Assembly (NCBI RefSeq): GCF_013391475.1
Contig: NZ_JACBAZ010000003.1
Location: forward strand, 62,001 to 126,000
Origin: Oceaniferula marina
GTDB lineage: Bacteria; Verrucomicrobiota; Verrucomicrobiia; Verrucomicrobiales; Akkermansiaceae
DNA: 64,000 nt
Reading direction: 5' to 3'
Under the pieces are notes generated by a model, which saw nothing but the letters and a program-made list of their open reading frames with translations, was not told the DNA's origin and ran no database searches. Below are positions 1-64,000 of this stretch, piece by piece. Made by a program: the position numbers and the translations under genes. Every line of letters starts with the position of its first letter. Positions within the stretch are counted from its first letter, which is position 1.

Positions 1-793
1 ACGGAGAAGCTCGCCAAGAACTGCCCAGATCATTATCTAACAAATGATGAAGAAGCTCCATGGAGGAGCCTTCACCTGATGACGCCACAGGCCAGGGAAA
101 ACCCACTTTATAGTCAACCTGATCAACAGTCTCCCCCAACCCGTTGAGCAACCTAACTCCTTCACCGTCACCGTTCAGATTGCCTGACCATGGCCCGTGC
201 GCGATGACGCCAAACGCGGCCTGAATGGTCGCTGGGCTCTTCGCAAGAACTATGTAGGCCCCTGGCGCGAGTCTCGCGCCATTGGGGAACGTATAATCAA
301 TTCCCTTATCGAATCGCCAGCCCGCGAGGTTAACCGAACTTACCCCCGAATTGTAGATTTCAATAAATTCGCCATTCAGCAGGTTGTCATCAGGATCATA
401 ATGAATTTCGTTGATGACGATACTTGTCGAAGCCGTGATCACATTAAGCGTAAAGGATCTCTCAAACGATAAACCATCGCTGTCTGTGACACGGATACGG
501 ATGGAAAAGTCGTTACCAACCTCTGATGAAAAATTAGCTTGGGCCAGTAATTCATCGCCGCTAATGCTAAACAACGAATTGTGAGTGGCCCCTGATCCTG
601 GAACCAGTGCGTAATGATGGGTATCACCGCTGTCGGTATCTTCAGCCACTATTTTAGCAACAAATGAACCTGTTCTCGTCGTCGTCGGAATTTCAATAGA
701 GCCTAACGAAATATTTGCCGGTGCCTCCGCCGCCGCGAGATGATGAGACGTCACCCCAACGATCAGTAATATAAACAGGATAGCTACTTTCAT
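1..793 (-). CDS. Secreted cadherin-like / lamin-tail domain protein (partial, 3' end off window)
   Basis: The minus strand is open from an ATG at 793 to the left edge, giving about 264 residues without a stop. It starts MKVAILFILLIVGVTSHH, a clear signal peptide ending near AAAEA. Residues ~25-115 read as a cadherin-like or Ig-like fold (AEDTDSGDTHHYALVPG, RIRVTDSDG). Residues ~120-230 match the lamin-tail domain pattern: IVINEIHYDPDDN, EFIEIYNSG, VNLAGWRFD, YTFPNG and AYIVLAKSP. In Verrucomicrobiota and Planctomycetes such domains sit at the start of long secreted proteins, often with CotH or PEP-CTERM modules further on. The C-terminus is outside the window, so the full architecture and role are unknown. 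The domain call is family knowledge; the reading frame and signal peptide are seen directly. Confidence 0.8.
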   Translation of the reverse strand, partial: MKVAILFILLIVGVTSHHLAAAEAPANISLGSIEIPTTTRTGSFVAKIVAEDTDSGDTHHYALVPGSGATHNSLFSISGDELLAQANFSSEVGNDFSIRIRVTDSDGLSFERSFTLNVITASTSIVINEIHYDPDDNLLNGEFIEIYNSGVSSVNLAGWRFDKGIDYTFPNGARLAPGAYIVLAKSPATIQAAFGVIAHGPWSGNLNGDGEGVRLLNGLGETVDQVDYKVGFPWPVASSGEGSSMELLHHLLDNDLGSSWRASP

Positions 794-971
794 GCGATGG
801 TGGTGCGAGAATAAGCTGGTTTCAGCGACTACTAGCTCAAAACTAATTTGACGTCATAAGAATACGGCGGCCCCCCATCCCTAGAACATATTTGTGGAAT
901 AGAGCTCATGAGGTGAAGTATTATCACACGCATGATTAATGAAACATGACGAAGATCAACAACCTAAAACC

Positions 972-983
972 TTTACAGTAAAT
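972..983 (-). promoter_or_regulatory. Operator-like palindrome copy 1 (TTTACAGTAAA)
   Basis: The sequence TTTACAGTAAAT is the reverse complement of the core of copies at 1061-1072 and 3927-3938. All three contain an 11-bp near-perfect palindrome, TTTAC-W-GTAAA. Its position about 300 bp upstream of the glycosidase start suggests a dimeric regulator site. That function is inferred. Confidence 0.4.
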
Positions 984-1060
984 CTTGCAATCATCCATGC
1001 AAACATACCTTCCCTGTCTCAGGGATTAGCCAGATCACATGCTAAGAGGTCAAGGATGAA

Positions 1061-1072
1061 ATTTACTGTAAA
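1061..1072 (+). promoter_or_regulatory. Operator-like palindrome copy 2 (ATTTACTGTAAA)
   Basis: Shares the 15-mer ATTTACTGTAAAGCT exactly with the copy at 3927. It lies about 210 bp upstream of the glycosidase start at 1280. Confidence 0.45.
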
Positions 1073-1279
1073 GCTAGGCTTCTCATTATTGCTTTGCGCT
1101 TAATAACACCTCCTATAAAAAACATTTGAGAGATAAAATCTTTGGGGAAAATTCTCCCGCAACCCAAGAAAGCACACAAATAATCCAAAAGCTAAGCTAT
1201 GATAACAACCAACAAACCGGAGCTTGCACCACCCAGAACAATGCGCTCAACCACCTCACTCAAAAACCCAAGATCTAAC

Positions 1280-3787
1280 ATGAACGAAGGCAATCTATTT
1301 ATTAAATCAGCCGCAGTTTTGATGTGCTCAGTCACATTATTAGATAGTGCTCTATGTGAAGAAATGATCAACGTGCAGGCCAACACAAAAACCATTGCAT
1401 CTAAGCTTTCATCAATTAATGCTACAGAAGAAAATGGAATTATTGTTTTTGAGAATCAACATAACCAAGTTTTAGTGAATCTAAACAATGGGAAGTGGTC
1501 GGTAAAAAACAGGACCGATAACTCATGGTGCTTTAAAGATGCCGACTTTCGAGTTGATCAAACAGCCTATAACTGGCAGGAACCACAGATTAAAATAGAG
1601 TGGGGAGTTAAAGCCTATCATTCAAAATTTGGCGAAGGCAAAGAGCTCACAGTGACATACACTCCGGAGCAGGGATACGATCCGTGCAGAAAATTGATTC
1701 TGAGACTTTATCAGAAGCAATCTTTTATTGAAGTCGCATGGGGAATTAAGAACCGTTTTGAATATCCAGTTAAAGTTGCCAATATCGATCTCGTTTCAAG
1801 AGGTCAGTTGTTTGAAGGGCAAACGGTTGAAAAACCGATGGTGCTACGTAGTGGCTCTGGTGCCGAAATGAACAGAATAGAAAATAAGTGGGAAATCAAC
1901 GCTCTCAATGGTGCTATGCTAACATATTTGGATAGTGGCAAGCGAAGAACGATGGTAGTGGCGGGTCTTAAGTATAATGAATTTGGACGAAAGGTAGAAT
2001 TAAAGAACCATCGCGGGTTTAAACACATGAACCTACAAGTGTGGGACCCACAGGGGAAACAGATTGACCCCGGCAAGACATACATTTCGCAAGATAGTGT
2101 GTATCTAGATTTTACAACAAAAGACCCTTTTAAGTCATTAGAGAGTTATGGCTTAGCGATGCGCGAAGCAAATGCGGCTAACCCCAATGTTTACAATTTC
2201 CCATCACTTTGTGGTTGGATGATTTCTACAACGCGCTTCGGAGAAGGGCTAGCGATCAACAACTCTGTTGACATGATCGGTCAGGCAAAATTGGCGAAAG
2301 ATAGAGGGTTCACCAAATATGCACCACTTGCGGTCCGTCTAGAGCCTGATTTTTATGGACCTGGAGACTTTGGAAACACTCAACAAGGCTGGTGGGATGA
2401 TGAACATTGGCGTAAATATGGTCCTGGAGGAATGCGCGGCCCAGAGAAACGATCGATGATCGGAACTGGTAAAGGCTCATTACGAAAGCCTTACGACACC
2501 TTTGCAAAATTTAGTAAAGGGGTCCATGACCTAGGCTGCACGGTATTAACCTATTTTCAATGCAATATCCCATCACTTGATTTCTGCCGGGCTCACCCAG
2601 AATGGATGCTCAATAATGATATTAGCCGGCTTCACCTAGACCACAGACTAAACTTATCTTATGTGAAGTATGATTACAGCGACCCTGGATTTCGTGAGTA
2701 TATGCTCAAGACCTGGAAGCGTTTAAAAAATGAGGGGCTAGATGGAGTTAAATTTGACTATCCTGAGAGTTCTTGGATTGCCACTGGTGGGTTTGAAGAT
2801 AAGACATTCACCACATCATCCGTTTACCGTGAACTTTTTCGACTTTGTCGAGAAGGGCTCGGAGAAAAGGCCTATATTCATGAAAGACAGTTGGGCGTAG
2901 GTGGAATACCTCAGCAGGACCTATCTGCCGGCATTGTGGATTTACAACGTGTTTGGTATGATGCAAATCACTTTGAGCCTGAAATGGCTACACGTATGGG
3001 ACTACGTTGGTATAAAAGCCGCAGTGTCTTTCTCTACTATCCTGATGGTAAAACTTTCCACAATCGAGGTAAAGAGATCCCACAATATATGCAAAGAGCC
3101 TTTTTAACAGCCATTGGATTCATTGCTGGTCGTCTTGAAATTGGAACCTCCGTTGGAAAGATGACTGATGAAATGTTACATGACACTTCTCGACTCTACC
3201 CTATGTTTGGCGGGACTCAATCTCCACGTCCTGTCGATATGCTACTTGGGAAAACTCATCCGGAAACCTATGTTTATCAGGTCGATAAAAATTGGCATCA
3301 GGTCATGTTAGCAAACTATAATTCCAAAAAATCAGAGACCATTTCTGCCCCCCTTTCAGGAGACACCATTTCTACGGGATCTCTTGGGCTAGATGCCGAT
3401 GCAGAATATCACGCCTTTGACTTCTGGAGTCAGAAATACCTTGGCAAGCTACAGGGCACTGACAAGCTTTCAATGGAATTACGTGTAGGAGAAGTAGCCA
3501 TGATCTCTGTTCGCAAGGTCGCTACCCATCCGCAGATGGTTTCAACCAACCGTCACTTCATGCAGGGAATGATGGAGTGTCATGATATCAAATGGGCTGG
3601 CAGCACCCTTTCAGGCAAGGTCGATGTGATTGAAGGTGATGAATTTGTTCTGACAGTAGCAGGTAATGGGCTCACTCCAAAATCATGCGAAGGCGCAACA
3701 ATTCGCCCACGAACTGATGGATTGATCGACCTCGTCTTCAAAACAACTAAAAGCGAGACTAAAGCGTTTAAAGTTATTTTTAAGTAA
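1280..3787 (+). CDS. Secreted TIM-barrel glycoside hydrolase (melibiase / clan GH-D-like)
   Basis: 835 residues from the ATG at 1280. An earlier in-frame ATG at 1199 would put 27 non-signal residues ahead of a good signal peptide (MNEGNLFIKSAAVLMCSVTLLDSA), so 1280 is preferred. Residues ~30-300 look like an N-terminal beta-sandwich. The middle ~330-640 is a TIM barrel with the strand-end motifs VKYDYSDPGF (Asp465) and GLDGVKFDYPES (Asp493), the usual place of the catalytic acids in alpha-galactosidase-like GH36/GH27 enzymes. The C-terminal ~170 residues form beta domains. It probably hydrolyses a glycan outside the cytoplasm; the substrate is not evident. It is followed by a strong hairpin and then by an SGNH hydrolase and a sialidase-like gene, suggesting one glycan-use locus. 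Confidence 0.7.
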   Translation: MNEGNLFIKSAAVLMCSVTLLDSALCEEMINVQANTKTIASKLSSINATEENGIIVFENQHNQVLVNLNNGKWSVKNRTDNSWCFKDADFRVDQTAYNWQEPQIKIEWGVKAYHSKFGEGKELTVTYTPEQGYDPCRKLILRLYQKQSFIEVAWGIKNRFEYPVKVANIDLVSRGQLFEGQTVEKPMVLRSGSGAEMNRIENKWEINALNGAMLTYLDSGKRRTMVVAGLKYNEFGRKVELKNHRGFKHMNLQVWDPQGKQIDPGKTYISQDSVYLDFTTKDPFKSLESYGLAMREANAANPNVYNFPSLCGWMISTTRFGEGLAINNSVDMIGQAKLAKDRGFTKYAPLAVRLEPDFYGPGDFGNTQQGWWDDEHWRKYGPGGMRGPEKRSMIGTGKGSLRKPYDTFAKFSKGVHDLGCTVLTYFQCNIPSLDFCRAHPEWMLNNDISRLHLDHRLNLSYVKYDYSDPGFREYMLKTWKRLKNEGLDGVKFDYPESSWIATGGFEDKTFTTSSVYRELFRLCREGLGEKAYIHERQLGVGGIPQQDLSAGIVDLQRVWYDANHFEPEMATRMGLRWYKSRSVFLYYPDGKTFHNRGKEIPQYMQRAFLTAIGFIAGRLEIGTSVGKMTDEMLHDTSRLYPMFGGTQSPRPVDMLLGKTHPETYVYQVDKNWHQVMLANYNSKKSETISAPLSGDTISTGSLGLDADAEYHAFDFWSQKYLGKLQGTDKLSMELRVGEVAMISVRKVATHPQMVSTNRHFMQGMMECHDIKWAGSTLSGKVDVIEGDEFVLTVAGNGLTPKSCEGATIRPRTDGLIDLVFKTTKSETKAFKVIFK

Positions 3788-3793
3788 TTACCT

Positions 3794-3831
3794 CCTCAGA
3801 AAATGGCAGCACGGACTGCCATTTTCTGAGG
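3794..3831 (+). terminator. Perfect 16-bp stem hairpin after the glycosidase
   Basis: CCTCAGAAAATGGCAG (3794-3809) is followed by a 6-nt loop and its exact reverse complement (3816-3831), starting 7 nt after the stop codon. There is no long T run, so it may be an RNA-stability hairpin as much as an intrinsic terminator. Confidence 0.65.
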
Positions 3832-3926
3832 TCATTCTCACTGGAGGTCGACCAATTGCAGATTGGCCTGGATCGGTATCCCATCCAAAATCAGAGCTTA
3901 TCTCAGCAAATCATCACAAACATGAT

Positions 3927-3938
3927 ATTTACTGTAAA
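3927..3938 (+). promoter_or_regulatory. Operator-like palindrome copy 3 (ATTTACTGTAAA)
   Basis: Third copy of the TTTACWGTAAA palindrome, upstream of the SGNH hydrolase and matching copy 2 over 15 bases (ATTTACTGTAAAGCT). This supports co-regulation of the glycosidase with the SGNH/sialidase pair. Confidence 0.45.
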
Positions 3939-4089
3939 GCTGCTTTCTCCAGTTGTCGTTTGTATTGCTTAACGTTTGACATAAACGATTCGAGGCAGAG
4001 TTGCCAAATCCAAGATAATCTTACAGGATTCTCTGTTACTCCCAATGACTTAGAAGAATCACAACTCAACGAGTTCCAATCAACCACCA

Positions 4090-5331
4090 ATGCAATCAAT
4101 GAAGCACACTATCCTTTTCATCCTTTTAATTGTCTTCAATCCCGTTGCCCTCATAGCAAACGAAGCCTTGCCCTCTGATTACAAATTCATAGAAAACGGC
4201 AAAGCCATCAAAATCAATCAATGTGGGAAATTTTTCGGTAAAATTACGGAGACACAAAATACACTCATCTACAAAAGAGGAGTTAGCTCCTGCGCTCTAA
4301 TCGGCGGAAGACATCTCAATGGTGGATCTTACCGTATCACGGCAGAGCTGAAACAAGACTGTTCAGCTAGAATGTTTGTGGGAGGATCCTACGTCAAAGG
4401 CTTTATGGTCAACTACGGGAACTTTATCCAGTTTCACGAAGGGCTGATCAGTAGTAAGGGCTCGTTTAAATTCAAATCTTTCGAGATTTCCGGCGATGTT
4501 ACTCTAGAAATTACAAGTGATCGCCGCGAAGCTCAGCTTCTGGTGAATGGCAAAAAAATAGCAACGAGCAATGACCCTGATGTGCTTAAAGGTGGCTATT
4601 TTGGTATTACTCCTGTCGGCAAAGAAGAGGTCAAACTTGTCAACTTCAAGCTCCAGGCCACATCAAGTGCTGACACCCTACCTCAGGCATACCGCCCAAT
4701 GAATAGACTTCATCAATCCTACTGGACTGAGGTCTATGAAAACACCTCTAAAGCAGAACCCTGTGACGTTCTTTTTCTTGGGGATTCCATAACAGATGCT
4801 TTTGACGGTACTTGCAGCTTTACCAAAGACCCTAAACGTCTAGGAACAGCTTCCTGGGAGCGCCTTTCTAAGGACCGAGTAATCGTTAACGCAGGCATTG
4901 GCAGCGACCGCACACAGCATTTGCTCTGGCGCGTCAAGAAGATGCCTCTTGAGGTCATGAAGCCGAAAAACATCGTCTTGCTGATTGGCATCAATAATCT
5001 AGGTAGTGGGCACCACCCTGACGATGTCGCTGAAGGTATTCGTCAAATTGTTCACGAACTTGAAAAACGTAGCCCAGAGAGCCAAATTATCGTTCATGGC
5101 GTCTTCCCTCTACGTAGGACTAAAGACGTCACTACAAACAAAAACCGACTCATCGTTAATCAGAAACTTGCTGAAATGAAGTGGGGAAAAAATGTTGAAC
5201 TGATGAACCTTGATACGGTCATGCTAGACGACAAGGGCTTACTCAAAGATGGATACTCCTACGACGGTTGTCATCTCTCCGAGACTGGCTTTAGAGTATG
5301 GGAGGAAGCTATTTCCAAAGAATTAAACTAA
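4090..5331 (+). CDS. Secreted SGNH/GDSL hydrolase with N-terminal beta-sandwich
   Basis: 413 residues (404 if the ATG at 4117 is ignored and a start at 4099 is used instead of 4090, i.e. about 410). A signal peptide (KHTILFILLIVFNPVALIANE) leads the protein. Residues ~30-190 form a lectin-like beta domain resembling the DUF1080 fold. The esterase domain starts near 225 with block I LFLGDSITD (Ser233), followed by NAGIGSDRTQH, block III IGINN (Gly300/Asn302) and block V DGCHLS (Asp392, His395). All SGNH catalytic positions are therefore present. It likely removes acyl groups, such as acetyl esters, from a glycan or sialoside; the exact ester is unknown. A sialidase-like gene starts 33 bp downstream, probably in the same transcript. 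A homologous hydrolase without the N-terminal domain is at 40574-41329. Confidence 0.8.
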   Translation: MQSMKHTILFILLIVFNPVALIANEALPSDYKFIENGKAIKINQCGKFFGKITETQNTLIYKRGVSSCALIGGRHLNGGSYRITAELKQDCSARMFVGGSYVKGFMVNYGNFIQFHEGLISSKGSFKFKSFEISGDVTLEITSDRREAQLLVNGKKIATSNDPDVLKGGYFGITPVGKEEVKLVNFKLQATSSADTLPQAYRPMNRLHQSYWTEVYENTSKAEPCDVLFLGDSITDAFDGTCSFTKDPKRLGTASWERLSKDRVIVNAGIGSDRTQHLLWRVKKMPLEVMKPKNIVLLIGINNLGSGHHPDDVAEGIRQIVHELEKRSPESQIIVHGVFPLRRTKDVTTNKNRLIVNQKLAEMKWGKNVELMNLDTVMLDDKGLLKDGYSYDGCHLSETGFRVWEEAISKELN

Positions 5332-5364
5332 GCTCCCTATTATCAATCACACTTAAATAAAGAC

Positions 5365-6462
5365 ATGAAAACAATCATCTTCAGCTTACTTGCCACCCTC
5401 ACTGTATTTTCAACGGTAACCGCCGAAACAATCACTCTCACCGAGAGCAACCCTAGAATCTGGCAAAGCACACGCGATGGAAAACCCGACCAATTTGGGG
5501 TAAGCCAATACAGAATTCCTCACCTCTTCGTTAAACCGAATGGTGATATTGTCGCCTGCTGCGTAGGGCGTCTTTCAAAACCCAGTGACCATGGAATCTC
5601 GGCCTGTTTTTTCGCATTATCCAAAGACCAAGGTAAAACATGGAAAAAGTTCAATGCTCCCTACGTGAATTGGAAAGAAAACAAACCACCCAAAGGAGTT
5701 CTACCTTTGACCAAAATAACCAACGAGGTCAATGTAGTATGGAGCCAAATTGAGAAAAAATACATCTGCATCTACATGCACGAACTACGCGTTTACGTTT
5801 CAAAAAGCCCCGATCTTGAAAAGTGGTCTGACCCACAAAAACTCGACATCGCAAAATTGGCCGATGGCTCGACCGCCAACCTCTGGCAATGCCCAACCTC
5901 CATGCTTATCGACCAAAAAACAGGAGAAGTGGGCTTTGCCATCTGTGGCATCAATAACAAACGTTGGGTCGTCCGCCTCATTTGGACCAAAGATTTTAAA
6001 ACATTCGAAGAATCTCCTAACATTCCAAAAGGGAGCTGCAATGAAACCAACTTTGTCAAAATCAAAGACGGTCGATATTTCGTATCTAGTCGTGCAGGGA
6101 AAAAGCGCATTAACTGGTACTACGACCGAGTTAACAAAAAATGGAGTATCCCTCACCCGGTTACAGTACCCCACCGCGGATCGTGCCAAGCTGATGTTAT
6201 CTACGACAGCAACGGCCACCTGTTTCTGTCCATGCCAAGTAATCCAGGATCAAGACTGAACGGATGTATTTATCGCAGTAAAGACCAAGGGAAAACATGG
6301 GAGAATATCAAACTCCTCAATGAAGGTTATTTCGGCTATTCCTCACTGGTTATTCTAAACGATGGGTCCAAGGCTATTCTCAGTGAACAAGAACGCTGTG
6401 ACGGACCAAGTAAAGGAACCAGCCTTCATTTTAAGAACCTAGGTAAGCTTCAGGGTAAGTGA
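5365..6462 (+). CDS. Secreted sialidase-like (BNR/Asp-box) protein, GH33-like
   Basis: 365 residues with signal peptide MKTIIFSLLATLTVFSTVTA. The sialidase signature is nearly complete. A YRIP motif carries Arg50. Two Asp-boxes read SKDQGKTW, at 86-93 and 305-312. Candidate arginines for the carboxylate triad are Arg243 (SSRAG) and Arg297 (GSRLNG). GYFGYSSL supplies a candidate nucleophile Tyr325, and Glu341 follows in the position of the partner acid. Family knowledge suggests exo-sialidase or a related six-bladed propeller glycosidase. It lies 33 bp downstream of the SGNH esterase and ends at a strong terminator, so the two are probably co-transcribed. O-deacetylation followed by release of sialic acid would be a sensible joint role, but this is inference. 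Confidence 0.75.
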   Translation: MKTIIFSLLATLTVFSTVTAETITLTESNPRIWQSTRDGKPDQFGVSQYRIPHLFVKPNGDIVACCVGRLSKPSDHGISACFFALSKDQGKTWKKFNAPYVNWKENKPPKGVLPLTKITNEVNVVWSQIEKKYICIYMHELRVYVSKSPDLEKWSDPQKLDIAKLADGSTANLWQCPTSMLIDQKTGEVGFAICGINNKRWVVRLIWTKDFKTFEESPNIPKGSCNETNFVKIKDGRYFVSSRAGKKRINWYYDRVNKKWSIPHPVTVPHRGSCQADVIYDSNGHLFLSMPSNPGSRLNGCIYRSKDQGKTWENIKLLNEGYFGYSSLVILNDGSKAILSEQERCDGPSKGTSLHFKNLGKLQGK

Positions 6463-6497
6463 TTGAGCCTCGATTGGTTTAAGCTCACCATTTTTTT

Positions 6498-6530
6498 AGC
6501 CCGTTCCCTTTGATGTGGAGCGGGCTTTTT
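6498..6530 (+). terminator. Rho-independent terminator after the sialidase-like gene
   Basis: AGCCCGTTCC pairs with GGAGCGGGCT across a 9-nt loop (one G-T pair) and is followed by TTTT. It closes the glycan locus. Confidence 0.85.
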
Positions 6531-6862
6531 CGTCAAAAGTTATTCTTGCCTTGCCGAAACTTCAGCCATTTCAAGAGTCCAAGCACTTGTAGCTCGGCAA
6601 AAAACACCATTCAAACATCTGTCCAACCGGTATAGTTAGAATCTTGATCACAACCCAGATTCAGGATGGCAGATAAATGACAGTTAGGACTATCCATGTC
6701 CAGAATCATTTATGAAAACTCGGGATCTTTCGCCACGCAATCCACAGCCATTCTGGGTTATATAATGATGAATAGCTCCGTTTATCCGGGAGCTGTTTAA
6801 CCCGTCACGGAGATTCTGTGATGGTTTTTTTATTAACCATAACCAGAAAGGAACCAACTACC
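6531..6862. other. Intergenic region, left border of the foreign island
   Basis: About 330 bp without a gene. A small hairpin (AGCTCC, 9-nt loop, GGAGCT) lies near 6776-6796, and a second dyad TCAC/GTGA follows near 6805-6822, just before the first island gene. No tRNA fragment or direct repeat marking an attachment site was found here. Confidence 0.5.
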
Positions 6863-7360
6863 ATGGCAGTTAAACTAATTGCAAACTACAGTAAACGACT
6901 CGGACTCCCGGGCTATTCGTCACACCAGTTCAGTGTCTCTGTAGAAACTGAGCTGAACACCACCGATGATATAGCCTATGAAGCCGAGCGCCTGTACCAC
7001 AACCTCCAGACGAACGTCGACGGCCAGATCCAGCAAACAGGATTTGTGCCGCCACAAGACTACGGCATGGAGACCCCGGCCACACAGGCCGCACCACCCA
7101 ACGTCCTGCCAATAGTATCAGAGGCTCATTGGCAATGTTCCCCGAAGCAACAGGAGCTTATCCTGAAGCTGATCTCGGAGAACTCGCTGGATAAGGGTGA
7201 AATCGAACAGCAAAGCCGCCAGCGATTCCGAAAGGGGGTCAAGCAACTCAACAAACTGGAAGCATCCGGCCTGATTGAGGAGCTCTTCGAGATGACTGGT
7301 GCCAATAACAACAGGAGCCGAAAACCACGGCGTAATGCCTATGGAAAGGGGGGAGCATGA
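6863..7360 (+). CDS. Island protein of unknown function, first gene of plus operon
   Basis: 165 residues from the ATG at 6863, with GAAAGG 8-17 bp upstream. An earlier in-frame ATG (6818) only adds a stretch rich in start-like codons. I do not recognise a family with certainty. The N-terminal half (KLIANYSKRLGLPGYSSHQF) reads as a compact alpha/beta domain. The central ~60-95 stretch is proline- and glutamine-rich. The C-terminal ~100-165 is helical and basic (RQRFRKGVKQLNKLEASG, then NRSRKPRRN), suggesting nucleic-acid contact. Its stop overlaps the start of the RecB-like nuclease (ATGA), so the two are translationally coupled. A role in DNA metabolism of the island is plausible by context only. 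Confidence 0.7.
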   Translation: MAVKLIANYSKRLGLPGYSSHQFSVSVETELNTTDDIAYEAERLYHNLQTNVDGQIQQTGFVPPQDYGMETPATQAAPPNVLPIVSEAHWQCSPKQQELILKLISENSLDKGEIEQQSRQRFRKGVKQLNKLEASGLIEELFEMTGANNNRSRKPRRNAYGKGGA

Positions 7361-8181
7361 TTGCTGTAGCTGATCCCCCCACCAAGGTACCGGATAAGGT
7401 TCACGCCTTACCTGACCACATCAGCCCGACAGCGGCTAAAGATTACCTGGGCTGCTCGCTCAGGTTTTTCTTTGGCAGGGTACTGGCAATACCACAAGCC
7501 ACCAGTCCAGCACTACACCTTGGCAAGTGCGTGCATGCGGCATTGCAACATTATCACCTCGCTGTCTGGCGTGGTGGAGATGCTTCGCCAGAAGCCGTGA
7601 CCCAAGCCTACGAAGACATCTTCATGACCATGGAGAGAGACGAAGGACCAGTGTCATGGAAGGATGAGAAGGCACGGAACAAAGCGCATGCGGATGGATT
7701 AAGAGTGGTTGCCGCCTACCTCGATTCACCCGGGGTATTAAAGGAATCACCCAAGGCTGTCGAAGTCTTCCTGCGTGAAGAGATCGATGGCTTATCGGTA
7801 CCGCTCACTGGTGCGATTGACCTTGTTCGCCAGGATCTGGTACCTGTGGATTTTAAAACATCCGCAAGTAAACCAGATCCGGCGACGGCCGCATTTGATC
7901 ATGAGCTGCAGCTTGTCTGTTACCAACTCATGATTGAGAAGGCGACGGGTAAAACACCACCCGCACTTGACCTGTTGTTTCTGGTGAAGACCAAGACGCC
8001 CCAGGTCATCCCTGTCTCCATTGCTCCTGCCGACGAACATCGAAAGCAGCGGGCAGTGAAGATGCTGGAAACAGCCGTGCAAGGAATTGCTGAGGAGCGG
8101 TTCCATCCCCAACCCGGGATGCATTGCAGCTGGTGCTCGTTTCGTAACGAGTGTGGCAAGTGGAAGGGAGATGCTGCATGA
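7357..8181 (+). CDS. PD-(D/E)XK nuclease of the RecB/Cas4 type with Fe-S cysteines
   Basis: 274 residues. The nuclease core is visible: GAIDLV (Asp155), VPVDFKTS (Asp165-x-Lys167) and the QxxxY-type motif QLVCYQ (Gln185, Tyr189). One N-terminal cysteine (LGCSLRFFFG, Cys33) and three near the C-terminus (CSWCSFRNEC: Cys257, 260, 266) match the four-Cys Fe-S cluster of Cas4 and AddB nucleases. Expected activity is single-strand exonuclease or end processing, probably in recombination or replication of the island. There are no cas genes or CRISPR repeats in the window, so this is not a CRISPR adaptation gene. It overlaps both neighbours by ATGA, marking a coupled operon. Confidence 0.85.
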   Translation: MIAVADPPTKVPDKVHALPDHISPTAAKDYLGCSLRFFFGRVLAIPQATSPALHLGKCVHAALQHYHLAVWRGGDASPEAVTQAYEDIFMTMERDEGPVSWKDEKARNKAHADGLRVVAAYLDSPGVLKESPKAVEVFLREEIDGLSVPLTGAIDLVRQDLVPVDFKTSASKPDPATAAFDHELQLVCYQLMIEKATGKTPPALDLLFLVKTKTPQVIPVSIAPADEHRKQRAVKMLETAVQGIAEERFHPQPGMHCSWCSFRNECGKWKGDAA

Positions 8182-8378
8182 GGTTTCTACCCTACACCCT
8201 ACTGCCGTTGCTGCTCGTCAGTTGTGGCAGCAGCGCCAAAAGCCATACAACAAAACCAGTGGATCTGAAGCCCGTGGGTAATGCCGTGGAGTTCTTCAGC
8301 ATCTGCATGGTTGTGGCCGTGATCGTGGTCGCGTTGACAGCGATCATTCTAGCTGCCCGGGGAGGAGACGACCGATGA
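8178..8378 (+). CDS. Small lipoprotein with one membrane segment
   Basis: 66 residues from the ATG at 8178, which overlaps the stop of the nuclease by 4 nt. It begins MRFLPYTLLPLLLVSCGSS, a lipoprotein signal with lipobox LVSC. The rest contains a hydrophobic segment (AVIVVALTAIILAA) ending in charged residues. No family recognised. The neighbour at 8375 is another tiny membrane protein, and both overlap by ATGA. Together they could form a two-component envelope pair, such as an entry-exclusion or spanin-like pair, but this is speculation from topology. Confidence 0.6.
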   Translation: MRFLPYTLLPLLLVSCGSSAKSHTTKPVDLKPVGNAVEFFSICMVVAVIVVALTAIILAARGGDDR

Positions 8379-8533
8379 ACGCTGAATCATCATTTGATAT
8401 GGTGATTTGGGTCGTGATAGGAACGCTTATCTTCCTCGCCCTGAGTTCACGGATACCGCTGCTGCTACTGGCTGTGGCGTTTATCTGTTTGCCCTGTGCA
8501 TGGCTTTATCTGAAGTCACGCGCCCGAAAATAA
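8375..8533 (+). CDS. Tiny two-helix membrane protein
   Basis: 52 residues: an N-terminal MNAESSFDM, a hydrophobic segment (WVVIGTLIFLAL), a short turn, then a second segment (LLLLAVAFICLPCAWLYL) and a basic tail KSRARK. The ATG overlaps the stop of the lipoprotein gene (ATGA), which supports real translation. A terminator follows 20 nt later. Confidence 0.55.
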   Translation: MNAESSFDMVIWVVIGTLIFLALSSRIPLLLLAVAFICLPCAWLYLKSRARK

Positions 8534-8555
8534 CAACCCCCACCCCCAAACCATT

Positions 8556-8590
8556 GGCCGGTTCCTCATCCCGAGGTTCCGGCCATTTTT
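8556..8590 (+). terminator. Rho-independent terminator after the small membrane genes
   Basis: GGCCGGTTCCTC and GAGGTTCCGGCC form a stem with a small internal mismatch, followed by ATTTTT. Confidence 0.8.
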
Positions 8591-8623
8591 ATTAATACCC
8601 AACATTAGAAAGAACCCATAATT

Positions 8624-9466
8624 ATGAATAACGTAATTGCATTAAGACAAGGAAACCTCGTGCAGGAAGCGGCACGTCCCATCCCGTTTGAGGTAGTCGA
8701 GAACCCACCTGAGTTAAACACTGATGTGCGCCCCAAAGGGTTGCTTTGTCACTGTGGTGCCCAGGTCGTTGACCGACAGGATCTCTTCGAGGTCATCACA
8801 CCCAACGGTACTGACACATGGTATCCGATACCACATCGCAACCTACTTGCCGAGGTTGAGAACCAACTGCGTGAAACAGGCTTCATCATACAAGGTGAAA
8901 CCCATGCACTGACACACGACGGGGCCCGATACTTCGGTGTCATCCAAGTGAGCTTGCCTACCCGGAATGAAGGTGACTTCAACTGGGTGGTGGGCTTGCG
9001 GAACTCGCACGATAAGTCGTTACCAGCAGGTCTCGTAGCCGGGACACAAGTCTTGGTTTGCGATAACTTGTGCTTTAACGGCGAGGTCAAACTGAGTCGT
9101 AAACACACGCGTTTTGCCATGCGTGATTTGCGGCAACTGACGGCACGTGCTGTAGGTCAGCTTGGTGACAAGTTCCGGGACCTGGATCAGAGAGTTGCTC
9201 GCTATAAGCAGCACTACCTTCCTGATAGATCTGCCCATGATCTCGTCATCCGGGCAGTTGATTGTGGAGCAGTCACCACAAGTCAGGTTCCTGCCGTGCT
9301 TCAGGAATGGCGCAAACCCCAGCATGAAGCATTCCTTCCTCGGAATGGTTGGTCACTGTTTAACGCCTTTACCGAGGTTTATAAAACAGTGAACCCGCAG
9401 ACCGCAGTGAAACGTGGTCAGGCGCTGCATGGGCTGTTCGATAGTCAGGTGGCACTCGCCAGCTAG
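8624..9466 (+). CDS. DUF932 phage/plasmid-like protein
   Basis: 280 residues. The segment VVGLRNSHDKSLPAGLVAG followed by VLVCDNLCFNGE and LSRKHT is the signature of DUF932, a family found mostly on phages and plasmids and of unclear biochemical role. N-terminal residues include GLLCHCGAQVVDR. The gene has its own transcription unit between two strong hairpin regions and is the clearest sign that this stretch is a mobile island and not core chromosome. Confidence 0.8.
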   Translation: MNNVIALRQGNLVQEAARPIPFEVVENPPELNTDVRPKGLLCHCGAQVVDRQDLFEVITPNGTDTWYPIPHRNLLAEVENQLRETGFIIQGETHALTHDGARYFGVIQVSLPTRNEGDFNWVVGLRNSHDKSLPAGLVAGTQVLVCDNLCFNGEVKLSRKHTRFAMRDLRQLTARAVGQLGDKFRDLDQRVARYKQHYLPDRSAHDLVIRAVDCGAVTTSQVPAVLQEWRKPQHEAFLPRNGWSLFNAFTEVYKTVNPQTAVKRGQALHGLFDSQVALAS

Positions 9467-9516
9467 TGAACCCGGGAGGCGTGGAAATTCTGCGCCTCCC
9501 ATAACCACATACCCAT

Positions 9517-10242
9517 ATGAACCTACAAAAAATAGAACATGAAGTGAGCTTCGATCAGCTCGCGGGATTCGACAACTACCGTCAGTGGATCGAACCACTG
9601 GTGCCGTTGCTCGAATCCGGTGATCCGCTCGCACCCCGTGGCGCATTACTCGCCGGTATGCCCGGGACCGGGAAGGCAAGTTGTGTGCTGGCAACAGCCA
9701 AGTTGATTGGCAGACCAGTAATTCGTTACCATCCGAAAGGGACCAAGGTCTCAGCTATCATCAGTGAGCTACCCGACGAACCCATCATCTTGTGGCTTGA
9801 TGAACCGGATGAAAGCTGCATCGAACTACTACGATTCCTGGCATTACAACCAGATATCGGGGACAAGGTGCTGGTGATGACCACGACAAGTAAACCACAC
9901 ATGCTGCCAGCGACGTTCACGGGTGCCGCGATCTTCGATCGAATCTGGCATCTTGATCTACCTGATGTCAGTGCCCGGGCGTTCCTATGGGACTGTCTCA
10001 TAGGATGCGTGGGCGGGAATCCGGGGAAATATGACAACGTGAAATTGGCTCAGGTCTCGGCACTGTTCACGCCCGCCGAGATCGAGGCCGTCGTGAGGCA
10101 AGCTCATGCCGGGGTCGAGAAGCCTCCGAGTGAGAAAAAGATACTTGCCGAAATCGTACGGAAAACGCCTTGTGCTGCGTTGCAGGACGAGGAGACTGCC
10201 AGCGTCCGATATTGGGCACGGCGTACTGCTGAGAGCGTGTGA
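9517..10242 (+). CDS. AAA-type ATPase
   Basis: 241 residues. Walker A is GMPGTGKA (47-54) and Walker B is ILWLDEPDE (~91-99). The N-terminal segment FDQLAGFDNYRQWIEPLVPL resembles Ycf46/spastin-like AAA proteins of phages and plasmids. There is no clear second domain. It follows the DUF932 gene by 50 bp in the same direction and is closed by a terminator, making it the last gene of the plus-strand operon. Confidence 0.75.
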   Translation: MNLQKIEHEVSFDQLAGFDNYRQWIEPLVPLLESGDPLAPRGALLAGMPGTGKASCVLATAKLIGRPVIRYHPKGTKVSAIISELPDEPIILWLDEPDESCIELLRFLALQPDIGDKVLVMTTTSKPHMLPATFTGAAIFDRIWHLDLPDVSARAFLWDCLIGCVGGNPGKYDNVKLAQVSALFTPAEIEAVVRQAHAGVEKPPSEKKILAEIVRKTPCAALQDEETASVRYWARRTAESV

Positions 10243-10273
10243 GGGCCATTACGGGTACACTGGCGAATTAGAG

Positions 10274-10316
10274 GCCCGCACTCCCTGTCACCGGGGAGTG
10301 TGGGCGCTCCTTTTTT
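10274..10316 (+). terminator. Terminator between the convergent island operons
   Basis: GCCCGCACTCCC (10274-10285) pairs with GGGAGTGTGGGC (10294-10305) with one mismatch, followed by a TTTTTT run from 10311. Confidence 0.85.
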
Positions 10317-10376
10317 ACTTACCGGGTCATTTGTATTTCTTACTCCGCATAATGGGATCAATTCGGACTGAAACCA

Positions 10377-12137
10377 TCACAGCAAGGCTTCAAGTTCGTC
10401 CAGCATTTCCTCCACCTGCTTCCACGACCTCTTCTTCCGAGTCGCCTCCTTGAGGCGGGAGAACAGCTGGATCCGTTGTTCGGATCTTGATCTGGGTTTT
10501 TCGGGAAGCCCATCAGGATGTAAAATATCAAAGACAACTGTTTTCACTTCCTTCGCGGAGGGTTGGTCACCACCAGCCTGTTCGACGGCAGTTCCCCATG
10601 CACTCACCTGTTTTTCAGGATCTGGCAACTGCAGAAGTGGTCGCACCTGAGCTTCGTTCACCGGAAAAACGTCTCCAATTGGTGACGTTTTGAATGTCTC
10701 CATAAAACTTGCAGCACCAATAAGCCGGTGAGCGTGTGCCCGGGACATGCCTGCAACCGACTGGCAATATGCGTTCCAACTTTTGTGACCTGCCGCCCTC
10801 CAAAGCTTGCCCGATTTGATTACGGAAAGCGCCTGCCCTAAATCCCAGAATGCCTGCACACCCTTGACAACGATCTTATGCTGTTGCCTGAACTCGACCT
10901 CTTCTTCCTTGGTGATTGAGGAGCCTATCGATTTTCCCTTGGACTTCTTCTCTACTGGTCTCGGACTGCTGGACTTTATCATCTCGTCTTTCCTGTGGTC
11001 ATGGAAGGCCTGGGGGAACTCACGCACGCGCAGGGATTCATCCCACTCGGCCCAGTCGCCTCCGTGACCATCCTTTAGTCTGATAAGCTCCCCGTCACGG
11101 GTGGGCTTCGCACCCAGTTGTTTGAGAAAAAAGGCAACTCCGCTTTTTTCGCAATGCCGGCGCATTTCATCAACCCACTCTAGCTTGAACGGGCGAGTCA
11201 GATTCCCGGAACCGGACTCACCACCGAGTATGACCCAGTCGATCCCCTCAAGGTCGAGTTGCTCCGGTGGTATGCGCTCCCAGAGCGGTTCAATGGAAAG
11301 TCCTTTGATAGATGCCTTGACCTTCTTCAAATCAGCCAGACGTTTCAGACTGGTTCGGTCCGGGCCTGTCAGAGTGGTCATGGCGCAGACATTCGGAGGG
11401 AAGCCCCCTATTTCCTCAGCGAACTTGGCCATGATACTTGGACACTTGGTCAGCCATAACCAGAGATGACGTTCACCATCTTCGGATTGAATGGCAGGCA
11501 TGAGATCGGCTTTCAGAAAGGGAAAATCGGCAACCCTGCTGAGTGCATCACCCATGTCGGAAACGAAGATCATCCGGGGCAATCGATGTTTCCATGAGGT
11601 CTTCTTGTTGTATGTGCCAAGCAAATCCTTCTTCCCGGCTATGGTCGCTGCCCGCCCTCCAAAAGAGGTAATTTCCTCAAAGACAGGAGCGTAACCTGCC
11701 TTGACCTGCCGGGGTTTGACTTGGTTCCCCCTGAGACCCTCACGGTCGAGTATGTTAGCCCCCTTATTGAGATGCAGGATCGCCGCATAGCAGGTGATGG
11801 ATTTCCGGATGGCGTCTTTAGCCTCGTCCGCAACGCTCTTGCCGTGTTGTTTCTCGACACTATCCAGGAACCTCTCGCGCAAGTGCCATATATTGCTAGT
11901 GGTGACCTTCTGAGTGTGCCCGGGGTTCGGGTTCTCTGAATGAAGGAAGACATCATCAATAAGCTGCTTGTAGATCGCCTTGATCTTCTTCTCAGTGGTA
12001 TCGGCCCCCGCATGATTCATTGCATCGGCAATCGTTTTGAGGACTTCGGCTGGCTTCGGGAACAGCTCGCAGCCATGACAGCCCATGATCGGATTTACGG
12101 TACTGTCGCACCATTGTATTTTTGTTTTATCAGACAT
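10377..12137 (-). CDS. DUF5131 (phage Gp37/Gp68) domain fused to a DNA-binding-type C-terminal domain
   Basis: 586 residues. The first ~360 match the phage Gp37/Gp68 family (DUF5131): KIQWCDSTVNPIMGCHGCEL at the N-terminus, FVSDMGD, LWLWLTKCP, NVCAMTTL, LSIEPLW, WVILGGESG and FFLKQLG. The cysteine cluster near residues 10-24 is reduced compared with the usual CxxxC-type arrangement. After a basic linker (VEKKSKGKSIGSS) the C-terminal ~190 residues contain an HTH-like stretch (SWNAYCQSVAGMSRAHAHRL) and FPVNEAQVRPLLQLPDPEKQ, a pattern known from plasmid ParB/replication accessory proteins. It is the last gene of the minus-strand operon. The biochemical role of DUF5131 is not settled; a tie to phage or plasmid DNA is the safe statement. 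Confidence 0.75.
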   Translation of the reverse strand: MSDKTKIQWCDSTVNPIMGCHGCELFPKPAEVLKTIADAMNHAGADTTEKKIKAIYKQLIDDVFLHSENPNPGHTQKVTTSNIWHLRERFLDSVEKQHGKSVADEAKDAIRKSITCYAAILHLNKGANILDREGLRGNQVKPRQVKAGYAPVFEEITSFGGRAATIAGKKDLLGTYNKKTSWKHRLPRMIFVSDMGDALSRVADFPFLKADLMPAIQSEDGERHLWLWLTKCPSIMAKFAEEIGGFPPNVCAMTTLTGPDRTSLKRLADLKKVKASIKGLSIEPLWERIPPEQLDLEGIDWVILGGESGSGNLTRPFKLEWVDEMRRHCEKSGVAFFLKQLGAKPTRDGELIRLKDGHGGDWAEWDESLRVREFPQAFHDHRKDEMIKSSSPRPVEKKSKGKSIGSSITKEEEVEFRQQHKIVVKGVQAFWDLGQALSVIKSGKLWRAAGHKSWNAYCQSVAGMSRAHAHRLIGAASFMETFKTSPIGDVFPVNEAQVRPLLQLPDPEKQVSAWGTAVEQAGGDQPSAKEVKTVVFDILHPDGLPEKPRSRSEQRIQLFSRLKEATRKKRSWKQVEEMLDELEALL

Positions 12138-12163
12138 TTGTGTTAAATTTATTAGTGTTAGAA

Positions 12164-13066
12164 TTAACTACTCCAATCATTCCCTTCCCATTCCGACAAC
12201 GGCGCTGGCGACGTGCTATGGTCCACACCGAATAGGGCACACTCATTTAGCGTTTCGGTTTGATGCCGAGCAGTGGCATTGATTATGTCCATGTGCGTCA
12301 CACCCCATATTTCCAGACACTTGTTCTCGTCCATAACTAATGCCGGGTGCCGAAGAATCACGTGCCTAGCAAACTCGGTGAGGAACCGGTTACGGCACTG
12401 ATCCCGGATCTCTATCCTGTTGGGACGATTGCCTTCATACCAAGACTGGGCTTGAGGAACCAGCAGATGGTTATCGTCGAATAGCACCGTCGTGGAAATG
12501 GGACTATTTCGATCATGGGTAAGTCGATCAAAATAAAGTTTCTCCCAATTCAATCTATCCACTTCATCCTGACGTAGCTCACTTTGTTTTTCAGAGTTCC
12601 TCAGTGTCCCAAAATTCCCTGTCACCAAATCCCTAGTACCCTGATCAGGATACCTCTGAATGCAGCACCTGTAATTGTGCTCTTTATTGCCCACCGCTTC
12701 CAGGACATTGTGAATGCCTGTGGCCGTCAGGCGTTCATCAATACACGCACAATACGCGAGCTGCAAGATCAAGCTCGATGGTATCTTGCCATTACGATGT
12801 TCACGGACAAACTTTCTACGGCTTTTGTCGTCCCATTCTGATGACCCTGCAGCAGCCTCCATATACCGTGCTATGGGAGCTTGCTCGCAGAATGCTTTAA
12901 CAGGTTCTCTTCTACATGTTCCCGGGACAAGCGTCTCAAGGAGGTATGCTGACTGGTCAATCACCTCGGCCACGGACCCTCGGTCGAAGCTGAGATCTTG
13001 GGCGTCACCAATTGGTGACGTAACCAATGTATCTGGTGATGTCTGAGTAGTTTTTATATCATTCAT
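12164..13066 (-). CDS. Island protein of unknown function
   Basis: 300 residues, no family recognised. The protein is soluble, without signal peptide or membrane segment, with several cysteines in the centre (YCACIDERL, YRCCIQRYP) and a helical C-terminal half (RFLTEFARHVILRHPALVM). It lies 4 bp after the Rep-like gene and 26 bp before the DUF5131 gene, so it belongs to the same transcript. Its early codons contain a perfect 18-bp palindrome that is nearly repeated in the DUF5131 gene, giving both proteins the peptide TSPIGD. Confidence 0.6.
   Translation of the reverse strand: MNDIKTTQTSPDTLVTSPIGDAQDLSFDRGSVAEVIDQSAYLLETLVPGTCRREPVKAFCEQAPIARYMEAAAGSSEWDDKSRRKFVREHRNGKIPSSLILQLAYCACIDERLTATGIHNVLEAVGNKEHNYRCCIQRYPDQGTRDLVTGNFGTLRNSEKQSELRQDEVDRLNWEKLYFDRLTHDRNSPISTTVLFDDNHLLVPQAQSWYEGNRPNRIEIRDQCRNRFLTEFARHVILRHPALVMDENKCLEIWGVTHMDIINATARHQTETLNECALFGVDHSTSPAPLSEWEGNDWSS
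13003..13020. promoter_or_regulatory. Perfect 18-bp palindrome CGTCACCAATTGGTGACG inside a coding region
   Basis: Lies within the early codons of the 12164-13066 gene. A one-mismatch copy (CGTCTCCAATTGGTGACG) lies near 10669-10686 in the DUF5131 gene. A partition- or replication-type binding site is possible. Confidence 0.4.
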
Positions 13067-13070
13067 TTTC

Positions 13071-14129
13071 TTATTTTATTTGAGGATTTGTTTTTATTTT
13101 ATCAGCTCTCTCAATGCCCGTGGCTGTCTTGATTAGATCAATGGGCTCAGGCATAGGATCGTTGGGCACCAGATCCCTAAGGGATAGCTCCCGCATATGG
13201 AGCACTGCCATAGCTTTCTTTATCCGGGAGGCCCGGTCAGGGGACACCTTACTCAAATACAGGTCCACAGGATGAGCCCCATTCATCAGGAGATCTGGAT
13301 GCTGCTTCATTGCCGCAAGCATCTGGACGAAGTTGTCATCAACAAGAGGTACCTTACCAGTGTCGTCCGGGTCGAGGCTATAGAGGATTTTGAAAAAACA
13401 CTCGACCCAGTTATCATAAACTAACTCAGTTACATTGTCTCCATCCCCTATGTGATCCTTAAGCTTATCCGCCGAGAGTTTCAGCTCAATACGGGTCCAC
13501 TTCTCACGGAAGCTCTTACCAGCCATCTGCTGACCTTTGTCGTAGATGTGAAGGCATAGAGGAGGGCGCTTTGCTGCACCAAACTGAATACTTTCACCCG
13601 ACCTTAAGAGAGGGGCTTTATGTAAGCCTGGGAGGTTCCTGTCTTTGACGAGCAACTCTAGTTGGCTATATGGAGTTGCTATTACACCGCCAAACTCTAC
13701 CGACGTGAACTTGCAGGTCCTAGGCCCATTACTAATCAGATCTAGTGCGTCCCACATGACATCCAAAGCCTTATCGATCTGCTCTTGGCTACAAACGATG
13801 ATGCCATTGTGATCATTGCCAGTGAGTAACCTAGAAAGGTTGGCTTGGACACTGCTGATTGTATTACCAGTTATGCCGATACTCATCCCGGTGGTCTTAT
13901 CATACCATCGTTCAGAAATGTCAGTTCCACACCTGTTCTCCGATTGGGTATTGGATAACCTTTCCCACGAAGTTTGACCAGACCTGAGGTCACTGGGACT
14001 TGGCAGGTTGATTTTTCTATGCGGTGGGGATTCCCCCCCGCGCCCCCCCTTATCTTTCTCGATATTTGAGGAGGAGGGTTTCATATATCGGCTATCCGGC
14101 TTAATGCGAATTGTGTCTGGTCCTAGCAT
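13071..14129 (-). CDS. Putative replication initiation protein (Rep_trans/RstA-like)
   Basis: 352 residues. The central part holds CLHIYDKGQQ (about residue 200) and WTRIELKLSADKL about 25 residues later. That spacing of a YDK motif and an R-x-E-x-(K/R) strand is typical of replication initiation factors of rolling-circle plasmids and filamentous phages (Rep_trans, RstA). Before it comes SIGITGNTISSVQANLSRLL and later a helical tail (DRASRIKKAMAVLHMRELSL). The first ~60 residues are basic and low in complexity. I see no clear catalytic-tyrosine context, so the assignment is tentative; a phage-type replication accessory protein is the alternative. It is the second gene of a minus-strand operon. 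Confidence 0.45.
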   Translation of the reverse strand: MLGPDTIRIKPDSRYMKPSSSNIEKDKGGRGGESPPHRKINLPSPSDLRSGQTSWERLSNTQSENRCGTDISERWYDKTTGMSIGITGNTISSVQANLSRLLTGNDHNGIIVCSQEQIDKALDVMWDALDLISNGPRTCKFTSVEFGGVIATPYSQLELLVKDRNLPGLHKAPLLRSGESIQFGAAKRPPLCLHIYDKGQQMAGKSFREKWTRIELKLSADKLKDHIGDGDNVTELVYDNWVECFFKILYSLDPDDTGKVPLVDDNFVQMLAAMKQHPDLLMNGAHPVDLYLSKVSPDRASRIKKAMAVLHMRELSLRDLVPNDPMPEPIDLIKTATGIERADKIKTNPQIK

Positions 14130-14252
14130 TGGTTCGGTACGTTTGGGGTTATATTGACCTTAGGTAAGGCACATGACGACCCGATGCTAGCGCCCATAGA
14201 CTTCGCACCGATTGATTTCTTAATAATAATCATATATTTATTGGGTTATAGA

Positions 14253-14279
14253 GGAGCCCCACTACAGAAGTGGGGCTCC
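14253..14279 (-). terminator. Strong hairpin after the acidic island gene
   Basis: GGAGCCCCAC and GTGGGGCTCC form a perfect 10-bp stem with a 7-nt loop, 12 nt downstream of the 14291 stop on the minus strand. The T run is weak. Confidence 0.7.
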
Positions 14280-14290
14280 CCTGGTTTCTC

Positions 14291-15151
14291 TTAAGCAGCA
14301 TTACCGCCACCACCGCCTTCCTCCAGACCTCCGAGTTTCCTCATTAGTCCCGACACTTCCCGAAGTCGTGATGCAAAGACCTTGGCTTCAGACTCGCTAT
14401 AGTCAGAGGGATAGACTGCACTGACGTAGTCCATGAACGCATCATCCGAGCTCAGGTAACCCTGGTCGGACTCCTCTCGTATTCTACTCGTCAGGATCTC
14501 GACTAACTCCATGCTAATACCGTCAAACTCAAACAACTCTTCGAAGCTTGCATCAGGCGCACACTCCATGACCATCCAGAGTTTAAGCAGCAAGTGGGCA
14601 GGCAAAGGCTTCCCCTCAACCACTGAACCCGGATCCTTCACTTCCTTCCAGATGACCTCCAAAAGAGGTTGAGGTATAAGGGCTGCTGCCTGAATAAATT
14701 CATACAGCATCCGCTCACAGTTAAGGGCAACTAGGTTCGCTATACATCGGCAAAAGCCGCACTCGAACGAGATCTCCTCAAGAATCACATATACTGCGGA
14801 TTCGATCGCACCCCAATTATCCAGCAGTTCTTCAAGACAACTAGGAACTATCACCCCGAGAGGGTGTGGCATAGTATCGCTGGGGTGATACAATATGGCG
14901 GTATCATTTTCATGCGGTATATTGCTATAACCTTCGATCACCTTCCCAGGGTCAAAGTCGTTATATTTTTGACGTATAACTGCTATCGCTTTTGGCAATG
15001 CGCTATTTATTTCTCCCTTGGAGAATTTGTCCCGAACTCGTTGAGTCAAGGATTCTGGCAAAGGCCCATATAAACACTCCAAGCTGGAGGTTATTTCATT
15101 GAACAGGATCTCATCCTTGTTCTTAATATTTGTATTAGTTCTAATAATCAT
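14291..15151 (-). CDS. Acidic island protein of unknown function
   Basis: 286 residues, rich in Glu, Asp and Leu, and ending in GGLEEGGGGGNAA. No family recognised. It is mostly helical, with a cysteine cluster (ECGFCRCIANLVALNC) near the middle that might bind metal. It is transcribed leftwards, separated from the Rep-like gene by a hairpin and about 160 bp, so it may have its own promoter in the AT-rich region to its right. Confidence 0.6.
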   Translation of the reverse strand: MIIRTNTNIKNKDEILFNEITSSLECLYGPLPESLTQRVRDKFSKGEINSALPKAIAVIRQKYNDFDPGKVIEGYSNIPHENDTAILYHPSDTMPHPLGVIVPSCLEELLDNWGAIESAVYVILEEISFECGFCRCIANLVALNCERMLYEFIQAAALIPQPLLEVIWKEVKDPGSVVEGKPLPAHLLLKLWMVMECAPDASFEELFEFDGISMELVEILTSRIREESDQGYLSSDDAFMDYVSAVYPSDYSESEAKVFASRLREVSGLMRKLGGLEEGGGGGNAA

Positions 15152-15785
15152 TATTATTTTTTAGTATTGTTTTGAGAGCACTCATCTCCCGATTTTATAT
15201 AGAGTGTATTATTATGCGGCATCTTGCCGCTTTGTCATTGTCGGGCTCTCAGCCTCAACAAAAATCTAACCACCCCATAAAAACTGGGGGCACCCAACGT
15301 TCCTCATTTATTGATGGTGACGTCAGGCTGGTTAAATTATTTTTATTTCTGCATGAGGTTTATTGACCTCGCAGTTGCACTGATTTTTTTCAGTGCTCCC
15401 AAATAACAATTTCCGCATTCTGCGAATTTCTAGTAAATGGGGTGACGGTCGTGCACTTCTAGTTTTTTGTGCTTCCGCAAAAATGTTGGCACTCTGCCTA
15501 ACTTCTCTGCTTGTCAGGCCGTTGTCACGTTAGCCTGCAGACGAACGATTGCCTTTTAACACCGTCGAATCAAGCTGTATTTTTACCCTCTGCAACACTT
15601 TTTTGTTAGACACCAATCGTTTACAAAACACAATAAACAAGAACGAACAGCATGAACACATTTCACGTTTAGATCATGTGCTGATTACAAGAGTAAAAAA
15701 ATATTCAAATTCTTCACAAAGACCTCCGGACGGCCAAAAAATGCAGATTATAACCATTACTTCTCTTTCTTCCGTTCGAAACTCT
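15152..15785. other. AT-rich non-coding region of the island
   Basis: No supported gene. Several small hairpins are visible, e.g. CACTGA/TCAGTG near 15377-15394. A dyad TCTGCCTAAC / GTTAG...GCAGA at 15493-15541 loosely resembles an integron attC but has the wrong core base in the right arm. The region probably holds the promoter for the leftward gene at 15151. Confidence 0.45.
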
Positions 15786-16092
15786 AATCAAGTAGGCAGC
15801 GGGATCGCTCCCGCCACCTCTCACACCACCGGACGTACGGCTCCGTATCACGGCGGTTCAAAACAACCCTATCTTTTCAGCCTATACCACAGCATAAACT
15901 GCAACTTTGTTTTGCTATATTGATCCAGTGTTGATGCCTCGTATGCGATTTCTGTTCGTCAGGGCAGTGTTTTGCTTCCAGCTTCCTTCAGCCAACACCT
16001 CGCGATGTTAACCTTGCCTTCCGCTAGCGGTTCTCTCTGCCGAGCCCGCAGGGGACTTTAACCCCCAAGTCAGTGCGCCCTACCGGGCACAC
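15786..16092 (-). ncRNA. ORF-less, truncated group II intron remnant
   Basis: Read on the minus strand it starts GTGTGCCCGGTAGGGCGCAC (group II 5' consensus GUGYG). It continues with domain I landmarks of bacterial introns (GGGGGTTAAAGTCCCC, GGCTCGGCAGAGAGAACCG, CTGACGAACAGAAATCGCAT). It then jumps to a domain V-like hairpin (GAACCGCCGTGATACGGAGC, CGTACGTCCGGTGGTGTGAG), ending near CCTACTTGATT. Only about 307 nt remain. Domains II-III and the reverse transcriptase/maturase of a normal 2-2.5 kb intron are missing, so it should not be mobile on its own. Plus-strand ORFs over this stretch are artefacts. Confidence 0.75.
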
Positions 16093-16101
16093 CCAAAAAT
16101 T

Positions 16102-16131
16102 AATGCACCCGGATATCTTTCCGGGTGCATT
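16102..16131 (-). terminator. Intrinsic terminator for the orphan excisionase-like gene
   Basis: AATGCACCCGG and CCGGGTGCATT form a perfect 11-bp stem. On the minus strand it is followed by AATTTTTGGG, 36 nt downstream of the 16167 stop. Confidence 0.85.
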
Positions 16132-16166
16132 GTTGTACAAAACGTCCTTGGTTTGAATAAGCTTAA

Positions 16167-16376
16167 CTATTCAGGGAGACCTTCAATATAGTCTGAAATA
16201 CTGTCGTAGTTGATGAGGCGAGTTGCTGCTCGTTGTCCAGGCTCCTTCAGGGACTTGTTCACGATCACACCTTTTTTCATCAGAGCATACAAAGTAGTTC
16301 TTCCTATACCAAAAATCTCACGCACCTCTGCTGGACGAATCCATTCTCGGCGCATGGAAAAACCATTGTTTTTCAT
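16167..16376 (-). CDS. Excisionase-like helix-turn-helix protein (orphan)
   Basis: About 69 residues from MKNNGFSMRREWIRP; a longer frame to 16439 has a hydrophobic leader that does not fit. The core AEVREIFGIGRTTLYALMKKG is a MerR/excisionase-type HTH (HTH_17), followed by ATRLINYDSISDYIEGLP. It is clearly paralogous to the excisionase-like gene inside the satellite at 18976-19200 (shared EW(I/L)R, FG(I/V)GR, LY.L, TRLI.YDS.SDYIE). It lies just outside the left att site, with no integrase beside it. It is probably left over from an earlier element at the same tRNA locus. Confidence 0.75.
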   Translation of the reverse strand: MKNNGFSMRREWIRPAEVREIFGIGRTTLYALMKKGVIVNKSLKEPGQRAATRLINYDSISDYIEGLPE

Positions 16377-16439
16377 TTGATATTTTAGTATTCTGATTAT
16401 CCCCTGCCAGTAAATGACAAGAGTTATTGAGAGCACCAT

Positions 16440-16860
16440 AGATAGGCTCTCACTATATTGTTTCCCTTTTCGGGACGGCCAATACTTACCGTTTACAAAT
16501 GACTACCGAGCATTCTTTTGCTATACTCATCATTCTCAATGCTGAGCGATCAACAGCGCCATTCACACCGTCAATTTAACAGCAGACTATCATAACAGCT
16601 ACATGACGCAAGTAAAAAATCATCATGCACACTATAAACATTACATATTGTTACTACTCATGGTGACGACACGCAAGCCCCGGAAGCACCTATCACCACT
16701 AATCACTCAACTCAAAAATGGCCTGCACACAAACTATGATATAGCCCCAAAGGACCGCCTATCCGGATACAAAATGAACAGTAAAATCAGAACAAACAGA
16801 ATCCAATTTATTACCAGTATGTTAGCAGTCAACCAATCTCCAGACAACCAGACACGAAAA
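16440..16860. other. Intergenic region left of the satellite
   Basis: AT-rich, about 420 bp. One plus-strand reading frame (16603-16884) has no recognisable domain and runs through the terminator hairpin, so I do not call it a gene. It should contain the promoter of the leftward excisionase-like gene. Confidence 0.4.
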
Positions 16861-16881
16861 AACCCTTATAAAATAAGGGTT
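16861..16881 (-). terminator. Original terminator of the tRNA-Cys gene, separated by integration
   Basis: AACCCTTAT and ATAAGGGTT form a 9-bp stem just beyond the duplicated tRNA 3' end, with T-rich sequence on the minus strand. The same arrangement, with a different stem, follows the intact tRNA at 34577-34599. Confidence 0.7.
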
Positions 16882-16889
16882 TAAAACAA

Positions 16890-16919
16890 TGGAGGCGGGA
16901 GCGGGAATCGAACCCGCGA
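16890..16919 (-). repeat. Left attachment site: 30-nt copy of the tRNA-Cys 3' end
   Basis: TGGAGGCGGGAGCGGGAATC plus AACCCGCGA is identical to 34607-34636, the 3' end (CCA, acceptor, T arm) of the intact tRNA-Cys. The match stops at the next base. Together these are the direct repeats bounding the satellite. Confidence 0.95.
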
Positions 16920-17000
16920 TTCGTTATCGGGGATATTATAGACAATATAGAACGTTTTTATAGGGTTTGAGGACACAATAAACACTATGAAACTTGACAG

Positions 17001-17024
17001 ACTGCTTCCCTATAGCTTCCCTAT
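17001..17024 (+). promoter_or_regulatory. Integrase arm-site-like tandem (GCTTCCCTAT x2), left end
   Basis: GCTTCCCTAT-A-GCTTCCCTAT lies 82 bp inside the left att repeat and just upstream of the chosen integrase start. A near copy (22 nt, one mismatch: ACTGCTTCCYTATAGCTTCC) is at 34525-34546, 60 bp inside the right end. Its position and repetition suggest integrase arm binding. Confidence 0.5.
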
Positions 17025-17031
17025 TACTACC

Positions 17032-18270
17032 ATGGCAAGCATCTACAAACCTAGTGATAAAAAGCATTACTATACCTCCTTCCATGTCCCAACGGTGCAC
17101 GGAACTATGAAAAAGTTAACCAGATCGACAGGGGAAACGAATAGGCGAATTGCCCAAAATGCCGCAAATGCCATGGAAAAAGTGGCTCTGGCAGAGGCGG
17201 GGGCAGGAGAAGACAAAGGAAGCAGAATCGCCGCCATCGTGGCACAAGTGGCAGAAGAGGCGCGCAAAGGAATCCTCAACGCAGTAAGTGCCAGAAAAGC
17301 GGTCTCTGAAATCCTCAAAATATCAACGGGGGAAGATATGCCCGAATATACGATTCGAACATGGACTGCGGAATGGCTGAAAAGAAAGGAGGGCAAAACA
17401 GAATCTACCATGCGAGCTTACAGAACTCATACAGCTCATTTCCTCAAGTGGCTCGAAGATAGAGCCGATAACACACTAGAGAGCCTCACCGTAGCTGACA
17501 TGAGAAAATACCGACAATGGCTACTCAACGGAGCCGGAGGGAAGAACAAAGCCAGTAACACTACCACAAAGCAAAAAATGAAGGTGGTTTCATCCATCTA
17601 CATTAAGGCCATGGCCGAGGGGCTCACCAACTTTAATCCGACAGCCGCCCTGGAGCCACTTGAAGAAACCGAAAAACTAGAACGCAAGCCGTTCAGCCCA
17701 AAAGAAGTCGATTTACTTACCCACGCAGCACCATCTGAAGAATGGAAAGGTATCATCATTATGGGAGCATTCACGGGCTTACGCCTGACCGATTGTGCAC
17801 TACTCACCTGGCAAGATATTAAACTCAACAAAGGCGTGATCGTCACAACACCCAGAAAAACCAAACGCAAAAAAACGATTGTAACTATTCCCATTCACCC
17901 CACCCTTTTGGAGTTCCTACAAAACCAGCCTACGCCGATCGATTCAACAACCCACGTATTCCCGACTCTGGCAAAGTCCACAGGAGCCGGTCGAAATGGC
18001 TTGAGTGTTCAATTCACCAACATCATGAAAAAAGCAGGGGTTAGTCGCGGCAAATCGATAAACACTGGAGGGCGTACTATGTATGAACGAAGCTTCCACA
18101 GCCTCAGGCATACACTGACAAGTTGGCTTGCCGATTCGAACGTTTCCCCAGAAATCAGAATGCAGATTCTCGGGCACAAGTCCGAAGATGTTCACGCTAT
18201 CTACACGCATCTAGACGACGTCACGCTCAAAACGGCCATGAATAGCATCCCCGAACTTAAAGCAAATTAA
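17032..18270 (+). CDS. Tyrosine recombinase / integrase
   Basis: 412 residues from the ATG at 17032 (MASIYKPSDKK). The earlier ATG at 16987 would place the arm-site-like repeat inside the gene and adds a poor leader. Residues ~100-200 form the SAM-like core-binding domain (TIRTWTAEWLKRKEGKTES, then LKWLEDRADNTLES). The catalytic domain has FTGLRLTDCALLTW (Arg I), SFHSLRHTLTSWL (His-x-x-Arg) and ILGHKSEDVHAIYTHLD (His and nucleophile Tyr), so it looks active. It should catalyse insertion into and excision from the tRNA-Cys 3' end. It is transcribed away from the left att site. Confidence 0.92.
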   Translation: MASIYKPSDKKHYYTSFHVPTVHGTMKKLTRSTGETNRRIAQNAANAMEKVALAEAGAGEDKGSRIAAIVAQVAEEARKGILNAVSARKAVSEILKISTGEDMPEYTIRTWTAEWLKRKEGKTESTMRAYRTHTAHFLKWLEDRADNTLESLTVADMRKYRQWLLNGAGGKNKASNTTTKQKMKVVSSIYIKAMAEGLTNFNPTAALEPLEETEKLERKPFSPKEVDLLTHAAPSEEWKGIIIMGAFTGLRLTDCALLTWQDIKLNKGVIVTTPRKTKRKKTIVTIPIHPTLLEFLQNQPTPIDSTTHVFPTLAKSTGAGRNGLSVQFTNIMKKAGVSRGKSINTGGRTMYERSFHSLRHTLTSWLADSNVSPEIRMQILGHKSEDVHAIYTHLDDVTLKTAMNSIPELKAN

Positions 18271-18274
18271 ATCA

Positions 18275-18892
18275 ATGGGATTAGATCACACCTGTCCTGA
18301 GGAAACTCCCTCTCAAGCATGGAAAGCACTGCGTGCAATGCCTCGTCTAACTGCTATTTCTACACTCCGTTACGAACATTACTGGCCTGCTTTTCTTCCG
18401 CACATTGTTCCAAATGATAAAAAGCGCGAGAACTTTGCCGAATCTTTTTTTTCAGAAGAATCTTCAAAAAAAAGGAATAATCATATCTTCGGGGCCATCA
18501 ATGTCAGAAGAAAAAAAGCTCTTCACGTTAAATTGATGGCAGAACTTGCAGCTCAAGGGCCAGTATACCATGAGTTATATGATGATATAGGTAAGGTGAT
18601 TACATGTGCTATATCTGAGGGAGATCACATTCTATTTGGAGATCTACAAAAAATACTTAAAGACGGAGCTATGGAGGACTATAAATCCTCAGCATCAGAC
18701 AGATGGAGACTATTCAGCATATATGTTCTCGATCATGGGAAGTTGCCGACTAAAAAAGAAACCAAAACTATCTGGAAAAAATATGGTTCCCCGCAGAGGT
18801 CACCCTCGACTGGAAAGAAAGAACTAATTGTCAGTGACAAACAATCCAACAAATGGCGATCTGAGCTTGGTCTACAAGGACTCCCCATCTAA
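18275..18892 (+). CDS. Satellite protein of unknown function
   Basis: 205 residues, 4 bp after the integrase stop and thus likely co-transcribed. No family recognised. It has basic stretches (VRRKKALHVKLMAEL, SPSTGKKELIV) and a helical pattern (KVITCAISEGDHILFGDLQK). No signal peptide or membrane segment. A regulator or DNA-binding role would suit this position, but no clear HTH is seen. Confidence 0.6.
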   Translation: MGLDHTCPEETPSQAWKALRAMPRLTAISTLRYEHYWPAFLPHIVPNDKKRENFAESFFSEESSKKRNNHIFGAINVRRKKALHVKLMAELAAQGPVYHELYDDIGKVITCAISEGDHILFGDLQKILKDGAMEDYKSSASDRWRLFSIYVLDHGKLPTKKETKTIWKKYGSPQRSPSTGKKELIVSDKQSNKWRSELGLQGLPI

Positions 18893-18975
18893 CGTAGATT
18901 TTTGAGGGAGTCCCAAATAAACAATAATGTGTCATATAATCGATGTCGAACGAAACAACTGGCCGACATCAAACC

Positions 18976-19200
18976 ATGAATACAGCAAAAAAGAATCAAT
19001 CTACCACTCACAAGCCGGAGTGGCTTCGTCTTGCCCAAGCAACCGCAATATTTGGCGTAGGCCGCTCCAAGCTTTATGAGCTTATTAAGGACGGGAAAGT
19101 TAAGTCAACGTCTCTCCGGACACGTGGACAAGTAAAAGGAACCCGTCTAATCTCATACGACTCACTCTCGGATTATATCGAAAAATCAGCATCCCAATAA
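18976..19200 (+). CDS. Excisionase-like HTH protein of the satellite
   Basis: 74 residues from MNTAKKNQSTTHKPEW; an in-frame ATG at 18943 would add 11 residues but lies only a few bases after a TATAAT hexamer (18935-18940). The core WLRLAQATAIFGVGRSKLYE is the HTH_17 fold of excisionases, followed by LISYDSLSDYIEK. It likely bends att DNA and directs the integrase to excision, and may act as a switch regulator. It is paralogous to the orphan at 16167-16376. Confidence 0.8.
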   Translation: MNTAKKNQSTTHKPEWLRLAQATAIFGVGRSKLYELIKDGKVKSTSLRTRGQVKGTRLISYDSLSDYIEKSASQ

Positions 19201-19314
19201 CGACTACGCGCCACCAACCATGGGCCGGTGACGCGCGTATGATCGTTTGGAAGACGATTCATATTACCTCATTTATCCCATTCAGCAAGCGCGTATTCGG
19301 CAACGAATACAAAA

Positions 19315-20385
19315 ATGAACATACATATCGAAGCTCTCAAAGAGCACTTACCAACCTATCTAGAAAGACGGCTGCCAGATCGGATCAAAAACAGACACAG
19401 CCGAGGAATTCAATTTCAATGCCCGTTTCACGGTGAGGATAAACACCCATCGTGTTGCGCAAACAACGCAAAAGGCACATGGCTCTGGCATTGTTTTACC
19501 TGCCATAAAAACGGCTCTATTTTTGACCTTCACGGACACCTTGAAGGGATTGCCCCCATGAGTCAAAAATCCATTCAAGGAGTCGCTAATCAAGTGGGCT
19601 ACGATCTCCCCGATCTAGCACCTCTTACGACACCTGAGAAACTTGAAGTGATTGCCCAAAAGCGCAAATCAGAAGTCATCTTCAGACGAAGGAATCTAGC
19701 TACTCAAAAGCAAACATCCATTAATGCTGCCTTGAGGTCATGCCGTGACTCACTTTTCGCCCGGTATCTATCTCCACAATGGCGATATAATCTATGGGAC
19801 AACTCCCCCATCACACTCCATGACCCGTTAGTATCCCCCTTCGAATTCGTTCGAAACTTATTCGAACCCGATGATATCATATGGATGGGTGCACCTTTCG
19901 ACTCGGGGAGATCAAAACATAAAAGCCATTTCAAACCCTCCTCTGAATGGCTCAAATTGGAAATATTACCACCAAGAATCGCAGCCGGAGTATTTTCGCC
20001 TAATTGTATCTCTCGATCGCTAGAAAACGTAGCGAAACAAAAATTTATCGTAATCGAAAGCGACGAACTAATTGGTCACAAGCCAACCACTGAGCTAGAA
20101 AGGTTAAAGAATAAAGAGATGTCCTGCGCACTCATTATCTACATGCGGGATATTTTAGGCTTCAACCTCCGCGCTGTAATAGACACCAGTCACCGATCTC
20201 TTCATGGCTGGTTTGATCGGCCTGGAGCTGGTGAAATGGAAGCTCTTACACAGCTTGCTCAAGGTCTTGGCATTGATACAAGTGTCCTCACAAAGGCTGA
20301 CTCGTTACCATTAAGACTGCCAGGAGCCATTCATGAGAAAACCAACCAACGAGCCACCTTACTTTGGCTTAACCTCAAAAAATAG
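19315..20385 (+). CDS. CHC2 zinc-finger primase
   Basis: 356 residues. The N-terminal CHC2-type zinc ribbon reads CPFHGEDKHPSC then WHCFTCHKNGSIFD (Cys36, His39, Cys60, Cys63), as in DnaG and phage/plasmid primases. The C-terminal half contains VIDTSHRSLHGWFDRPG and LPLRLPGAIHEKTNQRATL, a pattern seen in RepB-type primases and primase-helicase partners of satellites and plasmids. The next gene, a DUF3987 protein, starts 5 bp later, so the pair very likely forms the replication module of the element. Confidence 0.8.
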   Translation: MNIHIEALKEHLPTYLERRLPDRIKNRHSRGIQFQCPFHGEDKHPSCCANNAKGTWLWHCFTCHKNGSIFDLHGHLEGIAPMSQKSIQGVANQVGYDLPDLAPLTTPEKLEVIAQKRKSEVIFRRRNLATQKQTSINAALRSCRDSLFARYLSPQWRYNLWDNSPITLHDPLVSPFEFVRNLFEPDDIIWMGAPFDSGRSKHKSHFKPSSEWLKLEILPPRIAAGVFSPNCISRSLENVAKQKFIVIESDELIGHKPTTELERLKNKEMSCALIIYMRDILGFNLRAVIDTSHRSLHGWFDRPGAGEMEALTQLAQGLGIDTSVLTKADSLPLRLPGAIHEKTNQRATLLWLNLKK

Positions 20386-20390
20386 AAGCT

Positions 20391-21914
20391 ATGCGAGATT
20401 CAACAGTAAGCAGACCGTTATCGCCGGTCCAGCAGCTCGCTCAGGAGATTGAAAAATCTGCAGGGACCTTGGATGAATATAGCGAGCCTCCTCTTCGGCC
20501 ATTCCCCACCGGCAAATTACCCCGAATTATGCGGGACATGGTCAGAGAAACCAGCAAAGCATCCCTCACTCCGGAGTGCCTAGCTGCCATAAACGTAATA
20601 GGTGCAGTTTCCGCATCAATTGGTGCAGGGTATCTAATCAATTCCGGAGGAGATCGAACAACTTCAGCGAATTTATTTATTCTAGGAATAGCTCAAAGCG
20701 GAACAGGAAAAGGGCAAGCTTTTTCTCGAATTTTCAAACCATTCCGGGATGCTGAACAACAACATAACGATAGGTGGAGAAACCATGGCCACCCAAAAGC
20801 AGAGTCTGAAATCAACTTAATCGACGAGCAAATTAAGGAAGTCAAAAAAGAAGTCAAAAAACAAGAAAGCCAAGCCGAATTCAATCTGTTAAGGGACAAA
20901 TTAACCAAGCTCCAGCGTCGTAGAGACGAGCTATCTCTGGAACTAGAAAAATCACCGTCATTTTCCGTAGCTGATGTCACACGCGAAAAACTGGCATTAT
21001 CTTTATCAAACCAACCTGGCGAGGCTCTAGCCAGTTTATCACCAGAAGCTCGAGGTGTTCTCTCTGTTCTCGCTGGAAGATATTCCAGTACCGGCTCATC
21101 AGACGAGGACATCTACTTGTCCAGTTATAGTCGAGAATCCATCTTAATTGACCGCATTAGCCGACCAGCAACTCACCTTCACAATCCAACGTTAAGTATT
21201 CTATGGCTCATACAGCCCGATGCGGCAGCCAGGTTTGGGGAAAAAATCGAAATGGTCGACTCAGGATTACTCCCACGATTCCTACTAGCAAACACGCATG
21301 CCGAACTGGAAGATGAGCCTGAGTTCCCCCATAAAATCGACAATTCAATTGCTGACCAGTGGGCGAGCCTGATAACTGGGCTGCTGACCAATGTGCGAGC
21401 CAAGGGTGATCAGCCTGATCACATTCCTACTGCTAGAGGCGTCTATAATCTGATGAGGGACTTCACCAACCAGGGACGACACCAAGGCCGAAAGAATGGA
21501 GACAAAGCCGACATCGCCCCGTTTGTAGCACGGTGGGGTGAAAACTGCTGGAGATTAGTTCTCGTGATTCATGCCGGAAAATATGGCCCAAAAGCCCACC
21601 GCCACCCAGTATCTGAGGAAACAGCATCTAGCGCCATCGTCATCATGCAGTGGTTCATCACTGAGCAAATCACCTTCCTCGGAGAACAGCGCCGACTTCG
21701 ACGTAAAACGAGGATGAAAAAGCTAGCTGAAATACTACGCGACGCAGGGGGAGACAAAACGTTGCGAACTCTAAAAAAGGATAACGGCTTCGAGCCTGGG
21801 GAGGTTAAAAAAATAGCTTCGCAATTTTCACACTGCATTAGAGTTGAAAAAATAAAAACCAAAGGACGTCCATCCGAGGTTGCCATATTACAGCAAAACT
21901 CAAACCGACAATAA
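20391..21914 (+). CDS. DUF3987 helicase-like replication protein
   Basis: 507 residues. The Walker A-like motif AQSGTGKGQA (101-110) follows NLFILGI, as in DUF3987 proteins of phages, satellites and integrative elements. A charged coiled coil (~135-185, KEVKKEVKKQE) interrupts the ATPase core. Later come SILWLIQPDAAARFGEK and ADIAPFVARWGENCWRLVLV, typical of the family. The C-terminal ~80 residues are basic and winged-helix-like. It is expected to unwind DNA at the element's origin with the primase just upstream. Confidence 0.8.
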   Translation: MRDSTVSRPLSPVQQLAQEIEKSAGTLDEYSEPPLRPFPTGKLPRIMRDMVRETSKASLTPECLAAINVIGAVSASIGAGYLINSGGDRTTSANLFILGIAQSGTGKGQAFSRIFKPFRDAEQQHNDRWRNHGHPKAESEINLIDEQIKEVKKEVKKQESQAEFNLLRDKLTKLQRRRDELSLELEKSPSFSVADVTREKLALSLSNQPGEALASLSPEARGVLSVLAGRYSSTGSSDEDIYLSSYSRESILIDRISRPATHLHNPTLSILWLIQPDAAARFGEKIEMVDSGLLPRFLLANTHAELEDEPEFPHKIDNSIADQWASLITGLLTNVRAKGDQPDHIPTARGVYNLMRDFTNQGRHQGRKNGDKADIAPFVARWGENCWRLVLVIHAGKYGPKAHRHPVSEETASSAIVIMQWFITEQITFLGEQRRLRRKTRMKKLAEILRDAGGDKTLRTLKKDNGFEPGEVKKIASQFSHCIRVEKIKTKGRPSEVAILQQNSNRQ

Positions 21915-21945
21915 TAAAAGTCCGACGAACAGTAACACCCAAAAA

Positions 21946-21984
21946 CCCCAAAATCATAACTTTTGACCGTTTTGGGGCTTTTGG
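21946..21984 (+). terminator. Terminator after the primase/helicase pair
   Basis: CCCCAAAA (21946-21953) pairs with TTTTGGGG (21970-21977), followed by CTTTT. Confidence 0.6.
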
Positions 21985-22051
21985 TGAAACCGATATAATC
22001 AAGCAACATCAAGAACTCCCTAATTTCATCCTACTACCCTGCCCAAAATGA

Positions 22052-22069
22052 CGGTGCAAATTTGCACCG
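22052..22069. promoter_or_regulatory. Perfect 18-bp palindrome CGGTGCAAATTTGCACCG upstream of the TerS-like gene
   Basis: A perfect inverted repeat ending 38 bp before the start codon of the terminase-small-subunit-like gene. Likely an operator for that gene; the regulator is unknown. Confidence 0.5.
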
Positions 22070-22106
22070 CCATAGAAAACAAAAAAAATACAAATGATAA
22101 ACGCAT

Positions 22107-22565
22107 ATGAAAACCACAGCTCTCACGAAAACAAACCGAGGCCGAAAATGTAAACTCACTCGACACATGATCGAGGTTATCGAAAAAAGTCTATTAAACC
22201 ACAACACCAAACGAACGACCTGCCAAATGGCAGGGATCTCAACAAGCACTCTATATCACTGGCTTTCAGTAGGAGAAACGGCTAAGAGTGGCCTCAAACG
22301 AGAATTATGGGTCACTGTAAACAAAGCGCAGAGCATAAGCAAAACGATTTTGGTGAACCAAATAGCCAAAGATTCAAGCTGGCAAAGTAAAGCATGGTTA
22401 TTAGAGCGCATGTATCCCAATGAATTTGGACGACAGCAAAAAGTAAACCACACAACAGGTGCGGATGGAGAGAGCCTTAACACTATGCCTCCACCGATCA
22501 TTAATATCATCATGCAAGACACCGACGAAGAATCGCCATGGATCTACGATGTCGACCCAACCTAA
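22107..22565 (+). CDS. Terminase small subunit-like HTH protein
   Basis: 152 residues. An N-terminal homeodomain-like HTH (TTCQMAGISTSTLYHWLSVG) sits in a basic context, followed by a helical segment with SWQSKAWLLERMYPNEFGRQ. That order (HTH, then AWLLERxxPxxFG) is frequent in small terminases and phage homeodomain-like proteins. The acidic tail ends EESPWIYDVDPT. In phage satellites such a gene redirects helper packaging to satellite DNA. Its position after pri/rep fits that, but a transposase-like or transcription regulator is the alternative. Confidence 0.6.
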   Translation: MKTTALTKTNRGRKCKLTRHMIEVIEKSLLNHNTKRTTCQMAGISTSTLYHWLSVGETAKSGLKRELWVTVNKAQSISKTILVNQIAKDSSWQSKAWLLERMYPNEFGRQQKVNHTTGADGESLNTMPPPIINIIMQDTDEESPWIYDVDPT

Positions 22566-22613
22566 AACAGCCAACAGAATTAACTACTGCCACACCCCCC
22601 CTCGGCCCAGTCG

Positions 22614-25600
22614 TCATACACGCTTTTTAAGAGACCCGTATACCTTAGATAGTAAGTGCTCTACTGCGATTTCTCGGAAATCCCCATCAGCCATGAGCTT
22701 CCCGAAAATCTCTTCATTACCTTCCATTCGGTCAATAACAAGTCCTTCAAAGGCTTTTTCGAATACGTAGCGAAAATCTTCCTTGGAATTCGAGGATGCC
22801 GCCTTTTGTAAATCTTCGTTCTCAACTGCCTCTTCCTGGATTTGATCAAAGAAAAGTTGATCCGCCTGAGTAAACTCTGTGCCGAAGCGTTCATTTAAAA
22901 TATCGATCAATTCTGAAAGGCGGATTTCTTGGTCCTCTTGTCCAGTGCCGACATCCGAAGGACCTTTCAGAGGATTCCCTTCACCCGCGTTCAGGTCGAT
23001 CTGACCTTCACTAATTTTCTGCAAACGGTAATATTGCAACTCGACTTCCTCATCGAGGTGGTATGCAGGCCCAGTTTCCCGCTTGGGCAATTTGGTGAGA
23101 AGAAAACGTAGGTAAGTGTATAGTTTTTCTAGATCAGAGTCTTGATACGGAATTACCTGCGATAGGAAGGCATACATATTCCGAAAATTGACTAGCAGTG
23201 TCTTGACCTGCTCCGCTTCTTCTCTAGGCCGCTCTTTAAAGCGCTCAACAGCTTGGTCCAAGATGCCGTTCATTTGGGAGTGGTCGTGCACAGTCTCCTT
23301 ACGGCGGGGTTTGAAATAAACGGAACAAAAGTCACTAACCTCCTCTTCATAAATCAAGCCAGTTTCCTCAATCTGATGTTGCAAGCGATAAAGGTGCTGA
23401 GCATCGGTCAATTCCTCGGCAGGTGTTTCTTCATAGTAAGGCTTAAATGCATTGAAGATCTCTTCGGGCTTATTACGAAAATCGAGGACAAAAGTATCCT
23501 CTTTACCCAAGCAGGTGCGGTTCAACCGTGATAAAGTCTGAACAGCTTGAAGTCCGGACAGTTTCTTATCAACATACATTGTATGAAGAAAAGGCTGGTC
23601 GAAGCCTGTCTGGTATTTTTCCGCGACTAGTAACACTTGATACTCTGGAGTATCAAATTTTTCCGGAAGTTCACTTTCTTTAACTCCTCCATTCATGGAT
23701 ACTTCGCTCCAGGTCTTACCTGGAGCGTCAGGATCTTCAACGATACCCGAGAAAGCGACGAGAGACTTCACATCGGTGTATCCCTTATCCGTAATATATT
23801 TATCAAAGGCTTGTTTATAGCGAACGGCATGAAGTCTTGAATCTGTAACAACCATTGCCTTGGCTCGCCCTCCAATCTTGTGCTTAACATGTGTCCGGAA
23901 GTGCTCAACGATGACCTTCGTCTTTTCCGCAAGATTGTGCGGATGCAAAGTGAGAATACGCGCCAACGCCCGAGCTGCCTTCTTTCGCTCGACGTTCTTA
24001 TCATTCTCAGTTGCCAAAACGATCCGGTAATAGGCTTCGTAGTTTACGTAGTTCTTCAACACGTCTAAGATAAAACGCTCTTCGATTGCCTGCCTCATCG
24101 TATATAAATGAAAGGGCGATTCACCACTGGGTCCAGGCTCATCAAAAACTTTCTTAGTCTTGTATTTCGGGGTTGCGGTAAAGGCGAAGAAACTGAGATT
24201 TGACTGCTTGCCTCGTTTCATCATTTCCCTGACGACACCGGCAAGGTGATCAGCATCATCATCTTCATCCAACCCGTGATCAGCGGCATAAGTAGCAGCC
24301 TCTTCTTGGATCCGGTCGGCATTCAGAACCCCCTTTAACTCCATCGCACTTTCACCGGATTGAGAACTGTGGGCTTCGTCAACGATGACGGCGAAATTCT
24401 TCTCCCTTGTAGAAATCTCAATACCGGGGTGATCCTCCTCGCGCAACTTCTCCAGAGTCTCGGAGACGAACGGAAACTTCTGAAGAGTGGTGATGACAAT
24501 GGGGGTTCCGCTCGCCAGGGCTTTTACCAGCTGGCGGGTATCTTCCTCGATTTTTTCTACAACTCCCTTCTTATGATCAAATTGGGAGATTGTATTCTGG
24601 AGCTGTTGGTCGAGAACGCGGCGGTCAGTTACGACAATGACTGAATCAAATATCCTCTTGTCGTTCACATCATGCAGTGACGATAGGCGGTGCGCCAGCC
24701 AGGCGATCGAATTAGATTTACCCGAGCCAGCTGAGTGCTGAATAAGGTAGTTGCGGCCAGGTCCATTATTACGGGCACTGGAGACAAGCTTGCGCACACT
24801 GTCCAGTTGGTGATAGCGCGGAAAGATCATGGTTTCCTTGGTGATCTTCTTGATGGCGCCACTGTCGGTGAGGATACGCTTCTCCTTCACCTCCAAATGC
24901 ATGAAACGACCGAAAATATCAAGCAGACTATCCCGCTGCCATACTTCACACCACAGGTATGCTGTACGGTATCCCCCGTCCCTTGCGACAGGATTTCCTG
25001 CATGGCCAGAATTGCCCAGGTTAAAGGGCAGGAAGTAAGTTTTGCTCTCACTCAGGCGAGTCGCCATAAAGACAGAGTCTTGATCAACGGCAAAATGCAC
25101 GAGGGTACGCTTCTTAAACTTAAAAATCAGTTCACGCGGGTCGCGATCGCGCTTGTATTGCTTCTTGGCATGCTCAACGGTTTGGCCGGAGAGCGGATTC
25201 TTCAACTCGGCGGTAATGACAGGCAGGCCGTTAATAAAAAGAACGAGGTCGAGAGAATTGGAATTTTCTTCGCTATAATACAGTTGGCGAGTGACGCTGA
25301 GAACGTTGGCATCGTAAAGAGCGAGAGTATCCGGATTCATAGCATTATTAGGGGCAAAAATGGCCACCCGTAGCTTTTTTCCATAGCACTTGAATCCTTG
25401 GCGCAGGACTTTGAGAATCCCTTTGGTATCCAGCTCCTTGCAAAGATGATCGAGGACGACTTTTCCCGCCTCCTCGTCGTGAATCCCTCGCAAACTTTTC
25501 CAGGCTTTTTCTTGGGTCTTCTGGATGAAATCCAAAACCATGACCGGATCAAGGGCGCGTGCTTTGTCGTAGCGGCCCTTGGCTTCGCCATCACGGTAGT

Positions 25601-25679
25601 CCACATGAACATAGCCACTACCTTTACAGAGGCTGTCGATAATAGCATCTTCGAGTCGGGCTTCGGTATGTTTTTTCAT
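22614..25679 (-). CDS. hsdR: Type I restriction enzyme R subunit
   Basis: 1021 residues. The PD-(D/E)XK nuclease core is LDLVLFINGLPVITAELKNP (Asp144, Glu158-x-Lys160). The SF2 translocase follows with Walker A SAGSGKS (Lys321), Walker B VDEAHSSQSG (434-437 is DEAH-type) and AFTATPK. The length and motif order match HsdR, which cuts unmethylated DNA after ATP-driven translocation. The start overlaps the stop of the preceding unknown gene by 4 nt (ATGA). It is the last gene of a seven-gene leftward operon, unusually separated from hsdM/hsdS by four extra genes. All motifs look intact. Confidence 0.92.
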   Translation of the reverse strand: MKKHTEARLEDAIIDSLCKGSGYVHVDYRDGEAKGRYDKARALDPVMVLDFIQKTQEKAWKSLRGIHDEEAGKVVLDHLCKELDTKGILKVLRQGFKCYGKKLRVAIFAPNNAMNPDTLALYDANVLSVTRQLYYSEENSNSLDLVLFINGLPVITAELKNPLSGQTVEHAKKQYKRDRDPRELIFKFKKRTLVHFAVDQDSVFMATRLSESKTYFLPFNLGNSGHAGNPVARDGGYRTAYLWCEVWQRDSLLDIFGRFMHLEVKEKRILTDSGAIKKITKETMIFPRYHQLDSVRKLVSSARNNGPGRNYLIQHSAGSGKSNSIAWLAHRLSSLHDVNDKRIFDSVIVVTDRRVLDQQLQNTISQFDHKKGVVEKIEEDTRQLVKALASGTPIVITTLQKFPFVSETLEKLREEDHPGIEISTREKNFAVIVDEAHSSQSGESAMELKGVLNADRIQEEAATYAADHGLDEDDDADHLAGVVREMMKRGKQSNLSFFAFTATPKYKTKKVFDEPGPSGESPFHLYTMRQAIEERFILDVLKNYVNYEAYYRIVLATENDKNVERKKAARALARILTLHPHNLAEKTKVIVEHFRTHVKHKIGGRAKAMVVTDSRLHAVRYKQAFDKYITDKGYTDVKSLVAFSGIVEDPDAPGKTWSEVSMNGGVKESELPEKFDTPEYQVLLVAEKYQTGFDQPFLHTMYVDKKLSGLQAVQTLSRLNRTCLGKEDTFVLDFRNKPEEIFNAFKPYYEETPAEELTDAQHLYRLQHQIEETGLIYEEEVSDFCSVYFKPRRKETVHDHSQMNGILDQAVERFKERPREEAEQVKTLLVNFRNMYAFLSQVIPYQDSDLEKLYTYLRFLLTKLPKRETGPAYHLDEEVELQYYRLQKISEGQIDLNAGEGNPLKGPSDVGTGQEDQEIRLSELIDILNERFGTEFTQADQLFFDQIQEEAVENEDLQKAASSNSKEDFRYVFEKAFEGLVIDRMEGNEEIFGKLMADGDFREIAVEHLLSKVYGSLKKRV

Positions 25680-26629
25680 GTATTCAGTTTGGGATATTTT
25701 ACAGTTGGTAAATGGCCTAGAACTTTACCAACAAATACTTTCCCTTCTATGGGGCAAAAATAAATACGGTCTGTATCAGCGAGGTAAAGGTGTAAGCTGC
25801 ATAAATGTTCAGCTCCATTTTCATCGTTGAAAGTGTAGTAATCAGAGCCGAATCTACTTAGTGTCTCAGGTGAAGTCGGACTACATGTGACTTTTAAGTT
25901 TTCTCGTTTGAATTGCGGAGACTCTGCAGCAACTCGTTCCAGTTCGAAGAGATTCTTAGTAACTTGAAGTATTAAATCACCACCACCTCCAAGATTCTTG
26001 ATACTTTTCTCGACATTACGGTGAAAGATAAGGTGCGGAAATAAAGTATCGCGCTTTTCCCAAAGCTCAGCAGGGCAATCAACTATCGAGCATCGTCGAT
26101 CTGAAATCCAATCTTCATGAATTTCGTAATGGCTATGCTCCGCAATATTAGTGAGCTCGATGCAAGAATCAACACACCCATCAATCTCATCTAGCTTGGT
26201 TAGCATGCACTCTAGCTTAGACTCAGTCCAGCGATCATGTGCAAGACTCAATGTTGGCATATCGATAAGATATGCTGCACGCAACGAATCTGAGAGCTTA
26301 CCTCCCATGCTAACGTCGCATTCGCTAGCCTCTTTGATCACATCTTCACTTTGATTGACAAGGAGTGGTGATTTAGTTGCAAGATGTGTTATAAAGTCGC
26401 GAGCTTCTTTGGAGAACTCTAAGTCATACAACCAATCATTAATGGTATAATTTTCTGCTATATCAAGGACGTAGAATGCGACATCGGTTCGCAAGCCTGC
26501 CCCTAACCCTTTACCTGGAGCTTCCAATAGTACGCTTGCGAATCCCTCCATTCGCTCTGAAGCATCATACTTATCGGCAGCCAATGGTTTGCACGATAAG
26601 TCATTAAAGACGGGATCTATATCAATCAT
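25676..26629 (-). CDS. Unknown protein, fourth gene of the embedded cassette
   Basis: 317 residues from the ATG at 26629, which overlaps the stop of the ATPase gene by 8 nt (ATGATTGA); a longer frame upstream lies inside that gene and is not used. No family recognised. The middle is helical and acidic (ESKLECMLTKLDEIDGC). The C-terminal part seems to form beta strands (IYFCPIEGKVFVGKVLGHLP), which resembles a small barrel or toxin-like fold. Overlaps on both sides with the AAA ATPase and hsdR indicate obligate co-expression. It may be an effector or adaptor of the ATPase; this is context-based inference. Confidence 0.7.
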   Translation of the reverse strand: MIDIDPVFNDLSCKPLAADKYDASERMEGFASVLLEAPGKGLGAGLRTDVAFYVLDIAENYTINDWLYDLEFSKEARDFITHLATKSPLLVNQSEDVIKEASECDVSMGGKLSDSLRAAYLIDMPTLSLAHDRWTESKLECMLTKLDEIDGCVDSCIELTNIAEHSHYEIHEDWISDRRCSIVDCPAELWEKRDTLFPHLIFHRNVEKSIKNLGGGGDLILQVTKNLFELERVAAESPQFKRENLKVTCSPTSPETLSRFGSDYYTFNDENGAEHLCSLHLYLADTDRIYFCPIEGKVFVGKVLGHLPTVKYPKLNT

Positions 26630-27761
26630 GTTTTGTTTTAGGACGAAGAAGTTCTCGCAGTGCCTTTTCGCTTTCATCAAAGAAACCATCAGGCCAAAAA
26701 TCGATACGCCCATTTTCATCAATTTTGGGTGAGCTAACCTTTGCCCTGATTGCATATTCCGTATGCTCACGTTCAAAGAAATGCAAGGCCACTTCTTCAG
26801 GCTCAACTGCTCCCGAATGAACCGATAGCCTCAGACCATTCAGAAAATGATCACTATGAGTTTCAACAATAATCTGAACTCCCATTTTTGAAGCCTTTGC
26901 TAAAAGCTCAGCAATTTTACGCTGACCTCGAGGATGTAAGTGAGCCTCTGGATTTTCTATTAATAACATGCTTCCTTCTGGTGCCGAAAGTGCAGCAACG
27001 ATAATAGGCAAAATATAGGAAATACCAAATCCGACATTTGTGGCCCGATAGTGATTTGTTTCCCCGGCTCCCCCAGTGAATGCATATTGTAAACTAACCA
27101 GATCCAAATCTTCATGAGAATTCGTATACAACCTCGTGCCTGGACTGATCTCTCCCAGCCAAGCTTCAGTTTGATGAATTAAAGAAGGCGAACTGGCTTC
27201 TGGATGATACAGACTTGTATTCCTTACCTTCTCGGAGCCGAACACTTCAAGAAAATAAGGGGTATACTCTCCATCGCGCCCTAGCTGTCGATGCATCCGC
27301 ACATCTTCATTAGAAACAGGAAAAGATACACGTGGACCTAGTCGCTCTGCTCGTAGATAATGAAACTGATCAGTAAAAATCCCATGTCGCCTGTCTAATG
27401 ATCCTGAGTAATCCTCTTCCGCAATAAATTCACGCGTCTCTTTATTAAGAGTAAACCGATACCCCCCAGGATACATTTCACCGTCATCTGACGTTAAGTT
27501 AAATTTAATCGTTTCAGAATCGCCCCCCTCACACAACACATCACTTTCAACACCTAGATCTGCCCAACGCCCCTTACACTCCAGATGAGACATGGGGTGT
27601 AGCACATCCGTAACAGATTGATGAAGGATTAGAAGGCTCTGCATCAAGGTCGATTTTCCCATACCGTTCATTCCAGCCAGAACGGTCATGCTGGAGAAAG
27701 GAAGTGATAGATCTTCCAAGCATTTAAAATTAGAAATATTGATTTTAGTTATCATTAGCAA
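26622..27761 (-). CDS. AAA ATPase with DUF3696 C-terminus (OLD/SMC-like)
   Basis: 379 residues (377 if the start at 27755 is used). It begins with an ABC-type strand (ITKINISNFKCLEDLSL) and Walker A GMNGMGKS (30-37). Later come LLIENPEAHLHPRGQ (Walker B and D-loop type) and IVETHSDHFLNGLR (H-loop). The C-terminus GRIDFWPDGFFDE is characteristic of DUF3696. Such ATPases are commonly found in defence loci. The gene overlaps the DUF262 stop by at least 11 nt and the next gene by 8 nt, so the three are coupled. Confidence 0.85.
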   Translation of the reverse strand: MLMITKINISNFKCLEDLSLPFSSMTVLAGMNGMGKSTLMQSLLILHQSVTDVLHPMSHLECKGRWADLGVESDVLCEGGDSETIKFNLTSDDGEMYPGGYRFTLNKETREFIAEEDYSGSLDRRHGIFTDQFHYLRAERLGPRVSFPVSNEDVRMHRQLGRDGEYTPYFLEVFGSEKVRNTSLYHPEASSPSLIHQTEAWLGEISPGTRLYTNSHEDLDLVSLQYAFTGGAGETNHYRATNVGFGISYILPIIVAALSAPEGSMLLIENPEAHLHPRGQRKIAELLAKASKMGVQIIVETHSDHFLNGLRLSVHSGAVEPEEVALHFFEREHTEYAIRAKVSSPKIDENGRIDFWPDGFFDESEKALRELLRPKTKHD

Positions 27762-28890
27762 TTACTCTTTTAAAAACTTCTTTCATCATACCAAAGCGGG
27801 TACGAATTTTTGCCGGAGATCCTGTGCCTTGCGAAATCGCTGATAGGAATTCATCATTGTAGTGCAACGATTGAATCTCCCTCATCACCTTTTCTTTTCT
27901 ATTTTCAAGCACCTTGATTTGATCATCATTCAATTTAGCGAGATTTGTAGAGACTACTTCAAAAAGAGCCTTGTTAATTGGTGACCGTCTATAATTTTTC
28001 CCAAAATATTTTCGGAAGGCAAATCTGCCGAAAATATGATGCGCTGCACCCATCGCGCTCATGAATCGTTCCTCTATTACCTTTAAATCTGTATCTGTTG
28101 AAATTTCAGGGTCATTTAAACCACCCATGATTTTATTTAAGAACCCATCAAAATCACTGCCCTGGTATTCATTGGGGTCAATAAGATAAAAAGCCGCAAA
28201 TCGAACTACGCACTCTCGATCAGCCATTCGCTTATCACTAAGCGCATGTTGCGTGGCAGTTTTGAACTCATCGGAGTTTGCAAGCCGGAGGATAAAATTT
28301 CTGACGCGTTCACCATTAATAGCATTACGGATTTCCTGGGCTGAGAGGGGCAAGCCTCCTGTATTAATCCTTTTGAAAATATTGAACTTAACTTCTTCTG
28401 GCGTACCCGGCTGGATCTGAAAAACTGTCACCTCTGTCTCCTCAATGCGCCGTTGAAGATTACGTGGGATTTGCTCAAATTTTTTACCCTCTAAGTGTTT
28501 TAAAAACTCAAGCCCTTCTAGAGTCAAATGACCGTCTATAACAAATCTTCTGAGTGTCGTCAGACGCTGTAAGCCATCCACAACTAGCCATTCATCTTCA
28601 TCGGTCGCATCAACGTAAAAAGCTGGTAATGGGATACGTATCAAAATTGATTCTATCAAACGGCTTTGAGCCCCATTATTCCAAATCCCCCCTTTCCGTT
28701 GAAAATCGGGAGCTAAATTTATTTCTCCTCGGTCAATGCGTCGCATAAGCAAATCAATTGTTGGAGTTGATTTATCTACTCGAATCGCGGTCGGGTCAAA
28801 AGGGTCTGTTATTGTATCTTCCCCATCAATAACTTCGCGCTCCACGCCGATATCCACCTCTTCAAATTGTTTTGTTTTTTTTAAATTCAT
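27745..28890 (-). CDS. DUF262 (GmrSD-type N-domain) protein
   Basis: 381 residues. The DUF262 core is APDFQRKGGIWNNGAQSRLI and, downstream, VVDGLQRLTTLRRF (Asp105-Gly-Leu-Gln-Arg109). This ParB/sulfiredoxin-like fold is the NTPase/endonuclease N-domain of GmrSD-type type IV restriction enzymes. The usual DUF1524 HNH nuclease domain is missing; the last ~150 residues are helical. The nuclease role could be provided by the PD-ExK-like protein encoded just upstream. It overlaps the downstream ATPase gene. Confidence 0.85.
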   Translation of the reverse strand: MNLKKTKQFEEVDIGVEREVIDGEDTITDPFDPTAIRVDKSTPTIDLLMRRIDRGEINLAPDFQRKGGIWNNGAQSRLIESILIRIPLPAFYVDATDEDEWLVVDGLQRLTTLRRFVIDGHLTLEGLEFLKHLEGKKFEQIPRNLQRRIEETEVTVFQIQPGTPEEVKFNIFKRINTGGLPLSAQEIRNAINGERVRNFILRLANSDEFKTATQHALSDKRMADRECVVRFAAFYLIDPNEYQGSDFDGFLNKIMGGLNDPEISTDTDLKVIEERFMSAMGAAHHIFGRFAFRKYFGKNYRRSPINKALFEVVSTNLAKLNDDQIKVLENRKEKVMREIQSLHYNDEFLSAISQGTGSPAKIRTRFGMMKEVFKRVIANDN

Positions 28891-28928
28891 ACTTCGATTT
28901 CTAAATACTCGCCCAATTAATTGGCAGC

Positions 28929-29534
28929 CTAGCCTATGGTCTCCACATGAGAATTATCAAGATCCAGCAAAGACATCCCATCTATATCATTATAGTGGTA
29001 ATGGCGGATAGTGTGATCTTTTTTAAGATATTTATTGTCGTTGTCGAGGAAACGCTCGGGAGATAGATGACAGGATAGGACGTATTTGGTAATGCGGAGA
29101 CGCTTAGACTTACCAGTGTAATGTTTGATTATACTATAAAGGGAGCGACACCACGCAGAGCCAGCTTTCATCTGGTCGGGCAGGCTTTCAGGGAATGATC
29201 CTGATTTGAACTCTATGCAGATGGCTGAAATCTGACTGCGGTGAAGGTGGAAAATGACGAAGTCACAGCGCTTAGCCCATGGTTTTGATTCATCTTCAAG
29301 AAAATGAAACATTGGGTCCGAGTTGCCTCGGTTGTTTTTCTTGTCAAGATTGATAACAAGAGCCTCGCCCGGCACGATCAGCCTAACTTTTTGGGGCTTG
29401 GTCTTTGTTTGCCCTGGCCAATATACTTTATCTTTGATGACTATTTTTTCACCTTCTACTTCGGTAACCTCATAGCCATCCGTATTGAGATAGTCCCGTA
29501 AGGCTGCAAAATAACTCTGGGAAGTGATAGCCAT
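28929..29534 (-). CDS. PD-(D/E)XK-like nuclease, first gene of the embedded cassette
   Basis: 201 residues. A candidate catalytic core is RCDFVIFHLHRSQISAICIE followed by FKSG: Asp91, then Glu108-Phe-Lys110, with the strand pattern of PD-(D/E)XK enzymes. The N-terminus (SYFAALRDYLNTDGYEV) is helical and the C-terminus has no obvious further domain. I recognise no named family. It starts 2 bp after the hsdS stop and ends 38 bp before the DUF262 gene. It may supply cleavage for the DUF262/ATPase module, which lacks an obvious nuclease. Confidence 0.7.
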   Translation of the reverse strand: MAITSQSYFAALRDYLNTDGYEVTEVEGEKIVIKDKVYWPGQTKTKPQKVRLIVPGEALVINLDKKNNRGNSDPMFHFLEDESKPWAKRCDFVIFHLHRSQISAICIEFKSGSFPESLPDQMKAGSAWCRSLYSIIKHYTGKSKRLRITKYVLSCHLSPERFLDNDNKYLKKDHTIRHYHYNDIDGMSLLDLDNSHVETIG

Positions 29535-29536
29535 AA

Positions 29537-30901
29537 TTACACAGAAGTAGGAAGTTTGACCTTACGGACATCAATCTTGCCAGTGGTGGCGGCGGTAATG
29601 ATGGCGGCGCGATACTCGGTGAGTTTCTCGATCGCAGATTGGCAGCACAGTGTAATCCGGTCCATCTTCCCACACTTGAGATCCAGGTAGTCCACAATCT
29701 CCGTCTGCTCGTCCATTTCCGGCAGCCATGCGGAGCAGCTTTTGAGAAGGCCTTGCGTAATGCTGAAAACCTTTACGCCGCTAATGTTCTTCCTGATTTG
29801 GTGCCTAAATGCGGGTGAGTCGAAAAGATAGGCCAGGTAGCGGGGGTTGTATTCTTCTAATGGCTTTGCTGTGACTGTATGGTAACCAGCGAACGTTGGG
29901 GTTTCGCTATTTAGGTAGGAGAAATTCCCGGACCCTTCAACATCTTCAGAAGTGTCTGCAAAGACAAAGTCGCCGTATGAGAGGAGACTCTTGGCACCAG
30001 ATTCTAGGTAGTCTTCAGATACAAACTTTAGATCGTGTGTTTCAGGAATGACCTCAAATCCATACTTCGAATGGATCTCACCGTAATTTATACATGGTAT
30101 CCCTGAGTCGAGCAGGTTTGCCTTAGTTATCCCTAGACCGCGACCGAACTCGAACATGAAGCGAAGCTTCGTAAGATTCCAAGCTTCAGGCACGCTATCT
30201 AGCCAGGGGATGCCGGAGTCGCGCATGGGGGCGTCGGGGTTGAGGCCTTTGGTGACGGCTTGGGTGATGACCGCGCTGCGTTGCTCCTGGAGCTTCTCAA
30301 TGAGCTGCTTTTTCTTCGCAATCAGCGCATCAATCTGCCCCGTCTTCCAGTCGAGGAAGTCGGCGATTTGTTTTTGTTCGTTGGGAGGAGGCAGCGTTAT
30401 CCGCATCTTCCCCAAGTGCTCGGGGCCATAGTGCTGCATCGCCGCTCCAGTCTGGAGGATAGATATTTGGGTTAAGAATTGATCCGAAACCACGATCCAA
30501 CGAATATACTCGGGAATAATCTCGGATCGTTGAGGCCAGAGACGGATCAGCCCCGTATAGGCGATCGAATCCCTCGCCGAATCGGTTACTTCAGAAACTA
30601 GACCAGTTGATGCGCTGCAGCTGATAAGGAGGTCTCCAGGTTGGCACGCATACTTCGCCCATCGATCTTGAACCATTTCTGGATCTAGAAAATTACTCCC
30701 CTCGGGATCAACGAATCTTCCCTGAACATTCCTGATTCTTAAGAGCGGAACTCCTTCATCCCTAAAATCCACAGCCATGATTCCAGGGCCTTCCTGAAAA
30801 CTGACGAAGAAGGAGAAACGAACGACTTCCCAATGATTTGGGATTTCAGGAAGCCACTCGTGGGGAGTGGGCTCGCATGGAGAGTAAGGCATGTAACTCA
30901 T
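29537..30901 (-). CDS. hsdS: Type I restriction specificity subunit
   Basis: 454 residues from the ATG at 30901, which overlaps the hsdM stop by one base (TGATG); the longer frame to 30976 lies in hsdM. It has two target recognition halves: the first opens WLPEIPNHWEVVRFS, the second DSGIPWLDSVPEAWNLTKL. They are separated by the conserved helix NEQKQIADFLDWKTGQIDAL and KKQLIEKLQEQRSAVI, and the second half ends with a similar helix (TEIVDYLDLKCGKMDRI). This determines the bipartite DNA target methylated and cut by the complex. Target sequence not predictable here. Confidence 0.92.
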   Translation of the reverse strand: MSYMPYSPCEPTPHEWLPEIPNHWEVVRFSFFVSFQEGPGIMAVDFRDEGVPLLRIRNVQGRFVDPEGSNFLDPEMVQDRWAKYACQPGDLLISCSASTGLVSEVTDSARDSIAYTGLIRLWPQRSEIIPEYIRWIVVSDQFLTQISILQTGAAMQHYGPEHLGKMRITLPPPNEQKQIADFLDWKTGQIDALIAKKKQLIEKLQEQRSAVITQAVTKGLNPDAPMRDSGIPWLDSVPEAWNLTKLRFMFEFGRGLGITKANLLDSGIPCINYGEIHSKYGFEVIPETHDLKFVSEDYLESGAKSLLSYGDFVFADTSEDVEGSGNFSYLNSETPTFAGYHTVTAKPLEEYNPRYLAYLFDSPAFRHQIRKNISGVKVFSITQGLLKSCSAWLPEMDEQTEIVDYLDLKCGKMDRITLCCQSAIEKLTEYRAAIITAATTGKIDVRKVKLPTSV

Positions 30902-33171
30902 CACACCACCTCCTTCAACATGTTCATGATCTCCTTCTCCAAGCCTTCGATGTCTTTCTCGATCTCCTCCAAGCAACGGGGTGGTTCGTATTCATAGAAG
31001 TGGCGATTGAAGGGAATTTCGTAGCCTATCTTGATTTTGCTGTGGTCGATCCAGGCATCGGGGCGATACGGAAGGACTTCGGCTGTAAGATAGTCCTCGC
31101 AATGCTGCCCCACGAGTTCGAGCAGGGCCTCCACTTTGGGCTTTTTCTCATAGCCAACGGGGAGCGGAAGGCTAATGCCGTCTGGGAGGGACACATTTTC
31201 GGTATCACGGAGATCAGGATCGGGTTCGGGGCAGCCCTTCGAGTCGTAACAGATTTCGGCTGTGGGGTCTTTCTCTCCTAGGCTGCCAGGGGCGAGGATC
31301 GTTTTTTTCAGAGCAGCATCAAGAATGATCTCAGCCTCTTCGAAGGCGTCGATGAGTTGCTTTTCAAAATCCTTGCGGTCTTTGACGAGCTGTCCGTCGG
31401 CGAAACTAGGTTTCATGCCGTCAAGGGCTCCGAGGATTGCGTCCTGAGCAGCTCTACCTTCGAGCTCCTCTTTCTTGATTTTTTCTTTGTCCTTACGCTT
31501 ACGGGAGATGGCGAGGTTGATAAAGGTTTTTGTCTCTTTGAAGCGTTCGATGCGTTCGTCGGTGACAGTGAAATTGAGGCGTAGTGGACGTTCGACCGTG
31601 ATCTTGAGGTAGCCGAATTCCCGATTTTCGAAAATTTTACTGACGAAGAGGCTTTTCGTCTGGTCACGCTCGGGGTCAATGTTGGTCTGAATGTCGCCCA
31701 CGGCCATGCGGATCTCGTCCTGGAAATCTCCATAAAGCTTGGTCAGGGTGGCGATATGGTCAGGTGACCCTTCGGTTGTGTCGCCGAGCCGCTTACGTTT
31801 ATCGCCGAGACTCTTCTTCATCTTCCAGGCAAAGTCGGTGCCGTTGATGAGCTGAACTTTGCCGGATCGCTCGCTTTGCTTGCGGTTAGTCACGATCCAG
31901 ATGTAGGTGTAGATGCCGGTATTATAGAAGAGCTGGTCGGGGAGACCGATGATGGCCTCAAGCATGTCGTTCTCAATAATCCAACGGCGGATATTGCTCT
32001 CGCCACCTCCTGCGTCGCCGGTAAAAAGAGGAGAACCATTAAAAACAACAGCGATCCGCGACCCCTCGCCGCCGTCGTCAGGAGCCGTCTCCATTTTTGA
32101 GATCATATGCAACAGGAAAAGGAGAGCCCCATCATTGATGCGAGGCAGGCCGGGACCGAAGCGCCCGGAGAAACCGAACTCTTTGTGCTCCTTCGTGACG
32201 TGACTTTTCTCGGGTTTCCACTCCACGCCGAAGGGAGGGTTGGCTAACATATAGTGGAATTTTTCATCGGGGTGGCCATCCCCATCGACGAAGCCTTCCT
32301 TGGATTTGCCGGTGCCTAGGGTGTTACCGAAGATGATGTTTTTCACATCCTCGCCCTTGATCATGAGGTCAGAGCCGCAGATGGCGTAGGACTCGGGATT
32401 GTATTCCTGCCCGAAGAGTTCGAGATTGGCGCCGGGGTTGAGCCCTACCTCGGGGTCAACAATAAGTTTCTCTGCTTCAGAGAGCATCCCTCCCGTGCCA
32501 CAAGTGGGATCGTAGATTTTAATGACCTTGCCATCTTTATAGACGAGGTCATCGTGGGTGAAGAGCAGGTTGACCATGAGACCAATGACCTCGCGCGGGG
32601 TGAAGTGGTCTCCGGCTTCTTCATTGGCCTGCTCGTTAAAACGGCGGACGAGGTCCTCGAAGACATAGCCCATGGCGATATTCGGAATACCATCAGGTCT
32701 TTTTTTTGTCTGAGGATGAAGATCAACGGCTGCGATTTCCTTGATGATTTCAAAGAGCCGGTTGGCCTCATCAAGCTTCTCAATTTCCTCCTCAAATTTA
32801 AATTTTTCGATGATGATGCGGGCACGAGAAGAAAATCCAGCGATGAAGTTAACCAGGTTGGCTGCCAGTTTATCAGGATCGCCGAGGAGCTTCTGGAACG
32901 TGAACTCACTGATGTTATGAAAGGTCAGATCAAACTTCCGGTTGATCATCTTTTCGATCGTTTCAGCGTTATATTTCCCCTCGGCCATCAGCTTCTGGTG
33001 CATAGCGACAACTTCGTCCTTCGAGTCTTCGAGAACGCAGTCGAGGCGACGTAAGACGGTGAGTGGAATCATTACCCGCCTGTATTGCGGTGGCCGGTAA
33101 GGGCCGCGGAGAAGATTGGCGATGTTCCATATAACATCACCTTGTTCTTTAAATGCGTCGAGATTACTCAT
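30901..33171 (-). CDS. hsdM: Type I restriction-modification methyltransferase subunit
   Basis: 756 residues from MSNLDAFKEQGD at 33171; an upstream extension to 33264 lacks family similarity. The N-terminal HsdM helical domain (IWNIANLLRGPYRPPQY) precedes the SAM-binding motif IYDPTCGTGGML (221-228 core) and the catalytic LANPPFGVEW (311-314 NPPF), marking an N6-adenine methyltransferase. It is longer than the usual ~500 residues, with a ~250-residue C-terminal extension rich in charged helices. It is the first gene of the leftward seven-gene operon; the promoter should lie in the 815-bp gap to its right. Confidence 0.92.
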   Translation of the reverse strand: MSNLDAFKEQGDVIWNIANLLRGPYRPPQYRRVMIPLTVLRRLDCVLEDSKDEVVAMHQKLMAEGKYNAETIEKMINRKFDLTFHNISEFTFQKLLGDPDKLAANLVNFIAGFSSRARIIIEKFKFEEEIEKLDEANRLFEIIKEIAAVDLHPQTKKRPDGIPNIAMGYVFEDLVRRFNEQANEEAGDHFTPREVIGLMVNLLFTHDDLVYKDGKVIKIYDPTCGTGGMLSEAEKLIVDPEVGLNPGANLELFGQEYNPESYAICGSDLMIKGEDVKNIIFGNTLGTGKSKEGFVDGDGHPDEKFHYMLANPPFGVEWKPEKSHVTKEHKEFGFSGRFGPGLPRINDGALLFLLHMISKMETAPDDGGEGSRIAVVFNGSPLFTGDAGGGESNIRRWIIENDMLEAIIGLPDQLFYNTGIYTYIWIVTNRKQSERSGKVQLINGTDFAWKMKKSLGDKRKRLGDTTEGSPDHIATLTKLYGDFQDEIRMAVGDIQTNIDPERDQTKSLFVSKIFENREFGYLKITVERPLRLNFTVTDERIERFKETKTFINLAISRKRKDKEKIKKEELEGRAAQDAILGALDGMKPSFADGQLVKDRKDFEKQLIDAFEEAEIILDAALKKTILAPGSLGEKDPTAEICYDSKGCPEPDPDLRDTENVSLPDGISLPLPVGYEKKPKVEALLELVGQHCEDYLTAEVLPYRPDAWIDHSKIKIGYEIPFNRHFYEYEPPRCLEEIEKDIEGLEKEIMNMLKEVV

Positions 33172-33986
33172 ATGTCGTGGCTTATAAAACAGCTTAAATT
33201 TAATAGCATTAAAGCATTCTACGTGGTCGAGAAAGATGTTCACGCGTTTGCCTTGCGAGCACATCTATCAACAAACATGAGCACTGCCTAGGATGAAATC
33301 AGGCAATAAAAAGAGTTTTTGGACATATAAAAACAGATTGTGCTATAAATAATACACTTTGAGACAGGTTCACACGCGCCTGGGGATCTACTTCCGAGCG
33401 CAACCTTGCGCTCAACACCCCGGTTTTGATCCAAATTTTTGTAGGCCCATATATGCACCAGGGTTTATAAATAGGAAAACTATTCACTTATACCGGAGCG
33501 CCTCAGGGCGCTCCAAATCTCTCAAGATATACCTAGTCCCGACCTGACAGAATGTCACAAAGGTCACACTCCTACACGCGCGAGGCAATCTACCAGGTGT
33601 AAATAATCCGTTTGATGCCGTTGGCGATATGCTATCGCCCAACCTCGATTCGATCAAACCGTTGTAATCAAGGGCCTTGTAGACTTTTTAGCTCGAATAA
33701 GGATGCTCTTTAAGCTAGGCTCAACTCGATTAGATCGACTCCCCCCCCTAGCGGCATACGATGCCGGTCATGTTAATTACGTGGGAAACCCTCTACCCCT
33801 TGATTTATAACGATTTCCTGCGGTTTTGTACAAGCAATTGTAACGGGAACGACACGCTATCTAATTTCTACCCTTTAATCGGAGCTGCATTTTATGCTCA
33901 TACAAAGGGTTAACCTCGCTGGCCGAGCCCGAATTCGGGCTCGAAAGGCAAAAACTGAAACCAAATAAAAAAGGAAAATAAATAAA
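33172..33986. other. Hairpin-rich non-coding stretch upstream of hsdM
   Basis: About 815 bp without a gene. Strong inverted repeats include GAGCGCAA/TTGCGCTC (33396-33413), GGAGCGCC/GGCGCTCC (33495-33514), GTTGGCGATA/TATCGCCCAAC (~33620-33643) and a 20-bp palindrome at 33924-33943. It could hold regulatory sites, the element's origin, or a structured RNA. Confidence 0.55.
33924..33943. promoter_or_regulatory. 20-bp perfect palindrome CGAGCCCGAATTCGGGCTCG
   Basis: Perfect inverted repeat 44 bp before the small gene at 33987. A related palindrome, GAGCCCAAATTTGGGCTC, follows that gene at 34367-34384, sharing GAGCCC...GGGCTC arms. Confidence 0.5.
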
Positions 33987-34304
33987 ATGTGGATATACAC
34001 CCGTAACGAATTTGTCTCCGCCGTCCAGCATCGGGACAGACCGGATCATTTAATGATCAGATACCGCAATATCGAACAAGCCAAGGCCTGCTCCTTACCA
34101 GCGGATATCAGTATTACCCCAGATGCTGACTACATCGCACGAAAGGTTATCAGCAAAGACGACTTCAAACAGTGGATGCTGAAACAAATCGATCTACTTG
34201 ACTATGACAACTACAAGAGAGCGACCCACGCTACATCAATGCATCAAGCTCCGCTGATGGACGTTTGGAGCAGCATGTATCAATGGCAGGAATCTGAACA
34301 GTGA
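33987..34304 (+). CDS. Small satellite accessory protein, unknown function
   Basis: 105 residues (MWIYTRNEFVSAVQHRDR...). AAAAGGAAAA lies 10-20 bp upstream of the start. It is soluble and mixed alpha/beta, with IARKVISKDDFKQWMLKQID near the middle. No family recognised with confidence. It is the last gene before the right att site, flanked by two related palindromes, which supports an independently regulated unit. Confidence 0.6.
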   Translation: MWIYTRNEFVSAVQHRDRPDHLMIRYRNIEQAKACSLPADISITPDADYIARKVISKDDFKQWMLKQIDLLDYDNYKRATHATSMHQAPLMDVWSSMYQWQESEQ

Positions 34305-34366
34305 ACCAGCCAAGGTGAAAACGAATCACCAATCAGACACAGCCAATCCAAAACGCTCAATTATTC

Positions 34367-34384
34367 GAGCCCAAATTTGGGCTC
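34367..34384. promoter_or_regulatory. 18-bp perfect palindrome GAGCCCAAATTTGGGCTC
   Basis: Sister of the palindrome at 33924-33943, about 60 bp after the stop of the small gene. It could act as a terminator stem or an operator. Confidence 0.45.
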
Positions 34385-34524
34385 CAAGTCTAATCGCTTT
34401 GGTGTGACCTGGCACCAGCGTCAAGAATCAGAGCACCGCCCCATATAATAAGGCGAACTCAAATAGTCGCAGACCAAGTATCGAACCACTCCGAACACAA
34501 TACGCAGAATAAACAAAAACGGAA

Positions 34525-34546
34525 ACTGCTTCCTTATAGCTTCCCT
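34525..34546 (+). promoter_or_regulatory. Integrase arm-site-like repeat, right end
   Basis: ACTGCTTCCTTATAGCTTCC plus CT differs from 17001-17022 by one base. Same orientation, 60 bp inside the right att repeat. Confidence 0.5.
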
Positions 34547-34576
34547 TGATAGGAATTTTACGCCTAGAAACAACAA

Positions 34577-34599
34577 AACCCATTGATATACAATGGGTT
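34577..34599 (-). terminator. Element-encoded terminator downstream of tRNA-Cys
   Basis: AACCCATTG and CAATGGGTT form a 9-bp stem 8 nt beyond the tRNA CCA end. On the minus strand it is followed by TTGTTG. It replaces the original terminator displaced to 16861-16881. Confidence 0.7.
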
Positions 34600-34606
34600 A
34601 AAAAGA

Positions 34607-34636
34607 TGGAGGCGGGAGCGGGAATCGAACCCGCGA
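34607..34636 (-). repeat. Right attachment site: 30-nt tRNA-Cys 3' end
   Basis: Identical to 16890-16919. Integration rebuilt the intact tRNA, so the gene stays functional. Confidence 0.95.
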
Positions 34637-34681
34637 ATATCGGTTTTGCAAACCGATGCCTTACCACTTGGCCATCCCGCC
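34607..34681 (-). tRNA. tRNA-Cys (anticodon GCA), CCA encoded
   Basis: 75 nt on the minus strand: acceptor GGCGGGA/TCCCGCC, D arm GGCCAAGTGGTAAGGC, anticodon stem TCGGT/ACCGA with loop TTGCAAA (anticodon GCA) and T arm CGCGGGTTCGATTCCCGC, ending T-CCA. The last 30 nt are duplicated at 16890-16919, making it the integration target of the satellite. Confidence 0.95.
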
Positions 34682-34935
34682 TCTTTATTATTGTGTTCGC
34701 CTTGCAGGAATCCCGGCAGGCGGGACGTAATTAGTAGCTGCCGAGGCCGATGTCAACAGCTCTTTTCAGAGAAATTTTCATGCTCCGGCACCTGACAAGC
34801 AGAGAAATACCCACCAGAAAAATGATCGGCGGGACTTGCCAACTTGCAAGTTTGGCCGTATGTGACATGCATCACAGGCAGGGAATGCCTGCATAACTCG
34901 CTTTTTATCAACATCCAACACCAAGAACCAGGATC

Positions 34936-35898
34936 ATGGAAGGACTTGCCATTATGACTTCAGGCGGCGACGCCGCTGGAATGAACCCCGCCGTCAAATA
35001 CTCTGTCGAATACGCACGCTCGCTCGGGTACAAACCTTACCTGATCTACGATGGCTTGCGGGGCATGATCGACGGCAATATCAAAGAGGCTAAACCAGAC
35101 GCCGTTTCCGGTATCATCCACCGCGGAGGAACCATCCTTCGATCATCGCGCTCGAAACGCTTTTTCGAATACGATTACCGCAAACAGGCCTATGACAATC
35201 TGAAAAAACTCGGCATCACCAAGCTGATCGTCATCGGTGGAGACGGCTCGTTCCGCGCCCTGAATGATTTTTATCACGACTTCAAGGTGCCCTTCGCCGG
35301 TATCCCGGCCACCATCGATAACGATATCAATGGCACCGACTACTGCCTGGGGGTAGACACCGCACTCAATATGATCCGGGGCAACGTCGATAGCATCCGC
35401 GATACCGCCAACTCGTTCAGCCGGGCGTTTGTTGTCGAAGTCATGGGTCGCGATTGCGGCTATCTCGCCATGACCACCGCCGTCACCAGTGGAGCGGAAA
35501 TTTGCCTGGTTCCCGAACTGGAATACGATCTGGATCGAATTGGCAACCGCCTGCGCCCCGAGCTGGAAAACGGTCGGAACTTTTTAATCGCCATCGTTGC
35601 CGAAGGCTGCAACATGGGTGACTATCTCACCCGCTGGATCAACGATACCTTGAACATTGAGGCCCGACTCACCATTCTGGGACATATCCAGCGTGGAGGA
35701 TCCCCCACCGTACGCGACCGCCTGATGGCATCAAAATTTGCTGTGGCAGCCGTGGATTCACTCCACCGCGGAGAGACCTGCAATATCATGGTTTACCGTT
35801 CCGGCGACTTCGGCACGCTGCCAATCAACCGTGTGGCCGACTCTCCAACGCCAGTGGACCCGGATTTGATTCGCCTGTGCAAGCCTCTGAGCCGCTAG
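34936..35898 (+). CDS. pfkA: 6-phosphofructokinase
   Basis: 320 residues, typical of bacterial PfkA. Motifs: TSGGDAAGMNPAV at the nucleotide-binding start (usual form has Pro instead of the second Ala), IGGDGS (100-105), PATIDNDINGTD (catalytic Asp in 126-130), MGRDCGYLA and HIQRGGSPTVRDR. It phosphorylates fructose 6-phosphate in glycolysis. The GGDGS motif fits the ATP-using type more than the PPi-using type, but this is not certain by eye. Stand-alone gene with its own terminator. Confidence 0.93.
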   Translation: MEGLAIMTSGGDAAGMNPAVKYSVEYARSLGYKPYLIYDGLRGMIDGNIKEAKPDAVSGIIHRGGTILRSSRSKRFFEYDYRKQAYDNLKKLGITKLIVIGGDGSFRALNDFYHDFKVPFAGIPATIDNDINGTDYCLGVDTALNMIRGNVDSIRDTANSFSRAFVVEVMGRDCGYLAMTTAVTSGAEICLVPELEYDLDRIGNRLRPELENGRNFLIAIVAEGCNMGDYLTRWINDTLNIEARLTILGHIQRGGSPTVRDRLMASKFAVAAVDSLHRGETCNIMVYRSGDFGTLPINRVADSPTPVDPDLIRLCKPLSR

Positions 35899-35941
35899 CG
35901 GCAACACAAAAACCGGCTTACAAAACAGCTTACAATTTACA

Positions 35942-35976
35942 AACCTCGGACCTGCCAGTGCGCGTCCGGGGTTTTT
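35942..35976 (+). terminator. Terminator after pfkA
   Basis: AACCTCGGAC and GTCCGGGGTT form a 10-bp stem (one G-T pair) followed by TTT. Confidence 0.85.
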
Positions 35977-36071
35977 GTTGTACATGGAGCGACATCGCTC
36001 TCTTTTTGACCACGGAAGACAACGAAAACACGGAAAGAGCATGACGCTCGCGTTCAAGACAGCTCATCTGC

Positions 36072-36093
36072 GGTTGATTGGGGCCAATCAGCC
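36072..36093. repeat. REP-like palindrome copy 1
   Basis: GGTTGATTG-GGGC-CAATCAGCC; related copies at 37250-37271 and 40464-40485. Confidence 0.65.
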
Positions 36094-36177
36094 CAAGCGG
36101 CGATCGCGACCACATTAGCCTTCGGTCACATTGCGATCAGAAAGCACCCTGCAATGCTTTTTCAACGGGTTACTCTC

Positions 36178-37068
36178 TCAATACTCCCGCTCCAGTAGGT
36201 AGCGGGCGATTTGCTCGAGTCGGGAGCCTTTTTTACCGAAAACTTCGAGCGATTTCAGCGCCTTGCGCGTCAAACGGGCCGCCTCCTTGCGCGATTTATC
36301 CAAACCAAGAATCGCGGGGTAGGTTGATTTATCAACCGCTTCGTCCTTGCCAGCCGTCTTTCCAAGCATTTCGGTGGTCTGGGTGACGTCAAGAATGTCG
36401 TCGATCACCTGAAAGGCGAGTCCGAGGTTGTAGCCGAATTCCGTCAGTGCCTCGAGTTTACGAGGGGTGGAATTGGCCGTCATGGCTCCGAGGCGCACCG
36501 AACAGGTTAGCAAGGCTGCGGTTTTTGCCTCGTGAATACGGATCAGCTGGGCTTTGTTTAATTGTTTCCCCTCGCCTTCAAGATCGAGGACCTGCCCCCC
36601 GATCAATTTCCGGCTGCCCCCGGTTTCGGCAAACTCCCGAACGTAATCACCCACCGAATAACGTTTGGTCGCCGGGGTGCGTGCGAGAATAGCGAAAGCC
36701 TCAGTCAAGAGGGCGTCACCGGTGAGCACCGCCATGCCCTCACCAAACACCTTGTGACTGGTCGGACGACCACGCCGAAGGTCATCGTCGTCCATGCAGG
36801 GCAAATCATCGTGCACCAGCGAGTAGGTGTGCATTACCTCCACCGCACAGGCTGGCGCGAGTGCCTCACTCACATCACCTCCGCAAGCCTCGGCAGCCGC
36901 CAGACAGAGCACCGGCCGAAGACGCTTACCTCCGGCAAAAATGCTGTAGCGCATGGCTTTGTGAATGGTTTTAGGTGCTGCATTTTCACGAGGAAGAAAG
37001 CTGCGCAGTGCAGCATCAACTTGTTCTTGAGTCGATTTCAACCATGGCTTGAGGTCTGTAGCAGGCAT
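36178..37068 (-). CDS. ispA: Polyprenyl (farnesyl/geranylgeranyl) diphosphate synthase
   Basis: 296 residues. First Asp-rich motif in HDDLPCMDDDDLRRG (DDx4D, Asp87-Asp93), then GDALLTEAFAIL, the substrate-binding GGQVLDL, and the second Asp-rich motif QVIDDILD. GGKRLRP near residue 46 binds IPP. It condenses IPP with allylic diphosphates for isoprenoid, quinone or lipid-carrier synthesis. Chain length not decided; the short-chain IspA type is most likely given its length and the residues before the first motif. Confidence 0.9.
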   Translation of the reverse strand: MPATDLKPWLKSTQEQVDAALRSFLPRENAAPKTIHKAMRYSIFAGGKRLRPVLCLAAAEACGGDVSEALAPACAVEVMHTYSLVHDDLPCMDDDDLRRGRPTSHKVFGEGMAVLTGDALLTEAFAILARTPATKRYSVGDYVREFAETGGSRKLIGGQVLDLEGEGKQLNKAQLIRIHEAKTAALLTCSVRLGAMTANSTPRKLEALTEFGYNLGLAFQVIDDILDVTQTTEMLGKTAGKDEAVDKSTYPAILGLDKSRKEAARLTRKALKSLEVFGKKGSRLEQIARYLLEREY

Positions 37069-37146
37069 GGGCAGCAGTGTAATCCGGGCCCGTCAGGTGG
37101 CAAGCCGGAAGCTTGGGGAAGTCCTGTAAAATACGGAGGCACAACA

Positions 37147-37189
37147 AAGCCGACGGCCCGGAAGTATCACTCCGGGAGCCGTCGGCTTG
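37147..37189 (-). terminator. Terminator after asd
   Basis: Arms AAGCCGACGGC and GCCGTCGGCTT, extended by CCGG/CCGG, lie about 100 bp downstream of asd on the minus strand. T-rich sequence (TTTGTTGT) follows on that strand. Confidence 0.75.
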
Positions 37190-37249
37190 TCAAAAGCTTG
37201 ATTAAATGGCAGCCGTTCGGACAGCAGCCGTTCAAGGGATGGCATCGGC

Positions 37250-37271
37250 GGCGGATTGAGGCCAATCCGCC
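37250..37271. repeat. REP-like palindrome copy 2 (compensatory change)
   Basis: GGCGGATTG-AGGC-CAATCCGCC. Relative to copy 3 both arms change at the paired position (T to G, A to C), keeping the stem. It is followed by CTACCG like copy 3. Confidence 0.7.
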
Positions 37272-37289
37272 CTACCGACTAACAATAAG

Positions 37290-38306
37290 CTACACCAGTT
37301 CGGCAATTTGCACGGCGTTCAGCGCGGCACCTTTGCGGACCTGATCACCCACCACCCAGAGGGCGAGGGCATTGTTGAATACCATGTCCTTGCGAATCCG
37401 GCCGATCAGGCAGTCATCCTTTTGGGTGGTATCCAGAGGCACCGGGTACAATTGCTCGTCAGGGTTATCCTTGGCGTTGATACCTGGATAGTCAGCAAAC
37501 GTGGCGCGAGCCTCGGCTACATCCACCGGCTTTTCAAACTGAGCCGTAACAGAAACCGAATGCGAACGGTGAACCGGCACACGCACGCAGGTGCAGGTGA
37601 CCTTGAGCTCAGGCAAGGCGAGAATCTTACGGCTCTCATTGAGCATCTTCAGCTCTTCCTTGGTGTATCCATTCTCAGTAAAGGCGTCCACATGCGGAAT
37701 GACATTGGAAGCAATCTGCACAGGGTAAACATTCATCATGTCGGGAGTGACCTCGCCACCGGCCCCCAGGGCCTTGATTTGGTCATCGAGCTCGATGATC
37801 CCCTGGGCACCACTGCCGGAAACAGCCTGGTAGCTTGAGGCGATGATGCTCTTGAGCCCATACAGTTTGTGCAGCGGATAAAGGGCCATCAGGGTGATGA
37901 TGGTCGTGCAGTTCGGGTTGGCAATGATGCCTTTGGGGCGGTCCTGAACCGCCTCCGGGTTGACTTCAGGCACCACAAGGGGAACATCTTCGTCCATCCG
38001 GAAAGCGGATGAGTTATCAATGACAACAGCACCTGCGGCCGCTGCGCTGGGCGCAAACTCAAGAGAAAGGCCGCCACCGGCGCTAAATAGAGCAATATCG
38101 ACCCCCTCGAAGCTGTCGTGTGTGAGTTCTTTAACTTTAATTAACTTCCCACGGAAAGAAATTTCTTTACCGGCCGAACGGGCGGAGGCGAGAAGAGTTA
38201 ATTCACTGATCGGGAAGTCTCGGGCTTCCAAACAATCAAGCATTTCCTGGCCTACGGCTCCCGTAGCCCCTACAACTGCTACATGTTTTGGATTGGTCGT
38301 GTTCAT
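37290..38306 (-). CDS. asd: Aspartate-semialdehyde dehydrogenase
   Basis: 338 residues. Nucleotide-binding GATGAVGQEM (13-19 core), SAGGGLS, IDNSSAFRM and the catalytic cysteine in NPNCTT (Cys133), followed by SYQAVSGSG. It reduces aspartyl phosphate to aspartate semialdehyde for lysine, threonine and diaminopimelate synthesis. Transcribed leftwards with a terminator behind it. Confidence 0.95.
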   Translation of the reverse strand: MNTTNPKHVAVVGATGAVGQEMLDCLEARDFPISELTLLASARSAGKEISFRGKLIKVKELTHDSFEGVDIALFSAGGGLSLEFAPSAAAAGAVVIDNSSAFRMDEDVPLVVPEVNPEAVQDRPKGIIANPNCTTIITLMALYPLHKLYGLKSIIASSYQAVSGSGAQGIIELDDQIKALGAGGEVTPDMMNVYPVQIASNVIPHVDAFTENGYTKEELKMLNESRKILALPELKVTCTCVRVPVHRSHSVSVTAQFEKPVDVAEARATFADYPGINAKDNPDEQLYPVPLDTTQKDDCLIGRIRKDMVFNNALALWVVGDQVRKGAALNAVQIAELV

Positions 38307-38456
38307 AGCGGGACGGGGACAATGACTGCTTCATCGGGGCTGTCAACCCTGCCATTTGTCAAAATGATCAAAAAAAGAAGGGCAAAAAAGTTGAAATTTA
38401 TGCTTTTTTTAATTTTTCAGATCGCCTTAAATGATTAATTGCAGTATGGTATGGCC

Positions 38457-38762
38457 ATGGCTATTACGAAAAAGACTCGTTTCTCTCGCCGTGTGCCCGA
38501 TCACGTGACCGATGAAATTGTCAATGTCCTTGGAGAGGAAGACCATTTCTTTGCGTTCAACGACCTCTTTGAGGCGGTCTACGCACGCTTGAAGGAGCGC
38601 AATGCCGTGAGTGGTGGAGAAGAAATGCTCCGCTTACGTGCTTACGAGAAGCTTCAAAACCTCGTGACACGCGGCATGATTGAGAAGGAAAACAAGGAAT
38701 ACAAAGGGTTACCGAAGCTCTCCGAAGCCCACAGCGACTTCCTCGCCGCCCAAGAAGCCTAG
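38457..38762 (+). CDS. Small conserved Verrucomicrobia-type protein, unknown function
   Basis: 101 residues from MAITKKTRFSRRVPD; an upstream ATG at 38439 adds six residues. A winged-helix-like pattern is visible (FAFNDLFEAVYARL, then LRAYEKLQNLVTRGMIEKEN). No signal peptide. Role unknown; a DNA-binding regulator is possible. It has its own terminator. Confidence 0.7.
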   Translation: MAITKKTRFSRRVPDHVTDEIVNVLGEEDHFFAFNDLFEAVYARLKERNAVSGGEEMLRLRAYEKLQNLVTRGMIEKENKEYKGLPKLSEAHSDFLAAQEA

Positions 38763-38831
38763 GAAACCCACCGAATCATTTAACAAAACCATTTCATTTC
38801 GTGCTGGTTTTACTGGTGCGAATCGTTTTAA

Positions 38832-38866
38832 AAACCCGCGTCGCAAATAAGTGGCGCGGGTTTTTT
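38832..38866 (+). terminator. Terminator after the 38457 gene
   Basis: AAACCCGCG pairs with CGCGGGTTT, followed by TTT. Confidence 0.85.
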
Positions 38867-39000
38867 CTCCCCACATCCACTCAAACGCATCTTAGCAATG
38901 AGTGAACGAGGGGTAAAAACACCAGCATCAACCAGGTCAGAACCAACGACCACCTGATGCCACCCGTCATCCGGCACACAAGCTTCATCCATTTCCCATC

Positions 39001-39372
39001 ATGCTTCAGAACTACCTTCCCGTTATCATGCAGACCTGTGTTGCGCTTGGTTTTTGCGCCATCATGCTTGGCATGAGTGTCCTCCTCGGACAAAAAGGAC
39101 AGAAGAACGCAACCAAAGACTCGGCCTACGAGTGTGGTATGCTTCCTGTAGGGGATGGAGCGCCGAGGATGAGTATCAAATTTTATGTATTGGCCATGCT
39201 CTTTGTCATTTTTGACATCGAGGTGGTTTTTCTTTACCCATGGGCAGTGCAATTCCGCGAGCTGACAGCTGAGAGTGCGATGGCATTCTGGAGCATCTGC
39301 GGATTTGTCGGCATTCTGGGTGTGGCTTATATTTACGCATTAAAAAAAGGAGCCTTGAGCTGGGGCGACTAA
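39001..39372 (+). CDS. nuoA: NADH-quinone oxidoreductase subunit A
   Basis: 123 residues with three membrane helices: near residues 8-30, 60-82 (FYVLAMLFVIFDIEVVFLYPW, the family signature with Glu in FDIEVVF) and 92-115. The loop SAYECGMLPVGDG matches the Cys-containing loop of subunit A. It is part of the membrane arm of complex I. No other nuo genes follow in this window; the next gene is an RRM protein, so this nuoA stands alone. Confidence 0.93.
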   Translation: MLQNYLPVIMQTCVALGFCAIMLGMSVLLGQKGQKNATKDSAYECGMLPVGDGAPRMSIKFYVLAMLFVIFDIEVVFLYPWAVQFRELTAESAMAFWSICGFVGILGVAYIYALKKGALSWGD

Positions 39373-39387
39373 TACGGTAAGTCAGAA

Positions 39388-39504
39388 TAACAATTTGCCG
39401 GTTCACGCCGGTATCGCCACGAATTGGCGAACCCCTATCGATTGGTATGTGCGTACGCTCAGTCTTTAGTAACGATAAGAAGAACGCACACACCAAAAGA
39501 ACAT
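39388..39504 (+). promoter_or_regulatory. Structured leader of the RRM gene
   Basis: Two stems are visible: TCGCCA/TGGCGA (39414-39430) and TGTGCGT/ACGCACA (39448-39490). The second is near the ribosome-binding region. Leader structure of this kind is known for cold-induced RNA-binding proteins; function here is inferred. Confidence 0.4.
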
Positions 39505-39834
39505 ATGAACATCTATGTAGGAAACCTGTCCTGGGGACTCTCCCAGCATGACCTCCAGCAGCTTTTTGCTGAATACGGCCCCGTGGTCAATGCCAACCTG
39601 ATCGAAGACCGGGAGACCGGCCGTTCCAAGGGCTTCGGCTTTGTTGAAATGGAAAACACTGAAGACGGCGAACGCGCCATCGAGGCCCTCAATGGCCACG
39701 AAGTAGACGGTCGTGCACTGACCGTCAACGTGGCCCGTCCACGTGAAGAGCGTCCACCACGCCGTAATTTCGACCGTCAGGACAACCGCCGCGGCAATGA
39801 CCGCCGTGGAAACGACCGTCGCAACAACTGGTAA
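39505..39834 (+). CDS. RRM RNA-binding protein (cold-inducible type)
   Basis: 109 residues from MNIYVGNLSWGL at 39505. RNP2 is IYVGNL and RNP1 is KGFGFVEM, giving a single RRM over residues 2-80. The tail is Arg/Asp/Asn-rich (RRGNDRRGNDRRNNW). Such proteins bind single-stranded RNA and are often cold-induced in bacteria. The upstream start at 39424 has no RRM similarity and is not used. A strong terminator follows. Confidence 0.92.
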   Translation: MNIYVGNLSWGLSQHDLQQLFAEYGPVVNANLIEDRETGRSKGFGFVEMENTEDGERAIEALNGHEVDGRALTVNVARPREERPPRRNFDRQDNRRGNDRRGNDRRNNW

Positions 39835-39876
39835 TCACTGATCAGCCAGGGTTCCTTACGGATCCGAATGATTTCA

Positions 39877-39930
39877 GAAACCTCCCGTGTCCGGTCATCT
39901 TTGGCCTATACGCGGGAGGTTTCTTTTTTT
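39877..39930 (+). terminator. Terminator after the RRM gene
   Basis: GAAACCTCCCG (39877-39887) pairs perfectly with CGGGAGGTTTC (39913-39923), followed by a TTTTTTT run. Confidence 0.85.
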
Positions 39931-39992
39931 GAACCGAGGCCACCTGGCCTATCATCCTTGACACTTGAAAGTTCCAACTTGAGACTTCCGGC

Positions 39993-40403
39993 ATGCAACC
40001 CACCCAGTTCATGGATGCTGTACAGGCAGTGATCACCCGCGACGCACGTTACGATGTCGGAGCCTATTACTTTCTCAAAGACGCACTGGATTTTACGGTC
40101 AAGCGGGCGATGGACGAAAGCGCCAGCGGCGAGCACCGCCACGTTTCGGCCAGCGAACTCATTCACGGGTTTCGTGATTTGGCGGTGCAGCAATTTGGTC
40201 CGATGGCCAGCACCATGATGAGTGAGTGGAGGATCAAGACCTGCAGCGACATCGGAGTCATGGTATTTCAACTGATCGATGAAGGAGCGTTCGGCAAACA
40301 AGACTCCGACACCGAGGAGGATTTTTCCAACATTTTCAATTTGATCGAAACGCTCGACGCCCCGTATCTACCGCGTGGCCAAAAATCGGCACATGCGGAA
40401 TAA
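39993..40403 (+). CDS. Minf_1886 family protein
   Basis: 136 residues. YDVGAYYFLKDALDFTVKRA, HVSASELIHGFRDLAVQQFG and WRIKTCSDIGVMVFQLI match the Minf_1886 family, found widely in Verrucomicrobiota and Planctomycetes with no known function. Soluble, no signal peptide, acidic tail (DSDTEEDFSNI). Confidence 0.85.
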   Translation: MQPTQFMDAVQAVITRDARYDVGAYYFLKDALDFTVKRAMDESASGEHRHVSASELIHGFRDLAVQQFGPMASTMMSEWRIKTCSDIGVMVFQLIDEGAFGKQDSDTEEDFSNIFNLIETLDAPYLPRGQKSAHAE

Positions 40404-40463
40404 GATTTGAGAGATCCGATATCCCAGGCGTCAGAATACCTCGATTTAAGATAACACAACGAC

Positions 40464-40485
40464 GGCTGATTGAGGCCAATCAGCC
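40464..40485. repeat. REP-like palindrome copy 3
   Basis: GGCTGATTG-AGGC-CAATCAGCC followed by CTACCG. Confidence 0.7.
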
Positions 40486-40573
40486 CTACCGCTCTCATAT
40501 TCCCGTCTACTCACTTATCCTATGGCTGGTATATCACAGCAAAGGAATATGCCAACCGACCCATACTCGACCC

Positions 40574-41329
40574 ATGATGAAACCACTACTTTATCTCAGC
40601 GCCCTCCTTGTCTCTCCTCTGATCACGCCAACAGTCTCTGCCCAGGCCGCGCCAACAACCGCGGACAAAGCAAAGTCCGGGCATTCCGCCATCATTCCGG
40701 CTGACCGGCTAAGCTCCGTCTGGTGGAGAAAACGCCACGAACAAAAAGTGGCCTCCGCCCAGAATGCAGAGTGCGAACTCCTCTTCATTGGTGACTCCAT
40801 CACCCATGGATGGGAAGGTCAGGGAAAAAAGATTTGGGCACAGTATTATGCCCCGCGCAAGGCCTTCAACATTGGCTTCTCCGGAGACCGGACGCAGCAT
40901 GTTCTTTGGCGCTTTGATCACGGTGAATTGGCAGCCTTCCAGCCCAAAGTGGCCGTCATCATGATCGGAACCAACAACACCGGCCACTCGATGCAAAAGG
41001 CAGAAGAAACTGCCGAAGGCATCAAGGCTATCATCAGCAAACTCCACGCCCACAGCCCGAAGACCAAGGTGCTCCTGCTCGGCGTCTTTCCCCGCGGAGC
41101 CAAGGCAAACGACCCAAAACGCGTTCTCAACGACCAGATCAACGCCATTATCAAAGGCTACGACAATGGCAAAACCGTTCACTACCTCGATATCTCAGGA
41201 GCGTTTCTCGATGACGACGGCACGCTTCCAAAATCGGTCATGCCAGACCTGCTCCATCCCAAAGCCCACGGCTACCAACTCTGGGCCGATGCCATGGAGC
41301 CGAAGCTCAAAAAGCTGCTTGGCGAATAA
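40574..41329 (+). CDS. Secreted SGNH/GDSL hydrolase (PAF-AH beta/gamma-like)
   Basis: 251 residues with signal peptide (LLYLSALLVSPLITPTVSAQ). Block I LFIGDSITHGW (Ser75), NIGFSGDRTQHVLWR, block III IGTNNTGH (Gly132, Asn134) and block V DLLHPKAHGY (Asp225, His228) are all intact. Related to the SGNH domain at 4090-5331 (shared GDRTQH, VLLLGVFP/VHGVFP). It probably deacylates a glycan or lipid outside the cytoplasm. It lies 29 bp upstream of the ORF frame of an alpha/beta esterase gene, so the two form a likely pair. Confidence 0.85.
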   Translation: MMKPLLYLSALLVSPLITPTVSAQAAPTTADKAKSGHSAIIPADRLSSVWWRKRHEQKVASAQNAECELLFIGDSITHGWEGQGKKIWAQYYAPRKAFNIGFSGDRTQHVLWRFDHGELAAFQPKVAVIMIGTNNTGHSMQKAEETAEGIKAIISKLHAHSPKTKVLLLGVFPRGAKANDPKRVLNDQINAIIKGYDNGKTVHYLDISGAFLDDDGTLPKSVMPDLLHPKAHGYQLWADAMEPKLKKLLGE

Positions 41330-41358
41330 GCCCGGTCACCTTATTGCCCTTTTGCCAT

Positions 41359-42246
41359 ATGCTCTCTTTTCTAACCACCTCGCACCGCAGCCTACTTGCC
41401 CTCCTCTTGGTTTCGCTGTCTATGCCACCCATCCTCCTAGCAAAAGAACGCCAGGTGATCTCGCTATGGCCCGACACGGTACCGGGACAAAAAGAGAGTA
41501 AATCAGCCCCGGTTGTTTCAAAAAACAACCATGGCAATGTCACCCGTATTGCCAAGGTGACCACCCCAACACTCACCGTCTTCCCTGCAAAACCAGATAT
41601 GCACAATGGGGCCGCGGTGATTATTTGCCCCGGTGGTGGTTACAATATTCTAGCCATCGATAAGGAAGGATACGAAGTGGCAGAGTGGTTGAGCCAACTC
41701 GGTTACACCGCCTTTGTCCTACATTATCGGGTTCCCAAGAATCAAGTCGGCGCACTGCAGGATGCCCAACGTGCCATCCGAACCGTCAGGTCATCCGCAG
41801 CTCGGTGGCAGATCAAAACCGACCAGATCGGCATCCTCGGGTTTTCAGCCGGCGGTAGCCTGAGTGCCCGCGCCAGCACCCGTTTTACCGAAGAGCTCTA
41901 TCCGACAAGCGATGCCATTGATCAACTCTCCGCCCGCCCGGATTTTGCGGTTCTCATCTACCCGGCCTATCTTGACCAAGGCAAAAACCGCACCCTCACG
42001 CCAGAGTTAAAGATCACGGCAAACACCCCTCCCTTGTTTCTTTTTGTCGCCGGAGACGACCCCTTTACCAACAGTAGCTTGGTGATGGGAGCGGCATTAA
42101 CCCGGGCTAAAATCCCCTACGAGCTACATGTCCACCCCAAAGGAGGTCATGGCTTTGGTATGCGGCCAGGCAACCTCGCCGCCACCACATGGCCGGACTT
42201 ATGTGCCCAATGGCTGAAGCGCACCATTTTCACAGATAAAAAATAA
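41359..42246 (+). CDS. Secreted alpha/beta hydrolase (xylan-esterase/BD-FAE-like)
   Basis: 295 residues from MLSFLTTSHRS; a signal peptide ends near LLAKE. The oxyanion segment CPGGGYN and nucleophile elbow GFSAGG (Ser163), then VAGDDPF (Asp) and HPKGGHGFG (His), complete a catalytic triad. This type is common among acetyl-xylan and other carbohydrate esterases. An in-frame ATG at 41344 adds five residues. The upstream SGNH hydrolase suggests a two-enzyme deacylation unit. Confidence 0.82.
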   Translation: MLSFLTTSHRSLLALLLVSLSMPPILLAKERQVISLWPDTVPGQKESKSAPVVSKNNHGNVTRIAKVTTPTLTVFPAKPDMHNGAAVIICPGGGYNILAIDKEGYEVAEWLSQLGYTAFVLHYRVPKNQVGALQDAQRAIRTVRSSAARWQIKTDQIGILGFSAGGSLSARASTRFTEELYPTSDAIDQLSARPDFAVLIYPAYLDQGKNRTLTPELKITANTPPLFLFVAGDDPFTNSSLVMGAALTRAKIPYELHVHPKGGHGFGMRPGNLAATTWPDLCAQWLKRTIFTDKK

Positions 42247-42279
42247 CCCCACACCCAGTGACTACGGGTGCGGGGTTAT
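42243..42279. terminator. Terminator hairpin between convergent esterase and alaS genes
   Basis: ATAACCCCACACCC pairs with GGGTGCGGGGTTAT (one A-C mismatch) across a 9-nt loop, between the esterase stop and the alaS stop. It can serve both strands. Confidence 0.8.
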
Positions 42280-42334
42280 ATAAAACAGATGATGAGGCGT
42301 GCTTCTTGACGCACCCCATCTATTGAGAACTACC

Positions 42335-45145
42335 TTATAGTTTATCTTCAGCTGCGGACTTCAAAGCATCCAGCTGATCGCGCTCTGGTGCGGCACCACG
42401 AGCCTGGTCAGGACGTCCCCCGCCCTTGCCTCCTGCGAGCGGTGCGAGTTCCTGGATCAGCTTACCGGCCATCAAGCCCTTGGCTTTGGCATCCTCACCG
42501 CAGAAGGCTCCGAGGTGAAGCTTTTCTCCGTCGTCCACGATCAGGAAGGCAGCGCCAGCGAACTGCTTTTTCTTTAAGCCATTCATCAGCTCTTGCAGCA
42601 AATTTGCAGGACCTGCAAACGATTCCACAATCGGCCCATCAGAAAGTAACACATCGGCAAGTGCGGCATCAGCCATCTTGGCAGCAGCTCCTGACTGGGC
42701 CTTTTTCAGCTTTTTACCAGCTTCGATCACCACATCGCGCAACCCCTGCATGTGCTCGACAGATTTCTTGAGCACCCGGTTCTTTTGCCGGAATGTCCCT
42801 TCCATCAACAAGCTTACCATGATCCTCGGGAAATCCGGATATCTTACCGTAGCTTGATCAAGCTCTTCAAGCTGCTGGTTGATCGTGCCGAGTTTGGACC
42901 TCAATTCCTCTTCCTCGACCTTGTTTTTCTCCGATTCTTTACGCAGCCAGCTGTAGGCAGCCTCGCCGCACACAGCTTCGATCCGGCGGATGCCCGAGGC
43001 AATCGCCCCTTCCGATCTGATTTTGAAAAAACCAACCTCCTTGGTGTTGCGAACGTGGGTTCCACCGCAAAGTTCCATCGAGTAGCCATCCAGCGATTGC
43101 TCTTCCCCCCCGATCTGAACGACACGGACCAGCTCACCATACTTGTCTCCGAAAAACTGCTGAATGTCCTTTCTGCCTTTCACCTCCTCGTGTGGCACCT
43201 CGATCCAGGACACTGGATCTCCTGCTTCAATGCAGTCGTTCACCTTGAGCTCAATGGCATCGATCTGATCCTGGGTCAAAGCCCCGGAATTAAAGTCAAA
43301 TCGCAGACGTGTCCGGGTCACCAAAGACCCTTGCTGGGCGGCATCTTCCGAAACTTCTTCGTGCAGAGCCCAATGCAAAAGGTGCGTGGCCGTGTGATGG
43401 GCTTCGATCCGGCGACGGCGCATGGTTTCCAAGCTAAGTGTCACCTCGTCTCCGACGGCTACATCGGCCTCCAGAGGCAAGGCGTGGGCGCGTGACAAGC
43501 CAAGCTGCTGGACTGAGGCCACCGGCCAGATCACACCATTGCAGCGCATCTCTCCCTGGTCACCTAACTGGCCACCCATTTCTACATAAAACGGAGTCTT
43601 GTCAGTGATCACGAGCAAGCTGTCATCCTGAGGATGGACCTCAAGGACCTTGGTGACCACCTCGTCCTGCTCGAACCCGACAAATTCGGTGACGGCGTCA
43701 GTAGCAATATCAGCGGCGCGAACCAGTGCCTGCGTGCGGGCCTGGCGACCCAACTCACGTTGCTGTTCCATCAATTCCTCGAACTTGCTCATATCCACTT
43801 TCAGGCCGCGCTCGGCACAAAGCAGTTGGGTGAGGTCAATCGGGAATCCAAAGGTATCGTAAAGTTTAAAGGCAAACTCACCGCCGACCACTTGTTGGTA
43901 GTTCCCAACTTCGGATTCAAACATGGCCAATCCGCGGTCGAGGGTTTCATTAAAGCTGGCTTCTTCACGTTGAAGGTTTTCTTTGACCGCCTTCCTGCGC
44001 TCGACCAACTCGGGGAAGATCCCACCCATTTGATCAACCAGGGTATCGACCAGTTCCGGGAGGAACGTCGTTTCACCAGTGAAGCCGAGGGTGCGCCCAT
44101 AACGCACCGCGCGACGAAGGATCCGCCGCAAGACATAGTTGCGTCCGGTATTTCCAAGCAGAATGCCATCGGCAAGCGAAAAGGAAAGGGTGCGGATGTG
44201 GTCGGCAATCACGCGGAAGGCAATCGCCTCCTTCATTTCAGGCGAAATTTGTGATTTATCGGCATCGACCGACTCCGGGTAGATGTCCTGGTATGTCTTG
44301 CCGCTAAGTTGCTCCAACTTGCGGAAGATCGGCTGAAAAACATCCGTGGCGTAGTTCGTCGGCTTTTGCGAAAAATCTGTGAAATTTTTGGTTCCTTGCA
44401 TAATCGAGCAAGCGCGCTCGAATCCCATACCGGTATCGACATGCCTGGCTGGAAGATCACGGAACGATCCATCCGCCTCGGCATTGTATTGAATGAACAC
44501 CAGGTTCCAAATCTCAATGCAGAGATCCGAATCCATATTCACCAACTTGCCGTCGGTATCACCCTCCGGGGTGAGATCCACATGAAGTTCGGAACACGGA
44601 CCACAGGGGCCCGTTTCCCCCATCATCCAAAAGTTGTCTTTGACATTGCCGTTGACGATCTGCCGCTTGGGGTCCAACCCCGCACCCTCAAACAACTTCG
44701 CCCAGATATCGTATGCTTCCTGATCGAAATGTCCCGGGTCTCCTTCAGAGGGCATGTAGACGGTGGCGTAAAGCCGGTCCGCAGGAAAGCCCCAGCGTTC
44801 TACCACAAGATCCCAGGACCATTGAATAGCCTGCTCTTTAAAGTAATCACCAAAGGACCAGTTGCCCAACATCTCAAACATCGTGTGATGATAGCTGTCG
44901 TATCCGACATCCTCGAGATCGTTGTGCTTACCTCCGGCGCGAATACACTTCTGGGTATCGGCGGCTCGGGCCGGGTCATACGGAGCTTTATCGGTTCCCA
45001 GGAAGTAGGGAACAAACTGATTCATTCCCGCGTTGGTGAAAAGCAGTCCGGGGCTCTGCGGCATCAAAGAGGCCGACGGCACGATAGTGTGTTGCTTTTC
45101 CTTGAAAAAATCGAAAAAGCTCTGGCGAATTTCGTTAGCGGTCAT
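42335..45145 (-). CDS. alaS: Alanine-tRNA ligase
   Basis: 936 residues. The class II aminoacylation core is at the N-terminus (LLFTNAGMNQFVPYFLG, HHTMFEMLGNWSFGDYFK). The editing domain has HHTATHLLHWAL and CGGTHV. The C-Ala domain follows, with a coiled coil (KNKVEEEELRSKLGTINQQL) and GKGGGRPDQARGA near the end. It charges tRNA-Ala and edits Ser/Gly mischarging. Standard length; nothing odd. Confidence 0.96.
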   Translation of the reverse strand: MTANEIRQSFFDFFKEKQHTIVPSASLMPQSPGLLFTNAGMNQFVPYFLGTDKAPYDPARAADTQKCIRAGGKHNDLEDVGYDSYHHTMFEMLGNWSFGDYFKEQAIQWSWDLVVERWGFPADRLYATVYMPSEGDPGHFDQEAYDIWAKLFEGAGLDPKRQIVNGNVKDNFWMMGETGPCGPCSELHVDLTPEGDTDGKLVNMDSDLCIEIWNLVFIQYNAEADGSFRDLPARHVDTGMGFERACSIMQGTKNFTDFSQKPTNYATDVFQPIFRKLEQLSGKTYQDIYPESVDADKSQISPEMKEAIAFRVIADHIRTLSFSLADGILLGNTGRNYVLRRILRRAVRYGRTLGFTGETTFLPELVDTLVDQMGGIFPELVERRKAVKENLQREEASFNETLDRGLAMFESEVGNYQQVVGGEFAFKLYDTFGFPIDLTQLLCAERGLKVDMSKFEELMEQQRELGRQARTQALVRAADIATDAVTEFVGFEQDEVVTKVLEVHPQDDSLLVITDKTPFYVEMGGQLGDQGEMRCNGVIWPVASVQQLGLSRAHALPLEADVAVGDEVTLSLETMRRRRIEAHHTATHLLHWALHEEVSEDAAQQGSLVTRTRLRFDFNSGALTQDQIDAIELKVNDCIEAGDPVSWIEVPHEEVKGRKDIQQFFGDKYGELVRVVQIGGEEQSLDGYSMELCGGTHVRNTKEVGFFKIRSEGAIASGIRRIEAVCGEAAYSWLRKESEKNKVEEEELRSKLGTINQQLEELDQATVRYPDFPRIMVSLLMEGTFRQKNRVLKKSVEHMQGLRDVVIEAGKKLKKAQSGAAAKMADAALADVLLSDGPIVESFAGPANLLQELMNGLKKKQFAGAAFLIVDDGEKLHLGAFCGEDAKAKGLMAGKLIQELAPLAGGKGGGRPDQARGAAPERDQLDALKSAAEDKL

Positions 45146-45476
45146 GGATTCGGAATGAGTGAATAATTCAACGGGGGAGCGCTGAAATAGAGGAAATCAA
45201 GACGTTGCGCAAGCTTCTAGTCCTCGGATAACACGCATCTAGCCCAACAGGTCACTTGTTTACCCGTGGCGCGCTCAGCCCCTTTATCCAGCGGCGAATA
45301 ACTCCGAGTCACCCTCGTTCGCATCCGGGGCACAGGCTCTCAACTTATGAAAATAATAATCCAGAATCAGCCTCATTTGGGAATCATATAGCAGCCCGAG
45401 CCTTTTTTAGCGCCCGCTTTAACATCCGCCTTAACATCCGTTTTTGGCTAGGCCACGATCACCTCGATTCCCAGAC
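45146..45476. other. Intergenic region between alaS and the NAGPA gene
   Basis: No supported gene. It contains a small tandem repeat, TTTAACATCCGC / CTTAACATCCGT, just upstream of the NAGPA start, and presumably the two divergent promoters. Confidence 0.4.
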
Positions 45477-47012
45477 ATGAAAACATACCATCTTCTCACG
45501 TTCATTACCCTTTTAACATCCTCCTGCCTGATGGGCGGTGACATCCACTATACAGATCAAGCCCCAACGCCAGAACGAAGCCGGCAACACCCATTGATCT
45601 GCTGGACAGAAACCCGGGAAACCCCACTCAAAATCCATTACTTACAAATCGATTTACAGTCGAAAAATTATCAATTGGCCGTCATAACCAGCCGGGATAT
45701 CGATGGTGATGGTCCTGCAGAAGGTTCATTGGAAAAACCGGAAATCTTACTGCGTCGACACAATGCCCTCATCGCAGTCAATGCCAATGCATTTCAAAAC
45801 CCGTCCGAAGCCAAAGACCACCATTGGTTCGAGAATAAGGCCGTCGATATCTGCGGCTCCGTCGTTTCGGATTCCACCACTGTCAGCCCGCCGGAAACAA
45901 GTCGAGCCACATTTTGGATCGACCAAAAAGGATTACCGCACATAGGAACCGCCGAATCTGCCAGCCATCAGGTTCTGGCAGTAGCGGGATGGAACCACCG
46001 CAATCCAAAAACCCAAGGTCAATTGCTCAGGGACGGAGAAATCGTCATTCAAGATGGAGGCAGCCGTCACCCTAGAACAGCCATTGGATTCGATTCCAGT
46101 AAACGCTGGCTGACGCTGGCTGTGGTCGATGGCAGAAGAAAAAATGCCAGCATCGGCGTGACGCTCTATGAACTTGCCCAAATCATGCAACAACGAGGCT
46201 GTAGTCACGCTCTCAATTTTGACGGAGGTGGCAGCAGTATCATGATTGCCAACGAAGGTCCGACCACCAACATCATCAATCGTCCCTCAGGATCAAAGAG
46301 CCGTCCAGTGCCCGTCATGATCGGCGTAAAAAAAGCAATACCATCAGAAACAACAGCCTTGGAAAACGGTCTTTTAGGTTGGTGGCCACTCCACGAAACC
46401 TCCGGCACCATTGCTCACGACCTCGGCAGCAACAAGCAGCATGGTCAGCTCACCCGCGAACTTGCTTTTAAACCAAGTAAAAACACCTCCCACCCGTCAC
46501 TGACATTCGATGGCGTCGGCGATGGCATTTCGCTGCCCAAAATCAGCGTGCAAAACCAATTAACCGTATCCGCCTGGGCGCAAATTTCCGGAGCCCTCGA
46601 CTCCGGTCATGTGGTCAGCCAACACCCGGCATGGTTTCTCTCAGGTCACCGAGGCAAAGAAATGCGCTTTGCCGTCGACACCGGCAAAAAAACGGTCTCT
46701 GTGCCATTTGCCAAACCCGACACCTTAAGCTCAGGATGGCATCATTATGTAGGAGTTTACAACGGACATTCCGTATCGACCTATCTGGATGGCATATTGG
46801 TCAACCAAGACACACTTCAAGGAAACCTCCGACAAGAAGGAGAAATGCGCATCGGCCGCTACTGGGCAGACAACTCTCCACAGCGCTATTTCTGGAAAGG
46901 GGGCATTCGCGATGTCCGCATTTACAATCGGGCTCTTTCTAACCATGAGATCGCTACATTGTTCAAACAAGGTGAAGCCAAAACGCCAAGCAAAACATCA
47001 CCTGAAAAATAA
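45477..47012 (+). CDS. Secreted phosphodiester glycosidase (NAGPA) with LamG domain
   Basis: 511 residues from MKTYHLLTFITLLTSSCLMG, a signal with a possible lipobox (TSSC). Residues ~40-290 match the phosphodiester glycosidase/NAGPA family: NALIAVNANAF, HPRTAIGFD, LTLAVVDGR and GCSHALNFDGGGSSIM. Residues ~300-505 form a laminin-G-like jelly roll (GLLGWWPLHETSGT, LTVSAWAQISG, IRDVRIYNRALSNHEI). It probably cleaves a sugar phosphodiester on an exopolysaccharide or wall polymer, with the LamG domain binding glycan. The upstream 11 codons are not used as they precede the signal. Confidence 0.85.
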   Translation: MKTYHLLTFITLLTSSCLMGGDIHYTDQAPTPERSRQHPLICWTETRETPLKIHYLQIDLQSKNYQLAVITSRDIDGDGPAEGSLEKPEILLRRHNALIAVNANAFQNPSEAKDHHWFENKAVDICGSVVSDSTTVSPPETSRATFWIDQKGLPHIGTAESASHQVLAVAGWNHRNPKTQGQLLRDGEIVIQDGGSRHPRTAIGFDSSKRWLTLAVVDGRRKNASIGVTLYELAQIMQQRGCSHALNFDGGGSSIMIANEGPTTNIINRPSGSKSRPVPVMIGVKKAIPSETTALENGLLGWWPLHETSGTIAHDLGSNKQHGQLTRELAFKPSKNTSHPSLTFDGVGDGISLPKISVQNQLTVSAWAQISGALDSGHVVSQHPAWFLSGHRGKEMRFAVDTGKKTVSVPFAKPDTLSSGWHHYVGVYNGHSVSTYLDGILVNQDTLQGNLRQEGEMRIGRYWADNSPQRYFWKGGIRDVRIYNRALSNHEIATLFKQGEAKTPSKTSPEK

Positions 47013-47127
47013 CCACAAAAAAAGTAAATAAATTGTCCAGAACGACACAAGGATCGGAATTTTAAGATATTCCGAGTCATCAACTGATCAACTGATTTGG
47101 AAATCCACAGCTTAATAATAAACACAG

Positions 47128-47742
47128 ATGAAAAAAGCATATATCAACACTCTCTTGCTTCTTGCTTTTGCCGGCACTTCGCACGCCGCTTTGGTTACGG
47201 GATTAGATGGAATAGCAGATAGCAGCACCATGGTCTCCGTAGCCAACTGGACTGCCGAATCAGGCAGCATTCGTAGCTACACGAATGTAGGCGGGTCAAC
47301 AGGCATGATTCATACCAATAACTCCGGTGCTGTTTTCACAGCACAATACGAATCCATTGACCTTTTGCTAGCCAACACAGAATACACCATGGAAACACGT
47401 GTCGGGCACTGGTCTAGCACCGATGGTTCCGGTGCCACCTTCACAATCGACATCGGTTATGTTGACGGCGGAACTTGGACAAGCCTCGGTCAAAAAAGCC
47501 TCCAAGCTCCAGGGACGGGGGAAATCTCCCCAACAGCCAACGGCGTAACCGACACCCTGACCTTCACCACGGGTGACACTGTTACTGGCAATGTTGCGGT
47601 CCGTGTGGCACGCACAAACACCGAAGGAAGATGGGCAGGCTTTGACTACGTCACTCTTGATGCGGCCGCCGTTCCAGAACCATCCTCAGCAACTCTTCTC
47701 GGTCTTGGTGGACTGGCACTCATCCTGCGCCGCAGGAAGTAG
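47128..47742 (+). CDS. PEP-CTERM exported protein 1
   Basis: 204 residues with signal peptide MKKAYINTLLLLAFAGTSHA and a C-terminal VPEPSSATLLGLGGLALILR followed by RRK. That tail is the PEP-CTERM sorting signal recognised by exosortase in Verrucomicrobiota. The body is a beta-rich secreted domain (ADSSTMVSVANWTAESGS, GRWAGFDYVTLD). It should be sorted to the envelope or secreted with exopolysaccharide. Its last codons and downstream region are duplicated after the next gene. Confidence 0.88.
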   Translation: MKKAYINTLLLLAFAGTSHAALVTGLDGIADSSTMVSVANWTAESGSIRSYTNVGGSTGMIHTNNSGAVFTAQYESIDLLLANTEYTMETRVGHWSSTDGSGATFTIDIGYVDGGTWTSLGQKSLQAPGTGEISPTANGVTDTLTFTTGDTVTGNVAVRVARTNTEGRWAGFDYVTLDAAAVPEPSSATLLGLGGLALILRRRK

Positions 47743-47940
47743 GCATGGTCTCACGTTTTTCACTTACCTTATCCAGAATACAACTGGATAAGGTCTTTTT
47801 GTTTCTCCACCCAACATGCATTTTGGCAACAAACACTAAAACCTAGGGTATCCTGATCGAGCTAAAAGTAAGTGTCATAGTTTACATTGGCTTCTCATAG
47901 ACCCCCATGAAAAAATGCCTCCTCAACCACAACGAAAAAA
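47667..47940 (+). repeat. Duplicated PEP tail-terminator-promoter segment, copy 1
   Basis: The region from the PEP-CTERM tail codons through the terminator and about 110 bp beyond repeats at ~48635-48910 with an offset of ~969-973 bp. At its right end it keeps a vestige of the sigma gene start (ATGCCTCCTCAACCACAACG at 47915 versus ATGCCTCAACAACAACAACC at 48888). Confidence 0.75.
47766..47800 (+). terminator. Terminator after PEP-CTERM gene 1
   Basis: ACCTTATCCAG and CTGGATAAGGT, perfect 11-bp stem, then TTTTT. Confidence 0.85.
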
Positions 47941-48050
47941 AAACGTAAAAAAATGTCCAGCACCGGGAGAGAGAGGGAATTGTATATTAACCTCTTCTAT
48001 TTGCCGCTCGAATTAGGGGATCAAATGACAAACCAATAAACAACATCACG

Positions 48051-48710
48051 ATGCGATTAAAAACGATCATAGCAGCAACCGCAGTCTCTCTCGGAACCTC
48101 TATAGCTAGCCAAGCCGCGGTTACCCTTACCAATGGTGACTTTGAAACAGGAGGCAATTGGAATTCCGACCATAGTACCATCGCTACAGGCTGGACCGAC
48201 GCCCTTTCAGGATCAGGCACTCAGGGTAACTACGGAGAATCGATCACAGGGTATGGAACTGGCCGCGTAGCTGCAATGAAAGGGGTCAGCAACGCCTACC
48301 ACCAACAAATTCTTGGCGGAGTTGATGCTGGGACAAACGGTTCATATGTCATCAACTACGATGGAGGAATACGGTACCACAGTTCTTACAGTTCGGCAGC
48401 ACGCACCGTCACCCTGCGCGTTGCGCTTTGGGATGCAACAACCAACACGGAACTCGCCTTTGTCGATGTTGGCACAGCATATTCCAACGCAGAGACAACT
48501 TTGCATGCACGTGAGCACACTCTGACCTACGACCCTACCGGTCTCGACGGTAACGACTTAGCTTTACGATTCTCCAACGCCACAGCCACAGGAGTCAATA
48601 TTAACACAGTGCTAGTAGACAACATCACCATCACCGCCGTTCCAGAACCATCCTCAGCAGCCCTTCTCGGTCTTGGTGGACTTACACTCATCCTGCGCCG
48701 CAGGAAGTAA
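48051..48710 (+). CDS. PEP-CTERM exported protein 2
   Basis: 219 residues with signal peptide MRLKTIIAATAVSLGTSIAS and tail VPEPSSAALLGLGGLTLILR plus RRK. The body differs from protein 1 (LTNGDFETGGNWNSDHSTI, VDNITITAV) and resembles carbohydrate-binding/PEP-CTERM domains. Only the tail and downstream region are nearly identical to gene 1, pointing to duplication or tail exchange. Confidence 0.88.
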   Translation: MRLKTIIAATAVSLGTSIASQAAVTLTNGDFETGGNWNSDHSTIATGWTDALSGSGTQGNYGESITGYGTGRVAAMKGVSNAYHQQILGGVDAGTNGSYVINYDGGIRYHSSYSSAARTVTLRVALWDATTNTELAFVDVGTAYSNAETTLHAREHTLTYDPTGLDGNDLALRFSNATATGVNINTVLVDNITITAVPEPSSAALLGLGGLTLILRRRK

Positions 48711-48910
48711 ACATTATCTTAATTTTCTCCACTCACCTTATCCAGTATACAACTGGATAAGGTCTTTTTGTTTCTCCTCCCAACATGAATCTTGGCAACA
48801 GACAGTATAACCTCTAGTATCCTGCTCGGGGTAAAAAAGGTAATGGTTTGCATTGGCTTTTCATCGCAATCCCCCCCGCATGACAAGATGCCTCAACAAC
48901 AACAACCTCA
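48635..48910 (+). repeat. Duplicated segment, copy 2
   Basis: Second copy of the tail-terminator-promoter segment described at 47667, ending in the real start of the sigma factor gene. Confidence 0.75.
48735..48769 (+). terminator. Terminator after PEP-CTERM gene 2
   Basis: ACCTTATCCAG and CTGGATAAGGT again, with a one-base loop difference, then TTTTT. Confidence 0.85.
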
Positions 48911-49463
48911 AAGCTCACACCGGGATCCCGACCCCTTGGCTGCATGGGCTTACAGCGATGAGCTCGCGCAGTTGCAAGCCGAGTTACGAGCCTATGCCGC
49001 CTCAGTGACCGGCGATGCTTCAGCCGCTGATGATATTGTCCAAGAAGCCAACCTCGCTATCTGGCATAAACGGGAACAATTCGAGGAAGTAAGAGAAGGA
49101 GGCTTCCGGGCATGGGCATTCCGAATCACCTATTTTAAAGCCCTCTCCCATCGAAGAGACCAATCCCGCCGGGGTTGGTTGGTTTTTAATGATGACCTGG
49201 CGCAGCAAATTGCAGAGAAAGCAGAACAGATGAGCCAGGGGCAAAATCTCCGAATGGAAGCCTTACAAACATGTATGGAGCATATCAAACCCGAACAAAG
49301 ACACTTATTGATACACATCTACGGGTCCGGAGAATCTGTAGCTCAGTATTCAAAGAGACATCAAAAAAACACCGAAGCCATGTACAAAACATTACAACGG
49401 CTTAAGAAAAAACTTCAAGACTGTGTCACCCGGAAAATGATCCCATCCCCGATTAACGAATGA
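48888..49463 (+). CDS. ECF-type sigma-70 factor
   Basis: 191 residues from MPQQQQPQ. Region 2 is LRAYAASVTGDASAADDIVQ then EANLAIWHKREQF and GGFRAWAFRITYFKALSHRR. Region 4 is near EALQTCMEHIKPEQRHLLIH with the HTH YGSGESVAQYSKRHQKNTEA. It belongs to the ECF group common in Planctomycetes/Verrucomicrobiota with FecR partners. Earlier in-frame ATGs lie in the duplicated leader and are unlikely. The stop overlaps the FecR start by 4 nt. Likely target: cell-surface genes, possibly the PEP-CTERM genes next to it. Confidence 0.88.
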   Translation: MPQQQQPQSSHRDPDPLAAWAYSDELAQLQAELRAYAASVTGDASAADDIVQEANLAIWHKREQFEEVREGGFRAWAFRITYFKALSHRRDQSRRGWLVFNDDLAQQIAEKAEQMSQGQNLRMEALQTCMEHIKPEQRHLLIHIYGSGESVAQYSKRHQKNTEAMYKTLQRLKKKLQDCVTRKMIPSPINE

Positions 49464-51010
49464 AGCCTGAACCTACATCAAGCCGTCTCGACGATCTCGT
49501 TCACCTCATGCAACACCATACCATGAGCGAATCCGACCTCCGTGAATTGGAATCTCTGCTCGAAGACGAACCACAGATGGAGCGCTATATTCAACTCATG
49601 AGCATGGAAAGTATGCTGCATGCCTCTCTCCAACCTAACAACCAAGAAGCAGAACAACTCCAAAACCCAACTCTCGCAGATCTGCACACAACCAATGCCC
49701 CCCCAAGCCCAACACTCGTCGCGCTGCCATCACTCAATCAAACCTCAAGCAACCACAGCAACACCGCAAGGTTCTGGTTGGGGCTCGCCGCCTGCATCAC
49801 GGTGGGGCTCACCGGATATTGGCTGATGACACCTCTCCAAAACAAACAACCTACGGTTGTCAGCCAGCCAAAACCAACGACATCATCGACAGATATCGCA
49901 CGAGTTTCAGGATCCATCGGACTTACTGAAATCGAAAAAAACATCTTCAAAACAGGATCTTTTCTGGAAGATGAAGGACTCACTCTTGAGACAGGATTAC
50001 TTGAAATAACCACGCCCAACGGAAGCCGCCTGATGATCGAGGCCCCTGCGGATTTGAGCATCAACCAAGCGAACAAAGTCAATTTGAATGCCGGGAAAAT
50101 CGCGGTGTTTTCACCCAATCAAAATGATCACATCAATGTTGACTGTGCCGATTTATTTATTGTGCAAGGATCCAAAGCCTTCGCTATCTCACTACCTAAC
50201 AATAACTTTTCACAACCTGAAATATCGGCGATCGATGGGGCCTTACAAATTGAAAATGTTGAAAACCAAGGCAAACCAGTCCTGACCCTTCCTGAAAAAC
50301 AATCAGCTCAATATACAAACAACAACCTCAAATCCGTCCCCTATCAAGGCGACTCATTTTTCAAAGAAATTCCGAATCAGGACCCATTATGGAGCATCGA
50401 TTACGATCAATCCGGTAAAGGTGTGATTGAATTGGATATCAGCGCTCTGATCTGGAGACCGGGTAAACACCGGGCTGTCTTCAAATGGCTAAGCGGTAAA
50501 GACGCCATGCACATTGATCAACTTCAGCTCTACCAAGGAGATCGCCTTATTTCAGAAGACATTCACCCTGGCGTCACAGGGAAACATCACATCACCCAAA
50601 ATCATATTTATGATTTGTATATCCCCAGTACTGATTTTCATACAGGCCAATGGAAGTTAATCGCCCATGTTCACGGTGCAGAAAGGCCTGACGGTTCCAA
50701 ACCAAAACACAGCCAAGGCATCATCTATTTCGACCATCGAAACTCCCTCAAAGCCGACAAAACCGATTGGATCGGATCATGGGAATACACCAACCACGGA
50801 AAACGCTACACTCGGAAAATCAATGCCGACGGCACCATGGAAATCTTTGGAGGCATAGCGAATAACACAGGGCGATGGTGGGTGAAAGACGATGTCATGT
50901 TTATTACAATGGACCGCCGCAAACTAACAGAACACCACATTCTGCGCGACAAAAGAACGTTGATTTTTATTGATCAGCCATACCAGCCAGCCATTCAAAA
51001 AGAAGATTAA
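49460..51010 (+). CDS. FecR-like membrane anti-sigma protein
   Basis: 516 residues. A cytoplasmic helical N-terminus (~1-100; SESDLRELESLLEDEPQMER) should bind the sigma factor. One membrane helix (~105-124, FWLGLAACITVGLTGYWLM) is followed by a FecR domain (TTPNGSRLMIEAPADLSINQ, VNLNAGKIAVFSPN) and a large periplasmic region to 516. Its start overlaps the sigma gene stop (ATGA), typical of a sigma/anti-sigma pair. It senses an outside signal to control the sigma factor; the signal is unknown. Confidence 0.85.
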   Translation: MKPEPTSSRLDDLVHLMQHHTMSESDLRELESLLEDEPQMERYIQLMSMESMLHASLQPNNQEAEQLQNPTLADLHTTNAPPSPTLVALPSLNQTSSNHSNTARFWLGLAACITVGLTGYWLMTPLQNKQPTVVSQPKPTTSSTDIARVSGSIGLTEIEKNIFKTGSFLEDEGLTLETGLLEITTPNGSRLMIEAPADLSINQANKVNLNAGKIAVFSPNQNDHINVDCADLFIVQGSKAFAISLPNNNFSQPEISAIDGALQIENVENQGKPVLTLPEKQSAQYTNNNLKSVPYQGDSFFKEIPNQDPLWSIDYDQSGKGVIELDISALIWRPGKHRAVFKWLSGKDAMHIDQLQLYQGDRLISEDIHPGVTGKHHITQNHIYDLYIPSTDFHTGQWKLIAHVHGAERPDGSKPKHSQGIIYFDHRNSLKADKTDWIGSWEYTNHGKRYTRKINADGTMEIFGGIANNTGRWWVKDDVMFITMDRRKLTEHHILRDKRTLIFIDQPYQPAIQKED

Positions 51011-51089
51011 GCATCAGGACATCCCCAATCCTCCTACCACTGAAGGAGCCATTTTGATCGAGACGAAACAAAGCACCACCCGGTTAGCA

Positions 51090-52049
51090 TCAACAGGAGA
51101 TCAATTGAGTCCACAACTCGGATTCCTTTTGATACATAAATTGATCCGATCTGGCGCACACCTGTAATTTCAGCCGCTGATAAAAAACTGCATTTTCAGC
51201 GCAACGGCTCAACATTTCAGCCAAGTCACCGGCATCCTCCGATGGAAACAAACCTTCGTAATCGTCACCCAACATCCCCACATTGCCAGAAATCCGGCTC
51301 GCCAACACCGGCAGTCCCATCCCAAGGGCTTCACAGATGGCATTGGCTCCACCTTCCTGGGTGGACGTGTTCAATAAAAGGTCCGAAGTCGCCATTAGCT
51401 CCATCAATGACGTATGGTCAGTTTTCCCTCTCCATTGAAACGGCAAAGGACCGGCCGTCGCCTCCATCAAGCGATTGGCCAAATCCCCCTCGGCATCGCC
51501 ATACACTCTGACGACGATACCCGCATCTTGCGGTAGCAGCCGACAGGCCTCAATCGCTAAGGGCAGATTTTTCTCGCGTCGGATATTACCAACCATCAGC
51601 ACCTCAAAAAGCTCTCCACGCCGGGGCTTGTGTTGCAGCCCATGAGGAAGCTGAACACTGGGGTGGATCACCACACACTTATCCCGAAAATCTTTGGGGA
51701 CCGCAGCAAGGGAAGCCTCATGCAACACCACCAGGCGATCCGCCAGCTTCATCGTCCTGCAAGTGTCCGATTCCGGATCCTGCACTTCAGGATGATTGAT
51801 ATCGGTACCTGTCAATACCACCACAACCCTGCCACGAGGACATGCATCCATAAACTCCGCCACGGCACCCGCACTGCGCCGGGCATTCAAAGCCACCATC
51901 CAGCGCGCTTCCACCCCACTGTACCAGACATCCTCCAACGCTACCTCCATACCGGATTCCATCAACATGCGCTGCAAGCGCAGTGCCGAAGTCGTATTCC
52001 CCTGACTATCCTGTCGAGGAAAAGGAGAGTGAATCAAAACGTCCGTCAT
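51090..52049 (-). CDS. SenB-like glycosyltransferase (TIGR04348-type)
   Basis: 319 residues from MTDVLIHSPFPRQDSQGNTT; an upstream frame to 52127 is not supported by similarity. The pattern VALNARRSAG, VVVLTGTDINH, TMKLADRLVVLHEAS, HPSVQLP, VGNIRREKNLPLAIEA, STQEGGANAICEALG and VLASRISGNVGMLGDDY matches the selenosugar synthase SenB/TIGR04348 family closely as I remember it. SenB makes a selenosugar for selenoneine biosynthesis. The usual partners SenA (EgtB-like) and SenC (SelD-like) are not in the window, so a different sugar acceptor is possible. GT-B fold. Confidence 0.75.
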   Translation of the reverse strand: MTDVLIHSPFPRQDSQGNTTSALRLQRMLMESGMEVALEDVWYSGVEARWMVALNARRSAGAVAEFMDACPRGRVVVVLTGTDINHPEVQDPESDTCRTMKLADRLVVLHEASLAAVPKDFRDKCVVIHPSVQLPHGLQHKPRRGELFEVLMVGNIRREKNLPLAIEACRLLPQDAGIVVRVYGDAEGDLANRLMEATAGPLPFQWRGKTDHTSLMELMATSDLLLNTSTQEGGANAICEALGMGLPVLASRISGNVGMLGDDYEGLFPSEDAGDLAEMLSRCAENAVFYQRLKLQVCARSDQFMYQKESELWTQLISC

Positions 52050-52175
52050 GACCCATACAGCATTCACGCCAATGCTCGCTTTGACAAGAACACGTTTTGA
52101 CAAGTAGACGGCATCACTCCCGGGCAAATAAACTCAAAAACAAGCAGCTTTCATCGCCCCATCATCCAAATACAA

Positions 52176-52201
52176 ATTTATTTCTCCATATATGAATAAA
52201 T
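52176..52201. promoter_or_regulatory. Imperfect palindrome upstream of the IclR gene
   Basis: ATTTATT...AATAAAT arms 12 bp apart, about 58 bp before the IclR start. It could be the autoregulatory operator typical of IclR proteins. Confidence 0.35.
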
Positions 52202-52258
52202 CTTCTTCCCCCCGGCGTATCTTCTGTCAACCTCCTAACTCAATTAACCCGACCATCT

Positions 52259-53023
52259 ATGAGCAGCTACCGTATTCCAAGCATCGCCAACACCTGTTCC
52301 ATCTTCCAACTGCTGACATCCACCCGCAAGGCGATGACAGCCAGTGAAATTGCCAAGGAGCTGGAACTACCGCGCACCTCGGTATTCCGCATCCTGAAAA
52401 CGCTCGAAGAAGAAGGCATGGTTGTCGCCATGGGCAAAAACTACTCAGTCGGTCACCGCCTGATCAATCTCGGCCTGCAGATGATTTCCCATATCCCGGA
52501 ACGCCAACTCTGTGTCCCCGTACTGCAGGAACTGACCCACCGCACTCAGGAATCTTCTCACTTTGCGATTCTCTCCGGAACCCACGCCCTGTTCATCGAA
52601 GTCTGTGACAGCCCACATGCGCTCCGAGTGGCGCGCAGGACCGGTTCTCTCATTGATATCCATTGCTCTGCCTCGGGCAAGGTCCTGCTGGCCCACTCAT
52701 CACCCCAAGCCTGTGAACACCTGCTGAATCGGATCGAGTTCACCCCGCGAACGCCCAACACCCATAAAAGCAAGGAATCCCTGCTCCCGGAGCTCGAACA
52801 GGTCCGAAGCCAAGGTTTCGCTATCGATGATATCGAATATCACGATAACGTCCGCTGCATCAGCGTGCCGGCCTACAACTCGCTGGGGCAAGTCATTGGA
52901 GCCCTTGGGATTTCCTCCGCCGACTCCCGTTTCCCCAAATCCCGCATCCCCGAACTGGCCAAACAACTGAAAAAAGCTTCTCAGCAACTTTCCTCTCAGC
53001 TAGGGTACCAGGGCAAGGTCTAA
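52259..53023 (+). CDS. IclR-family transcription regulator
   Basis: 254 residues. An N-terminal winged HTH (AMTASEIAKELELPRTSVFR then ILKTLEEEGMV) is followed by the IclR effector-binding domain (residues ~75-250, FIEVCDSPHALRVARRTGS, then LIDIHCSASGKVLLA, and FAIDDIEYHDNVRCISVPAY). It probably controls a nearby carbon-source pathway; the gene to the left (SenB-like) is divergent and the one to the right is the alpha-2-macroglobulin. The effector is unknown. Confidence 0.92.
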   Translation: MSSYRIPSIANTCSIFQLLTSTRKAMTASEIAKELELPRTSVFRILKTLEEEGMVVAMGKNYSVGHRLINLGLQMISHIPERQLCVPVLQELTHRTQESSHFAILSGTHALFIEVCDSPHALRVARRTGSLIDIHCSASGKVLLAHSSPQACEHLLNRIEFTPRTPNTHKSKESLLPELEQVRSQGFAIDDIEYHDNVRCISVPAYNSLGQVIGALGISSADSRFPKSRIPELAKQLKKASQQLSSQLGYQGKV

Positions 53024-53068
53024 CATATAAATCAAACAAGGCGGTAGACCTCAATCAGACATTCGAAA

Positions 53069-53097
53069 AGGCGATCCCTCAGGGTCGTCTTTTTTCT
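53069..53097 (+). terminator. Probable terminator after the IclR gene
   Basis: AAAGGCGATCCC and GGGTCGTCTTT form a stem with a bulge, followed by TTT. Confidence 0.55.
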
Positions 53098-53235
53098 TAC
53101 CCCCATGTTTCATATGCCCCTTCCCCAGAACCGTAGAAGCACACCGGCTGACGGCTGTAACATTGTAGAAACTTCATCTTTTTTGCTAAGAAAAGCCCCC
53201 TTCATGTGTCATAAATAGAAACCACTCTATTCATC

Positions 53236-56200
53236 ATGACCATCCATATCACTGCCAGCCTGGCTATTCTCTTCGGTCTTTTGTGCTTGCCGACCCATGC
53301 GGTAACTCAGCATCAGGTCACACGAAACCAGGCCCAAAAGCTCCAAAAACAAGGAAACTACAAGGAAGCCTTGGCGATTTATCAAAAGCTCATCAAGCAA
53401 GCAGACAACCCGCATCCCGAGCAAGACCTTGAGCGTGCAGAGGTCTGTCTGGACAAACTTAAACGCATCGACGAGTTCGACCAGGTCCGTGAACAAGCGG
53501 TCTCCACCCACCCCAATGACCCGAGCTTACTACGTCTGGCAGCCGTCCGCTACCTCTATAACGCCCACGACGGCTCGATCATCGCAGGCGAGTTCAAACG
53601 CGGCCCCCATCGAGGTGACCACCTCTATGCCGACGCGACGGAAAGAGATCGCATCCGGGCACTTCAGTTGCTGCTCAGCTCAATCAAACAGGCAGACAAG
53701 CCCACTGGGGTCAGCTACCAGCGACTTGCGGAAGCATCCGCCTACAATCGAACCGGGCGGCGATCGTGGAAGCTTCAAGAGCTCAGCAATCTCGATCAAC
53801 TCCCCGACTACCGAACAGGTGACCGCTGGGGGTATGGTGGCCGTAACCCGGAGGGTGCACCCGTCCGTCCCGATGGAACCCCGCTTTTCTATTCCATCCC
53901 CGAATCCTGGCAGGCCGCCACCAACGATGGAGAACGCTGGCGCTGGGCACTCAACCAACAGATCCAGATCAACGCCGGACAAAAAGATATCGTCATCAAA
54001 CAATGGGCTGATTTCCTCCACAGCCAGTTTGGCGTCCAAACACTCGCTTCCTATTCATGGTTCCACCGAAGCAATGAAGAAAATGAACAGAAAGGCATTC
54101 TCCAAGTGCATACGCTCAAGGACGATGAAACCATCGCCAAACTTGCCAGTGGCGTAAAACGCTTCAAGCTGCCTGACGACCAAAATTTCATCAAGATCTA
54201 TCAAGACCTCAGCACACGCGACCCCTACACCGCTGACCACCTAGTTGGTATTTACCTAAACCGCCGCCAACACGACCGGGCAGCTCAATTGCTCATCGAT
54301 ACCTTGGAACGGTTCCCGAAAAACAACTCAAACAAAACCAGAAAAAAAAGGCTGCAGCACATCACCGGTGACTGGGGACGCTTCGACACCAGCTCTGGCT
54401 CATTCGCCGCAGGCAAAGAGGCCAAGCTCGACTATGTTTTCCGCAATGCGAAGTCCGTCACACTCACCGTTCGCCCCATTGACACCCGGAACATGGTGGA
54501 TAACCTGTGGAAGTACATCGAAGGCAACCCAAGCAAACTCAAATGGGACCTGATGAATTGGAGCAACCTCGGTGAACAGGTCGTCAATGACACCCGCAAA
54601 AAATACGTTGGCAAAGAGATCGCCCGTCGCAGTCATGACCTCACCCCCCGCCCCAAACACTGGGACACCCGCAAAAGCCTCAGCGTGCCCGTCAGCAAAC
54701 CCGGAGCGTATCTGGTCACAGCGAACCTTGATCAAGGGGTAAGCAGCCACACCGTCATCTGGATCGATTCCCAGGTCATCATCAGTAAAAGCCTAAAAAA
54801 CGGAACCCTTTACCTTGTCACCGATGCCGTCACCGGCAAGCCGGTTCCTTCAGCGACGCTTGAATTTTTCGGCTATCAACAAAAGTACCGCAAGGAACCC
54901 AGTCGATTTCGCAAGTATGACGTCCTCAGCCAGCGTTTCACTAAAACCACAGGCGATGATGGCTCCCTGATGCTGACCAAGACAGATCTTGGGACGAACT
55001 ACCAATGGATGGTTCGAGGCTCATCCGATCTGGGCACCTGCCTGCTCGGATTCTCGCGTTATCGACAGCACCACTACGGAGAAAGCACCCTCAAGGCGCT
55101 CAAGTCTTTTGGCATCACAGACCGACCAGTCTATCAACCGAAACAAACCGTCTTCGGTAAATTCTGGGTGAGAGAAGCTCGCTACGATCTCGGCGACCAA
55201 TCCACCTACGCCGGAACCAGTTTCACACTGCACATCCGTGACGCCGCCGGAAACGACCTCATCAAAGACCACAAGCTCGAAGCCGATACCTACGGTGGTG
55301 TTGAATACAAACTTGACCTCCCCGAAGAAGCCAAACTCGGCACTTACCGGGTCAGACTCACACACAATAAGAGGCACATCGGCTACCACAGCTTTCAGGT
55401 GGAAGAATACAAAAAACCGGAATACGAAGTCAGTATCGATGCCCCGACCGACCCCGTCATACTGGGAGAAACGTTCAAAGCAACGGTCAAGGCACGCTAC
55501 TACCATGGGGCCCCCGTCACTCACGCCAAGGTCAAGGTCAAGGTCACGCGCAACCGCCACAACGACCTCTGGTTCCCTGCCGGACGTTGGGACTGGCTCT
55601 ATGGCAACGGCTACGGCTGGTTCGATGTCGAACGTCCGTGGTTTCCAGGTTGGAAGTCCTGGGGCTGCTTCTGCCCCCGGCCATCCTGGTGGCACCGAGG
55701 TAGTGAAGCCCCGGAAATGATACTCGAGCAAGAGTTCGACATCGGAGCCGATGGCACGGTCAAGGTCGAGGTCGACACCACTCTGGCCAAAACCATGCAC
55801 AGTGACACCGACCACCGCTACAGCATCACTGCCGAGGTCGTGGATGCCTCACGACGCATGATTGTAGGATCAGGACAGGTTATCGCTGCCCGAAAACCCT
55901 ACCAAGTCAGCGTCTGGCTTGACCGCGGATACGCCCGCAGCGGTCAAGCTATCCAGGCAAACGTAGCCTGCCGAAGTGCCGATGGAAAAACAGTCAATAC
56001 CAAGGGCCAATTTGTTCTCTATCAAATCCACATCAAGAAAGAAAAAGTGGAAGAAAAGGAAATTCAACGTTGGCAAACAACCACCGAAGGCGAACGTAAC
56101 GGCCAGCTCAAGTTTCAAGTCCAACACGCTGGACAATTCCGTCTGGCGGCCATCATGAGAGATGACAAAGGAAGAGAGATCGAAGGCGCTATCCTATTCA

Positions 56201-59200
56201 CGGTCCGCGGAGACAAAGCAGCAAACGAAGCCGGCGGCCCCATTCCTTTCTCCGATATCGAACTGATCACAGATAAGCGCACCTACATCGATGGCGACAC
56301 GGTTCAATTACTGATCCAAACCAAACGACCAAACAGCACCGTGCTCCTCTCATTGCGCGGTGGGCAGTCCCATCGCTTTGTCAAAGTTCAGGGGCAAAGC
56401 AGCGTGGTCGAGATCCCCGTCACTAAAAAAGACATGCCCAATTTCTTTGTCGAAGCCGCCACCGTTTCCAATGCCAAGGTCCACACGGCCGTGCGCGAAA
56501 TCATCGTACCACCTGAAAAACGCATTCTCAAAGTCGAAGTCATCCCTAACGAATCACGTTACAAACCAAGGGCCAAAGGCAAAGTCAAAGTCCGCGTCAC
56601 CGATCAAGTGGGCGAGCCAGTCGAAGGATCACTCGCACTCACGATCTATGATAAGTCGATCGAGTATATCTCAGGAGGCAGTAATATCAGCGACATCAAA
56701 TCTCACTTCTGGAAATGGAAACGGCACTTCCGCGGAGGATTTCACGACTCGCTCTCTCACTACGAACCGAACGTGCTGAAACGAAGAACCGAATCCATGC
56801 GCAACCTTGGCGTCTTTGGCCACTCACTCGCGGATGCCGAATTCGGATACTCCAATAGTGCCGGAAGCGGGGGGGGTGGATTCGGGCGCGTCATGAGGAA
56901 AAACAATAGCCTGCGTTCTGGAGCAATGCCCCTAGCAGCCCCCGCGCCAGCTGTGGCCATGGAGGCGTCCGCCGACATGGCCTCTGACGACTCCTTTAGT
57001 GGTAGCGGGGCAAGCGACGGAGGCGCTGCCGATGCCCCCGCCGTTATGATCCGCAAGGATTTTGCCGATCTGGTCAAGTGGATAGGCGCCGTCGAGACCG
57101 ATGCCCAGGGGGTCGCCGAAATTCCGGTCACCTTCCCTGACAACCTGACCACTTGGAAAATCAAAACCTGGGCCATGAGCCACGGCACACGCGTTGGCGA
57201 AGGGACTGCTGAAGTGATCACCAGCAAGGACCTGATCATCCGCTTGCAAGCACCCCGGTTTTTTGTCGAAAAAGATGAAGTCGTGCTCAGCGCTGTGGTC
57301 CACAACGATTTGAAAACCGACCAACAAGCCACGGTCTCACTCGAGTTGGAGGGAGATACCATCCGAAGCGACTCGCCACTGACTCAAAAACAAACCATCA
57401 AAGCCGGTGACGAAGCCAGGATCGACTGGCGTTGCCAGGTGCTCAACGAAGGAGAGGCCGTGGTGCGAATGAAGGTCATCACCCCTGACGACTCCGACGC
57501 CATGGAGATGCGCTTTCCGGTCTACGTGCACGGCATTCTCAAACAGTCAGCCTGGAGCCGTGTGATCGCCCCCGAAGAAAGCAAGACCAAGATCACGATC
57601 GAAGTCCCTGCCGAGCGACGTCCAGATCAGAGCCGACTCGAAATCCGCTACTCACCGACGATTGCCGGAAGTATCGTGGACGCCCTCCCCTACCTCGCAG
57701 ACTACCCCTACGGCTGCACCGAACAAACATTGAACCGCTTTGTGCCCACCGTGATCACTCAAAAACTGATCCGTGAAATGGGGATCAATCTCGAAGACGT
57801 CAAAAACAAACGTGCCAACCTCAATCCGCAGGAAATCGGAGATGACAAAACCCGCATGGCCCAGTGGAAACGCTGGCAACGCAACCCCGTGTTCGATGCT
57901 CAGGAAGTGGCCAAGATGACCCGACAAGGTGTCGATCAACTCGGTAAAATGCAGCTCGGCAACGGTGGCTGGGGGTGGTTTTCGGGATACGGAGAACGCG
58001 CCTACCCTCATACTACGGCGGTCGTGGTGCATGGCCTGCTTATCGCCAAACAAAACGATGCCAAGATCCCGGAACGTATGCTCAACGACGGCATCCAGTG
58101 GCTCCAACAATACGAAGCCACCCAAAGCGAACACATCCGGATGTGGAAAAAGCGGAAGAAACACACCAAACAATACGCCGATGCTCGCGATGCTCTGGTC
58201 CGAATGGTGCTTGCCGAAGCTGGCCACGCCAACAAAGAGATGCTGGGCTATCTCTTCCGCGATAAAAATCATCTCTCGGTTTATGCCAAGTCGCTCGCGG
58301 GTATGGCTTGCCATCTCGCCAAAGATGAAGCCAAACGAGACGCCCTGATCCGTAACATCATGCAATTTCTCGTCTACGACGAAGAAAACCAATCGGCCCA
58401 CCTCAAACTCGGCAACGAAGGCTACTGGTGGTTCTGGTATGGATCAGAAATTGAGGCCCACGCCTGGTTCCTGAAACTACTCTCTGCCACCCAAGCCAAA
58501 AGCAAAGAAGCTCGAGGGCTGGTGAAGTATCTGATCAACAACCGTAAACATGCCACCTACTGGAAATCCACCCGGGACACCGCCTACTGCATCGAGGCCA
58601 TCGCCGACTACATGCGGGCCAGTGGAGAAAACCATCCCGAGGCCGAAATCACCGTCAGTCTCGATGGCAAAAAGATCAAAACCGTTTCGATCAACAAAGA
58701 AAACCTCTTCAGTTATGACAACAAGGTGGTGATCAACGGTGATGCCCTCAGCGCCGGCACACACCTGGTCGAAGTCAGCCGGAAGGGGCCGGACAATCAA
58801 ACCGGTCCACTCTACACCAACGCCTACCTCACGGTGTTCACCAAAGAGGACAACATCAAAAAAACCGGACTCGAAGTCAAGGTCGATCGCGCTTACTACA
58901 AACTGGAACGCATCGACGCGAGTGAAACCACCGCCGGAACCGAGGGTCAGGTCGTGGAACACAAAATCGAAAAATACAAACGAATCCCACTGAAGTCCGA
59001 AGATGTGTTAGTCAGCGGCGATCTCGTCGAGGTCGAGCTGCACATCCACAGTAAAAACGACTACGAATACCTGATGTTTAACGATTGGAAGCCGGCCGGT
59101 CTGGAAGCCGTCGAGATGCGCAGTGGTTACACGAACAACGGCATGGGAGCCTACATGGAAATGCATCATGAAAAGACCTCCTTTTTCGTCCGCCGACTAC

Positions 59201-59346
59201 CACGCGGAGAACACAGCCTGAGCTACCGCCTTCGCGCCGAGATCCCAGGCCGCTTCAGCGCCCTGCCCACTCAGGCCGAAGCCATGTATGCCCCCGAACT
59301 CAAAGCCAACTCGGATGAGATCAAAATCCAGGTGAAAGATCGGTAA
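53236..59346 (+). CDS. Bacterial alpha-2-macroglobulin, thioester type, 2036 residues
   Basis: The signal peptide (HITASLAILFGLLCLPTHA) is followed by a TPR-like start (QKLQKQGNYKEALAIYQKLI). Macroglobulin domains follow to about residue 1300. A low-complexity bait-like region (GSGGGGFG, PLAAPAPAVAMEASADMASD) lies near 1210-1265, then the A2M core (WIGAVETDAQGVAEIPVTFP) and the thioester motif YGCTEQ (Cys1494, Gln1497). A helical toroid-type domain and a receptor-like C-terminus complete it. It traps proteases that cleave the bait region. No penicillin-binding protein gene (PBP1c), the usual partner, is beside it. Neighbours: an IclR regulator and a radical SAM gene. Confidence 0.88.
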   Translation: MTIHITASLAILFGLLCLPTHAVTQHQVTRNQAQKLQKQGNYKEALAIYQKLIKQADNPHPEQDLERAEVCLDKLKRIDEFDQVREQAVSTHPNDPSLLRLAAVRYLYNAHDGSIIAGEFKRGPHRGDHLYADATERDRIRALQLLLSSIKQADKPTGVSYQRLAEASAYNRTGRRSWKLQELSNLDQLPDYRTGDRWGYGGRNPEGAPVRPDGTPLFYSIPESWQAATNDGERWRWALNQQIQINAGQKDIVIKQWADFLHSQFGVQTLASYSWFHRSNEENEQKGILQVHTLKDDETIAKLASGVKRFKLPDDQNFIKIYQDLSTRDPYTADHLVGIYLNRRQHDRAAQLLIDTLERFPKNNSNKTRKKRLQHITGDWGRFDTSSGSFAAGKEAKLDYVFRNAKSVTLTVRPIDTRNMVDNLWKYIEGNPSKLKWDLMNWSNLGEQVVNDTRKKYVGKEIARRSHDLTPRPKHWDTRKSLSVPVSKPGAYLVTANLDQGVSSHTVIWIDSQVIISKSLKNGTLYLVTDAVTGKPVPSATLEFFGYQQKYRKEPSRFRKYDVLSQRFTKTTGDDGSLMLTKTDLGTNYQWMVRGSSDLGTCLLGFSRYRQHHYGESTLKALKSFGITDRPVYQPKQTVFGKFWVREARYDLGDQSTYAGTSFTLHIRDAAGNDLIKDHKLEADTYGGVEYKLDLPEEAKLGTYRVRLTHNKRHIGYHSFQVEEYKKPEYEVSIDAPTDPVILGETFKATVKARYYHGAPVTHAKVKVKVTRNRHNDLWFPAGRWDWLYGNGYGWFDVERPWFPGWKSWGCFCPRPSWWHRGSEAPEMILEQEFDIGADGTVKVEVDTTLAKTMHSDTDHRYSITAEVVDASRRMIVGSGQVIAARKPYQVSVWLDRGYARSGQAIQANVACRSADGKTVNTKGQFVLYQIHIKKEKVEEKEIQRWQTTTEGERNGQLKFQVQHAGQFRLAAIMRDDKGREIEGAILFTVRGDKAANEAGGPIPFSDIELITDKRTYIDGDTVQLLIQTKRPNSTVLLSLRGGQSHRFVKVQGQSSVVEIPVTKKDMPNFFVEAATVSNAKVHTAVREIIVPPEKRILKVEVIPNESRYKPRAKGKVKVRVTDQVGEPVEGSLALTIYDKSIEYISGGSNISDIKSHFWKWKRHFRGGFHDSLSHYEPNVLKRRTESMRNLGVFGHSLADAEFGYSNSAGSGGGGFGRVMRKNNSLRSGAMPLAAPAPAVAMEASADMASDDSFSGSGASDGGAADAPAVMIRKDFADLVKWIGAVETDAQGVAEIPVTFPDNLTTWKIKTWAMSHGTRVGEGTAEVITSKDLIIRLQAPRFFVEKDEVVLSAVVHNDLKTDQQATVSLELEGDTIRSDSPLTQKQTIKAGDEARIDWRCQVLNEGEAVVRMKVITPDDSDAMEMRFPVYVHGILKQSAWSRVIAPEESKTKITIEVPAERRPDQSRLEIRYSPTIAGSIVDALPYLADYPYGCTEQTLNRFVPTVITQKLIREMGINLEDVKNKRANLNPQEIGDDKTRMAQWKRWQRNPVFDAQEVAKMTRQGVDQLGKMQLGNGGWGWFSGYGERAYPHTTAVVVHGLLIAKQNDAKIPERMLNDGIQWLQQYEATQSEHIRMWKKRKKHTKQYADARDALVRMVLAEAGHANKEMLGYLFRDKNHLSVYAKSLAGMACHLAKDEAKRDALIRNIMQFLVYDEENQSAHLKLGNEGYWWFWYGSEIEAHAWFLKLLSATQAKSKEARGLVKYLINNRKHATYWKSTRDTAYCIEAIADYMRASGENHPEAEITVSLDGKKIKTVSINKENLFSYDNKVVINGDALSAGTHLVEVSRKGPDNQTGPLYTNAYLTVFTKEDNIKKTGLEVKVDRAYYKLERIDASETTAGTEGQVVEHKIEKYKRIPLKSEDVLVSGDLVEVELHIHSKNDYEYLMFNDWKPAGLEAVEMRSGYTNNGMGAYMEMHHEKTSFFVRRLPRGEHSLSYRLRAEIPGRFSALPTQAEAMYAPELKANSDEIKIQVKDR

Positions 59347-59529
59347 GCTCCTTTCATCGAAAACCAGAAAACAACAAGATTAGCCCGAGAAAACCAAAAC
59401 GATTGACTCATCCTTGTAAGCCGTTGGTAAATCATTTTGATCTACCGCAAAGGGAGTGAAAATTCATCTAATTTTCACAAGCACCTCATTCCTTCTTCAC
59501 ACTCGGCTGACACCTTATCGGGCAGAACT

Positions 59530-60945
59530 ATGAAATTTAAATTCATCCTTCCTTCGCTGACCGAAGCCGAAAGCCCTTTTTGGCGCCCCATCAAATACTC
59601 GCTCTTTCCTCCGCTTGGTCTCGCCACGCTGGCGAGCTATCTCCCCCCTGAGTACGAAGCTGAAATCATCGACCAGCACGTGCAAGCACTCAGTCTGGAC
59701 GACCGCCCGGATGTCGTTGCCATCCAAGTCTATATCACCAATGCCTACCGCGCTTATCAAATTGCCGATCACTACCGCAATAAAGGATGTTATGTCATCC
59801 TTGGCGGACTGCATGTCACCTCACTTCCTGACGAGGCACAACAGCATGCGGATACCATCATTCTCGGCCCTGCTGAGGAGGCATTCCCCCGGTTTTTAGA
59901 AGACCTGAAAAACAACCAGCCACGTGAAAGGTATTTTTCAAACAAGAGAACTCTGAACAACACACCACCTACCCGCCGTGAACTCATCGATAGAAAGCGT
60001 TACCTCGTACCCAACTCCATCGTTGTTACCCGCGGCTGCCCCCATCACTGCGACTTCTGCTACAAAGACGCTTTTTATCGTGGCGGAAAATCATTTTATA
60101 CCCAACAACTCGACGATGCACTGCAGGAAATCGAACGCCTCCCCGGCAGACATCTCTATTTTCTCGACGACCACCTACTGGGCAACAAACGATTTGCCAG
60201 AGACCTCTTCAACAACATGAAGGGGATGAACCGGATCTTTCAGGGCGCCGCCACCGTCAACTCTATCCTCGACGGCGATCTGATTGATCTCGCCGCAGAA
60301 GCCGGATTACGCAGTGTCTTTGTCGGCTTTGAAAGCCTCAACCCTAACAACCTAAAACAAAGCAATAAAAAGCAAAATCTGGGGAGGGACTACAAGCGAC
60401 TCACGAACAGACTGCATGATCTGGGCATCATGATCAACGGCAGCTTTGTCTTCGGACTGGATGACGACGACCCCAACGTGTTTCAACACACGGTTGACTG
60501 GGCTATCGAAGCGGGTATCACCACATCCACCTTTCACATTGCAACCCCGTACCCAGGCACCGCATTTTACCAAAAAATGGAACAGTCCAAGCGCATGCTG
60601 ACCCATAACTGGGATTTATTCGACACCCGGCATGCAACCTACCAGCCCATGAAAATGAGCTGCCCACAACTCGAACAAGGGTACCGCCAATCTTACCGTG
60701 AGTTTTACCGGTGGAGTGCCATCACCAGAGCCAGCCTCTTCCACGGATCAGCAAAACATCAACTTAAACATTTCTTCTACACCAGCGGATGGAAAAAATT
60801 TGAGCCACTCTGGAACCTTGCCATCCAAATGAAAAAATTAAACCTCATGACTCCACTGTTAGAAACAGTTCTCGCCAAAGTTACCCCGCGGCAAGCACCA
60901 GCGTCAACCCGTCCGATAACCATAACAAGCCCCTCTACCCCGTAA
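59530..60945 (+). CDS. B12-binding radical SAM protein
   Basis: 471 residues from MKFKFILPSLTEAES at 59530; an upstream frame from 59437 lacks similarity. The N-terminal B12-binding domain (~1-130) reads FPPLGLATLASYLP, EIIDQHVQAL and VILGGLHVTSLPDEA. The radical SAM cluster motif is VVTRGCPHHCDFCYKD (Cys170, Cys174, Cys177), followed by FLDDHLLGN, FVGFESLN and GSFVFGLDDDD. This architecture (as in BchE- and P-methyltransferase-like enzymes) does methylations or cyclisations; the substrate is unknown. No neighbouring pathway genes explain it. Confidence 0.9.
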   Translation: MKFKFILPSLTEAESPFWRPIKYSLFPPLGLATLASYLPPEYEAEIIDQHVQALSLDDRPDVVAIQVYITNAYRAYQIADHYRNKGCYVILGGLHVTSLPDEAQQHADTIILGPAEEAFPRFLEDLKNNQPRERYFSNKRTLNNTPPTRRELIDRKRYLVPNSIVVTRGCPHHCDFCYKDAFYRGGKSFYTQQLDDALQEIERLPGRHLYFLDDHLLGNKRFARDLFNNMKGMNRIFQGAATVNSILDGDLIDLAAEAGLRSVFVGFESLNPNNLKQSNKKQNLGRDYKRLTNRLHDLGIMINGSFVFGLDDDDPNVFQHTVDWAIEAGITTSTFHIATPYPGTAFYQKMEQSKRMLTHNWDLFDTRHATYQPMKMSCPQLEQGYRQSYREFYRWSAITRASLFHGSAKHQLKHFFYTSGWKKFEPLWNLAIQMKKLNLMTPLLETVLAKVTPRQAPASTRPITITSPSTP

Positions 60946-61309
60946 ACCCTGACATGGCATCACCCAAGCCATTTCGAACGAGGGCTGGATTCAAAGAGTT
61001 ATCCCCTTCTCCCAGTTCAATGGTATGACTTATACCATCCTCCCAGTTAAATTGGCAGAATGGTTTGAGTTTAAGATGATGAGTCAGTCAGCAAGCTGAA
61101 TGGCAAGGGGGCACTGAATCTTTTAGATTTTACCGTTGTTGCGCGTCGGTTGCATAGCCCGCTATGCGCCTTCATTGCGCCTAGTTAAAATCGAAAACCT
61201 TCAGTGCCATTCAGCCAATTTAACTGATCAAATGGCATTATGGCTATTTCTGTCATTCCCAATCTATCTACACAATGCAAAGGTCAGTTAGGAATAATAC
61301 CAATGAGGA
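60946..61309. other. Intergenic region with MITE-like nested inverted repeat
   Basis: No gene is seen in about 360 bp. The stretch is dominated by the inverted-repeat structure at 61044-61226 and a small hairpin, TGGTAT/ATACCA (~61021-61037). Confidence 0.6.
61044..61226. repeat. Nested inverted-repeat element (MITE- or REP-like), 183 bp
   Basis: Outer arms CAGTTAAATTGGC (61044-61056) and GCCAATTTAACTG (61214-61226) are perfect 13-bp inverted repeats. Inside, GGCACTGAA (61110-61118) pairs with TTCAGTGCC (61200-61208) and is extended by TTTTAGATTTTA / TAAAATCGAAAA. A small hairpin GCATAGC-CC-GCTATGC (61152-61167) is at the tip. There is no ORF. Confidence 0.65.
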
Positions 61310-61346
61310 AAAACCCTCAAGGGCCGTGAAGCACCTTGAGGGTTTT
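61310..61346 (-). terminator. Terminator of the atp operon
   Basis: AAAACCCTCAAGG and CCTTGAGGGTTTT form a perfect 13-bp stem with an 11-nt loop, 27 bp downstream of the atpC stop on the minus strand. Confidence 0.88.
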
Positions 61347-61372
61347 GAAATCGATCGGGTTGGATGAATCTC

Positions 61373-61789
61373 CTACTGAAGCCCTTTGTATTTGCCCTTG
61401 AGTTTGAGCTGGGCGAAGGACTTGGCCAGAGCGGCTTCGAGCATGGCGACTTCCTCGAGGTCGTGGTCGTGGTCGAGTTGGTCGAGCTGCTGCTGGGCCC
61501 GCTCAATCGCAGCCTCGGTGGCGGCTTCATCAATCTCAGCCTCACCTGCTGCCATGTCGGTCAGAACCAGCACCCGCTCCTGAGTGACTTCGGCAAAACC
61601 GGTTCCGACGGCAAGCGCCTCGGTTTTACCGTCCACCGTGTAACGCAGTTCGCCAGGAACCAGTGAGGTCACCAGTGCGGCGTGCATTTCGAGCACACCC
61701 ATCTCCCCTTCGGATCCGGGCAGATAGACATCATGGACCGGACCGGAGTAGATTTTTTTCTCGGGTGTGACGATTTCGAGTTGGAGCAT
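61373..61789 (-). CDS. atpC: F1 ATP synthase epsilon subunit
   Basis: 138 residues. An N-terminal beta-sandwich (LQLEIVTPEKKIYSG, YLPGSEGEMGVLEMHAALVT) and a C-terminal two-helix region (IERAQQQLDQLDHDHDLEEV) match epsilon. It is the last gene of the operon on this strand, part of the central stalk and an inhibitor of ATP hydrolysis. Confidence 0.95.
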   Translation of the reverse strand: MLQLEIVTPEKKIYSGPVHDVYLPGSEGEMGVLEMHAALVTSLVPGELRYTVDGKTEALAVGTGFAEVTQERVLVLTDMAAGEAEIDEAATEAAIERAQQQLDQLDHDHDLEEVAMLEAALAKSFAQLKLKGKYKGLQ

Positions 61790-61897
61790 GGTCTTTAAAG
61801 TTTGTTCGTTAGAAGTGTTCAGTATTCAGAATCAAATGACATTCAGTGCCCGGCTGGTTTTCTGATTCCTGCCAACTGGGCACGAGCCATCTTCACC

Positions 61898-63349
<1,452 letters not shown>

Positions 63350-63399
63350 TTAAAAAATGATAGATAAAAATGGGTGAAATAATGGGCTTGGTTCAGCGA

Positions 63400-64000
63400 T
63401 TATTCCATGGCTTTCTGGGCCGTTGTGATCTCAAGGAGCTCAGCCGTAATCGCGGCCTGACGCGCCTTGTTGTATTCAAGGGTAAGATCTTTGACGATCT
63501 CCTTGGCGTTGTCGGTGGCGGCCTTCATGGCTACCATCCGGGCCGAGTGCTCGGACGCACGGGATTCAAGCAAGACCTGATAGACCATGTAATTAATGAA
63601 TAATGGCAGCAGGGACTCGAGCACCGAGTCGACATCCGGCTCGAAAACGTAGTCGAAACTGGCAGCCGGCTCCATGTTGTCCGTTTCTTTCTGGTACTTG
63701 GCGGAGACAGAAGCGACGAGTTCCTGATCAATCGGCAACAATTGCACGACCCGCGGCTCCTGGGTCAAGGTCGTGACAAAGCGGTTGTAGACGATGGTCA
63801 CCTTGCCGTAATCCTCGGAAAGGAACTTTTCGGTTAACAGCTTGGCAATGGGACGCGCATCCTGGAAGGGCACGGGGTCCTTGACTTGCCAGTCAGCGGT
63901 AATCTCACCACCGGTCCGTTGCAGCTGCTGACGCAGTTTGCTACCGACGGTCACAAAGTGGGCGTCCTCACTGACTTCGGCGCGAAGTTTTTTGAGCAAG
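63400..64000 (-). CDS. atpG: F1 ATP synthase gamma subunit (partial, 5' end off window)
   Basis: The frame is open to the right edge, giving the C-terminal ~200 residues of gamma. The last helix (KAATDNAKEIVKDLTLEYNK then ARQAAITAELLEI) matches the family signature. The N-terminal ~90 residues are outside the window; the methionine at 63999 is probably internal. Confidence 0.93.
   Translation of the reverse strand, partial: LLKKLRAEVSEDAHFVTVGSKLRQQLQRTGGEITADWQVKDPVPFQDARPIAKLLTEKFLSEDYGKVTIVYNRFVTTLTQEPRVVQLLPIDQELVASVSAKYQKETDNMEPAASFDYVFEPDVDSVLESLLPLFINYMVYQVLLESRASEHSARMVAMKAATDNAKEIVKDLTLEYNKARQAAITAELLEITTAQKAME

Follow-up and report, generated by a model that had tools for sequence, protein, structure and literature searches.

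The question raised by this locus of the Oceaniferula marina genome, a draft assembly of 88 contigs from a member of the Verrucomicrobiales, is what kind of mobile DNA the gene block at positions 6863-16439 represents, and how far this DNA extends. Positions without a contig name refer to the window, i.e. the whole stretch of 64,000 nucleotides of contig C3 that was analysed. An earlier note described the block as a foreign island of two converging operons, lacking both an integrase and att repeats. Indeed, the two operons are found at these coordinates, as indicated by the ORFs and by a GC content of 0.47-0.54, above that of the AT-rich flanks; foreign origin is confirmed by composition and by the finding that the 13 further genomes of the genus lack the block, barring decayed DUF932 scraps in one, and conservation at the same locus across the genus, which the note had named as contrary to its reading, was not found. 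The block is very probably the tRNA-proximal backbone end of a much larger element (element 1), which measures about 87 kb with one IS in addition and lies in the 3' end of tRNA-Cys.

The plus-strand operon starts with g1 (6863-7360, 165 aa), a conserved partner of the following exonuclease, 77% identical to the copy on contig C2 and with a possible role in ssDNA binding or annealing. The exonuclease (7357-8181) is a PD-(D/E)XK enzyme, PDDEXK_1 and Cas4-like (PF12705, E 4.6e-29; phrog_69, E 2.3e-19). A small lipoprotein with a transmembrane stretch (8151-8378), which has equivalents at the same place in C2 and G022 relatives, and a small membrane protein of 52 aa (8375-8533), taken from the ORF list, precede the DUF932 protein (8624-9466, 280 aa; PF06067, E 2e-7). 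The AlphaFold2 model of the latter has a mean pLDDT of 86 and matches models of phage DUF932 proteins (Foldseek, E 1e-17); assignment to a known single-strand annealing fold was rejected, with no PDB match at E<=0.001, and PDB profile searches for the Rep-like protein, g1 and DUF932 gave nothing convincing. The operon ends with an AAA ATPase of 241 aa (9517-10242; PF00004, E 2.4e-5), whose C2 copy is 64% identical.

On the minus strand, a DUF5131 (Gp37/Gp68-like) protein that has an additional region at its C terminus (10377-12137; PF07505, E 3.2e-36; TIGR04471, partial, E 2.6e-8) is found together with a 300-aa protein without Pfam, PHROG or NCBIfam match (12164-13066), a Rep_trans/MOBT-like initiator or relaxase of 352 aa (13071-14129) and a 286-aa protein without match in family searches (14291-15151). 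Pfam thus bears out the DUF932 and DUF5131 genes that the note had reported, while its Rep_trans-like gene stands as an initiator-like gene whose PF02486 match (E 8.7e-5) lies below the Pfam cut-off (22.6 vs 29.6 bits). The protein carries Y196-x-K198 (motif III) and R213-x-E215; when it is aligned with its relatives from C2 and G032, YDK and RxEL are conserved, as is an acidic residue following F-x-x-V, and the acidic motif I residue, YxK and RxE are kept in three relatives. Read against the motifs described for Rep_trans/MOBT proteins (PMC6499999), these residues suggest a role as initiator or relaxase; the single-sequence structure model has a pLDDT of 34.5. Inverted repeats are seen near 14250-14282 and 15544-15621. 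The strand also contains an ORF-less group II intron (15787-16092, 5' end placed by eye), detected with Rfam (RF02001, 65.9 bits at 15865-16009; RF00029, 31.1 bits, sub-threshold, at 15787-15858) behind a terminator-like hairpin at 16103-16130, and an HTH_17/AlpA-like small DNA-binding protein (16167-16439; PF12728, E 8.8e-6), 45% identical by blastp to its counterpart in the neighbouring element 2.

No recombinase gene lies strictly inside 6863-16439; the earlier note missed an att and an integrase because these coordinates do not reach far enough. The 3' end of tRNA-Cys is repeated exactly, in direct orientation and over 31 bp, at 16889-16919 and 34606-34636, and a search for the 24-bp att core, from exact to 3 mismatches, revealed a third exact copy at C13:8345-8368, about 115 bp from the gene of a tyrosine integrase (integrase 1, C13:7001-8230; PF00589, E 6.8e-14) that belongs to element 1. 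The copy at 16889-16919 is the right end of element 1 and the left end of element 2, and it is preceded by a terminator hairpin (16850-16888, AAACCCTTATTTTATAAGGGTTT) of the kind that accompanies the tRNA where such sites are occupied. Element 2 spans 16889-34636; it starts with its own tyrosine integrase (16987-18270, plus strand; PF00589, E 2.1e-17), 59% identical to integrase 1, continues with HTH, CHC2-zinc primase-like and DUF3987 proteins, an NsnAB-like pair and type I restriction-modification (18275-33264), and ends at its target gene, tRNA-Cys(gca) (34607-34681, minus strand; ARAGORN, Rfam), which carries its right att. The two elements are in tandem at the only tRNA-Cys locus found, and the link to a tRNA-Cys element that the note had considered is borne out by the tRNA-Cys att copies. 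The native flank GGATGAGAACC is found about 80 bp beyond the tRNA or att in G009, G005, G006, G013 and C13; it has two matches in 317 kb of the genome's own sequence and is absent left of 16889. The synteny of dapL was abandoned as a marker for the sequence natively found left of tRNA-Cys, since this gene is near tRNA-Cys in G012 only.

The connection between C13 and C3 is provided by the contig ends. C13:1-140 is the reverse complement of the C9 end and C3:1-140 is identical to C12:1-140; both types of 140-bp end terminate in the inverted repeat TTTTTGTCGTGT..TGTG. Target duplications of 9 bp fit only the combinations C13-IS-C3, where the duplication is perfect (AACCGAGAC), and C9-IS-C12 (ACCAAGGCT). 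IS ends at both contig breaks, together with the matched duplication, place C13 and C3 next to each other via one IS, a join deduced from contig ends, with the IS body on no contig seen; from this adjacency follows the size of element 1. A direct continuation of the C13 genes into g1 was discarded, as C13 terminates in the IS. The chromosomal order would then be: native tRNA-Cys downstream flank, attL (C13:8344-8374), integrase 1, genes for proteins of 465, 460 and 444 aa, IS, cargo (C3:140 to about 68,500), backbone operons (6756-16439), att (16889-16919), element 2 and tRNA-Cys. Tyrosine recombinase-mediated integration of element 1 at the 3' end of this tRNA gene is strongly favoured by these data: tRNA-derived direct repeats at both ends and a tyrosine integrase at the att, as well as patchy occurrence and foreign composition, are found as in other tRNA-targeting integrative elements. 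The decayed, integrase-less island that the note had allowed for is thus not what is observed, the integrase and left att being on C13.

Contig C3:1-68,500 is as foreign in composition as the block, with a GC content of 0.44-0.47 and a tetranucleotide correlation to the core of 0.47-0.63 vs 0.87-0.95 for host stretches. Its 68.5 kb hold a sugar-catabolism cargo, including arabinose isomerase, GH43, alpha-galactosidases, a sulfatase and sialidase-like BNR proteins; araA is present in 0 of 35 relatives and absent from congeners, and a SusC/SusD pair was not recognised in the cargo. The right end of this cargo, continuing left over C3:140-62000, occupies 1-6462 of the window on the plus strand, as indicated by Pfam, GC (0.442) and tetranucleotides (correlation to core, 0.47), with genes assigned by Pfam to a large secreted hydrolase-like protein (1199-3787), an SGNH/GDSL esterase (4090-5331) and a BNR/sialidase-like protein (5365-6462). 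Between cargo and backbone lies a single-copy seam (6530-6755), where GC shifts sharply from 0.44 to 0.54; no genome repeat was found for 6440-6840, and similarity to the C2 sister element starts at about 6756, just upstream of g1. The note expected a clean insertion boundary at 6550-6860; no degenerate att is present there within 11/31 mismatches, and the seam is internal to element 1, not an element end, with equally foreign DNA to its left.

The sharp GC change, at a single-copy seam where neither IS nor att is seen, could also mark the meeting of two unrelated things, a small element at 6756-16888 in tRNA-Cys and an AT-rich region to the left of it; integrase and att of C13 would then stem from a different insertion. 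This is unlikely: given the perfect 9-bp duplication at C13-IS-C3, the 68.5 kb on the left are enclosed by the att of C13 and that at 16889, the former is followed by the native flank of the only tRNA-Cys locus found, and in the sister element on C2 cargo likewise adjoins this backbone on one side. The same composition change, in a draft of 88 contigs, might instead come from a false join of sugar genes and backbone during assembly. We regard such a chimera as very improbable, since the sequence across the junction occurs only once in the genome, so that no repeat could mislead the assembler, and the other end of the sugar region is an IS with a flank duplication matching the C13 half, an independent link not to be expected from a chimera. 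Element 1 could also consist of several insertions whose inner att sites have decayed beyond the 3 mismatches covered by the search for the 24-bp core.

The note's own suggestion of an integrated plasmid or ssDNA-phage-like replicon, taken here to include a rolling-circle plasmid and entry by Xer/dif or by plasmid co-integration, is in keeping with the conserved YxK and RxE motifs of the Rep_trans-like initiator and with the small membrane proteins in the operon. Nevertheless, the Rep-like protein has no match on free plasmids (PLSDB), phages (INPHARED) or IMG/VR contigs, coat, Zot and virion genes are absent, a tRNA-derived att and not dif forms the right border, there is no sign of Xer/dif entry, and this backbone recurs in C2, where it lies at a tRNA together with an integrase, and in G040, where an integrase is next to it; this origin is already largely refuted, and we consider it the least probable of all. 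The look at free plasmids that the note had proposed for the ten-gene set thus gave nothing for the Rep-like protein; among 72,556 plasmids DUF932 gave two remote matches only, and in INPHARED remote relatives only.

The element on C2 (C2:84040-115190, 31 kb) is complete: it lies at tRNA-Arg, has a 43-bp att, an integrase and DrmMII/DrmB (DISARM) genes, and its tRNA end is the same backbone of g1, exonuclease, DUF932, AAA and Rep_trans-like genes. No att was found within 50 kb for the G040 copy at tRNA-Arg. DUF932 relatives occur at 297 places in the genomes; among the 38 loci examined that have at least 6.5 kb upstream, g1 is kept in 34, and g1 plus exonuclease are found in the same order and strand in 30, a core that recurs in fixed order across Verrucomicrobiota. 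Whether this phylum carries an undescribed family of tRNA-integrating elements is, in our judgement, evenly balanced; such a family would have the g1-exonuclease-DUF932 core, often an AAA ATPase or sliding-clamp-like gene, sometimes a Rep_trans/MOBT-like initiator, and swappable cargo (defence in one copy, 68-kb sugar catabolism in another), without conjugation or phage machinery of its own. No paper on such an element in Verrucomicrobiota was found in the literature searched. These bacteria are notable degraders of polysaccharides and sulfated glycans, and their gain of the genes involved is little documented; if the proposal is right, a concrete vehicle, having an att site, an integrase and, within a single genome, two kinds of cargo, makes the acquisition of sugar catabolism testable. 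DUF932, a common phage and plasmid gene whose function is not known, is also placed in a fixed operon with exonuclease and replication-like genes.

As for mobility, integrase 1 would recombine attL with the middle att, or with the tRNA, excising a circle; this could be nicked by the Rep_trans/MOBT-like protein for rolling-circle replication, or for mobilisation via the conjugation machine of another element, while exonuclease, g1, DUF932 and AAA proteins may help to replicate or recombine the DNA once it is excised. Element 1 is probably a mobilisable passenger, since conjugation pore, coupling protein and virion genes were not recognised: Pfam revealed no T4SS pore or coupling protein among its ORFs of at least about 130 aa, although the IS gap and locus joins could hide genes, and no capsid, portal, tail, terminase or packaging-hijack genes were found with PHROGs in the backbone or Pfam in backbone and cargo.

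Similar strategies are known. IMEs and ICEs of the ICESt3/Tn916 superfamily with Rep_trans/MOBT relaxases (PMC6499999, PMC7563843) share with element 1 a tyrosine integrase, direct-repeat att at a gene end and a protein, in element 1 a putative one, that resembles PF02486 and has the Y-x-K of motif III and the acidic residue of motif IV; element 1 differs in phylum, in the added exonuclease-DUF932 module, and in having no recognised coupling protein, T4SS or N-terminal HTH plus PF02486 architecture, and its transfer is putative. Tycheposons and other tRNA-targeting cargo islands of 4-200 kb (PMC10872708) likewise combine a tyrosine recombinase, a tRNA border, nutrient-gene cargo and a large size range with no obvious transfer genes, but occur in another lineage and have another backbone, that of element 1 carrying Rep_trans-like, DUF932 and AAA genes. 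In gut Bacteroidetes, a different phylum, mobile elements also move sugar-degradation genes between relatives as polysaccharide utilisation loci (PMC6907783), whereas element 1 has neither recognised SusC/SusD nor a conjugation module. Finally, clusters of DUF932 and exonuclease genes also occur in phages (those of Salinibacter; IMG/VR contigs L069, L070), whose DUF932 proteins have the fold of the one in element 1, with 24-47% identity; element 1 differs in having no structural or packaging genes.

The assembly holding the window is a draft of 5.07 Mb in 88 contigs, on contig C3 of which the window occupies positions 62001-126000. In the earlier note positions 6863-16439 had been read as a foreign island with Rep-like, DUF932 and DUF5131 genes, and this gene list is borne out: the block consists of two converging operons, the forward one coding for a 165-aa protein (g1, 6863-7360), a PD-(D/E)XK exonuclease, two small membrane proteins, a DUF932 protein and an AAA ATPase, and the reverse one for a DUF5131 protein, a 300-aa protein, a Rep_trans-like protein, a 286-aa protein and a small HTH protein. 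The family match of the Rep_trans-like protein is weak (E 9e-5, below the cut-off); a Y-x-K (motif III), an R-x-E region and the acidic residue of motif I are retained across three relatives, and the corresponding residues are required for nicking in the MOBT relaxase RelSt3 (PMC6499999). The confidently predicted structure of the DUF932 protein (pLDDT 86) has matches among phage DUF932 proteins and, at E<=0.001, none among solved structures. The block also contains a group II intron, about 300 bases long and ORF-less, at 15787-16092 on the reverse strand (Rfam D1-D4 65.9 bits; domain V/VI 31 bits, sub-threshold); it lies directly 3' of a terminator-like hairpin, the site preference of class C introns.

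The block lies directly left of the first copy (16889-16919) of a 31-bp exact direct repeat, whose second copy, 34606-34636, is the 3' end of a tRNA-Cys gene. The sequence between these attachment (att) copies, 16889-34636, is a complete tRNA-Cys element (element 2), in tandem with the one to which the block belongs (element 1); it encodes an integrase (16987-18270), an AlpA-like HTH protein, a CHC2-zinc primase-like protein, DUF3987, type I restriction-modification and an NsnA/NsnB-like pair (PADLOC E 7e-141 and 3e-115). The same kind of element is present at the same tRNA-Cys in the congener G013, with an att of 35 bp and an integrase of 60% identity. A second, partial att copy is also found in G013, 220 bp away from the full one (L077:6482-6505), possibly the scar of a former tandem insertion at tRNA-Cys.

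A second copy of the backbone is present on contig C2 of the same genome (identities: g1 77%, DUF932 91%, AAA 64%, Rep 27%), where it terminates at a tRNA-Arg gene. Since a 43-bp copy of the tRNA-Arg 3' part, with two mismatches, adjoins an integrase 31 kb leftward, this element is complete (G000:C2:84040-115190, from L073:4040 to L041:17187); the integrase is at one end, DISARM genes are in the middle (DrmMII, E 2e-95; DrmB, E 5e-80) and the backbone with a Rep_trans-like gene is at the tRNA end. By analogy with this layout, the window block would be expected to close a larger element on its tRNA side, with the integrase far leftward. Beside the intact tRNA-Arg, three tandem copies of its 5' half plus flank occur with 192-bp spacing (L041:17236-17646).

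The sequence left of the block, C3:1-68,500 (including window 1-6500), has a GC content of 0.44-0.47 and a tetranucleotide correlation to the core of 0.47-0.63, versus 0.87-0.95 in host stretches. Its genes code for L-arabinose isomerase, an FGGY kinase, an SSS transporter, a LacI regulator, an aldose epimerase, a class II aldolase-family protein (by its position araD-like), several GH43 proteins, alpha-galactosidases of GH27/GH36 type, a sulfatase, SASA and GDSL esterases, BNR proteins of sialidase-like kind and ThuA/DUF7133 cytochrome proteins; of 35 relatives, none was found to carry the L-arabinose isomerase. Because this foreign cargo extends further left, the insertion boundary that had been supposed near 6550-6860 is instead an internal seam between cargo and backbone; the seam is single-copy sequence, and similarity to the C2 element starts at about 6756.

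A search of the genome revealed an exact copy of the tRNA-Cys att core at C13:8345-8368. It is accompanied by an integrase gene (C13:7001-8230), whose product shares 59% identity with the element 2 integrase, and followed by genes for 465-aa, 460-aa and 444-aa proteins; the 460-aa one shares 57% identity with the 463-aa protein encoded ahead of g1 in the C2 element. The outer side of this att has host-like composition (correlation 0.91), and GGATGAGAACC, which occurs twice in the 317 kb of O. marina sequence searched, lies about 80 bp past it. The same motif is found at the corresponding place past tRNA-Cys in three other genomes (G009, G005 and G006) and past the left att in G013, and is missing from the left flank of 16889; taken together, composition and motif indicate that contig C13 carries the native downstream flank of tRNA-Cys.

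The first 140 bases of C13 recur exactly, as reverse complement, at the C9 end, and those of C3 at the C12 start. Both stretches close with a shared inverted repeat, TTTTTGTCGTGT..TGTG, which points to the opposite ends of a single insertion sequence (IS), present in two copies with 9-bp target duplications and breaking the assembly at C13:1, C9:83448, C3:1 and C12:1. The IS body was not found on the contigs searched. The duplication AACCGAGAC is common to the C13 and C3 flanks and ACCAAGGCT to those of C9 and C12, and the alternative pairing of the four flanks matches neither. Judging from these draft contig ends, an IS with normal target duplication would lie between C13 and C3, and the matched duplication argues against a later rearrangement at this join. 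In this draft, where further pieces may be hidden, element 1 has its ends at C13:8374 and C3:78919 and comprises 87,014 bases in addition to the IS between them; it is treated as one insertion, inside which decayed att sites may exist.

Element 1 integrated at the tRNA-Cys 3' end through a 31-bp core, and two elements with related integrases accreted there in tandem. Its integrase would excise it, the Rep_trans/MOBT-like protein may nick DNA for rolling-circle replication or mobilisation, and the exonuclease, g1, DUF932 and AAA proteins could help to replicate or recombine the DNA once excised. Cell-to-cell transfer is accounted for by no gene recognised in element 1, and conjugation, capsid and terminase families are absent among its ORFs scanned.

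A total of 297 places in the genome collection hold DUF932 relatives, and the best 80 are all in Verrucomicrobiota records. Among 38 DUF932 loci having at least 6.5 kb upstream, g1 is present in 34 and g1 with the exonuclease in 30, with constant strand and order. Larger versions of the module contain a DNA polymerase III beta (sliding clamp)-like gene between exonuclease and DUF932, and one of them, L146, an ATP-dependent DNA ligase in the same interval (beta-clamp-like and ligase genes at L146:8292-9725, L117:11890-13356 and L146:7114-8208). In a Spartobacteria genome (L114) tRNA-Arg, integrase and primase genes are found a few kilobases away from the core, and a type I restriction system follows. 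In O. marina itself, contig C7 contains an orphan DUF932 gene, 89% identical, plus AAA gene remnants (L057:16174-17282), the relic of a third backbone copy.
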